Shown: positions 1 to 33,920 of the stretch, piece after piece
Position numbering within the stretch: the first letter of the stretch is position 1
How the letters are laid out: each line of letters starts with the position of its first letter
Source of the DNA: a virus
Virus record (IMG/VR): IMGVR_UViG_3300042898_002363
Coordinates: 1 to 33,920 of that record
Direction: 5' to 3' (one strand)
DNA length: 33,920 nt
Translations under genes and position numbers: made by a program
Notes under the pieces: model-generated
Databases searched by the model: none
Told to the model about the DNA's origin: nothing
What the model saw: only the letters and a program-made list of their open reading frames with translations

Positions 1-756
1 CTGATAATGACTCTGATAATGACTGCTATATTCAGAAGGGCGAGGGTAGTTTGCCTGCCCACCACTGTGACCAAATGACACCCACGGAGGGTTGTCCAAC
101 CTAGTCAATTCCCATGGTGCAACTGTGCGCTGTCCAAAGTAAAAAATATCAAAAGGTGTTGTGATTATCATGTATGTTGATGTGCAAGATATGTAAATTG
201 GTTGATTTGATTTGCAAATCATTAAAGACTGTCCATTGGGATAGCTAGTTTGACTAGAAAAACTAGTGGCATTTTGATTTTTACCACTAGACCATGTAGC
301 ATTATAATAACTAGTGTCAGAAGTAAATGCTGTAGTAGAGGGATCATTGTTAGTATGACCGCACCATTGATCTAACCAAGGGTAACTATCAAAACTACTG
401 TTGAAAAAATATTGATTATTAGCAAACGTCATCCTGTAGTAGGGATAAGTGGTTTTACCAGTGAAATTAAATAAATCTACAATATAGGGAGTAGAAATAC
501 TACTGTTATAGGTAGTGGCAGCAGTGACGTTATTACTATTAGCTGCCTGCCAACCACCGGCTTCTGCATTAGAAAGAACTGTGATACAGTTATGACTGGT
601 GTTTTTTAAACCAGTAGCAGTTATAACTGGATTAACAACTGGTGTTGACCCCGCGGCTGCTGTGGCAACAGCATGTAAGCAAGCCTGAAAATTGAAAAAT
701 CGTGTTCTGTCGTTAGTAGAAACTCCGCCAACTTCTGTGTTTATTTGTACTAGCAT
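1..756 (-). CDS. Putative virion/appendage protein, 3' end missing
   Basis: This frame opens with ATG at 756 and stays open for 252 codons to the window edge, so the C-terminus is missing. It begins MLVQINTEVGGVSTNDRTRF and has a GGAG Shine-Dalgarno sequence about 12 nt before the start, 7 nt downstream of the preceding stop. The visible part is rich in Ser, Thr, Asn and Tyr with many aromatic residues (YPYYRMTF, YPWLDQWCGH, PFDIFYFGQR, APWELTRLDNPPW). I see no signal peptide, membrane segment or long coiled coil. The end of the visible part is a YQSHYQSHYQ-like repeat. I do not recognise the family. Its place at the end of a fibre gene array and its beta-type composition suggest a structural virion protein; this is inference. 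Confidence 0.75.
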   Translation of the reverse strand, partial: MLVQINTEVGGVSTNDRTRFFNFQACLHAVATAAAGSTPVVNPVITATGLKNTSHNCITVLSNAEAGGWQAANSNNVTAATTYNSSISTPYIVDLFNFTGKTTYPYYRMTFANNQYFFNSSFDSYPWLDQWCGHTNNDPSTTAFTSDTSYYNATWSSGKNQNATSFSSQTSYPNGQSLMICKSNQPIYISCTSTYMIITTPFDIFYFGQRTVAPWELTRLDNPPWVSFGHSGGQANYPRPSEYSSHYQSHYQ

Positions 757-763
757 ATTTTGT

Positions 764-1573
764 TTACTCCGTAACTATTGCATATCCAGGGCCAGTCTGT
801 CTGGTAACACCTGATGTATTATATTGAAAATCCGCGAACCCTAAGGGTATTCTAAATAAATTCGACACTGAATATGCAGAGTACCCTTGTTGTACGCTGG
901 ATATAAATGTCGGATTTTCTGGAATTATAGTACCACTCGCACTTGAAACGATGACTGGAGTCACCGGTACATTAATACTTCCTGTGATAGTGGTATATCC
1001 ACTGGATAATCCAGTGAGTGCATAAGAATAAGGAATAGTAAATGCGCTAGTACTGGTATTGACAGAAGCCATTTTCATACTGTCAGTATAGGTAGCAGTT
1101 ATACCATTTGTACCAATGTCAAATATTCCAAAAGATACACCACTGTACAAGCTAGTAATGTGTATACAGCTTGCAGTGATAACAATGGTAATACCTGAAT
1201 TAAATTGACCACCATAGCTGTTTGCATTAGGAACTAGGTTAAGTGTAGTTACAGCACTATTAATAAGAGTGTCTGACCCTGAAGTGTAACCTCGTGCCAA
1301 TGCAATACTTGTTAGTACAGATGTTCCAAAGTTTAAACGGAAATAGTGTGTAGTTCCACTGTCTACACTGTGTACTTTACTGAATGTATTAGTTCCTGCA
1401 TTTTCTAATACGTATTTTCCAGTTGGATAAGTTCCAGTGAATGTGGTTCTTGCTGTATCGCACCCGGCGCTCAAACCGCCTACATTGGTAATAGTACCTG
1501 TTATCAAACCAATAATATCACTTTTGAATTGATTACTGGTTATGCTACCCAGCATATTGTATTTAACTATCAT
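764..1573 (-). CDS. Putative structural protein of unknown function
   Basis: A 269-residue protein beginning MIVKYNMLGSITSNQFKSDI. The frame is open further upstream to 1669, but that extension lies inside the preceding gene and simply reads its proline-rich tail in another frame. The ATG at 1573 has AAGGA at a normal distance and starts 20 nt after the previous stop. The protein is rich in Thr, Ser, Gly and Ile, as expected for beta-structure. It contains TGTYPTGKYVLENAG near residue 50 and HYFRLNFGTSVLTSIALARGYTSG near residue 80. No catalytic motif is visible. It ends 7 nt before the next gene and is probably co-translated with it. I have an impression of similar proteins in pelagic T4-like phages but cannot give it a function. 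A structural role is inferred from neighbours. Confidence 0.75.
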   Translation of the reverse strand: MIVKYNMLGSITSNQFKSDIIGLITGTITNVGGLSAGCDTARTTFTGTYPTGKYVLENAGTNTFSKVHSVDSGTTHYFRLNFGTSVLTSIALARGYTSGSDTLINSAVTTLNLVPNANSYGGQFNSGITIVITASCIHITSLYSGVSFGIFDIGTNGITATYTDSMKMASVNTSTSAFTIPYSYALTGLSSGYTTITGSINVPVTPVIVSSASGTIIPENPTFISSVQQGYSAYSVSNLFRIPLGFADFQYNTSGVTRQTGPGYAIVTE

Positions 1574-1580
1574 ATCTTTT

Positions 1581-1585
1581 TCCTT
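1581..1585 (-). promoter_or_regulatory. Ribosome binding site AAGGA fixing the start at 1573
   Basis: AAGGA followed by AAAAGAT lies directly before the ATG at 1573. It supports this start over the in-frame upstream ATG at 1669, which would overlap the preceding gene by 77 nt and has no comparable site. Confidence 0.6.
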
Positions 1586-1592
1586 ATATCTG

Positions 1593-1895
1593 TTATTCTG
1601 ATTGCGTTTCTGATTCAGCCGGCACTTCTGGTACTTCTGGTACTTCTGGTACTGGTAGTGGAAGCTCAACTAGTAGTGTAAATTTATCGCTAGTGACTGT
1701 TGATTCTTTGGTATATACTAACCAAGTACCAAATATGTGTGTTACTATACAATTAATTAAATTACTACCAGCCGCTGTAGCAAATGCTTCAGTAATGTGT
1801 ACTTGTGGATCACTACCTTCTGGAATGCTATCGGTGAACGAGTAAACTCTACCGATTTCATTACCAAATATTTCTTGTAATTGTTCTGATGTCAT
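1593..1895 (-). CDS. Small hypothetical protein with Pro-Glu-Val repeat tail
   Basis: A 100-residue protein starting MTSEQLQEIFGNEIGRVYSF. The start is supported by AAGAAGGAAAT just upstream. Residues 1-78 look like a small mixed alpha/beta domain with no motif I can name. The last 20 residues are a PEVPEVPEVP tract followed by AESETQSE, an acidic, probably extended tail. The tract is encoded by a tandem 9-nt repeat (GGTACTTCT-type on the plus strand, about 1629-1655). It sits between two putative virion proteins, so it may be a minor virion component or an assembly factor. I do not recognise it. Confidence 0.7.
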   Translation of the reverse strand: MTSEQLQEIFGNEIGRVYSFTDSIPEGSDPQVHITEAFATAAGSNLINCIVTHIFGTWLVYTKESTVTSDKFTLLVELPLPVPEVPEVPEVPAESETQSE

Positions 1896-1913
1896 CTTAT
1901 TTCCTTCTTTATA

Positions 1914-1921
1914 TATTTATG
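1914..1921 (-). promoter_or_regulatory. Late-promoter-like element CATAAATA
   Basis: Reading on the minus strand, CATAAATA overlaps the stop codon of the 1917-3548 gene and lies 18 nt before the ATG at 1895, with the Shine-Dalgarno AAGAAGG between. T4 late promoters are TATAAATA and cyanophage variants relax the first bases. The same octamer also occurs inside a gene near 18428-18435, so this single match is weak. Confidence 0.4.
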
Positions 1922-3548
1922 CTAGTGTTACTAAATATTCTAAGTCTATTCTTAAATCACTGGCTCCAGTGCCTGCTGTGACATTCACAGTCAAGTAATC
2001 AGTTGTTGTTAAACTAATATTTGCCGCGGTTACTGTCATTTTATTTGTTCCAGAGCTTATATTATATGTTCCTACAACTGATCCGTTTTTCAACAACTGA
2101 AAAGTGAAAGTACTAGAAGATACAGTACTCAAACTAGCATATACATTACTTATAGTTAAACTGCTAGGCGGGTATAGTCGTGCTGTACCAGTTACTGGTA
2201 CTGTAATAGTACCACTTTGATTCATTGTAATATATTTTTTGACGGTATTAACTCTTGTCTTCCAAGCAGTACCATCCCAAATATACAATGCCTGGGTATC
2301 TTCTGCAAATGAGATATCACCAATTCTGTTATTTACTAATGGTAGATAAGAAGCATCTTCTACAATTGCAATAGTAGGAACTACAACAACGTCATTACCA
2401 GCTACTAACGTAGCAGTACCTGCTACTTCACGAATCTTATTTTTAAAGCTAGGTGTGTTTTCAACATATGTAGCTAAATCTTGTGGTACGAATTTGTCAA
2501 CACTTGCATCATATACAACGCACATCTGATTAACTAGACTTGGAATTGGACGAATCTCAATTGGTGTTTTATGTCCTTCGTGTGTATGTTGAAAATATAT
2601 TACATAGTTTCCATTGATATTTGTTTCAACTGCTAAGTCTTTGATAGTTATAGTTCCACGCATTGACGAATGCACACCGCATTGATAATACAATGTGTCA
2701 GGGGCATTCTGAGGAACAGTAAAGACTAGGGTAGTTTGTCCTACAGAACCGTTATTTCTACTACCAACAACACCCGTGGTGTATTCACCAACATATGTAT
2801 TTGCAACAAAGCCAGTTCCGTTATCCGTAGTTAGATAGAAGGGATGATTTGCTATAGATGAAGCCAGATTGAAAGTATATGTACTACCACGATACAAGGG
2901 ACCTATACCTTTGTTATTACCGTCAGCGTCGCCGCCTATTGTATAAGAACCTGCACTGACAAAACTTACATTGTATGCACCACCTGATGGTTGAACTAAT
3001 GTGGGAGGCGTAACAGTGCTAGGTACTGTAACAGTAGTGCGTTTAACAGTAGTACTTACTCCACCGTTAATGTCAGGATGTGTTACATTAACATTTCCAT
3101 TATCTACAGCCCAATCTACTACATTTTGATTTCCTGCTCCATCGATCCACTTAAATTTTCCACCATGCGTTTGAGTCATGTTACCATATGTTACTGCACC
3201 AGCAAAGTTGTTTACAGTATATACGCCTTGTTGATACATCGGTACACTTACTTGTGGGCTATTAGTGATTGAAGTTCTTGCATAAGGTAATGTGCTAGTT
3301 GCCCAAGTCCAGAACCATGTAGTATCATCACCTGCATCAGGTGCCGCCACTTGTATTGTTAATATTTCAGGTGCAATTGTTAAATTGAAGGGGAAGATGT
3401 TAGCCGCAGAGAAAGTAGAATTACCCAGGTTAATTTGAGCGTTGGCTGCAAGATATATATTTCCATATGTTGCTGTGGGGCTACCTAGCGTAGTGTTTGC
3501 TACTGGGGTAAGAATACCTGCATTTTTTAAACTACTGTAATTTGCCAT
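1917..3548 (-). CDS. Virion protein with a cupredoxin-like domain
   Basis: A 543-residue protein of several parts. Residues 1-50 carry a fibre-like tag (GNIYLAANAQINLGNSTF). Residues 65-170 contain PDAGDDTTWFWTW and a YTVNNF.G.VTYGNMTQTH region. Residues 190-303 resemble a cupredoxin fold: a strand with NHPFYL (His235), then TLVFTVPQ, then YYQCGVHSSMRGTITI giving Cys290, His293 and Met296. These four are the ligand types of type 1 copper proteins. Residues 400-433 hold IGDISFAEDTQALYIWDG, a segment I associate with pelagic phage virion proteins, and the C-terminal 100 residues look like a beta domain. A weak purine-rich Shine-Dalgarno (AAGAAAGA) precedes the ATG. It is likely an appendage or baseplate-associated protein. 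Copper binding is inferred from the motif only. Confidence 0.8.
   Translation of the reverse strand: MANYSSLKNAGILTPVANTTLGSPTATYGNIYLAANAQINLGNSTFSAANIFPFNLTIAPEILTIQVAAPDAGDDTTWFWTWATSTLPYARTSITNSPQVSVPMYQQGVYTVNNFAGAVTYGNMTQTHGGKFKWIDGAGNQNVVDWAVDNGNVNVTHPDINGGVSTTVKRTTVTVPSTVTPPTLVQPSGGAYNVSFVSAGSYTIGGDADGNNKGIGPLYRGSTYTFNLASSIANHPFYLTTDNGTGFVANTYVGEYTTGVVGSRNNGSVGQTTLVFTVPQNAPDTLYYQCGVHSSMRGTITIKDLAVETNINGNYVIYFQHTHEGHKTPIEIRPIPSLVNQMCVVYDASVDKFVPQDLATYVENTPSFKNKIREVAGTATLVAGNDVVVVPTIAIVEDASYLPLVNNRIGDISFAEDTQALYIWDGTAWKTRVNTVKKYITMNQSGTITVPVTGTARLYPPSSLTISNVYASLSTVSSSTFTFQLLKNGSVVGTYNISSGTNKMTVTAANISLTTTDYLTVNVTAGTGASDLRIDLEYLVTLA
2661..2846 (-). other. Cupredoxin-like ligand region (His-Cys-His-Met)
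   Basis: This part of the 543-residue virion protein encodes His235 in NHPFYL, then 55 residues later CGVHSSM with Cys290, His293 and Met296. In plastocyanin-type proteins the order is His, then Cys-x2-His-x4-Met. Here the last spacing is x2, closer to cytochrome oxidase subunit II. The residues could bind copper, or the fold may be kept without metal. Confidence 0.55.
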
Positions 3549-3569
3549 ATATTATTATCTTTCTTATTA

Positions 3570-3577
3570 TATTTAGT
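3570..3577 (-). promoter_or_regulatory. Late-promoter-like element ACTAAATA
   Basis: ACTAAATA on the minus strand in the 61-nt gap between the 3610-6675 and 1917-3548 genes, 21 nt before the ATG at 3548. It resembles the CTAAATA form of late promoter reported for T4-like cyanophages. The gap is one of the longest in the fibre region, which fits a promoter. Confidence 0.45.
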
Positions 3578-3609
3578 CCTAAATACCTAGAATACTCTTT
3601 CTACAAAGA

Positions 3610-6600
3610 TTAAACGTTAGTTAACAACCAACCTTGTGTACTGTTGTAATAAGCTAAAGTAAATGCGGCTCTGTCAGTAGTAACTACCATATCGCTCGCA
3701 TCACCCTGAATCTTACCACCATTTCTAGCTACAGTAATAGCACGTGTGCTTGCATTACCAGTACCATCAATAATAGAAATTTCATCACCTAACGTACCTG
3801 AACTTGGCAATGTCATTGTAATATTAGCAGATGATGTATCTACAATATACTTAGTTGATGCAACCATTGTTGTGTTTGCGCTAACTGCTGAATATGTCCA
3901 GGCTGCGCCGCCTCCGCCGCCTCCACTAGTGCCACCGGTAACAGTTGTAATCTCAACTACTGCTCCTGTAGGAGGTGCTTCACTAAACGTAATAACATTT
4001 GCTAATACAGTGTATGTATTTCTTGGTTGCAATACACCACCAATAGCTACAATTGTGTAATCAGCACTAACAGGTGTAGCAGTTAGAGTTTCCATTGTCC
4101 ATGTACCGTTTCCAGTAAATCTGTCTACTACTAATGTAGTTGATGATAATGCTGTCCAACTTAAGTTACCTGTACCATCTGTTTTCAATACATAATTAGC
4201 ACTACCACCAGAAATTTTAACATTAGCAACTGCACCTAAAGTAGTAACACCAGATACTGTTAAGCTAGTTAGTGTACCTGTACTTGTAATATTTGGTTGA
4301 GCAGCAGTATAAACTGTACCTGCAACTAATGCATTACCAACTTGTCCAGAGACATTAGCACCGGCGACAGCATATGCATTTAATGCATTACCTACGTTAC
4401 CAGTTACATTAGCACCTGCTACTGCATTAGCAGTTGCCGCAAATGCAACTTCACCCGTTACGTTACCACCAGTGATAGATGTTAGTAAACTACCATTACC
4501 AGTAAAGAAATTAGCTGTTGCTAAGTTACCCAAGCTAGCATTAGCGGCTGTTAGATTACCAGTAGAATTCAAGGTACCAGCAACATTAACACCAGTGGTA
4601 GTTATAATAACTACGTTTCCGGTACCACCAACACCCATAGTGATATTGCCATTGGAAGTTGAAATGTCTACATTACTTGTACCATTTGCTACTTTAGTTG
4701 ATGTACCACCGGAAGCAATGATACCTGTTAATAAACTACCGTCACCAATGAAATAATTAGAAGTAACTGCATTACCTAAGTTAGCATCACCTGCTTTAAT
4801 TGCACCTAGTGTAGTTACAGTAACAGAGTTATTAGCTACTGATACGTTACTAGCAAAAGTAAACACCTTATCAGTATTCATCCAACCCATAAATGCGTCT
4901 TTTACACCACCATCATAGTAATGCAATAATTGACCACGTTCTTTACCATCATTACTTGATAATGCGGCACCATTTGCGCCGCCGCCCAATTCAAAGATTG
5001 GATCTACAATTTGTGTTACAGTTGAGTTAACTGTAGTTGTTGTCCCAGTAACAGTCAAGTTACCTGCAATAGTTGTATCACCGGCAGACAATGCACCAGT
5101 CACTGCTAAAGTAGTTAATGTACCGACACTTGTAATATTTGGTTGTGCCGCAGTATAAACTGTACCTGCGACTAATGCATTACCTACTTGACCTGAAACA
5201 TTAGCTCCTGCAACACTGTTAGCGGTAGTTGCAAATGCAACAGCACCCGTTACGTTAGCACCAGCTAATCCAGTTAATGCTTGTCCATTACCAATAATGT
5301 TACCAACTGTTACGTTACCAGTTGTTGTGATATATCCAGAAACATTAACACCGGTTCCTGTTACTGTAACAATACCGGCATTGCCAGCAACACCCATAGT
5401 GATATTACCATTAGCGGTTGAAATGTCTACATTACTTGTACCATTTGCAGTTTTAGTAGAGGTTGCGGCTGAAACACCAGTCAACTGACTACCATTACCG
5501 ATATAGAATGCGGCAGTAATATTGCCTGATGCAGTAAATGCGTTTGCAGAAATAACGTCAGCACCGCTGATGTTACCACTACCACCGGATGCTGTTGTAA
5601 TTGACCCAACAGTTAAAGTACCGGATATATTAGCATTACCTGCAGTTAAATTACCAGTTACAGCTACACTTGTTAGTGTACCAACTGAGGTAATATTTGG
5701 TTGTGCCGCAGTGTAAACTGTTCCCGCGACTAATGCATTAGCTACTTGTCCTGAAACATTGCCACCTGCTACTGCATATGCATTTAATGCATTACCTACG
5801 TTACCAGTTACGTTTGCACCGGCAACACTATTAGCAGTTGCCGCAAATGCAACTTCACCAGAGACATTAGCGCCAGCAACAGCATATGCATTTAATGCAT
5901 TACTTACATTGCCGGTTACATTAGCACCTGCAATTGATGTTAACCCACTACCATTACCAGTAATTACACCAGAACCAGCATTTATATATCCAACAACGTT
6001 GATACCCGTTGTTGTAATTGTTACTACTCCGGCAGTGCCACCAACACCCATTGTAATATTACCACTAGCAGTTGCTATGTCTACGTTACTTGTACCGTTT
6101 GCAGTTTTAGTTGCAGTGCCGCTTGAAGCGACAATGCCAGTTAATCCACTACCATTACCAACAAAATTCGTAGCAGATAGTGTACCTGTTGATACGTTAA
6201 ATGTTAAATTCGCACTTCCTGCTAAATTAGTTCCGTCATTGAACTGAACTTGAGTATTACTACCACCTACGTTCGCATTACCAGTACCAGATGAAGAGGC
6301 TCCCCATGACAAATTACCAGAACCATCAGTCTTTAGTACATAACCGTTAGTACCACCGGTAATTTTAACGTTAGCTACTGCTCCTAAATCACTGTTACCT
6401 GATACAGTTAAGCTAGTTAATGTACCGACACTAGTGATATTGGGCTGTGCCGCAGTATATACAGTGCCTGCAACGATTGCATTAGCTACTTGACCGGTTA
6501 CGTTTGCGCCTGCAATTGAAGACAGACTGCTACCGTTACCACTAAAGTAATTAGCTATCGCTAAATTACCCAAGTTAGCATTACCCGATTCTATATTACC

Positions 6601-6675
6601 GGTAATATTTGCATTAGCAAACGTGAAACGTTCAGCAGTATCAATACTGAACGGTTTAATTTTTAAAATTGCCAT
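3610..6675 (-). CDS. Large modular tail-fibre-like protein (1021 aa)
   Basis: A repeat-built fibre protein starting MAILKIKPFSIDTAERFTF, with AGAGGATGA upstream as ribosome binding site. The shaft has four copies of a 24-residue unit (GTVYTAAQPNITSVGTLTSL type) and several GNGS.LT.IAGANVTG and TKTANGTSNVDI(A/S)T units. Around residues 555-630 is the module with DPIFELGGG, NDGKERGQLLHYY and DAFMGW that recurs in other fibres here. Residues about 848-910 (VDRFTGNG to AVVEITTV) match the C-terminus of the 8001-8981 protein. A GGTSGGGGGGAA linker then joins a final domain of about 95 residues (YIVDTSSANITMTLPSSG, GDEISIIDGTGN, YYNSTQGWLLTNV) of a type I know from other phage fibre proteins. The terminal domain may be a receptor-binding tip; that is inferred. 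Confidence 0.85.
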   Translation of the reverse strand: MAILKIKPFSIDTAERFTFANANITGNIESGNANLGNLAIANYFSGNGSSLSSIAGANVTGQVANAIVAGTVYTAAQPNITSVGTLTSLTVSGNSDLGAVANVKITGGTNGYVLKTDGSGNLSWGASSSGTGNANVGGSNTQVQFNDGTNLAGSANLTFNVSTGTLSATNFVGNGSGLTGIVASSGTATKTANGTSNVDIATASGNITMGVGGTAGVVTITTTGINVVGYINAGSGVITGNGSGLTSIAGANVTGNVSNALNAYAVAGANVSGEVAFAATANSVAGANVTGNVGNALNAYAVAGGNVSGQVANALVAGTVYTAAQPNITSVGTLTSVAVTGNLTAGNANISGTLTVGSITTASGGSGNISGADVISANAFTASGNITAAFYIGNGSQLTGVSAATSTKTANGTSNVDISTANGNITMGVAGNAGIVTVTGTGVNVSGYITTTGNVTVGNIIGNGQALTGLAGANVTGAVAFATTANSVAGANVSGQVGNALVAGTVYTAAQPNITSVGTLTTLAVTGALSAGDTTIAGNLTVTGTTTTVNSTVTQIVDPIFELGGGANGAALSSNDGKERGQLLHYYDGGVKDAFMGWMNTDKVFTFASNVSVANNSVTVTTLGAIKAGDANLGNAVTSNYFIGDGSLLTGIIASGGTSTKVANGTSNVDISTSNGNITMGVGGTGNVVIITTTGVNVAGTLNSTGNLTAANASLGNLATANFFTGNGSLLTSITGGNVTGEVAFAATANAVAGANVTGNVGNALNAYAVAGANVSGQVGNALVAGTVYTAAQPNITSTGTLTSLTVSGVTTLGAVANVKISGGSANYVLKTDGTGNLSWTALSSTTLVVDRFTGNGTWTMETLTATPVSADYTIVAIGGVLQPRNTYTVLANVITFSEAPPTGAVVEITTVTGGTSGGGGGGAAWTYSAVSANTTMVASTKYIVDTSSANITMTLPSSGTLGDEISIIDGTGNASTRAITVARNGGKIQGDASDMVVTTDRAAFTLAYYNSTQGWLLTNV
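4249..6468 (-). repeat. Four dispersed 72-nt shaft repeats (AAQPNITS unit)
   Basis: Copies at about 4249-4320, 5095-5166, 5653-5724 and 6397-6468 encode a 24-residue unit containing AAQPNIT and GTLT. The DNA is also similar between copies (for example plus-strand AATATTTGGTTGTGCCGCAG), most strongly in the second and third. Related units occur once in the 8001-8981 gene, twice in 11586-12875 and five times in 13142-17257, so the set offers many sites for recombination. Confidence 0.75.
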
Positions 6676-6699
6676 GGTGTCATCCTCTTTTTATTATTG

Positions 6700-6707
6700 T
6701 ATTTATC
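6700..6707 (-). promoter_or_regulatory. Late-promoter-like element GATAAATA
   Basis: GATAAATA on the minus strand lies directly after the stop of the 6710-7072 gene and 24 nt before the ATG at 6675, with AGAGGATGA in between. If it is a T4-type late -10 element, the transcript would start about 19 nt before the gene. It is one of only four exact copies I found in the window, all just upstream of genes. Confidence 0.55.
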
Positions 6708-6709
6708 TC

Positions 6710-7072
6710 TTATGGCGATGTAGCTGGCGATGTAACCTCTACCCAATTTAGAGTAGGTTCATCCCAAACATACATTTTACCTTCTTCCACAGGCATAGCT
6801 ACTGGAGCTTCCCATGTGCAAGATGTTTCGTTTAGTGTCCAGCTTGGATAGGGCTGGGGTGCATAGAATGCATCACGTCCCTCATCGTATGTATAGCCGA
6901 TACCTGCGTAATTTTTACGCATTGGTGTTCCACCTAAAAGATGTACACCTCCCTGTGTATTATAGCTGGTTTGTACCCAGCCTGTTCCAAATAACCCACT
7001 ATCGATAACGTCTTGTTCCGCTACGATAACTTGTGTTACTGTCCCGTTTTCTACTTTTGCAAAATGACTCAT
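6710..7072 (-). CDS. Small pelagic-phage virion-associated protein, function unknown
   Basis: A 120-residue protein starting MSHFAKVENGTVTQVIVAEQ with a strong AAAGGAG ribosome binding site. It contains TGWVQTSYNTQGGVHLLGG, then RKNYAGIGYTYDEGRDAFYAPQPYPSW, then a WTLNETSCTWEAPVAMP segment and a tryptophan-rich end (MYVWDEPTLNWVEV). I recognise this pattern as a small conserved protein found in many marine T4-like phages, usually beside tail-fibre genes, with no function assigned that I know of. The protein is full length for that family. Lying between the glycine-rich adhesin gene and a fibre gene, it may be a fibre chaperone or a small tip protein; both are guesses. Confidence 0.8.
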   Translation of the reverse strand: MSHFAKVENGTVTQVIVAEQDVIDSGLFGTGWVQTSYNTQGGVHLLGGTPMRKNYAGIGYTYDEGRDAFYAPQPYPSWTLNETSCTWEAPVAMPVEEGKMYVWDEPTLNWVEVTSPATSP

Positions 7073-7084
7073 GTTTTTACTCCT

Positions 7085-7999
7085 TTAAAATGTAATTGAC
7101 CCTGAGCTGGTCCACTGATAAACTCTATATCCACCTGAAACTGTTATTGTTGGTGATCCTGTTGTGCTGGTTGCGGCTGAATAAGAGTCTGCATAGCGAA
7201 TTATTACTATACCTGATCCGCCAGCACCACCATTAACATTGTATCCGCCACCTGATCCGCCACCACCGCCACCGGTGTTAGTTGTGCCTGATGTTCCCGG
7301 TGTTCCTGGTCCACTACCATATGCAGAACCAGCTCCACCTCCGCCATTGCCTCCTGAACCACCGGTTACCCCGCCCCCACCGCCACCGCCTCCTGCATAG
7401 TATGTTGATGTGCCTGAGATAGAACTAGCCGTACCCGCGCCACCGTTTCCTCCGCCGCTACTACTACCATCATTGCCATAAACTTCGGATCCGCCACCGC
7501 CACCTCCTCCATAATTTGGAGCACTTGATACCGGAGCTCCTGCACCGCCTTGGTTACCTTGTGATGGTGATGTAGATGGGGTATTGCCAGCACCACCGGC
7601 GCCACTATACCAACTACCACCGCCTCCTGAACCACCTTGACCTCCAGATTCGGCATATGCATTTCCAGCACCATATCCTCCACCAGTTGAGGTTATAGAA
7701 CTAAAAATTGAGTCATTTCCTTTGCCACCATTGGCAGATAAACTACCTGGTTGTCCGGGCCCGGCAGTACCACCTGCACCAACGGTGACTGTAATAGGTG
7801 AACCGGATGGTACTGAAAAACTTGGTGCAGTTCTATATCCACCTGCGCCACCACCTGCCCCGCGCTCACTATTACCGGATCCGCCGCCGCCACCTCCACC
7901 GGCAACCACAAGATATTCTACAGTAGGAGTAATTGAAGGGCCAGACCCATTTGTCAATACTATGCCAGGTCCAATATTAATTCCGGGTCCGATATCCAT
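7085..7999 (-). CDS. Glycine-rich adhesin-like tail fibre tip protein
   Basis: A 304-residue protein of which about 240 residues are glycine-rich. It starts MDIGPGINIGPGIVLTNG, then has VEYLVVAGGGGGGG, GAGGYRT and VTVGAGG, then runs of GGGGGGG separated by Ser, Asn, Ala and Tyr. It ends GGSGIVIIRY followed by ITVSGGYRVYQWTSSGSITF. This layout is the common phage 'glycine-rich domain' protein. Runs of this kind form polyglycine-II sandwiches in the gp38 adhesin of phage S16, where the loops between runs bind the receptor. The two genes abut (stop TAA, one base, ATG), suggesting coupled translation with the fibre gene 8001-8981. A distal adhesin role is likely. A link to a particular fibre is inference. 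Confidence 0.8.
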   Translation of the reverse strand: MDIGPGINIGPGIVLTNGSGPSITPTVEYLVVAGGGGGGGSGNSERGAGGGAGGYRTAPSFSVPSGSPITVTVGAGGTAGPGQPGSLSANGGKGNDSIFSSITSTGGGYGAGNAYAESGGQGGSGGGGSWYSGAGGAGNTPSTSPSQGNQGGAGAPVSSAPNYGGGGGGGSEVYGNDGSSSGGGNGGAGTASSISGTSTYYAGGGGGGGGVTGGSGGNGGGGAGSAYGSGPGTPGTSGTTNTGGGGGGSGGGYNVNGGAGGSGIVIIRYADSYSAATSTTGSPTITVSGGYRVYQWTSSGSITF

Positions 8000-8000
8000 A

Positions 8001-8981
8001 TTAACTGACCCCCATTGTTGTAATTTCTACTAATGCAGTATCTGGAGGTGCAGAACTAAATGACAATACTGCCCCTGTTACTGAATATGAACTCTTTGGT
8101 TGCATAATACCCTGTATTACTGCAAAAGTATAGTTCTTTCCAGTAGGGGTAACTGATAATGTAAAATTAGTTTGTATGCCATTACCTGTAAATTCATCTA
8201 CTGTAGCTGACAATGTAGGTACTACAGGAGTTTTAAAACTTAATACACCACTACCATTTGTAGTGATAACTTGTCCGTTACTACCACCGGTAATTGTAAT
8301 GTTACCTATAGCGCCTAGATTAACTGGGCCAGCAACTGTTAAGTTAACTAATGTTCCAAGACTAGTAATGTTAGGTTGAGCATTACTCGTAACTGTTCCG
8401 GCTGTTGTTGCGCTTGAGGCTGCAACACCAGTTAAAGAACTACCATTACCAATAAAGTAATTTGCTCGTACATTACCTAAACTGTTTACTGTAACTAAGT
8501 TGTTACTTACACTAGCGTTACTTGAAAATACAAACTCACTGTTAGCTGTTTGCCAACCCATGAAGGCATCGACTGGAGTAGTAGTATAATAATGAAGTAA
8601 TGTTCCGCGATCTTTACCATCATTTGCTGTTAGTGCGGCACTATTAGCTCCGCCACCTTGTTCAATTAATGCGTCTTTTACATATAGATTGGTTACGTTA
8701 ACATATTGTACGTTACCACCAACATTCAAATTACCAGTAATAACACTATCACCGGTAATAGTTAACAAGCTAGTAGTGCTATCAAAAGTAAAGTTACTAC
8801 TTGCCCCTAGGACACCATTGCTATTATATTGAATCTGATTATTACTGCCGGCTGCGGCGGCAATTGCACTACCACTTGATAGTACATTATCTACATATAT
8901 TTTTGTGGCGGCATCTGTGTTATCCGTTGGCGCGGATATATTCTTCAGTTGCGTTGGTGAGGGGAAGGTTAATGCTGCCAT
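8001..8981 (-). CDS. Tail-fibre-like protein with DAFMGW module (326 aa)
   Basis: It starts MAALTFPSPTQLKNISAPTD and carries TDAATKIYVDN near residues 22-32, a motif common in phage tail fibres. The middle (about 100-160) is the LLHYY/DAFMGW module: ALIEQGGGANSAALTANDG, KDRGTLLHYY, DAFMGW and FVFSSNASV. One AQPNITSLGTL shaft unit follows. The C-terminal 70 residues (VDEFTGNG through QGIMQPKSSYSV to ALVEITTM) match a domain inside the 1021-residue fibre at 3610-6675. The gene is separated by one base from the stop of the gene before it and by one base from the ATG after it, so the three are probably translated together. It is likely a short fibre or fibre connector. Confidence 0.8.
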   Translation of the reverse strand: MAALTFPSPTQLKNISAPTDNTDAATKIYVDNVLSSGSAIAAAAGSNNQIQYNSNGVLGASSNFTFDSTTSLLTITGDSVITGNLNVGGNVQYVNVTNLYVKDALIEQGGGANSAALTANDGKDRGTLLHYYTTTPVDAFMGWQTANSEFVFSSNASVSNNLVTVNSLGNVRANYFIGNGSSLTGVAASSATTAGTVTSNAQPNITSLGTLVNLTVAGPVNLGAIGNITITGGSNGQVITTNGSGVLSFKTPVVPTLSATVDEFTGNGIQTNFTLSVTPTGKNYTFAVIQGIMQPKSSYSVTGAVLSFSSAPPDTALVEITTMGVS

Positions 8982-8982
8982 A

Positions 8983-11562
8983 TTATGAAGTCGTTATAAT
9001 TGCAGTGATTGCACTAAAGTTTGTAAATCCCCAAATTTTGTAAGTATGACCTGAAATAGTTGTTGTGCTAGTTGCGTCAGGTGTATCTACAATATCTGAA
9101 CCCAAGAAAATATGTTTAAAAGTACGTGCTGTATTGTTTGGTGTAGCCATCCATAAAAAATCTGTAGGTGTTGCAGTTGTATTTGCTGATTGACCCACTG
9201 TGAAATTGTTACTATTGCGACTATCACTGGTTGTAAACGTAGGAATTGTACTATTAGATGTTGTTTTCCAGAACAACGGATAATATTTTGTTGCTGGGCT
9301 AACTGTACCTGTTACTGTACTTGGTATAGTTCGTTGTCCTGCGCCAAATCCACCTGTACCATTATAGTCAGATGAAGTAAGTGTATATGTATTGGTACTA
9401 TCTACTGATGCGCTAGTACCAGATGTTGCGCCACTAGTTGTCAATGATCCACTGATACTAGCTGTTGAATTTGCATAAGATACATTACCGGTAATGCCAA
9501 TAGCACCTGAGGTAGTAGTTGCATTCCAGTTAAACGTCTGGTTCAAACTCCAATATGGTACTGTGCTATTAGCAAACGTTCCTGATATTGCAGTAACATT
9601 GAAAGGAATTGGTTGATTGTTTGTTAATGTTGTTCCAGTACTAGTTTGTACACCGCGATTAGTTGTTAAACTTACAGAAACTGAATCAGTTGATTGCGTT
9701 TGTACAATAGGAGTTAAGAAACTACTAGGTATTGTATATGTACCACCAGTGCTTGTAATGCCTAACCCAGTTAAGTTTGCACCAGTAACTGTACTTCCAC
9801 CAATTGTAATAGTGTCACTTGACTGAACTGTGAAATTTGCGTTTGCTAATGATAATGTGATTGAAACGTTTTGTGTATTGACTGTTGTTGCGATAAAGTT
9901 TGCATACGCATTTTTACTTGAACCACCGGTCGCCCATGCAGTAGTAGTGTTTAATGAGATTGGTCCTAATTGATTTATCGTAAAGACACCGGCCGGGTAT
10001 GACACATTTGAATAATCTATGCTAATATCTAATGCTGATCCTGCCACAATGCTAGTTACATTAGATACTAAACGCGCCTGTATAGGAGCAAACGAAATAG
10101 CACCATTTCCAGTTGTTTTTAGATATTCCCCTGCGTTTCCACCACCTAAATTGATGTTTGATACATTTCCTAATATAATATTAGCGGCGCCAGTAAAATT
10201 TATATTACCAGTAGCAGTTAAGTTAGGAATACTACCTATAACAGTATCAGCCGCAACTCCAGTCAAAAATCTTCCGTTACCAAAATAGTAGTTATTACCA
10301 ATGTCAATATTACCGGTGCCAGTGATAGTTGTTACTATTAAATTTGCAGTGGTGATTGAGTTACCAGTAACAGATGTATTACCTGTAGTCAATCCAGTAT
10401 TACTTAGTGACACTGTTCCAACATTAACACCCGTATTACTTAGTGATACAGTACCTACATTAACTCCAGTGTTGCTTAAACTTACATTACCTACGTTAAC
10501 ACCGGCGTTACTAACTGATACGTTGCCAACATTAACACCGGTATTGCTTAGTGTAACATTTCCAACATTAACACCAGTATTACTTAGTGATACAGTACCA
10601 ACATTAACACCGGTATTACTTAAACTTACGTTTCCTACGTTAACACCGGCATTGCTAACTGATACATTACCAACATTAACACCGGTATTACTTAGTGTAA
10701 CATTACCAACATTAACTCCAGTATTGCTTAAACTTACAGTACCAACATTGACACCAGTATTGCTTAGTGTAACATTACCAACATTGACACCTGCGTTACT
10801 TAGACTTACGTTACCAACGTTTACACCCGTGTTACTAAGGGCTACGTTACCAACATTGACACCCGTGTTACTCAATGTAACATTGCCTACATTAACTCCA
10901 GTATTGCTAACAGACACATTACCAACGCTAACTCCGGTATTGCTTAAACTTACATTACCTACGTTAACACCGGTATTACTAACAGACACATTGCCTACAC
11001 TAACTCCATTAGCAGTAACACTTGTATTACCAGTGCTAATACCATCAGTAGTAATACTGGTATTACCAGTAGTGATTGAATTACCTGTAATAGATGTATT
11101 ACCAGTACTGACTCCATTAGCAGTGACAGTGGTATTACCTGCACTAATGCCGTTAGCTGTAACCGTAGTATTACCTGCAGTAACTCCATTAGCAGTAACA
11201 CTTGTGTTGCCGGTACTAATGCCATCAGTAGTAATACTAGTATTACCAGTTGTAATTGAATTACCGGTGATAGATGTATTACCAGTACTTACACCATTAG
11301 CAGTAACAGTAGTATTGCCAGTGCTAATACCGTTACTTGTAACACTTGTGTTACCGGTTGTAATTGAATTACCAGTGATAGATGTATTGCCGGTGCTTAC
11401 CCCGTTAGAAGTGATGCTTGTACCATTGGCTCCACCAACAGTAACAGTAGTTACACCTAAGTTTTTCCAGCCTACACCAGACCATTGGTAAGTGTAACCA
11501 TTAAAGATTACTTTCTGACCTATAGTTCCTGTTTTAGGTAGTGCTGTTACAACTGTTGTCAT
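8983..11562 (-). CDS. Fibre-like protein with 12-residue tandem repeats (859 aa)
   Basis: The N-terminus (residues 1-45) includes TIGQKVIFNGYTYQWSGVGW, a small segment seen in many phage structural proteins. Residues about 45-404 are thirty 12-residue repeats in two families: TGNTS(I/V)T.(N/D)G(I/V)S and VGNVSLSNTGVN. Such short regular units suggest a beta-solenoid or trimeric beta-roll shaft, but I cannot name the fold. Residues 405-500 have one FGNGRFLTGV unit and a GGGNAGEYLKTTGNGAISF segment. The C-terminal ~350 residues are Ser/Thr-rich beta domains ending with KYYPLFWKTTSNSTIPTF, DFLWMATPNNTARTFKHIFLG and a hydrophobic tail, probably the tip. An AAGAG lies upstream of the ATG. Confidence 0.85.
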   Translation of the reverse strand: MTTVVTALPKTGTIGQKVIFNGYTYQWSGVGWKNLGVTTVTVGGANGTSITSNGVSTGNTSITGNSITTGNTSVTSNGISTGNTTVTANGVSTGNTSITGNSITTGNTSITTDGISTGNTSVTANGVTAGNTTVTANGISAGNTTVTANGVSTGNTSITGNSITTGNTSITTDGISTGNTSVTANGVSVGNVSVSNTGVNVGNVSLSNTGVSVGNVSVSNTGVNVGNVTLSNTGVNVGNVALSNTGVNVGNVSLSNAGVNVGNVTLSNTGVNVGTVSLSNTGVNVGNVTLSNTGVNVGNVSVSNAGVNVGNVSLSNTGVNVGTVSLSNTGVNVGNVTLSNTGVNVGNVSVSNAGVNVGNVSLSNTGVNVGTVSLSNTGVNVGTVSLSNTGLTTGNTSVTGNSITTANLIVTTITGTGNIDIGNNYYFGNGRFLTGVAADTVIGSIPNLTATGNINFTGAANIILGNVSNINLGGGNAGEYLKTTGNGAISFAPIQARLVSNVTSIVAGSALDISIDYSNVSYPAGVFTINQLGPISLNTTTAWATGGSSKNAYANFIATTVNTQNVSITLSLANANFTVQSSDTITIGGSTVTGANLTGLGITSTGGTYTIPSSFLTPIVQTQSTDSVSVSLTTNRGVQTSTGTTLTNNQPIPFNVTAISGTFANSTVPYWSLNQTFNWNATTTSGAIGITGNVSYANSTASISGSLTTSGATSGTSASVDSTNTYTLTSSDYNGTGGFGAGQRTIPSTVTGTVSPATKYYPLFWKTTSNSTIPTFTTSDSRNSNNFTVGQSANTTATPTDFLWMATPNNTARTFKHIFLGSDIVDTPDATSTTTISGHTYKIWGFTNFSAITAIITTS
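10351..11430 (-). repeat. Tandem 36-nt repeats encoding 12-residue units
   Basis: About thirty in-frame 36-nt units. The first eleven to twelve (N-terminal part) are TGNTSITGNSIT / TGNTSITTDGIS / TGNTSVTANGVS types, in a higher-order order that recurs. The next seventeen are VGNVSLSNTGVN types, with a four-unit block repeated (VGNVTLSNTGVN, VGNVSVSNAGVN, VGNVSLSNTGVN, VGTVSLSNTGVN). One unit of the first family closes the array. The codons differ between copies, so most duplications are not recent. Confidence 0.9.
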
Positions 11563-11585
11563 ATTATATATTTAACTCTTTTAAA

Positions 11586-12875
11586 TTATGCTGGTGGCGT
11601 AATGTTAAACCAGTAGTCGCCACCACCTGGATTGTTAATTGGATCATATGGGCCACTACCATCAATTGTTACCCACATCATAGGAGTTGCCTTAGAATTT
11701 GGTGAGTAAATTGTTATAGGTGCGGGGTCAGCTAATCCGTCATTTGTTACTAGCATCCAAATAGAACCATGAGGAATACTTACATTGGGTAAGAAACCCA
11801 ATGTTACTGGGTCTTGATTTGGTGCGATTGTTTGATATCCCATTTCATAGTCAGTGAAGTCATACATGACTGTAGAATAATAGTATCTTGCTTTCCATTG
11901 TGTATTACCATAACCATCAGATGTTAGTACATCAAACAGATTTCCATAGCTACCGTTTGCTGAAATGCCTTTTGATACGGCAATATTTCCCGAAACTGAT
12001 AGATTAGATAATGTACCTACACTTGTGATATTTGGTTGTGCGTTTGTTGTAACAGTGCCTGAAAATTCAGCAGTTAAATTAGCAACTTGTGTTTTTGAAT
12101 TTACAGTTAGCGGAGACGTTCCGTTAGCAACGTTAGATATAAAAGTTTGACCTTTAATGTTACCATACGTTCCACTGAATACTCCATTAGTTTCTGTTCC
12201 ATCTACATAGTATTCAAACGCTAGATTGTCATTACTAAATCCAAAGAACGCATGTTTATCAGTTGTTTTAAAATAGTGTGCGCGGATACCAACATCTTTG
12301 CCGTCATCAGTAGTTAATGGTGCGAGATTAGCTTGGGTATGTAGTTCGATTAATGAATCAGTATAGCTAACATTGTTACTAGAAACAGTAATAGTTGTTC
12401 CAGAAACGGTTAAGTTACCGGTTATAGTAGTATCACCGGTAACAGATAGTCCAGTTAAAATTCCGGTGCTAGTAATATTGGGCTGTGCGGCTGTTGATAA
12501 TGTACCAGAGATATTATTAGCTACTACTAAATTTCCAGTAATGTTAGCATTGCCTGCACTAAAATTACCAGTATATGTCGGTAGATAGTTCTCTACATTA
12601 GAATTTGAATATGATCCCGAAATGGCACCGGCTGGAATATTTGTTAAAAGACTGCCATCACCAACAAAATAGTTAGCATATGCGGCGTTACCCAAATTAG
12701 CATTTGATGTTACTAAACTGCCGGCACTGTATATATTGCCTGCAATTCCAACACCGCCGGCTACTACTAATGCACCGGTCGAACTACTGGTAGCGGAAGT
12801 ATTACCATCGATTGCCAATTGGGTATCGATAGTTGCATTTCCATAAATTCTAGTACCTGATTTTAATAGAGCCAT
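11586..12875 (-). CDS. Tail-fibre-like protein with GTRIYGNA N-terminus (429 aa)
   Basis: It begins MALLKSGTRIYGNATIDTQL, nearly the same as the start of the 1371-residue protein at 13142-17257. Residues 26-55 hold a SATSSSTGALVVAGGVGIAG unit. Then follow a GDGSLLTNIPAGAI unit, two AQPNITS units and, around residues 170-230, a divergent LLHYY/DAFMGW module (SLIELHTQANLAPL, DDGKDVGIRAHYF, HAFFGF). The C-terminal 100 residues (YYYSTVMYDFTDYEMGYQTI to GGGDYWFNITPPA) form an individual domain rich in Pro and aromatic residues, presumably the tip. AAGG precedes the start. Together with the 77-residue gene before it, it mirrors the gene pair 17301/13142. Confidence 0.8.
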   Translation of the reverse strand: MALLKSGTRIYGNATIDTQLAIDGNTSATSSSTGALVVAGGVGIAGNIYSAGSLVTSNANLGNAAYANYFVGDGSLLTNIPAGAISGSYSNSNVENYLPTYTGNFSAGNANITGNLVVANNISGTLSTAAQPNITSTGILTGLSVTGDTTITGNLTVSGTTITVSSNNVSYTDSLIELHTQANLAPLTTDDGKDVGIRAHYFKTTDKHAFFGFSNDNLAFEYYVDGTETNGVFSGTYGNIKGQTFISNVANGTSPLTVNSKTQVANLTAEFSGTVTTNAQPNITSVGTLSNLSVSGNIAVSKGISANGSYGNLFDVLTSDGYGNTQWKARYYYSTVMYDFTDYEMGYQTIAPNQDPVTLGFLPNVSIPHGSIWMLVTNDGLADPAPITIYSPNSKATPMMWVTIDGSGPYDPINNPGGGDYWFNITPPA

Positions 12876-12896
12876 ACATTTCTGCCTTACATATAC

Positions 12897-13130
12897 TTAT
12901 GTAATTCCTGAGACCTCGTCAAAAACTCCGGAAATTTTAAGTACACCCGTATTTAGCTGTTGCATGGCCTTGCCATTTTCGGTGCCGGTGTACTCATCCA
13001 AAGTATAAGCAAACACCCCATTGGGGGTGATGCTTATGTTGCTCTGACTGATTTCGTTAAACCCTACATTAGCATTGCTGTTAACGTAGAGCTTGCCATT
13101 ATTATCCAATCTAGCCGCAATATTAGCCAT
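12897..13130 (-). CDS. Small virion-like protein, LamG-less paralogue of 17301-18242
   Basis: A 77-residue protein beginning MANIAARLDNNGKLYVNSNA with a strong GGAGGTGAA ribosome binding site that overlaps the stop of the upstream gene. Its two halves match the two ends of the 313-residue protein at 17301-18242. NEISQS...GVFAYTLDEYTG (25-49) aligns with DEVTQS...QIFANEFDEIT. GKAMQQLNTGVLKISGVFDEVSGIT (53-77) aligns with the last 24 residues, GKMKQRKSGQLLVANEFDEYTGIT. The laminin-G-like domain in the middle of that protein is absent here. This shows a common scaffold with or without an inserted lectin fold. The function is unknown; it may be a connector between fibre and virion. Confidence 0.8.
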   Translation of the reverse strand: MANIAARLDNNGKLYVNSNANVGFNEISQSNISITPNGVFAYTLDEYTGTENGKAMQQLNTGVLKISGVFDEVSGIT

Positions 13131-13141
13131 TTCACCTCCAA

Positions 13142-16100
13142 TTAATTGAAGATAAAGTCTAAACTATTTGCAGTGTCGTTGAATTGAATGTATGCCTTAC
13201 TTGCAGTTCCACCGTTGTTATTAGCAAATCCAACTGATTTACCAGTATAGATATTGCCTGTTGCTGCCATACCACCGGTTACTTTCACTGTACCAGTAAT
13301 ACTAGATGTTGAATCTGTATTAGCTGATGCAGTAATTGTATTTGCGGCGGTGATGTGATTACCACTAATATTACCGGTTACGTCAAGTGTACCAGTTATA
13401 TTAGCTCCTACACCAGTAACAGTAAGTACAGTAGTTCCACCCTGTACCATCACAATGTTACCATTTAGAGTAGGGATGCTTACGTTACTTGTACCATTTA
13501 CAATTTTACCAGTATCATTAGATATAAAACTTAAATTTCCTGCGCCATCTGTTGAAATAATTTGACCACTTGTGCCACCAGAAATTTTAACATTAGCAAG
13601 AGATTCTAGCGTAGTTAAACCGGTTACAGTTAACGCAGTCAAACTACCAACGCTTGTAATGTTTGGTTGCGCATTTGTATAAACAGTACCTGCGATTAAT
13701 GCATTAGCTACTTGACCAGAAACATTAGCACCGGCAACGTTACTAAGTTGAACACCATTACCAATAAATTGTCCAGCATTTACGTTACCCGATGCTGTCA
13801 CATTATCAACTGTAAGGATGTTACCAGTTGTATTAAACAACAAGTTTGCATTGTCAGATAGTAATCCACCCGCTGTTGCAAATGTAATTCTACCTGAAGT
13901 TAAGTTACGTGAAGTGACATTACCCGCAGTCATATTGACTGCAACGTTAGCATTTCCACTCTTTAATTCATTAGTTAATGTATCAAATTGTAAATCAGCA
14001 TCATCAGATAATAAACCGTCTGTTCCTGCAAATGTAACACGTCCGCTTGTTAAAGAACCTGCGGTAACTTTTGTAGTTTTAACATAACCATATCCAGTAT
14101 CACCGCCAATTTCAGTACCGCCAGCGCCTGGCTTCAATACTTGATTACTATTGTCCCAAGTTAAGTTAGTAGTATCAGTTAGATTATTACTAGAACCTAC
14201 ATAAGGAATGCGTGTAGATGTTAAACTAGCAGTAATAATATTACCGACTGTTAGATTACCAGATACGTTAGCTGTACCAGTAACTGTTAATGTATTACTA
14301 GTTGCATTAAATGTAAAATTATTACTTGCGGCTAAGTTATTAGAACCAGTTGCCTTGAATTGAATTTCCGTAGCATCTCCTGCCGCTGTTTGGAAGTCGA
14401 TTGCGGCTCCGTTTGCATAATAGTAACCATCTGTGTAGACACCACTTGCATTTGCAATGAATGCACTACTAGCTACATTTAGTGTTGTAGCAACATTTAG
14501 ATTACCCAACGTACCAACACTAGTAATATTTGGTTGCGCAGCCGTTGTTAATGTACCAGTAAAGTAGTTAGCAGACATTAAGTTTGCTCCACTTATAGAG
14601 CCACCTGAGGCACCACCAAATGTTGCATTACCTGCAGTTAAATTACCAGTTAAGTCTAAACTTGTACCAGTTGCAACACCAATGTTTGGTGTAACCAATG
14701 TTAGACCATCTTTAACTTTTAATGAACCGGATACAACAGCAATGGTAGAATCATCAACTTTAGCACTAAAATTAGTACCAATTAATTGTACACCGTTACT
14801 AGCTGAGTATGACCCAGTGCCTGAGAATTGCGTCCATGCAATTGGATCAGTACCAATTACGATTTCACCATTAGTAGATATAACCCATCCCGAATCACTA
14901 TTGTAAGTACCTTCTTCAACGAAAGTAAATGATCCAGCAGTAAGTTCACCATTTGCTTCAGCATCTATAGCACGTGTCCATGTGCTAGCAGATACAACAT
15001 AGATACCATTTTGACTTGCATTAGTTTGATTTTTAACTAGAACACGATTACCAGCAACAAGTACCACACCATCAACAGTTTGAGTACCACTTAATGTAAT
15101 GTCTGTTGTTGTGGCCGCACGAACTGAACTCTTAATATCCAATCCTTGTGATGAAGCATCAACGTAACCCTTTGTAGCGGCGTCAGTAGCTTGAGTAGGA
15201 GTTGCCAAACCAGTAATACGTTTGCTAGAAACATCAACTGTACCAGTGCCTTGCGGAGCTAATACGATGTTACCATCTGCGCCGGCAGTTACAGTTACAT
15301 TTATTCCTTTTGCAAGAATGTTATCTGTGATTACATTTGCATTAGATTGAATATTTCCTGAAGAAACTAAACCTGTTAATGTACCCAAACTAGTAATGTT
15401 GGCTTGTGCCGCATTTGTAACAGTGTTTGAGTAACCATTAATATTAGCATTAGCAACGTTAGTGACTGTCAAGTCAATCAATGTACCAACAGTAGTGATA
15501 TTAGGTTGAGCATTAGAATTTACATTTAATGTACCCTCTAATAATGTGGCCTTTAATGTACCAGTAGTTGAAGTAAATGTAAGATTAGCATCTCCAACTA
15601 TCTTGCTACCATTTGCAAATGCAACTTGTGTATTCGATAGGTTGTTAGCAGTAACGTTAGCACCAGTGATTGCACCAGATGCAGTCAGTGTCACCGTGCT
15701 AATTAAATTAGAAGCAGTAATATTGATTGTGTTAATTGAGTTAGATAAAGTAACCCCGTCTGCATTAGAAGTAATTGTTTGTGAACCTAGTATAAGACTA
15801 CTACCAGACAAATATAAGTCTTTCCATGCACGTGTAGAATTACCTAAATCATACGCAACGTCTGCTGACGGAATAAAATCCCCAGTAACCAATGCACCTG
15901 CACTCATTGTCAAGTTACCAACAGTAGCTCTACCCGCAGTACTTAAATTACCAACCGTAGCGTTACCAGTTACGTTTGCTGTACCACCTGACACTAAATT
16001 ACCAACGGTAGCAGTACTTGTAACATTAGCTGTACTACGTACTGTTAAATATTCTACGTTAGCTGTGCTACTTGCACCAGTACCATTAATGTCGCCACCT

Positions 16101-17257
16101 GTTGTTAAATTACCAACATTTGCTGTGCCAGTAATATTTGCATTACCACCTGCAGTTATATTACCAAGTGTAGTACTAATATTTCCTGTAGCAGATAGTG
16201 TAACAGTTGATACATCAGCATTAGAAATTACGTTACCACCAGTTATGTTCCCAGCAGTTAGTAAATTTCCACCAGTTATGTTAGCAGTCGCAGTTATAGT
16301 ACTACTAGTAATTACAACATTAGCAGTAGCATTACCTGTTGAGATGTTTCCAGTAGCTACTATATCAGTAGTACCAAGATTACCAACGTTAGCATTACCT
16401 GTTACACTTAGTGTTCCGGCTGTTGATAGATTACCACCAGTAACTGTACCACTGACAGTTAATATATTACCAGTTCGATTAAACGTGAATGCTGGGGAAG
16501 CATTTTGACCTCCGCCATCATTAAATTGAACTTCAGTAGTATTACCTTTAGCTGAGATGTTACCTGAAATGTTACCTGCAAATGCTCCATATATTGTTCC
16601 ACCAACATATAAATTACCACCAATACCTGCGCCGCCTGTAACTAATAGTGCACCTGATGTATTCGATGTAGCAGTGGAAGCGTCAGTAATAGATACTACA
16701 CCACCTGCAGTAATTGTACCATTACCAAACGTAGTATTTGCAGTTGCATTACCTACAGTTAAACCAGTTAGTGTACCTACACTAGTAATATTAGCTTGTG
16801 CATTATTTGTAACGTTACCTGCATATGCAGACATGTTAGCACTAGGAACAGTGCCAGTAACATTAGCACCAGTGATACTAGATAGAGTGTCACCAATACC
16901 AACAAAGTGCAATCCATGAATGTTACCATATGTACCTATCGTAACTGCATTGTTTGCTGAATCCCATGTAGTGGTACTTGCTAGTGCAAATTCGCCTGCG
17001 CTTTGATCCCAACCCAAGAAGCCTGTTTTGGCTGCTCCGTCGTTATACTGTAAGATAAGACCACGATCAAGCCCGTCATTTGTACTGTTTGTACCTAATG
17101 TGATTACCGGATCTTCAATTGTTGTTATTGTCGAATCAACTGTAGTAGTTGTTCCCTGAATTGTCATATTACCAGTAACAACTAAATCCAACGTGGTTAG
17201 TGTAGAATCAACATTAGCATTACCGTAAATTCTAGTACCGCCTTTTAATTTTGCCAT
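13142..17257 (-). CDS. Giant modular tail-fibre-like protein (1371 aa)
   Basis: The largest gene in the window, with AAAAGGAAAA before the ATG. It starts MAKLKGGTRIYGNANVDSTL, then has a DAFMGW-type module at about 45-95 (EDPVITLGTN, GLDRGLILQY, GFLGW, EFALAS). A SGALLVTGGAGIGGNLYVGG unit follows near residue 200, then a long shaft of TANVGNL, TATGNI and TVSGTANVSGN-like units with five AQ(P/A)NIT units. Residues about 680-815 contain TGLATPTQATDAATKGYVDA, VLVKNQTNASQNGIYVVSA and TFVEEGTYNSDSGWV, a compact domain common in phage virion proteins. The last 33 residues (GKSVGFANNN to NSLDFIFN) resemble the end of the 18246-18773 protein. It is likely a long trimeric fibre shaft. Confidence 0.85.
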   Translation of the reverse strand: MAKLKGGTRIYGNANVDSTLTTLDLVVTGNMTIQGTTTTVDSTITTIEDPVITLGTNSTNDGLDRGLILQYNDGAAKTGFLGWDQSAGEFALASTTTWDSANNAVTIGTYGNIHGLHFVGIGDTLSSITGANVTGTVPSANMSAYAGNVTNNAQANITSVGTLTGLTVGNATANTTFGNGTITAGGVVSITDASTATSNTSGALLVTGGAGIGGNLYVGGTIYGAFAGNISGNISAKGNTTEVQFNDGGGQNASPAFTFNRTGNILTVSGTVTGGNLSTAGTLSVTGNANVGNLGTTDIVATGNISTGNATANVVITSSTITATANITGGNLLTAGNITGGNVISNADVSTVTLSATGNISTTLGNITAGGNANITGTANVGNLTTGGDINGTGASSTANVEYLTVRSTANVTSTATVGNLVSGGTANVTGNATVGNLSTAGRATVGNLTMSAGALVTGDFIPSADVAYDLGNSTRAWKDLYLSGSSLILGSQTITSNADGVTLSNSINTINITASNLISTVTLTASGAITGANVTANNLSNTQVAFANGSKIVGDANLTFTSTTGTLKATLLEGTLNVNSNAQPNITTVGTLIDLTVTNVANANINGYSNTVTNAAQANITSLGTLTGLVSSGNIQSNANVITDNILAKGINVTVTAGADGNIVLAPQGTGTVDVSSKRITGLATPTQATDAATKGYVDASSQGLDIKSSVRAATTTDITLSGTQTVDGVVLVAGNRVLVKNQTNASQNGIYVVSASTWTRAIDAEANGELTAGSFTFVEEGTYNSDSGWVISTNGEIVIGTDPIAWTQFSGTGSYSASNGVQLIGTNFSAKVDDSTIAVVSGSLKVKDGLTLVTPNIGVATGTSLDLTGNLTAGNATFGGASGGSISGANLMSANYFTGTLTTAAQPNITSVGTLGNLNVATTLNVASSAFIANASGVYTDGYYYANGAAIDFQTAAGDATEIQFKATGSNNLAASNNFTFNATSNTLTVTGTANVSGNLTVGNIITASLTSTRIPYVGSSNNLTDTTNLTWDNSNQVLKPGAGGTEIGGDTGYGYVKTTKVTAGSLTSGRVTFAGTDGLLSDDADLQFDTLTNELKSGNANVAVNMTAGNVTSRNLTSGRITFATAGGLLSDNANLLFNTTGNILTVDNVTASGNVNAGQFIGNGVQLSNVAGANVSGQVANALIAGTVYTNAQPNITSVGSLTALTVTGLTTLESLANVKISGGTSGQIISTDGAGNLSFISNDTGKIVNGTSNVSIPTLNGNIVMVQGGTTVLTVTGVGANITGTLDVTGNISGNHITAANTITASANTDSTSSITGTVKVTGGMAATGNIYTGKSVGFANNNGGTASKAYIQFNDTANSLDFIFN

Positions 17258-17289
17258 TTTATTTTCCTTTTATTCTTTCGTTTGTTAGT

Positions 17290-17311
17290 TTATAGTGTTC
17301 TTACACTGTAA
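17290..17311 (-). other. Imperfect RNA hairpin over the stop codon of 17301-18242
   Basis: On the plus strand TATAGTG...CACTGTA forms a stem of about nine pairs, one of them G-T, with a TCTT loop. The stop codon of the 17301-18242 gene falls in the loop. There is no T-tract, so it is not an intrinsic terminator. It lies in the 43-nt gap before the 1371-residue fibre gene and might affect message processing. This may be chance. Confidence 0.3.
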
Positions 17312-18242
17312 TCCCAGTATACTCATCGAATTCATTTGCAACTAGTAATTGACCAGATTTTCTCTGCTTCATTTTTCCGTTGTAATTAGACGATAAAGGT
17401 GTCAATGCACTGTAAGTTGCACCACCAACATTAGTAACAGCCTTACTCGTTCCCGAATCATCTGCTGTTAAAGCCTCTGAATTTATTACTTTTAATAACA
17501 ACACAGTAGCTGAACCGGTTATAGCAGAGATGTTAACACTGCTAAGTTGTGTAGCACCAAGAGGAGAATACGGTGTACTGAAATTACCAGTATACACTGC
17601 TACCCCTTTTACTACACGAAAATTAGTTATATTACCAGTGAAGAAACCATCTGTACCTGTAGTTGAACTTTGACCAGTAACATCAGTTGAGCCTTCACCA
17701 CCTATGACTAGTGCTCTAGATGTGGTTGAATTGAATGGGGCGTTGTCAGTGATTACTGATATACCATTAACATATACTTTAGCATCAGTTGCAGATGTTT
17801 TAACTAATGCTACATGAAACCATTGATTTTGAGGTATTACATTAGATCCACTGCTGATAGGTACGTCTACACCATTCCAATAATATAATGCTGAACCTAG
17901 TAGTTCAACGTTGTCACCGTTTGGGAAACACCATAGACGTTGATATGAAGTTGCGGTAGCATAAAACCATCCTTCAACCGTGAACGGGTTGTTGCCAAAT
18001 TGAAAATCACCACTACCAGCAACTGTTAGATAACTAGTTGTGCCATTTAATAGAATCGAACCTCCAGAGGGTTGACCTGTTGATAAAGTAATTTCATCAA
18101 ATTCATTTGCAAATATTTGTGTAGCCGTGACGCTATGCGTGGATTGAGTTACCTCATCCAAACCATCGTCAAATTCCAACGGATCATTACCTGATGTGAG
18201 CAATGTTCCGTCATGTTTTAATCTTGCACCAATTGTTGCCAT
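17301..18242 (-). CDS. Virion protein with laminin-G/concanavalin-A-like lectin domain
   Basis: A 313-residue protein starting MATIGARLKHDGTLLTSGND. Residues 20-54 carry two DE(V/I)T motifs (DGLDEVTQS, ANEFDEITLS). Residues about 61-228 are a LamG-like jelly roll: SILLNGTTSYLTVAG, FTVEGWFYAT, QNQWFHVALVKTS, KVYVNGISV and GNITNFRVVKGVAVYTGNF. This is the pattern of Laminin_G_3 domains, which usually bind carbohydrate. The final 25 residues return to the scaffold motif (LLVANEFDEYTGIT). The ATG is four bases after the previous stop, with only GGA as a weak ribosome site. A role in glycan binding at the virion surface is plausible, but no ligand can be named. Confidence 0.85.
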   Translation of the reverse strand: MATIGARLKHDGTLLTSGNDPLEFDDGLDEVTQSTHSVTATQIFANEFDEITLSTGQPSGGSILLNGTTSYLTVAGSGDFQFGNNPFTVEGWFYATATSYQRLWCFPNGDNVELLGSALYYWNGVDVPISSGSNVIPQNQWFHVALVKTSATDAKVYVNGISVITDNAPFNSTTSRALVIGGEGSTDVTGQSSTTGTDGFFTGNITNFRVVKGVAVYTGNFSTPYSPLGATQLSSVNISAITGSATVLLLKVINSEALTADDSGTSKAVTNVGGATYSALTPLSSNYNGKMKQRKSGQLLVANEFDEYTGITV

Positions 18243-18245
18243 ATA

Positions 18246-18773
18246 TTATCCGTTAAATTTAAAATCTATACTACTAGAAGACGGGTTATAATTAATAACT
18301 CCTTGCGGGCTAGCATTAGAACTTGTTGCCAAATTAATATTGCCTCCCACAGTCAAATCCTTTTTAACTCCCACACCGCCTTCGGTAATGAAACTTCCGG
18401 TACTAGTAGATGTAGATTGTGTACTACTATTTATGACAAGTTGCGTATTCACTGTTACAGTGTTAGCATTTAATGCATCTAGGAACATGTTTCCAGCAAT
18501 AATTCCGTCAACATTCGCTGAGATTGTTTGCCCATTAATGTCAATATTACCGGCTAAGAATAAATCTTTGTATCTGCTAGAAGCGTTTGCTAGTGATAGT
18601 ACACCATTAGAATTAGGGATTAGGTTAGACGCTAATAAAGTAACAGACAAGTTGCCCGCTTTTACTAAATTAACGGCGTTAATGTTGGCTACATTAGCAT
18701 TGCCACTGGCAGCATCCAACGTGATATTGCCGGTAGTTATACCTACTTTAACATTAAAATTTCTTGTTGTCAT
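18246..18773 (-). CDS. Short fibre-like protein with FKFNG C-terminus (175 aa)
   Basis: It starts MTTRNFNVKVGITTGNITLD and reads as a short shaft: NVANINAVNLVKAGN, SRYKDLFLAGNIDINGQTIS, and then a STSTSTGSFITEGGVGVKKD unit near residues 117-145 that also occurs in three other fibres here. It ends PQGVINYNPSSSSIDFKFNG, which matches the last residues of the 1371-residue fibre (AYIQFNDTANSLDFIFN). The segment ...SRYKDLFL.GN...NGQTI resembles 'W(R/K)DLWLSG' segments in the other fibres. The ribosome binding site is weak (GAGAAT). It looks like a minimal version of the longer fibres and is probably a structural appendage protein. Confidence 0.75.
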   Translation of the reverse strand: MTTRNFNVKVGITTGNITLDAASGNANVANINAVNLVKAGNLSVTLLASNLIPNSNGVLSLANASSRYKDLFLAGNIDINGQTISANVDGIIAGNMFLDALNANTVTVNTQLVINSSTQSTSTSTGSFITEGGVGVKKDLTVGGNINLATSSNASPQGVINYNPSSSSIDFKFNG

Positions 18774-18790
18774 ATTATTCTATATTCTCA

Positions 18791-20017
18791 TTAATCCGTA
18801 ATATAAGTACCGACAAAATTTACAACCGTATTTGCGTTAGAACCCGATGCGTATAATTTAATGTTCCCTGATGAAATATTACTAGAAATACTAACGATAC
18901 TATTGCTGTCTGCCGCGGTACTAATTGAACCATAAATTGTTATGAAACTGTCAGTTCCGTTGTGTATTAATAATATTTCTAAAGATTCATAACCATCATC
19001 ATTACTGGCTTTAACTACATATTTAGCAGTTCTGGCCGAAGCGACTGCAAAACTATCGATTTCGGTATTAGATCCTGTGTTGACAGAAACCGTGTTCAAA
19101 TCTCCACTAAAAATAGTGGATATAGTTATTGAGTTTGCGGTAACATTATCTACCGATAAATTTCCTGCTATAGCAGAAGTCGAAATATTAGTTAGTAAAC
19201 TACCATCACCAATAAAATAATTAGCATACGTAGCATTACCTAAATTAGCATTAGTAGCTACTAGATTTCCCGTAACTGTTGTATTTCCCGTAACAGTTGT
19301 GTTGGCAGATAGACTAATAGTACCAGTACCATCTGGATTCAATATTATGTCACTATTCGCAGATATGCTTGAAATTGTAGTATCGGCTATTCTTAAGTTA
19401 CCAATATTAGCAGAAGTAGTAATTACAACTGTATTTGCAGTTAGTGTATCGGCTGAACTAATACCAAATTTACCTACATATCTAGCACCACTTACAAATA
19501 TACTTTTACCAGTAACACCGGTTGTTATAGCAGTGGGTAAACTAGTTCCAATAAAATGTAGTACACCTGATTGATAATCAAAGAACCATTCATCATTACT
19601 GCTTGCACTTGCGCCGGCTGCAAAAATCTGTGTACCAGTTGATTGAGGTACTGTTGCAGTAGCATCATCGATGTAAACACTAACTAAATAAGTTGCTCCA
19701 AATTCAGGTGGAATCCAATCAGTAAGATTAGTTTTCCAAGTTCTGTTATCACTTGCTCCCAAGTCTTCTGTTAATTTAACTGTAGGAGTCCAAGACCCAG
19801 TTCCATCTTTATAAATTCTAACAATAGTAGAAGTTGTATCAGGTCTAGCGTTAGGGATTTCTGAAGACTGTGCCCATAATTTATCCGCACGTAGTAGTAA
19901 CGGACTAGGTATAGATTCGTTAAACGCTAATTTATTTGCCGCGGTATCAGTTTTAGTTACCCCGAAGCCTACCTTTTTCCAAAGATAGTCAAGTTGTTCT
20001 GTAGTAGATAAAGCCAT
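18791..20017 (-). CDS. T4-like pelagic phage virion structural protein (408 aa)
   Basis: The N-terminal half is a distinctive domain I recognise from marine T4-like phages: TTEQLDYLWKKVGFGVTKTD, ANKLAFNESIPSPLLLRADK, LWAQSSEIP, WIPPEFGATYLVSVYID, then NDEWFFDYQSGVLHFIGT. It is probably the part attaching to the virion. Residues 205-300 are a short repeat shaft with a GDGSLLTNISTSAI unit. The last ~95 residues (FAVASARTAKYVVKASNDDG, LEILLIHNGTDSFITIYGSI, then the C-terminal strands) form a beta domain also found at the C-termini of the 23545-26565 and 26578-27282 proteins. The start codon overlaps the previous stop by one base (TAATG), with GGAG upstream, so translation is coupled. Its exact place in the particle is unknown. 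Confidence 0.85.
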   Translation of the reverse strand: MALSTTEQLDYLWKKVGFGVTKTDTAANKLAFNESIPSPLLLRADKLWAQSSEIPNARPDTTSTIVRIYKDGTGSWTPTVKLTEDLGASDNRTWKTNLTDWIPPEFGATYLVSVYIDDATATVPQSTGTQIFAAGASASSNDEWFFDYQSGVLHFIGTSLPTAITTGVTGKSIFVSGARYVGKFGISSADTLTANTVVITTSANIGNLRIADTTISSISANSDIILNPDGTGTISLSANTTVTGNTTVTGNLVATNANLGNATYANYFIGDGSLLTNISTSAIAGNLSVDNVTANSITISTIFSGDLNTVSVNTGSNTEIDSFAVASARTAKYVVKASNDDGYESLEILLIHNGTDSFITIYGSISTAADSNSIVSISSNISSGNIKLYASGSNANTVVNFVGTYITD

Positions 20018-23000
20018 TAACTAAAACTCCATGATGTTATATAATCTCCTGAAGCAAGAACAATACTGAATAACAATTGATTGCCAAATGCATTAGATAA
20101 ATTTTCACTGCCCAATGTAAAACGATATGTTGTACCTGAAACAACAGTTCCAGTAGGTACTCTATCTGCTACAGTAATAGCACAACCATTACTTCCGTTT
20201 CCGCCTGTACCTGCTCCAGGTACACCACTACCAGCATATGATAATGATGCATTGATCCATCCATTCAATGTACTTGCTGTGCTAATTGCTGTTCCAGGTG
20301 CCGCAAAAAACAAACCAGATATCTTACCAGTAAATGTTACATTAAAGTTTTGTAGTGACCCTTTTGTGAATGCTCCACGGAAGTATTGATTGCCACTTGT
20401 TCTACCTGAATTTAAGTTGGGTCCAACTGGTAAGTAACCTGTACTTAAATCAGTATTGAACCATTTAAGTTGATTCCAACGAACTACTGCTTCATCGGTA
20501 CCTGCAATAGTTGCGGCGCCAGTCCATACGTTACCCGTATAATAGTTAGTGCTATTGCTGACCGTAGGTGTAGCTCCGGTTGCACCTGAAATCGCAATAC
20601 GTTTTCCAGTGGCAGCTCCTGAGGGTGCAGTAATACTTGTCTCTACAAATCCAGCTGGAGTTGATGTGAAGACTTGAATTTTCGTAGCTAATGTTGCTGT
20701 TGCACTTGTTCCGTTTACGTTTGTAGCACTGTACTTGATAGTTTGAACTGCTGTAGTACTTGCGGGTGCTACATTAATAGTTTGTGATCCTATAGTATAC
20801 TTGTTACTAGAATCTTTACCTGTATCAGCTTTTGGTATACCACTTGACAAGAATGTAATTGACCCATCTAAATTAGTATATGTTTTAGTCTGTGATGCAA
20901 TAACATTACCGGTAGTGCCTTCATCATTTGTGTCTGGTGCGATACTAAATGGTGTTGTCGTATTCTGATATGTCTGACCAATCCAGTTAAAAATCTGTGC
21001 ACCGGCTAATGTTACTGTAGGACTTCCTGTGTTAAAATATGGAATACCTGAAATGTATAAGTAAGTTCCAGCAGTTCCTGTAGTCAACGTAGCACCAGAA
21101 ACATCTACTGTAGGTACTGAAGTTAAATCATCTTTAACATAACCAACTGGGTTTGTATTTCCGGTAGTAGTGTGAGTTAACTTAATTTGATTGTACCCTG
21201 TGCTTATACTAGCAATTGCTTTGGTTGCATATGCCGAGAACACTTTGTAAAAATTACTAGGGTAAGTAGCCGGACTAGGTACATGGGCATCTCTGTCTAA
21301 CGTAACCACTAAGTTACCATATGTACCAGCATTATCACTTGATGTGAATGCAATAGCACCATCATCTACTCCGTTGAACTCAGTAGTTAGTGTACCGGTA
21401 TACGAATTGTATACATCGCTAACTGTGTTAGTTACTACAGTACCAGTTGTATATCGTGTTACGCTTGTACCGGCAGCTGGGATATTACCACCTGAGTTAT
21501 CAGTTGCAAGTGCTGCCAAATATGGACTTGTTCCAACACTTGCTGTAGTCATACTTAATGTCTTAGCACTCAAGCCAGCCGGTGCAGAAGGTGCCGCGTT
21601 AATCGAAATGTAATTAATTTTAGTATTAGTGTCATCAGTTAATGATTCACTATATGTACCAGTAGCTAATAATTCAATTGTATAGTTACCTACACTAGTG
21701 AATGTATGGTCGATAGTAGAGCCAGGTGTACCTCCACCACTAGTTATTACTCCGCTATTGCTTCCGTCACCCCATGTCCATTTGTATGAATCTGTGTTTA
21801 GTGAACTATTAGTAAATCTAACAACTGCTCTATTAGTACCGTTCAAGTCAGTGAAGTAATATCCCGTTTGCGATGTATCACCTGTTCTATCTGACAATGT
21901 AACTACATTACCAGTAAAGATTGATTGTGGATCAGGGTGTACAGTTACAGTGACTGTTGATGAACTGAATGGGCTAGTTGAATATCCATTGTATACTTCT
22001 AATTTTACAGCAAATGTTTGTGTTACTGCAGGATCAGATAAACTGAATTTGTGAATTATGTCAACGCTTCTATCACCGGCATTGCCCGAACCAGAGTCTA
22101 CACTGGTAGTTGTGCCATCATCCCAGGTCCATTTGTAATAGTTTTCAGAGAACGTTGATGTAGCTCCCACGCCGGCTGCTGTTGTATTAGTAAAGGTAAC
22201 ATTCCAACCATCTGGAGTCAATGTATAATCATTGTTTCCTTCAAGCGTACTTGTAGTAAATGCTGGTGTATGTGTTTTGTATACATACACATTTTGTGTC
22301 GCACTATTAATACTTACGTCAATTGGACCTGCTGTTGTACTAGTAGCTACAATATATGGTTGATATCTAGTATCTGCGCTGCCAGTTACACTATACGTAT
22401 GTGACTTTGCTCCACCACCAACCCCGCCTGCTACTGCATTTGATAGAATTGCATCAGATGTTCCATCTCCCCAATGAATCACATAACTTTGTGCATATTG
22501 ACTAGTGTTTGTTAATGATATTGTTCCACCAGTGTCAGTTGAGGTCTTATCTAAAGTGAAACTTGGGATTGGTGTGGGTGTGTACAAGGTAATGTAATTT
22601 GTTTTTACTCTATTATCACTTGCTCCCGCACCAAGACCATTAATATTACTTACTGTTAACGTAACTGTAAACGTGCCACCTTCTGCGTTAGTATATGTCT
22701 TTGTAGGAGTTGAGCTTGTACTAGTCGTCCCATCACCAAAATCCCATAGATAGTCAGTGTTAGTACCGTTGAATGTTCTGCTAAATGCCAGTGATAATGG
22801 GCTAGGTCCTGCAACGGCATTGGCAGTAAAATCTACATTACCAACAAAAGTATTTTTAACAACATTTAACATTACTTCGTTTAGGTCATCAATAGCATTA
22901 GTTACTGTTGTATCAGTTGACCAAGTATCTAATGCGCCAGGTGACATTAAGTTAGTATCATAAGGATCTCCCAGTGGGATTGCATTTCCTTTAATGGCTG

Positions 23001-23535
23001 CTCCTCCACCAGTTGAGGTAATACTTCCCGTAAGATTGATGTTGCCTTCAATGGTAATATTTCCACCGGTAGATATATCACCAATCGTTACTACATTACC
23101 TAATCTTATATTACCAAACTCATTATATGTTACCGTGTTAGTAACTTTGTTTACTGCTACGTTACTTGCAAGTGCAAACTCTGCATTGCTATTGTCCCAA
23201 CCAATGAAAGCATCGACTGGCGCCATACTACCATAATAATGAAGCACAGAACCTCGATCTGCATTATCATTGGTTGTTAACGGTGCACCGTTAGGGCCGC
23301 CGCCTGTTTCTGTTAGTGGATCAGATACATAGGTAGTAGTTGTTTGAATATATGATACGGCACCTAGTACTGTCAAATTACCAGTAATATTAGCATCGCC
23401 TGTTACTGATAAATTATTTCCAACTGATAGGTAATTTGCACTAACGTTGGCGTTAGCGTCTACTACATCTACAGGTGTTTCATCTCCTACTGAGAATCCA
23501 CCAAGCGAGTTAAATTTCTTTAGTATTGTTGCCAT
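20017..23535 (-). CDS. Large fibre-like protein with four PKD domains (1172 aa)
   Basis: It begins MATILKKFNSLGGFSVGDET, the same N-terminal tag as the next two upstream genes. Residues 65-130 are the LLHYY/DAFMGW module (DPLTETGGGPNGAP, DRGSVLHYYG, DAFIGW, FALASN). Residues 200-228 hold DTWSTDTTVTNAIDDLNEVM. Four PKD-type Ig-like domains follow, at about 231-318, 322-420, 425-535 and 540-648, each with its signature (WDFGDG at 264, HWGDG at 354, WTWDDG at 469, WTWGDG at 586) and a later strand such as GTFTVTLTVSN. The C-terminal 500 residues are Thr/Ser-rich beta domains ending in GDYITSWSFS. PKD domains serve in surface binding and spacing in many secreted proteins, so a rigid adhesive stalk is likely. 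Confidence 0.85.
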   Translation of the reverse strand: MATILKKFNSLGGFSVGDETPVDVVDANANVSANYLSVGNNLSVTGDANITGNLTVLGAVSYIQTTTTYVSDPLTETGGGPNGAPLTTNDNADRGSVLHYYGSMAPVDAFIGWDNSNAEFALASNVAVNKVTNTVTYNEFGNIRLGNVVTIGDISTGGNITIEGNINLTGSITSTGGGAAIKGNAIPLGDPYDTNLMSPGALDTWSTDTTVTNAIDDLNEVMLNVVKNTFVGNVDFTANAVAGPSPLSLAFSRTFNGTNTDYLWDFGDGTTSTSSTPTKTYTNAEGGTFTVTLTVSNINGLGAGASDNRVKTNYITLYTPTPIPSFTLDKTSTDTGGTISLTNTSQYAQSYVIHWGDGTSDAILSNAVAGGVGGGAKSHTYSVTGSADTRYQPYIVATSTTAGPIDVSINSATQNVYVYKTHTPAFTTSTLEGNNDYTLTPDGWNVTFTNTTAAGVGATSTFSENYYKWTWDDGTTTSVDSGSGNAGDRSVDIIHKFSLSDPAVTQTFAVKLEVYNGYSTSPFSSSTVTVTVHPDPQSIFTGNVVTLSDRTGDTSQTGYYFTDLNGTNRAVVRFTNSSLNTDSYKWTWGDGSNSGVITSGGGTPGSTIDHTFTSVGNYTIELLATGTYSESLTDDTNTKINYISINAAPSAPAGLSAKTLSMTTASVGTSPYLAALATDNSGGNIPAAGTSVTRYTTGTVVTNTVSDVYNSYTGTLTTEFNGVDDGAIAFTSSDNAGTYGNLVVTLDRDAHVPSPATYPSNFYKVFSAYATKAIASISTGYNQIKLTHTTTGNTNPVGYVKDDLTSVPTVDVSGATLTTGTAGTYLYISGIPYFNTGSPTVTLAGAQIFNWIGQTYQNTTTPFSIAPDTNDEGTTGNVIASQTKTYTNLDGSITFLSSGIPKADTGKDSSNKYTIGSQTINVAPASTTAVQTIKYSATNVNGTSATATLATKIQVFTSTPAGFVETSITAPSGAATGKRIAISGATGATPTVSNSTNYYTGNVWTGAATIAGTDEAVVRWNQLKWFNTDLSTGYLPVGPNLNSGRTSGNQYFRGAFTKGSLQNFNVTFTGKISGLFFAAPGTAISTASTLNGWINASLSYAGSGVPGAGTGGNGSNGCAITVADRVPTGTVVSGTTYRFTLGSENLSNAFGNQLLFSIVLASGDYITSWSFS

Positions 23536-23544
23536 ACGTGTTCT

Positions 23545-26500
23545 TTAAATAGTTTTATATTGAGTTGTCCATACTGTAGAATCACTAGTTGCCGGTGTAA
23601 CAGTTAATTGAATGTTTCCACCAGCATTATTAACTCCTAAACTACCAGTATAACCTCCTATATTTAACGTACCATATACGTCATAAGCTATATCTGTTCC
23701 GTTGTGTACTGCGACTACTGTAGCTACACTATATTTACCACCAACAACTTCTTCACCTTTTACAAAGAATTCAACTGCTCTGTTAGTAGAAGAACTTACC
23801 TCTGCAAGAATTTGTCCTGCGGCAGCGGTTGTAGTAGTAACTGTATATGAACCAATAGTTGAATTACCAATAGTTACTGTGTTACTTGAAATATCGTTTA
23901 ACTTAATATTACCTGCAATTAGTGAACCACTGATTGTTAGGTTACCAACTACGTTAGCTCCGGTATTTGTTACAACCAATGAGGTAACTGCATTTGCGGT
24001 TAAATTAATGTTACCATCATAGTTAACAACAATATTACTAGAACCGTTAATCAAACTGTTTGTTTTAATCGTAGTGAAACCAAGATTGGCTGCACCATCT
24101 GATGTCATAATAGTTAGCTCGTCTGACGCAGGTACACTACCATCAGTCTTTGGATATTTTAAATCGCTAGCAATCAATGTAGTTACTTTTGCATTGTTAA
24201 CGTTAAGTGTATTAGATATGTTTGCGTTAGTTAGTCCAAGTAGATTACCAATGTTAGGTTGATTGCCAGTTTCTATAATACCATACACATGGTTACCGTA
24301 TAAAGTATCAATACGTAAATTAGCGTAATCTCCGGCGACGATATTATCACTATCAGTAATACCAGTCAACATTTGGAATTCACTTGAACCAGTCTTCCAA
24401 CCCATAAAGTGATTAACCGCAACACTATCAAATGTTCTTAATATTAGACCTCTATCAAATAGATCAGATGAAGTTGCATTAGCACCATTGCCAGCACCAC
24501 CCAAATCCATTACCGGATCTTTGATACTTGATGTAGTTACATCGATATAAGTTGTACTACCTGTCACTAACAAATTACCACTTACAGTAACATCTCCAGT
24601 AACACTAGCATTTCCACCTACTTTAAGATCACCCGTAATATTAGCATTAGCACTAGCTAAACTAGTACCAACTAAAAGATTACCATTTATATTTGCAGTA
24701 GTACCGCCAATGTATATATTGCCACCAACACCAACACCACCGGTTACTGTAAGTGCACCAGTTGTAGAACTAGTTGCTGACGAATTTGTAGTAATACTAG
24801 TATTACCAGATACAGTTAATGTTTGTCTGTTAGTTGCATTTCCTATAGTTGCGTTACCAGTGGTGATGATATTACCTGTCCATAGATTGGTAAATATATT
24901 TGCATTAGCTGTTACGAACGTATTACTTGTACCGGATGACAGTGTAGTAGTACCCAATTGAATTGTGTTTCCAGATAGCCACAAGTCTCTCCAGCGATTT
25001 GTTGTACTACCAAGATCATATCCAGGGCGACTCACACTACCGTCTGCGTCAATAAACGGAACTAAATCACTATCTACGTAGCTAGTAACAGTCAAATTAT
25101 TAGTAGTTAAGTTAGATGTAATATTTGCATCAATACCAACTAATAAGTTACCGGTAATGTTTGCATTCATTGATACAGTACCATTACCAACTGTTAAGTT
25201 ACCTAAAATATTTGTAGTACTTGCTACGTTTAAGTTTCCACCCAATTCAACATCACCGCGGATGTTACCAATTGCGCTAATGAATAAAGTATTGCCTCTT
25301 AACTCACCTGTGTTTGCATAGATATTTCCGGGAGCTTTAAGATCACCGGTTGTGTCAAATGACCAGTGATTACCATGAACTTGAATATCAAATCCATTGA
25401 CATTTGCGGTTGCAATTGTGCTGTTAGCTACATTAGCTACATCGTTATATTTTAATTGCGCTGAAGTGTTAGCTGTAACTACTATTGAGTTTGTAACAGT
25501 GCCGTCAATGTAACCACCGTTTGAAAACGTAATGCTTGATGCATTTGTAATATTAGCTACTGATAAATTGCCAGTTAATGTTACTAAGTTACTAGTCTTG
25601 TTGTACGTTACGCCAGGAGTACTTTTAACAACGTTAGCATCGTTGAACAACATTTCACTGATGTTACCGGGGGCTTCTAAGTTACCCTTAATGGCTCCAC
25701 CTTGAATATTACCTGAGAAGTTACCGGTAAACGTATCAGCAGATAAATTACCAATTACATTAACGTTACCGGCTATGTTTGCGTTAGCACTTACAAACAA
25801 ATTACCAAGAGATATATCTGCTTTTTCAACACCTAATTTTAATACCCATGCATTTGAAGATTCAGTCCACAATAAGGTTGCGTTAGCTCCGGCAGTACCT
25901 CTATCAACTTCTAATCCAGATGTTCCTAAACTAACTCCGTTACCTGTTTCACCTTTGTTCAATGTAATAACATTATCATCAATAGTGGTATTATTAGTAG
26001 ATAGGCTAGTTACAGTACCATTAACAGTTAAGTTACCGTTAATAGTTGCATCTGATGTTGTTGTTAAATTAGTAACTGTAAGAGTTTCAGATATTGAGCT
26101 ATACGTAAAATTAGCGTTGCCGACTAATATACCATTTGCACCCGAAAATAATACTTGAGTAGTTGATAAGGTATTGACTAAAACATTTGCCGCTACTATG
26201 TTGCTGGTGGCTTCGATGTTAACTGTTTTGAATTTCTTAATAGAATCATCATACGTTAAATCAGAGCTGGCTGCAAAATTATTACCAGTATTATACTGAA
26301 TGTAATTGTTACTTCCTGCCGCCTCTTGTAAATCCCAAGCTACACCATTAGCGTATAACAAGTTATCTGTTCTAATATTTCCGGCAAGTAAGGTATTTCC
26401 TACTGTAATATTACCTGTACTAGGCGTTGCTAAAATATTACCAACAGTAATGTTAGTTAAAACTGTAACGTTACTGGTTGATACATCGCCATTAGGATAT

Positions 26501-26565
26501 ATTACATTGGTTGGTATTTCCCCTACTGAGAATCCACCAACCGAATTAAACGTTCTTATTGCCAT
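23545..26565 (-). CDS. Large modular tail-fibre-like protein (1006 aa)
   Basis: It begins MAIRTFNSVGGFSVGEIPTN with AAAGGAAAAA as ribosome binding site. Its shaft holds two DAFMGW-type modules: one divergent (IDDNVITLNKGETG, ATLLWTESSNAWVLK; about residues 190-245) and one closer (DPVMDLGGAGNGAN, FDRGLILRTF, NHFMGW; about 680-730). It also has a SSATSSTTGALTVTGGVGVG unit near 590 and a YDLGSTTNRWRDLWLSGNTI segment near 515. The last ~100 residues (AVEFFVKGEEVVGGKYSVAT, VAVHNGTDIAYDVYGTLNIG, ending TQYKTI) are the same C-terminal domain as in the 408- and 234-residue proteins on either side. N-tag, shaft and shared C-domain make it an extended version of the 26578-27282 gene product. Confidence 0.85.
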   Translation of the reverse strand: MAIRTFNSVGGFSVGEIPTNVIYPNGDVSTSNVTVLTNITVGNILATPSTGNITVGNTLLAGNIRTDNLLYANGVAWDLQEAAGSNNYIQYNTGNNFAASSDLTYDDSIKKFKTVNIEATSNIVAANVLVNTLSTTQVLFSGANGILVGNANFTYSSISETLTVTNLTTTSDATINGNLTVNGTVTSLSTNNTTIDDNVITLNKGETGNGVSLGTSGLEVDRGTAGANATLLWTESSNAWVLKLGVEKADISLGNLFVSANANIAGNVNVIGNLSADTFTGNFSGNIQGGAIKGNLEAPGNISEMLFNDANVVKSTPGVTYNKTSNLVTLTGNLSVANITNASSITFSNGGYIDGTVTNSIVVTANTSAQLKYNDVANVANSTIATANVNGFDIQVHGNHWSFDTTGDLKAPGNIYANTGELRGNTLFISAIGNIRGDVELGGNLNVASTTNILGNLTVGNGTVSMNANITGNLLVGIDANITSNLTTNNLTVTSYVDSDLVPFIDADGSVSRPGYDLGSTTNRWRDLWLSGNTIQLGTTTLSSGTSNTFVTANANIFTNLWTGNIITTGNATIGNATNRQTLTVSGNTSITTNSSATSSTTGALTVTGGVGVGGNIYIGGTTANINGNLLVGTSLASANANITGDLKVGGNASVTGDVTVSGNLLVTGSTTYIDVTTSSIKDPVMDLGGAGNGANATSSDLFDRGLILRTFDSVAVNHFMGWKTGSSEFQMLTGITDSDNIVAGDYANLRIDTLYGNHVYGIIETGNQPNIGNLLGLTNANISNTLNVNNAKVTTLIASDLKYPKTDGSVPASDELTIMTSDGAANLGFTTIKTNSLINGSSNIVVNYDGNINLTANAVTSLVVTNTGANVVGNLTISGSLIAGNIKLNDISSNTVTIGNSTIGSYTVTTTTAAAGQILAEVSSSTNRAVEFFVKGEEVVGGKYSVATVVAVHNGTDIAYDVYGTLNIGGYTGSLGVNNAGGNIQLTVTPATSDSTVWTTQYKTI

Positions 26566-26577
26566 TGCGTTTTTCCT

Positions 26578-27282
26578 TTATGCTTTGTAGCTTGTTATCA
26601 AAACTTTATAATTTGTTAAGTGCGCAGCCTGAGGGGTTACTGTTAACGTAACATTTCCAGGGCCGCCACCACCTTCATAATTAACCTTAAAATCACCCAC
26701 ACCCGGACTAGTTATGGGTGCATCAATTGTTCCGTATTCAAAATATCCAACATCATTTCCTAATACACTTGCAATTAGTTTACTAGTTTGTCTAGTGTTT
26801 GCGATAGTATCAGTAGCAATGATAGTATAATCCATTGAAATTACTGATGACGCAGGAATTCGATGTAGTACTTGATCTGACACTGTACTATTAGTAGTAG
26901 CAATGAAAGATGATATTGTGTAGAATTGATTGTTGCCCAATCCCAATGAGAAATTGTTTGCTGTTAAATTTTCTTCAACAGTGACTGACTTGGTAACAGA
27001 GTTGTATGTAAAACTGTTAGCAGTATCTACTATCCCTGCATTATTGTATAGTATTGATTGATCGGGTCCGCTAATACTAATATTTGCAGTAATATTACCT
27101 TCAACGTTTCCATAAAAATTAGTAGCCGTAATAGATCCGGATACTGCAATATTTCCACCAACTGCAATGTTGCCGGAAATAGTAGCCTTAGGAGCTGTGA
27201 TATTTCCGTTGGTATCTATAATGTTTATCGGAGGTATACCTACTGTGTACCCACCTACTGAATTGAATGCATCTGCTGCCAT
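26578..27282 (-). CDS. Short fibre-like protein, minimal version of 23545-26565
   Basis: First gene of the appendage block. The 234-residue product starts MAADAFNSVGGYTVGIPPIN, so it carries the FNSVGG tag of the next two genes. Residues 30-115 are a short shaft (ISGNIAVGGNIAVSGSITAT, QSILYNNAGIVDTANSFTYN). Residues 119-234 form the shared C-terminal domain (SMDYTIIATDTIANTRQTSK, SVLGNDVGYFEYGTID, VTLTVTPQAA, ending ITSYKA). It is therefore the N-tag plus C-domain with almost no shaft. GGGA lies shortly before the ATG, and a GATAAATA element about 29 nt upstream. It may be a baseplate- or tail-associated short fibre. Confidence 0.8.
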   Translation of the reverse strand: MAADAFNSVGGYTVGIPPINIIDTNGNITAPKATISGNIAVGGNIAVSGSITATNFYGNVEGNITANISISGPDQSILYNNAGIVDTANSFTYNSVTKSVTVEENLTANNFSLGLGNNQFYTISSFIATTNSTVSDQVLHRIPASSVISMDYTIIATDTIANTRQTSKLIASVLGNDVGYFEYGTIDAPITSPGVGDFKVNYEGGGGPGNVTLTVTPQAAHLTNYKVLITSYKA

Positions 27283-27310
27283 TTATGGTCCCAAATATTA
27301 TTTTATATCT

Positions 27311-27318
27311 TATTTATC
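27311..27318 (-). promoter_or_regulatory. Late-promoter-like element GATAAATA before the fibre block
   Basis: Exact GATAAATA on the minus strand in the 151-nt gap between the gp23 gene and the first fibre gene, downstream of the gp23 terminator and 29 nt before the ATG at 27282. A promoter is expected here because the terminator would stop transcription from upstream. This is the best-supported promoter call in the window. Confidence 0.65.
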
Positions 27319-27350
27319 ATTTTTCAATGATATGTGTTTGAGTAGCCAAC

Positions 27351-27375
27351 AAAAAAGAGCACCGAAGTGCTCTTT
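27351..27375 (-). terminator. Intrinsic terminator after gp23, UUCG tetraloop
   Basis: On the minus strand AAAGAGCAC-TTCG-GTGCTCTTT is a perfect 9-bp stem whose loop closes as C(UUCG)G, followed by a run of six T in all. It lies about 58 nt after the gp23 stop. UUCG hairpins are characteristic of T4 messages. The core stem GAGCAC/GTGCTC is the same as in the terminator at 31329-31358. Confidence 0.85.
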
Positions 27376-27390
27376 GATTCCTTCCCGTAA

Positions 27391-27408
27391 CACAGACCGT
27401 AGTCTGTG
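27391..27408 (-). other. Second UNCG-tetraloop hairpin in the gp23 3' region
   Basis: On the minus strand CACAGAC-TACG-GTCTGTG forms a perfect 7-bp stem with a C(UACG)G loop, a member of the very stable UNCG family. It lies between the gp23 stop codon and the terminator and has no T-tract. A role as an exonuclease block protecting the gp23 message is plausible. Confidence 0.65.
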
Positions 27409-27433
27409 CTCCCGAACAAGAAGATGTTTGTGC

Positions 27434-28630
27434 TTACTTGAATGTCAAGTTAGCAACATCGATTTCGCCTAGATAGTCGGCTGCATTACCGAAAGATGAT
27501 GCAGTGTTTGTCAATTCAACATAACCATAACGAGTCATGAAAGACACGACTGGTTCGAATGTTGATGGATCTAGAACAACGCCAGAAGACATCAATGGGA
27601 TGTATGGGCAATAGAATGCTGCCGCATCAGTCTCTGATGTACCTTTGTAACCAACTAGAACAGCTTGGCTGTCAGATGCATATGTGTTAACGAAAACACG
27701 CATTGCACCGTTCAATGTACCAACGAACTTAGTGTTAGTTGGAGCTTCGAATGTACCTTCTGTTGTACGAGCAAATGCTGATGTAGTTGCAGATTGCAAT
27801 ACAGTCAACACAGCTGGAGATACAACTGCCCAGTTACCAGCGCCACGACGAGTGCGTTGAGCAATCTTGTTAGCAACACGATTGATTAGAACTGCCAATG
27901 CGGCGTGCTCGTCACCAACGAATGTAGCTGTACCAGATACGGCAGCTTGGTCGAATGTTTCTTCCAATGTAGCTAATGTGCTCAATGACAATAGAATCTC
28001 TTGGTCGATCTCAGCAGTAATTTCTTGTGCTAGAGCGGCCATGATTTCTGCTTCAACGTCAATACCATGTTGGCTTTGAGCGTCTTGGGCAGCTTCGAAT
28101 GTCCAGCGAGCTTGTAACTTACGTGACTTAGCTTCAACAGCTTGACGCAAGATTTGTACAGAAATTTGCTTACCGCCATTACCTTCTAGAGCGGCAGTGT
28201 TATTGCCAGTATAGATGTTTGATGAACCAGATGCATTTGTCTGTGTTGAGTAAGCCTGAGCAATTTTGAACGGGCTTAGAGCTTCTTCACCTGCTGTTAC
28301 GCTTGTACCGGCTGGGCTGTTGTCTGTTAAAGACTGAGCATAGCGTACACGTAGAGTGTGAATTTGACCAACTGGGCCAGTCATTGGCTGAACGCCAACC
28401 AACTCATTAGCGATAACGGTTGGCATGACACGACGGATAACTGGAAGAATCACACGGTTTAGTGTAGCGATATTGCCAGATGTAGTTGTGCCAGCTGATG
28501 ACTCAGATAGTAACGATTTTTTTGTGTTTTCTAAGATAACACTCATTGTTGAGCGGCGAGTACCTTTTAGACCTTCAAGTAGGGCTTCTTTGGTCTCGTC
28601 CCAACGGCCTTCTAATAGAACTTGTGACAT
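27434..28630 (-). CDS. 23: Major capsid protein gp23-like
   Basis: Forms the hexameric capsomers of the T4-type head. The 398-residue product has the family hallmarks: NIATLNRVILPVIRRVMP (53-70), GVQPMTGPVGQIHTLRVRY (79-97), IDVEAEIMAALAQEITAEID in the middle and FMTRYGYVEL near the end. TAGGAG lies before the ATG. It is shorter than T4 gp23 (521 aa), as in distant T4 relatives, mainly through loss of peripheral regions. The N-terminal ~43 residues are helical and charged and end in LSE; gp21 proteases cut after (I/L)-x-Glu, so Glu43 is a candidate maturation site. It follows gp21 and gp22 in the usual T4 order and is followed by a strong terminator. No gp24 vertex paralogue follows. Confidence 0.95.
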   Translation of the reverse strand: MSQVLLEGRWDETKEALLEGLKGTRRSTMSVILENTKKSLLSESSAGTTTSGNIATLNRVILPVIRRVMPTVIANELVGVQPMTGPVGQIHTLRVRYAQSLTDNSPAGTSVTAGEEALSPFKIAQAYSTQTNASGSSNIYTGNNTAALEGNGGKQISVQILRQAVEAKSRKLQARWTFEAAQDAQSQHGIDVEAEIMAALAQEITAEIDQEILLSLSTLATLEETFDQAAVSGTATFVGDEHAALAVLINRVANKIAQRTRRGAGNWAVVSPAVLTVLQSATTSAFARTTEGTFEAPTNTKFVGTLNGAMRVFVNTYASDSQAVLVGYKGTSETDAAAFYCPYIPLMSSGVVLDPSTFEPVVSFMTRYGYVELTNTASSFGNAADYLGEIDVANLTFK

Positions 28631-28659
28631 TTTATATTTCTCCTAAATTATGTCGATTT

Positions 28660-29760
28660 TTAAAGCCCTGCCAAGCGTCTTAGGTCAATCACGTTATCAC
28701 GTGGTTGGTCTTCAACTTGTGTCATGGCAGATTTATCACCAGTAACTGCTTTTACACCTTCTGAAATCATAGACTTTTTAGATTCTACTTTTTCATTGAT
28801 GTTATTCAATACGGCTGGTAAATACTTATCGAAAGCTGTTTGCAAACGGGTTGTTTGTACGCTTTCTAGTAAATCCTTCATTATAGTTGCTTTTTCCTCA
28901 TTTAGAGTAGATAGCAATTCATTCATTGTCGTTTGACGGACATTGGATTCTTTAATGATACGAATTTCACGTTCCTTGTTTTCAACTAATTGCTTTGCGG
29001 CTTTCATTGTAGTAATGGATTCAGCTAATTGCTGATCTTTTGCTTGTAGTTGTTTGAACAACTTACGTGTCTCAGCTTTTTCCTGTAAATAGGTAGTGCT
29101 GAATTCACTTGCATAAGATTCAAAGATTTTACGACCAAAATCGTTTTCACGAGCAGTCTTAATATCTTCTTTCAATTGGCCTAGTTCACCCTTTAGATGT
29201 TTAGTAACAGATTCGTTCATTCTCTTAGCAGATTCGGTCACGAAACGTGACTTCAATGCTTCAAGTTGTTTACGACCTTCAGCAACTAACTTAACCTTTG
29301 CTTCAACCACAGCTTGTTTGTCTTGTGTGAATTCTTTAATTTCACGTGAAAGAGCACGAACAACGAATTGCTCTAGCTTCTCTTGACTTTCTTTCTGGAT
29401 TTTACGCTCATTGCGTAGTTCTTTAATTTCTTCGGATAGTTTAGTAACCATGAAATTATTGAACTTGGCTGCATTTTCGTGTAGCTTACGCTTTGCGTTA
29501 ACGCGGTCTTCGTTCATTGCTTGTCTTTCAATCTGAAATTCGGAAATTTCTTCTGACAGACCTTCTGTAACCATATTATCTAGGGCTTCTACCATTACGT
29601 TTTTATCATGTTCATAACGTTGTGCGAATTCTTCACGCAATTCTGCACGTACTTGCTCTTTGGCTTCATTCAACTTAGATTCCCATGCTTCATTCAAAGC
29701 AGTAGAAGTTTCTTCGCTGATAAGTCCACTTTCAAGTAATGGTTTGATAGCATCTAACAT
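28660..29760 (-). CDS. 22: Prohead scaffold (core) protein gp22-like
   Basis: Main internal scaffold of the prohead, removed by gp21 during maturation. The 366-residue product is almost wholly charged helix. It has the segment KHLKGELGQLKEDIKTAREN followed by NDFGRKIFESYASEFSTTYL (about 200-230), which I recognise from pelagic T4-like gp22. It is longer than T4 gp22 (269 aa). The extra length lies in three related blocks, about residues 60-99, 100-128 and 129-158, each with an LS(E/R)EI.E(F/L) core. The C-terminus (FDKYLPAVLNNINEK, ISEGVKAVTG) fits the family. AAGGGGATT lies before the ATG; the gap to gp21 is 12 nt. It is expected to interact with gp23, gp20 and the acidic core protein. Confidence 0.92.
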   Translation of the reverse strand: MLDAIKPLLESGLISEETSTALNEAWESKLNEAKEQVRAELREEFAQRYEHDKNVMVEALDNMVTEGLSEEISEFQIERQAMNEDRVNAKRKLHENAAKFNNFMVTKLSEEIKELRNERKIQKESQEKLEQFVVRALSREIKEFTQDKQAVVEAKVKLVAEGRKQLEALKSRFVTESAKRMNESVTKHLKGELGQLKEDIKTARENDFGRKIFESYASEFSTTYLQEKAETRKLFKQLQAKDQQLAESITTMKAAKQLVENKEREIRIIKESNVRQTTMNELLSTLNEEKATIMKDLLESVQTTRLQTAFDKYLPAVLNNINEKVESKKSMISEGVKAVTGDKSAMTQVEDQPRDNVIDLRRLAGL

Positions 29761-29772
29761 GCTTAATCCCCT

Positions 29773-30408
29773 TTATTTAATTTTGAGATCACTGATGAGG
29801 CGCATTACTTCCTCTTTCAAGTATCTCTGTACTTTTGCGTTACTTTGCGCATCTTTTGCAATCTCAAGCGTTTTATGACCATTTTTCATGTTCATCATAC
29901 CTTCGTATATCGCTTTAGGATAAGCATTAGGTGCACTCGGTTGTGCAACGATATCCACAGTGACAATTTCAAAGTCACTGACATGGCCACTAGCATCGTT
30001 AACGTTACCGCTACCTCTGCTACTTACGCCTAGTTTGACACCACTCTGCAACATGGTAGAAACTAGTTCTCCCATTGGAGTTGGTAAAATCTTTAACTTC
30101 CCGAATCCATTTGCACCATCCATCCACATTTGAGTAATCATATGTGAAACACGATCCAAATTGATTTTTAAATCATCTGGGTGATCTACTTCACCCAATA
30201 CAGAATATCCACTCTGAACTTGTTCATTTAGAGCATTAACAGCAGACTCAATCTCAGAAACGGGATACACACGCTCATTAGCGTTGCGTACCCCACCCTG
30301 AATGAATATCCCCTTCATATAAAGGGACTTCTTGTTACCTTCACCTTCACTCAAGACCTCCATACTGGCACGGTCAAAAGTTAAGTGCTCTTTAAGATAC
30401 AAAGCCAT
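29773..30408 (-). CDS. 21: Prohead core protease gp21-like
   Basis: Serine protease that processes the prohead proteins (gp23, gp22, core proteins and portal partners) before DNA packaging. The 211-residue product matches the length of T4 gp21 (212 aa). It has the family layout: YMKGIFIQGGVRNANERVYP (30-49), GEVDHP with His76, LGVSSRG with Ser129/Ser130 and FEIVTVDIVAQPSAPNAYP (147-164) with a conserved Asp152. This is the peptidase S77 pattern, with His and Ser as the likely catalytic residues. It lies 14 nt after the acidic core gene and 12 nt before the scaffold gene, the T4 order. The ribosome binding site is weak (AAGGAT rather far from the ATG), suggesting coupling to the gene before. 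Confidence 0.95.
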   Translation of the reverse strand: MALYLKEHLTFDRASMEVLSEGEGNKKSLYMKGIFIQGGVRNANERVYPVSEIESAVNALNEQVQSGYSVLGEVDHPDDLKINLDRVSHMITQMWMDGANGFGKLKILPTPMGELVSTMLQSGVKLGVSSRGSGNVNDASGHVSDFEIVTVDIVAQPSAPNAYPKAIYEGMMNMKNGHKTLEIAKDAQSNAKVQRYLKEEVMRLISDLKIK

Positions 30409-30422
30409 TATCTTAGGTATCC

Positions 30423-31274
30423 TTACTTCTTAACAATCTTCTTGACTGTCTTTCTTGACTCACCGACGATAGACTTACTGTTCTGTCCATCATCACCTTT
30501 TGCTGGCTTAGGAGCGGCTTCACCTTTTTCAGAGAAGTTACCTTTGCCTGGAGCATTTTTGTAATTGCCAGGAATGTCTTTAACTGCTGGGTTTAACAAG
30601 CCACCTTGTGTACCACCCTTGCCACCATCGCCGCCACCTAAGTGATTAGCTTTAGCGCCATTTGACGGAATCTTTGGTCCATTACTAGTTACGCTCTTAG
30701 TGTTAACACCGTTATCACCGTGAGTTACTGAAACTTTTTGCAATTGAACTGCTTCCATCATTTCATCTGACATTTCTTCGTCTGGAGCACCCATGTCATC
30801 ACCGCCCATGTCATCTCCGCCCATGTCATCTCCACCTTCCGAACCCATCATTTCTTCGAATTCAGCCATTAGTTCGTCTAGTTTGTCTTCTAGTTCAACT
30901 ACGCGGTCTTCTAAACCACCTTCTGGCTCTTCGCCTTCTTCACCGTCATCCATATCGATGTCAGCAAATTCGTCTTCTTCTTCGGTCATGCCTTCTTCTT
31001 CATATGCGATTTCGTCCATCAATCCACCTACTTCATCTTGACCTTCGCCCATGTCGTCAAAACCTTCTTCAAGTTCTTCGTCAGCACCTTCTTCAAGTTC
31101 TTCTTCACCTTCTTCAAGTTCTTCGTCTTGGGCTTCGTCTAATTCTTCGTCCATCATTGACTCATAGATTTCGCGGCTTTTTTCAACTACGATATCATGG
31201 AATAATGCACGTGCTTGTTCTTCGTTCTCATTGATAATTAAATCGATAAGTTTTTCAAATTTTTTGTTGTCCAT
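30423..31274 (-). CDS. Acidic prohead core protein, gp67/gp68-like
   Basis: A 283-residue highly acidic protein between portal and protease, where T4 has the core genes 67 and 68. Residues 1-42 (KFEKLIDLIINENEEQARAL, FHDIVVEKSREIYESMM) match the helical start of T4 gp67 in pattern. Residues 43-130 are dominated by Glu and Asp (EELEEG repeats, DMDDGEEGEEPEGG), then comes a short coiled coil (RVVELEDKLDELMAEFEEMM), a GGDDM triplicate, and a basic Gly/Lys-rich C-terminal third ending RKTVKKIVKK. It is far longer than T4 gp67 (80 aa), as is usual in marine relatives. A role in the scaffold core, with cleavage by gp21, is inferred from position and composition. TAGGAG lies before the start. Confidence 0.8.
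   Translation of the reverse strand: MDNKKFEKLIDLIINENEEQARALFHDIVVEKSREIYESMMDEELDEAQDEELEEGEEELEEGADEELEEGFDDMGEGQDEVGGLMDEIAYEEEGMTEEEDEFADIDMDDGEEGEEPEGGLEDRVVELEDKLDELMAEFEEMMGSEGGDDMGGDDMGGDDMGAPDEEMSDEMMEAVQLQKVSVTHGDNGVNTKSVTSNGPKIPSNGAKANHLGGGDGGKGGTQGGLLNPAVKDIPGNYKNAPGKGNFSEKGEAAPKPAKGDDGQNSKSIVGESRKTVKKIVKK
30791..30835 (-). repeat. Three tandem 15-nt repeats (GGDDM)
   Basis: Three nearly identical 15-nt units in the acidic core gene, encoding GGDDM three times. The copies differ by a single base each, consistent with recent slippage. The number of units is likely variable between related phages. Confidence 0.8.
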
Positions 31275-31311
31275 CGTTTTTCTCCTATAAGATAAATGGC
31301 TTTGTAATAAT

Positions 31312-31319
31312 TACTTAGT
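31312..31319 (-). promoter_or_regulatory. Weak late-promoter candidate ACTAAGTA
   Basis: One mismatch from the ACTAAATA element at 3570-3577. It lies between the terminator at 31329-31358 and the acidic core gene, where a promoter for the 67-21-22-23 group is expected. No better match is present in this 103-nt gap, so the call rests mainly on position. Confidence 0.3.
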
Positions 31320-31328
31320 GCATAGCAC

Positions 31329-31358
31329 AAAAAAGAGCACATTAAGTGCTCATTTTTT
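31329..31358 (-). terminator. Intrinsic terminator after the gp20 group
   Basis: On the minus strand GAGCAC-TTAAT-GTGCTC is a perfect 6-bp stem followed by six T, and preceded by six A. The A and T tracts could extend the stem and let it work in both directions. It lies 19 nt beyond the stop of the 75-residue gene. The stem is identical to the core of the gp23 terminator. Confidence 0.85.
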
Positions 31359-31377
31359 GCGTTTTTAGTACTAATAG

Positions 31378-31605
31378 TTATAATGTTGGCTGACCTTCTG
31401 CAGGGGCCGGCGTATATTGCTTACGAATCTTTTTTAAATTCTGAACACGTTCATAGTTTCGAACGTCATTCATCTTGCGCAATTTGCGAATTTGTTTTAA
31501 TGTTAATTTGGTTTTACGGGCTTGCTGCCACTTTGGTTTGCTGTTGTCTTGCTCAACATCTTGATAATTTTGCTTAGGAGCATCGTACATTTCAAATAAT
31601 CTCAT
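31378..31605 (-). CDS. Small basic protein between portal and core genes
   Basis: I place the start at the ATG at 31605 (MRLFEMYDAPKQNYQDVEQD, 75 residues). An in-frame TTG at 31620 would add five residues but lies inside the GATAAATA element. The second half is strongly basic and helical (KLTLKQIRKLRKMNDVRNYE, RVQNLKKIRKQY), ending APAEGQPTL. T4 has the small gene 67 at this place, but this protein is basic rather than acidic and I see no clear similarity, so it should not be called gp67. It ends just before an intrinsic terminator, in the same transcript as gp20. It might bind nucleic acid or the acidic core protein; both are guesses. No Shine-Dalgarno is visible. Confidence 0.75.
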   Translation of the reverse strand: MRLFEMYDAPKQNYQDVEQDNSKPKWQQARKTKLTLKQIRKLRKMNDVRNYERVQNLKKIRKQYTPAPAEGQPTL

Positions 31606-31610
31606 AGTAT

Positions 31611-31618
31611 TATTTATC
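31611..31618 (-). promoter_or_regulatory. Late-promoter-like element GATAAATA abutting a start codon
   Basis: GATAAATA followed by ATACT and the ATG at 31605. If it acts as a T4-type late -10 element, transcription would begin at or within a base or two of the start codon. The upstream sequence gives no ribosome binding site, as at the portal gene. Confidence 0.5.
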
Positions 31619-31623
31619 AATTA

Positions 31624-33390
31624 TTATACGGGTGGGGCTGTTGCGCCACCCAAGCTCGCCGGCGCTGCCACAGCCGGCGACATTTCACCGGGCATTTGTT
31701 CAGGTGCAATTTCGTCACCCTCTTCCGGAGTGTTCTCAATAGTTTCAGTGTCAGATTCCAAATCACCTGAACTGATACCAATACTTCGTAAATCACTACT
31801 TGATGCTTCACTATCTTCTGGTTCTTCACGTTCTTCAAACCATAGACGTTGATTTTCTTCAATTTCTTCTTCAGTTAATCCTAAGAAGCGAGTCATAGCA
31901 AAACGCTTACTAATATAAGGGAATGCTTCCATAGATTGGAATACTGTTACACGTGCTGAATCTAATTCACTCTGACGATAAGCGGCAAAGTTTTGTGGTG
32001 CATTGAACTTAATATCAAACAATGAACTGTCAATGTTTAATCCTCTCCAACGCATAAACAACTTAAATTCTTCATTTAGTTTTTGGCTAATGTATTTTTG
32101 TAGTCGTTCGCAATATTGATTGAAACGGAATTCTTGAATCATTGCTGTACCAACACGTCCATCACTTAATGGGGTCGGGCTGTCTTCTGGGCCTTGTGGC
32201 AAATAGCTACTTGGTACTCGCAATCCACGAGCTAACCTATTGTTGAAGTAGCGCAAATCATCAATCTGTCCTAAGTTATCACCACCGGGTAATGTAGTTA
32301 CATCAGAGCCACGACCATCAGCAGTAACTGGGAAGAAATAATCTTCGTTAATACTTAATGGGTTGTATGTAGCATCCATTGTCGCTTGTCCACCTTGAAT
32401 AGATGGAATTCTACGTTGGTGAATTTCATTTTTAATACGGTCAACGAATGCCATAGCCATGTGACTTGGCATGTTACCAACGTCAATCTTAAACACTCTA
32501 CGCTCAGGTGCTCGTTGTATGCGATAAATTAAAATCGCATCTTCTAATAATTCTTTTTGCTTGTATACTTTGAAAATGTTCTCTAAGATACTTTGTCCAA
32601 AAGGCCAATAACGATCTAGGCCTTCTGTCAAACTCAAGTGTACAACATGTTTAGCATCGATTGCTGATTCATTCATGTTCAATGTGAATCTACTACCACT
32701 GTTACCAGCACTACCTGCACTATTTGGAACACTATAAGCAGTTGCCGCATTGTAGCCACCAGACCCAGATTGTGTCATAAAGTCTGTTGTGGTCTTTTCA
32801 GCAATACTTAGATTCTGTAAGTTAATGTTAATGTCTTTGATAACATACTGCTCAGGCTTTTTACCTTCACTTTCGTTAACAATAACCTTAACTAGTTTGG
32901 TCATGTCAACCCAGTATAGTTTAAAGTTTTCGGGGTCACGTACAAAAATCTGATCCCCATATTTGATACTGTTACGGAAGATTTTAAATGTACGTGTATC
33001 AAATTCGTTGAGTTTACACCATTGTTGTAACTGTTTTTTAATGATTTCTACTTCGTGCGGAGTAGGATCTTCACTGAATTCAATCTCAAATGGTGTGCCA
33101 TTTTGCTCATTTTTCTGTGTACTGAACTCAGCAATAATGTCTAAACATGCGTTAATTTCAGCATCTACGTCCATCATTTCATATTGATTATATCGTTCAA
33201 TACGGTTTGGATGCCCAGTATAGACTTCTGGTAAACGACTTTGATAGTTTTTGTAACCAAAATCATTGTTATTATAGTTGCCTGACGCAGTTACTTCACT
33301 ATTCCAGGCGCCTCGGTTGCTATTAGCCCCTGAAATGGGACTGACTGTACCTGTTACATTAGGTGCTTGGAAACGTTTTTTGTATGCCAT
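31624..33390 (-). CDS. 20: Portal vertex protein gp20-like
   Basis: Twelve copies of this protein form the DNA entry vertex of T4-type heads, nucleate prohead assembly and dock the terminase and neck. The 588-residue product shows the family blocks: MMDVDAEINACLDIIAEF (72-89), TFKIFRNSIKYGDQIFVRD (134-152), YRIQRAPERRVFKIDVGNMP (289-308), TADGRGSDVTTLPGGDNLGQ (356-375) and LARGLRVPSSYLP (386-398). It is longer than T4 gp20 (524 aa), with a Ser/Gly/Asn-rich insert near 205-235 and an acidic C-terminal tail (EEREEPEDSEASSSD, then GDEIAPEQMPGEMS). The start lies 17 nt after the previous stop, with no Shine-Dalgarno but with GATAAATA directly upstream. Confidence 0.95.
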   Translation of the reverse strand: MAYKKRFQAPNVTGTVSPISGANSNRGAWNSEVTASGNYNNNDFGYKNYQSRLPEVYTGHPNRIERYNQYEMMDVDAEINACLDIIAEFSTQKNEQNGTPFEIEFSEDPTPHEVEIIKKQLQQWCKLNEFDTRTFKIFRNSIKYGDQIFVRDPENFKLYWVDMTKLVKVIVNESEGKKPEQYVIKDININLQNLSIAEKTTTDFMTQSGSGGYNAATAYSVPNSAGSAGNSGSRFTLNMNESAIDAKHVVHLSLTEGLDRYWPFGQSILENIFKVYKQKELLEDAILIYRIQRAPERRVFKIDVGNMPSHMAMAFVDRIKNEIHQRRIPSIQGGQATMDATYNPLSINEDYFFPVTADGRGSDVTTLPGGDNLGQIDDLRYFNNRLARGLRVPSSYLPQGPEDSPTPLSDGRVGTAMIQEFRFNQYCERLQKYISQKLNEEFKLFMRWRGLNIDSSLFDIKFNAPQNFAAYRQSELDSARVTVFQSMEAFPYISKRFAMTRFLGLTEEEIEENQRLWFEEREEPEDSEASSSDLRSIGISSGDLESDTETIENTPEEGDEIAPEQMPGEMSPAVAAPASLGGATAPPV

Positions 33391-33397
33391 AGTACTA

Positions 33398-33405
33398 TAT
33401 TTATC
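33398..33405 (-). promoter_or_regulatory. Late-promoter-like element GATAAATA before gp20
   Basis: GATAAATA followed by TAGTACT and the ATG at 33390. The spacing would place the transcript start only 1-3 nt before the portal gene. The element begins two bases after the stop of the peptidase gene. The suffix ACTATG is shared with the element at 31611-31618. Confidence 0.5.
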
Positions 33406-33407
33406 TG

Positions 33408-33920
33408 TTATGCTTTAGCGTATGTTAATAAATTACGCAATGTGTCATTGGATGCTTCTAATTGGTTTATCATATCATCAAATTTAGCTGTCAACATTTC
33501 CATCATTCTGTTAGAAGTATCAGATTCCCCTGATGTTGCGGAAGAAGCTGAAGTAGATGCTGATGTAGAGTTCACTCCCATCTCACCCAAAAGTTGTTTT
33601 TTATAATCTTCTATACTAGATTTCTGAACTTCTGCTAATGTTGCTTTTAATTTTTCTTCTGGCCAGACACTCTCATTCTTACCATGTAATTCAACTGGGT
33701 ATCCAGAATTAGGTCCATCAAATGCTCCGCCTTCCATAGCCTTAGGAACTTCAAAGTGTACTGGATCTTTTGGTACAGTCTGAAATAATCCCTGTTTATT
33801 CATTGCAGCCACAGCTTTTGGATCATTATAATTTTGAATATCAACTGCTAGTCCACGTTCATGCTTACTTGTACCGGGTTTTCCTATAGGCATACCAGAT
33901 GCGGTTTTGCCTTCACGGCC
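33408..33920 (-). CDS. M15-type peptidase (D-Ala-D-Ala carboxypeptidase/VanY-like), 5' end missing
   Basis: The frame is open to the window edge (9 codons, GREGKTASG, precede the first visible Met), so the N-terminus lies outside and the visible Met at 33893 is probably internal. The 170 visible residues hold the zinc site of M15 peptidases: SKHERGLAVDI (the SxHxxGxAxD motif, His20 and Asp27 of the visible part) and DPVHFEV (His55). Such enzymes cut peptidoglycan cross-links or stem peptides. A Ser/Thr/Ala linker (STSASTSASSATSGESD) and a helical tail (MMEMLTAKFDDMINQLEASN and on) follow, not typical of simple endolysins. This suggests a virion-associated wall-degrading protein. The gene directly precedes gp20 and may share its late transcript. 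Confidence 0.85.
   Translation of the reverse strand, partial: GREGKTASGMPIGKPGTSKHERGLAVDIQNYNDPKAVAAMNKQGLFQTVPKDPVHFEVPKAMEGGAFDGPNSGYPVELHGKNESVWPEEKLKATLAEVQKSSIEDYKKQLLGEMGVNSTSASTSASSATSGESDTSNRMMEMLTAKFDDMINQLEASNDTLRNLLTYAKA

Follow-up and report, generated by a model that had tools for sequence, protein, structure and literature searches.

Why would a phage virion protein carry the full ligand set of a type 1 copper site, and is this site likely to be a working one? The question is raised by a 543-aa protein encoded in IMG/VR virus record IMGVR_UViG_3300042898_002363. The record has 33,920 bases and comes without a completeness estimate; it was analysed at its full length and is called the window here. 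A preliminary description had proposed that this protein contains a cupredoxin-like domain with four copper ligands, His235, Cys290, His293 and Met296, and the interval that it gave, 2661-2846, is exactly the span from the codon of His235 to the codon of Met296. The features discussed below are collected in Table 1.

The window encodes a portal, a head protease and a major head protein, the last of which (window 27434-28630) shares 64-68% identity with its counterparts in Escherichia phages 121Q and PBECO4 and Vibrio phage 2.275.O. Because these are jumbo phages, the window, judged by sequence, probably represents part of the genome of a jumbo phage of the T4 superfamily. We read the phage as being of freshwater origin. 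The fibre module of this probable jumbo phage is one that is common to cyanophages. A 304-aa protein encoded at window 7085-7999 gave a strong match to a glycine-rich domain (PF21722, E 1.1e-23).

Table 1. Positions in the window of the 543-aa protein, its domains and the codons of its predicted copper ligands
Feature	Codon	Position	Strand	Basis
Tail-fibre-like virion protein with cupredoxin domain, 543 aa		1917..3548	-	ORF; phrog_677 match; C-terminal structural match
Cupredoxin domain, residues 185-306		2631..2996	-	AlphaFold2 model and PDB matches to type 1 copper proteins
His235, predicted first copper ligand, in NHPFYL	CAT	2844..2846	-	Codon position; invariant in divergent phage copies
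Cys290, predicted second ligand, in YYQC	TGC	2679..2681	-	Codon position; end of seventh predicted strand
His293, predicted third ligand	CAT	2670..2672	-	Codon position; invariance
Met296, predicted axial ligand, loop preceding the last strand	ATG	2661..2663	-	Codon position; invariance
C-terminal jelly-roll-like domain, residues 434-543		1920..2249	-	VIA-align match to a solved tail-fibre domain

Predicted fold of the domain

Residues 183-312 were modelled with AlphaFold2 using 34 sequences. The model had a pLDDT of 85.1 and a pTM of 0.81, and its eight strands are predicted to form the Greek-key beta-sandwich of the cupredoxin superfamily. The strand at model positions 103-108 ends at Cys290 and the strand at 115-121 comes after Met296. 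Type 1 copper proteins made up the great majority of the top Foldseek entries in the PDB, among them rusticyanin, laccases, CueO, Cu nitrite reductase, auracyanin and pseudoazurin; the values were modest (best E 7e-4, TM about 0.45-0.52), and a few Ig-like domains were also listed. Using VIA-align, the domain model matched rusticyanin 2cal (Z 10.5, 106 residues, 2.6 A), the three-domain nitrite reductase 2dv6 (Z 10.5), auracyanin A (Z 8.9) and two-domain laccases (Z 8.5-8.9), and the cupredoxin region was found again when the full-length model was compared. Structure prediction and comparison with cupredoxins, with rusticyanin among the best matches, thus bear out the fold that the preliminary description had proposed.

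Model residues 4-121 were aligned with rusticyanin residues 34-155. If there are no offsetting gaps near the ends, the alignment places Cys108 of the model (Cys290) opposite rusticyanin Cys138, and Met114 (Met296) opposite Met148. We take the rusticyanin ligands to be Cys138, His143 and Met148 (the entry titles also name His143Met and Met148Leu). The predicted strand positions, and the rusticyanin register as read from the range ends, are as would be expected of a type 1 copper site whose four ligands come together at one end of the sandwich.

Sequence comparison also links the phage domain to known copper proteins. The second copy of the domain in P-SSM2_298 passes the Pfam Copper-bind family PF00127 (23.3 bits against a cut-off of 21.2 bits), and two proteins from bacterial MAGs, G008:C2 and G009:C201 (33.5 bits for the latter), match both PF00127 and the phage-domain profile. 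When the phage profile was compared with cellular cupredoxins by hhalign, the probability was 86% (E 4.7e-6) and the Cys, His and Met columns were aligned. The window copy gave no match to PF00127 above the gathering cut-off of 21.2 bits, annotation of the 543-aa protein with Pfam and NCBIfam returned nothing useful, and nothing was found by phmmer with the whole protein against PDB sequences. The plant At5g54830-like family PF25489 was below its cut-off in every match and was discarded.

Spacing of the ligand loop

The window protein has the ligand order of type 1 sites, His ... Cys-x2-4-His-x2-4-Met (or another axial residue), with Cys-x2-His-x2-Met as its loop. Amicyanin, which passes on electrons from methylamine dehydrogenase, has a ligand loop of identical spacing; it was absent among the structural or sequence matches listed. 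The same spacing is seen in CTLHPWM, in the C-terminal stretch of Cu nitrite reductase 9cck, which a profile search matched at E 0.24 only and which served as a hint on loop spacing only, and in the loop CTPHPFM, which PDB entry 2vmj describes as grafted into nitrite reductase. In blue and red cupredoxins, two to four residues separate the Cys from the His, and work cited in the same paper shows that the geometry is dictated by loop length (PMC4059628). From amicyanin, 9cck and this gap range, the loop of the window domain is therefore short but natural, not anomalous. The preliminary description had noted that the spacing differs from plastocyanin; it does (Cys-x2-His-x4-Met in plastocyanin), but among type 1 copper sites it is a natural one.

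Conservation and joint loss of the ligands

The four ligands are among the seven invariant columns in 15 copies of the domain, namely that of the window and 14 from diverse cyanophages with 29-47% identity to it. Homologues were recruited in three ways, none of which required the ligands. Recruitment by window-family motifs that lie in the N-terminal half of the protein (W[FL]W[TS]W[AE]T and VPMY[KQ][QK]G) gave, with the window included, 12 sequences that hold the domain, 11 with the complete set and one with none of the ligands; a thirteenth ends before the domain. When motifs from the N-terminus of gp9 were used, all four ligands were kept in 78/78 complete genes, whose domains are up to 43% different from one another. 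The third recruitment, which overlaps with the first, used the motif AP[DTS]TLYYQ just before the Cys and gave 67 distinct viral domains: 66 complete, one with no ligand and none partial. Two of the 66, scored '-CHM' by the script, were read by eye as complete: L281, where GHPFYI lies outside the scanned interval, and L282, which has GHKIYV. Loci were searched with the closer sets A3, A6 and A7, the last truncated and ligand-free, since the diversity of domain alignment A1 was too great for this purpose.

The codons of the first ligand, the Cys and the second His vary synonymously (TGT/TGC, CAT/CAC), and selection therefore acts on the protein. Relative to a 90% identical protein (L001), 37 of the codon differences in the window domain are synonymous and 15 non-synonymous (122 codons compared), with 105 and 38 in the rest of the protein (421 codons); going by these counts, the gene is under ordinary purifying selection. 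The complete ligand set that had been claimed for the 543-aa protein can thus be read directly from its sequence and is strongly conserved. Free variation of the four residues among homologues, which the preliminary description had named as evidence against a site, is excluded by the counts from the three recruitments.

The exceptions are informative. In L003, a phage homologue with 63% identity, the motifs read NDPLYL ... YYQSATTFARRG, with Asp, Ser, Thr and Arg in place of the four ligands, and the flanking YYQ and RG are retained together with most of the domain. Measured against the columns that are at least 90% conserved in other clusters, all four ligand columns have changed compared to 4/29 of the others (Fisher p = 0.0017); with the seven search-motif columns left out, the comparison is 4/4 to 4/22 (p about 0.005, hand arithmetic). 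Three of the ligands share one seven-residue loop, which may have changed in one event, and His235 lies 55 residues away. A search for close relatives of the L003 domain found its own contig only.

In an unrelated 1049-aa surface-type protein (L296 / L112) of the Verrucomicrobia MAG NHCT01000050.1, the ligands are replaced by D, S, S and E. Two giant virion proteins belong here as well: the 4070-aa one of phage Bellamy has none of the four, and the one of 4601 aa from the L016 contig keeps a Met but neither His nor the Cys. Copies with just one or two of the His and Cys ligands were not seen among the copies examined. In each of these exceptions, at least the two His and the Cys are gone at once. 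We therefore read the four ligands as a unit with one function, retained or lost in its entirety; this would be the signature of a working metal site on a fold able to do without it. Since L003 has lost all of the ligands, at least one close lineage can dispense with the putative site, and a structural need for the metal cannot be strict.

Distribution of the domain

Using tblastn, the domain was found in 318 phage records, nearly all of them Synechococcus or Prochlorococcus phages. The similar motifs that the preliminary description mentioned for marine phage proteins are homologous copies of one domain. In marine T4-like cyanophages the domain is the C-terminus of gp9, as in P-SSM4, S-P4 and ACG-2014b. 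It also occurs in P-SSM2, in a collagen-repeat fibre and in the proximal tail fibre, the latter with two copies, and in a virion protein of S-TIM5 and podovirus proteins of P-SCSP2 and P-GSP1. Many of the viral-contig fibres with the domain match several tail-fibre PHROGs. Genomes can hold several copies, four in P-SSM2 and three in phage Bellamy.

Two bacterial-MAG proteins have the same domain and ligands as the window protein but differ in their partner domains. One, on a Betaproteobacterial contig (L109), looks exported and has VCBS-like repeats, identified by eye; the other, on a Bacteroidetes contig (L298), has collagen-like repeats. Such repeats lie directly upstream of the cupredoxin domain both in L298 and in P-SSM2_028 (L004). 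The domain is a module, found at the C-terminus of gp9, inside many fibres and in some bacterial-MAG proteins. A BFVD search returned the same kind of protein together with 'beta-sandwich' proteins of Pithovirus and Marseillevirus genomes. The latter (A0A481Z6J5, A0A481YVH3 and A0A481Z7Q7) are small proteins with a structural match to the domain.

Tail-fibre and gp9 context of the window protein

Residues 217-305 of the window protein, and no others, match the profile phrog_677, 'baseplate wedge tail fiber protein connector' (E 3e-17), and the match covers profile positions 335-411 of 412, that is, the last 77 positions or C-terminal fifth. The C-terminal domain of cyanophage gp9 that this represents is homologous to the window domain, with about 33-42% identity and the same four ligands. 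Cyanophage gp9 has a T4 gp9/10-like N-terminal domain, seen in a gp9 carrier, and ends at the cupredoxin; unlike it, the window protein has no such N-terminus (no match to PF07880, the gp9/10 N-terminal domain) and continues past the cupredoxin into a fibre-like domain. With the match limited to the C-terminal domain, an assignment of the window protein as a whole gp9 was rejected.

One 724-aa relative of the window protein (L270, positions 2221-4392) starts with a sub-threshold match to PF07880 (23.9 against 25 bits). This gp9/10-like N-terminus suggests that the window family may descend from, or recombine with, gp9-type baseplate proteins. In L003, a single 1018-aa ORF (4543-7599) fuses an upstream repeat-rich stretch with the cupredoxin protein; in the window, a 1021-aa ORF resembling that stretch (3610-6675) and the cupredoxin gene are separate, adjacent genes.

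The full-length model of the window protein was poor overall (pLDDT 61). Residues 434-543, modelled with moderate confidence, matched the tail fibres of Agrobacterium phage 7-7-1 (VIA-align Z 10.1, 106 residues, 2.6 A). Since further jelly-roll folds were also matched, at Z 8.7 or less, we regard the predicted fibre-like identity of these residues as a lead rather than proof. Because of this C-terminal match and the homology to gp9 and fibre proteins, a tail-fibre role for the window protein is likely. The virion-protein context that had been proposed for it is supported by the phrog_677 match, the relatives with tail-fibre PHROGs and the fibre-like C-terminus. A free electron-carrier cupredoxin would be a small, single-domain exported protein; here the domain is internal to a protein of 543 aa, in which no signal-peptide-like start was visible by eye.

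Discussion

The fold match, the complete ligand set and its conservation, the all-or-none loss and the modular spread are the basis on which we propose that residues 185-306 are a cupredoxin with an intact type 1 site, serving as a copper-loaded structural module in a tail-fibre-like protein. We give this reading a probability of roughly 0.55. Judging from the predicted fold and from ligands that are kept as an all-or-none set, virus particles with the domain probably bind copper. That a metal is bound, that the metal is copper, the time of its loading and a structural rather than redox role are the parts of the proposal that we infer.

The apo-domain would fold in the host cytoplasm with the site preformed, and copper would be taken up when the virion meets it outside the reducing cytoplasm, most likely after lysis in water. 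The bound metal would then tie the strand of the first ligand to the loop that joins the final two strands and so stiffen one end of the beta-sandwich. On this proposal, the domain may serve tail fibres and the fibre-connecting baseplate protein gp9 as a rigid module locked by metal, either as a spacer or for docking. The modest Foldseek values, the window copy lying under the Copper-bind threshold and an hhalign probability of 86% rather than near 100% count against it. A structural role alone also leaves unexplained the strict retention of the axial Met, which is variable in some type 1 sites.

The retention of this Met bears directly on a second explanation, that the domain is an active redox or electron-transfer cupredoxin on the surface of the virion, used for example for redox sensing of the host envelope or for an electron exchange with surface proteins of the host that triggers the tail. 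The axial Met is a tuner of redox potential, and the full ligand set that includes it is kept nearly without exception. The nearest folds are also those of electron-transfer proteins. In T4, gp9 joins the long fibres to the baseplate, and if cyanophage gp9 acts in the same way, its cupredoxin would sit at the fibre/baseplate joint, where a switch would be sensible. However, no partner redox domain accompanies the cupredoxin in the carriers examined, and because no partner was found we rank a redox role below a structural one. The spread of the domain over many unrelated fibre and cell-surface proteins also fits a structural module better, and we consider electron transfer unlikely. Rusticyanin and auracyanin illustrate the difference: they share the cupredoxin fold and ligand order with the window domain (Z 10.5 and 8.9), but they carry electrons as free proteins and their ligand loops are longer, whereas the window domain is internal to a tail-fibre-like protein and has a Cys-x2-His-x2-Met loop.

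A site with another metal, or with none, has the same low odds as electron transfer. The His2-Cys-Met sites of cupredoxins can also take Zn(II) or Cu(I), and the site could hold another metal such as Zn(II), or none at all, with the residues kept for packing or by inherited constraint. Zinc leaves the strict conservation of the axial Met unexplained. As to a site with no metal, the all-or-none loss of residues that lie 55 positions apart, with most other conserved columns staying, is not expected from packing alone.

Two further possibilities seem slightly less probable still. In one, the site would serve host contact or the scavenging of metal, and copper on the fibre would draw the virion to copper-binding surface proteins of the host, like the iron 'Trojan horse' idea for phage tails. 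The carriers are aquatic phages, mostly of picocyanobacteria, the domain is on fibres and the fibre connector, and an iron version has been published for phage tail fibres (PMC11705849). In that work, a metal site is likewise proposed on the tail fibre of a marine phage, Alteromonas phage R22Y, but the metal is iron, the motifs are putative HxH motifs, the fibre architecture is another one and the abstract does not mention a cupredoxin. Set against host contact, the domain would on gp9 sit at the base of the fibre, not at its tip, and the chain end of the window protein is the fibre-like C-terminal jelly roll, not the cupredoxin. For such an interaction, we know of no host partner for the domain.

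In the other, which we likewise regard as doubtful, numerous phages among the most abundant in aquatic habitats would have copper on their tails: type 1 copper sites along the fibres and at the gp9 joint of baseplate and long tail fibre would form a lock gated by metal or by redox state. Exit from the reducing cytoplasm, or touching the host, would be sensed by this lock, which would then arm the tail or trigger it. The cupredoxins of gp9 and of the fibres could dock to each other, since the proximal fibre of P-SSM2 has two copies.

A chance match of four residues in a merely cupredoxin-like beta-sandwich is very improbable and was rejected on conservation and structural register: beta-sandwiches are common in fibres and mid-range fold scores can be shared with Ig-like domains, but here type 1 copper proteins lead the structural matches and align with the model in Cys and Met, the ligands are conserved over well over a hundred copies and a homologous copy scores above the Copper-bind cut-off.

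As kinds, the fold and the site proposed here are familiar. What the open-access literature searched did not yield is a complete type 1 site that serves widely as a building block of phage tails, and no paper on cupredoxins in phage tail fibres or cyanophages that treats this domain turned up there. In the cryo-EM paper on P-SCSP1u, the distal fibres are unresolved and copper is mentioned for grids only.

Should the domain indeed bind copper, the tails of cyanophages and related aquatic phages would contain metalloprotein modules, with several encoded per genome (as in P-SSM2). The natural ligand-less homologue, L003, offers a ready-made control. Were the proposal true, copper would be a part of virion assembly or infection, and phages would join the pool of copper ligands in natural water.

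Follow-up and report, generated by a model that had tools for sequence, protein, structure and literature searches.

A small FDE-repeat protein at fibre gene junctions of a T4-like phage and its uncultured relatives as a probable scaffold for exchangeable attachment domains

Gene organization of the locus

The window, i.e., the whole stretch of 33,920 bases analysed here, is a virus record of a T4-like phage. Its capsid gene gp23 (27434-28630, minus strand) is closest to that of Vibrio phage 2.275.O (67.7% across its entire length), and its nearest relatives also include those of E. coli phages of ~350 kb. Downstream of gp23, the minus strand carries a long run of repetitive fibre-like genes, and no equivalent of this array was found directly after gp23 in the annotation of Vibrio phage 2.275.O. 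Five genes of this run, which encode products of 175, 313, 1371, 77, and 429 aa in reading order, are listed in Table 1; the open reading frames and coordinates of the original prediction were correct. The genes that neighbour those of the 313-aa and 77-aa proteins are highly repetitive, and some of their PHROG matches are labelled "head and packaging," whereas others are tail-fibre families.

We ascribe the 313-aa and 77-aa proteins to a family named here the FDE scaffold, defined by sequence (three FDE-type motifs in ~75 scaffold residues plus an R1-type start, xARLxxxGxL) and by context (the preceding gene ends in ..YN..S[LI]D[FT].F and the next one starts with GTRIYG or MARKAIL). Both copies of the window have the three motifs and the start, and both are found in this context.

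Table 1. Features of the two scaffold junctions of the window.
Feature	Coordinates	Strand	Basis or remark
175-aa fibre-like protein before scaffold copy 1	18246..18773	-	Last 75 aa align with the C-terminal end of the 1371-aa protein
Tip motif INYNPSSSSIDFKFNG, last ~26 aa of the 175-aa protein	about 18249-18326	-	
313-aa FDE-scaffold protein, copy 1, LamG inserted	17301..18242	-	Alignment, HMM, Pfam, fold match
Copy 1 N-flank, residues 1-57	18072..18242	-	FDE motif 1 at residue 28, motif 2 at residue 48
LamG/concanavalin-A-like insert, residues 58-287	17382..18071	-	PF13385; pentraxin/laminin G fold
Copy 1 C-flank, residues 288-313	17304..17381	-	FDE motif 3 at residue 305
1371-aa fibre-like protein between copy 1 and copy 2	13142..17257	-	
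MAKLKGGTRIYGNA, N-terminus of the 1371-aa protein, after copy 1	17198-17257	-	
IQFNDTANSLDFIFN, C-terminus of the 1371-aa protein, before copy 2	about 13145-13222	-	
77-aa bare FDE-scaffold protein, copy 2	12897..13130	-	FDE motifs at residues 24, 44, and 70
429-aa fibre-like protein after copy 2	11586..12875	-	N-terminus MALLKSGTRIYGNA

Shared flanks and LamG insert

As had been proposed from the window alone, each end of the 313-aa protein can be aligned with the 77-aa protein. Against the N-flank, the BLOSUM62 score is 81 vs 23.6 ± 4.9 in 500 shuffles, and against the C-flank it is 57 vs 23.0 ± 4.2, none of the 500 shuffles reaching the real score in either case. An HMM of the 77-aa family matched 14/14 relatives of the 313-aa protein as two collinear pieces, with E-values of 2e-13 to 1.5e-6 for the N-flank and 7e-7 to 1.5e-3 for the C-flank. 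Judging from these alignments, the flanks of the 313-aa protein are homologous to the 77-aa protein. Both proteins had also been said to end in FDE.(T/S)GIT; they share this ending, but the 313-aa protein runs one residue further (..GITV).

The region absent from the 77-aa protein had been placed at about 17379-18080 and described as LamG-like, in agreement with the insert delimited in Table 1, which sits between the second and third FDE motifs. Residues 66-212 of the 313-aa protein belong to the Pfam family Laminin_G_3 (PF13385; E 9.6e-11, 42.5 bits vs a cut-off of 27.6). In the AlphaFold model, the LamG core has pLDDT values mostly of 75-92, and a PDB comparison relates it to pentraxin and laminin-G folds (E 2e-8). 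For the 77-aa protein (pLDDT 55) and the flanks of the 313-aa protein (below 50), the models are of low confidence.

Extent and age of the duplication

The original prediction described a duplicated two-gene cassette. The repeat is real, but its unit is larger and reaches into the end of the preceding fibre gene, as the 175-aa and 1371-aa proteins resemble each other over their C-terminal ~70 aa (INYN..SIDFKFNG vs IQFN..NSLDFIFN). On the other side, the start MA.LK.GTRIYGNA, already noticed in the 1371-aa and 429-aa proteins, is indeed common to both, but this N-terminal likeness covers about 20 residues only, and beyond it the two proteins share just low-complexity fibre repeats. Because the fibre ends are alike and the next genes start with MAKLKGGTRIYGNA and MALLKSGTRIYGNA, respectively, the repeated unit is the junction itself, i.e., a fibre end, the small protein, and the start of the next fibre.

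Searches with the two window proteins yielded 14 loci having both copies, and the junction search added L095, L104, L105, and L108 (the bare copy of L108 has a GTG start); the clade comprises 19 loci including the window, or 18 if the near-identical L081 and L083 are taken as one. In 19/19 loci, the upstream copy is long and carries LamG and the downstream copy is bare. Distances between LamG domains follow those between their flanks (Mantel r 0.81, p 0.001, 12 loci), and with a mean identity of 0.58, LamG does not exceed its neighbours (0.53-0.61) in variability. The bare copy is the best-conserved part of the cassette (0.73 vs 0.53-0.61).

The uniform layout, together with the tracking of the flanks by LamG, indicates that the duplication is old and that the arrangement is stable in the clade. 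A recent tandem duplication is rejected, because the relatives of the 77-aa protein are 60-95% identical to it and every related locus that is long enough contains the two copies. The 313-aa and 77-aa proteins are old paralogues. In the window lineage, the LamG form has become established in copy 1 and the bare form in copy 2.

Recent swapping inside the clade was considered as well and rejected by the Mantel test. The clade shows no sign of it, which is a point against the explanation favoured below.

The same junction outside the clade

A search with the GTRIYG start produced 80 loci, and in nearly all those sufficiently long, the gene upstream of GTRIYG encodes an FDE scaffold, the usual case, or a phrog_5838 protein located after a second type of scaffold (class 2, see below). 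Most loci come from this seed, and the sample of junctions is therefore biased, which the class-2 and L139 seeds partly correct; a search seeded with a class-1 scaffold, the type found in the window, gave the same junction in 4/4 loci. Bare class-1 scaffolds (L102, L109, L110, L114, L126, L139, and L170) are 71-77 aa long, their FDE motifs lie close to residues 20, 40, and 66, and the insert-bearing scaffolds of the GTRIYG search reach 1613 aa. Clustering at 80% identity gave 14 bare and 40 insert-bearing scaffold clusters, counts that depend on the detection rule used.

Instead of the single swappable slot that had been envisaged, there are four insert positions around the three FDE motifs: before motif 1 (L148, L162), between motifs 1 and 2 (L115, L128), between motifs 2 and 3 (the window, L158), and after motif 3 (L103, L119, L123). 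According to Pfam and PHROGs, the inserts comprise LamG (one to seven copies), Gly_rich_2 (L123, L136, L138, and L149, above the cut-off), PA14/GLEYA (L141), a Fibrinogen_C-like domain (L134), and a domain found in tail proteins of phrog_5939 (L128, L158), and some have no match. The search for the same flanks with other domains between them, advised in the original prediction, was thus successful outside the clade, where Gly-rich, PA14/GLEYA, and tail-protein domains were found.

Closely related loci provide more direct comparisons. The flanks of L102 (bare) and L103 (LamG) are 82% and 77% identical, and those of L122 and L127, which carry unrelated inserts, are 91% and 94% identical. The idea that a fixed scaffold gains or loses a lectin domain is therefore strongly supported by the comparison of bare, LamG, and other forms and by the pairs with and without insert, but it does not extend to the window's own clade, frozen in 19/19 loci.

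Class-2 scaffolds

The class-2 scaffold (M.VVGRLDQY..EFDE..VIVYNEIDE) precedes a phrog_5838 virion protein that starts with MARKAILETGY. It is taken as kin to class 1 by motif and position rather than by a significant alignment. A search seeded with the class-2 scaffold only gave 31 complete loci. The scaffold is preceded by a fibre end ..YN..NSLDF.. in 31/31 of them and followed by MARK..LE in all but two (one GTRVYG, one unreadable). Thus, the N-terminal partner varies, while the preceding C-terminal motif remains constant. Eleven of these scaffolds are bare (96-103 aa) and 20 have inserts (234-600 aa); taking both classes together, bare scaffolds measure 71-103 aa. An alignment of 12 divergent scaffold sequences was too variable for a scan of the collection.

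It is in this class that the coming and going of inserts on similar backbones is clearest. L153 (259 aa) differs from L156 (98 aa) by an in-frame insert of 505 bp in place of 22 bp, with flanks of 85% identity over 232 bp and 93.5% over 3386 bp downstream. Between L145 and L147, the difference amounts to ~730 bp and lies behind the third motif (flanks 87.5% and 78.9%), and L113 has an insert after the third motif on the L156 backbone (87.8% and 90.1%). As far as these alignments tell, inserts are present or absent on nearly identical backbones. All relatives are metagenomic contigs, and the pairs might include assembly chimaeras, although the patterns recur across many samples.

The fibre-tip motif of the preceding gene

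The C-terminus of the preceding fibre carries a tip motif, YN-x(4-6)-S[LI]D[FT]. When the last residues were examined with a fixed pattern, the motif was found in 56/65 distinct genes preceding a detected scaffold vs 3/311 other genes of the same loci (Fisher 3e-53, an overstated value because related loci are not independent, the contrast being nonetheless plain). Inspected afterwards by eye, eight of the nine misses end in NSLDFV[AS]G and one in GLEFNFN. The three seemingly false positives all lie before scaffolds overlooked by the detection rule (L095, L104, and L138). Among the fibre-like genes of the window, the motif ends only the two that precede the scaffold copies. The tip motif is, therefore, almost confined to the position before a scaffold.

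Isolate phages and databases

The 77-aa protein had no match in Pfam or PHROG families, and among 50,697 isolate phage records there was no match for it, for another bare class-1 scaffold, or for a bare class-2 scaffold. The GTRIYG N-terminus had no match among isolate phages either, and the PDB contained no credible sequence relative of the scaffold or of its Gly-rich versions. In the cyanophages S-RSM4 and S-H9-1, the gene of a large virion structural protein lies directly before the phrog_5838 homologue, and in S-H9-1, a LamG match to the query falls inside that protein. No FDE repeats were detectable in the cyanophage proteins upstream of phrog_5838 (1161-1539 aa).

Proposed role of the scaffold

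At the level of sequence, the homology of the flanks, the fixed junction, the four insert positions, and the pairs with and without insert are well established. In many other uncultured phages, the same scaffold gene always lies directly after a fibre gene, either bare or with a lectin or quite different domains, which gives it the look of a versatile socket that accepts interchangeable attachment domains. The best explanation, to which we assign a probability of roughly 0.62, is a scaffold at the fibre tip or at a joint that bears exchangeable adhesin domains, the biochemistry of which we infer. The scaffold would attach to the trimeric fibre encoded before it, at the C-terminal tip, either capping this tip or joining it to the next segment, and would be needed as a structural part even when bare. 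It would display a plug-in LamG, Gly-rich, or PA14 domain that contacts glycans of the host surface. As the scaffold gene is flanked by conserved DNA on either side, related phages could trade this gene or its insert by homologous recombination at the flanks, leaving fibre assembly undisturbed. A receptor-binding role is suggested only by the type of domain, and LamG and Gly-rich domains need not bind receptors, which counts against this explanation.

A different reading makes the scaffold a joint, similar to the T4 gp35 knee, between one fibre C-terminus and the next N-terminus, with the inserts as side branches of minor importance. In the window and in all class-1 loci, the scaffold does sit between a ..SLDxxF end and a GTRIYG start, in a gene order that resembles T4 34-35-36-37 (PMC3004832), but the gene after class 2 usually starts with MARKAIL and not with GTRIYG, and we regard this reading as rather unlikely. 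It is similarly improbable that the fibres decorate the head instead of the tail and that LamG gives general adhesion (e.g., to mucus, particles, or cell surfaces) and not specific receptor binding. A head location would be compatible with the partly "head and packaging" PHROG matches of the neighbours; besides, the block is located after gp23, gp23 itself is nearest to that of large phages of ~350 kb, and jumbo phages such as 121Q bear fibres on head and tail sheath (PMC7824862). However, neighbouring genes match tail-fibre PHROGs too, and head or tail labels are unreliable for such repetitive families.

Otherwise, the bare scaffold might act only transiently, during assembly, as a chaperone or trimerisation cap for the fibre encoded before it, comparable to T4 gp38 or gp57A, and be absent from the virion, the inserts aiding folding or being passengers. 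Its small size, its place directly after a fibre gene, as in T4 genes 37/38 (PMC3004832), and the conservation of the bare copy would fit, but a transient chaperone would not need one to seven lectin-type domains in varied positions, and this possibility has little to recommend it. Finally, that the likeness merely reflects the generic low-complexity repetitiveness of phage fibre proteins, without a common scaffold, is suggested by the very repetitive neighbouring genes but contradicted by the shuffle tests, the two collinear profile matches, and the conserved flanks in all relatives, and can be practically dismissed.

Returning to the scaffold with exchangeable adhesins, a broader and more tentative proposal, which we would put a little short of even odds, is that large uncultured T4-like phages have in common a display platform made of the tip motif and the ~75-100-aa FDE scaffold. 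Unrelated adhesin domains would be exchanged at its four positions, with the conserved flanking DNA as recombination anchors, so that attachment would be retooled with the fibres unchanged. The FDE scaffold is a small, previously unnamed protein family that marks sites of exchangeable putative attachment domains in these phages. Its pairing with the tip motif offers a simple rule to find candidate receptor-binding domains in metagenomic phages, and the pairs with and without insert can be seen as natural experiments on the gain and loss of adhesins. In a limited search of the open-access literature, no account of a small FDE-repeat scaffold having several insert positions and tied to a fibre-tip motif came up, nor did a paper combining LamG and phage domain swapping.

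Comparison with known systems

The nearest functional analogy would be the gp38 tip adhesin of T2/S16, which is fixed to the fibre tip through the binding of its N-terminal part to gp37 and meets the receptor with a variable part framed by Gly-rich modules (PMC12892980). In both cases, a small protein adjoins the fibre gene and Gly-rich modules are present (PMC12892980). The gp38 structures of the PDB gave no sequence match for the Gly-rich proteins or the 77-aa family, which do not classify as gp38-type by sequence. Unlike gp38, the putative attachment part is made of FDE repeats, a bare form is possible, and exchange involves entire, unrelated domains instead of loops.

T4 gp35 is also encoded between consecutive fibre-segment genes, in the order 34-35-36-37 (PMC3004832), and it resembles the FDE scaffold in being a smaller protein between such genes. 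Nevertheless, gp35 is a 372-residue monomer, far from the 71-103 aa of a bare scaffold with exchangeable domains, and the lack of Pfam, PHROG, or isolate-phage matches of the 77-aa protein gives no indication of homology to gp35.

There is ample documentation of recent domain shuffling in tail fibres and spikes (PMC10684548), and LamG has already been described on the fibres of jumbo phages (PMC7824862). The LamG virion proteins of cyanophages and jumbo phages carry the same Laminin_G_3 domain type on structural proteins, but those of cyanophages, with their 1161-1539 aa and no detectable FDE repeats, are unlike the window scaffold.

In the mosaicism of receptor-binding proteins, an anchor is usually fixed and the distal part is exchanged. 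The tiny FDE scaffold departs from this scheme in that it takes domains before, between, or after its repeats.

Junctions in related loci

L162 and L169, two related loci on metagenomic contigs from uncultured phages, share 97.8% identity across 8 kb, including the scaffold gene, and their similarity stops sharply at about position 8054, no more than ~55 bp into the GTRIYG gene. This break is likely to be a recombination breakpoint located at the junction. In L022, another of these loci, a scaffold-like gene occupies the same junction, here ..NSLDTIFG / MAKLQTGTRIYG.

Genes of the fibre block and their matches in other phages

Coordinates of genes in the window and in locus L022
Gene	Location	Strand	Feature
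Three genes in a row	window 20017-23535, 23545-26565, 26578-27282	-	common N-terminus FNS[VL]GG[FY][ST]VG
Scaffold-like, 1453 aa	L022 2911-7269		six LamG matches
Glycine-rich protein	window 7085-7999	-	Gly_rich_2 match, E 1.1e-23
859-aa protein	window 8983-11562	-	repeats at 10234-11145
phrog_9417 N-terminus	window 18791-20017	-	N-terminal ~220 aa

The FNS[VL]GG[FY][ST]VG starts constitute a second family of repeated N-termini within the fibre block of the window. The gene encoding the glycine-rich protein has a G+C content of about 0.51, versus 0.38 around it, and the domain type of its product is also a plug-in of scaffolds elsewhere. At least 18 tandem units of 36 nt, which encode a 12-aa repeat of the GNVSLSNTGVNV type, are found in the gene of the 859-aa protein; ORF 10301-11491, on the plus strand, is its antisense shadow.

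Residues ~667-835 of the 1371-aa protein (13142-17257) share ~51% identity with a cyanophage PSS2 protein annotated as a capsid decoration protein; in other phages, stretches like this one carry a tail fibre annotation. The phrog_9417 region also occurs in large phages of Caulobacter and Brevundimonas, whose annotations frequently call it a tail protein.
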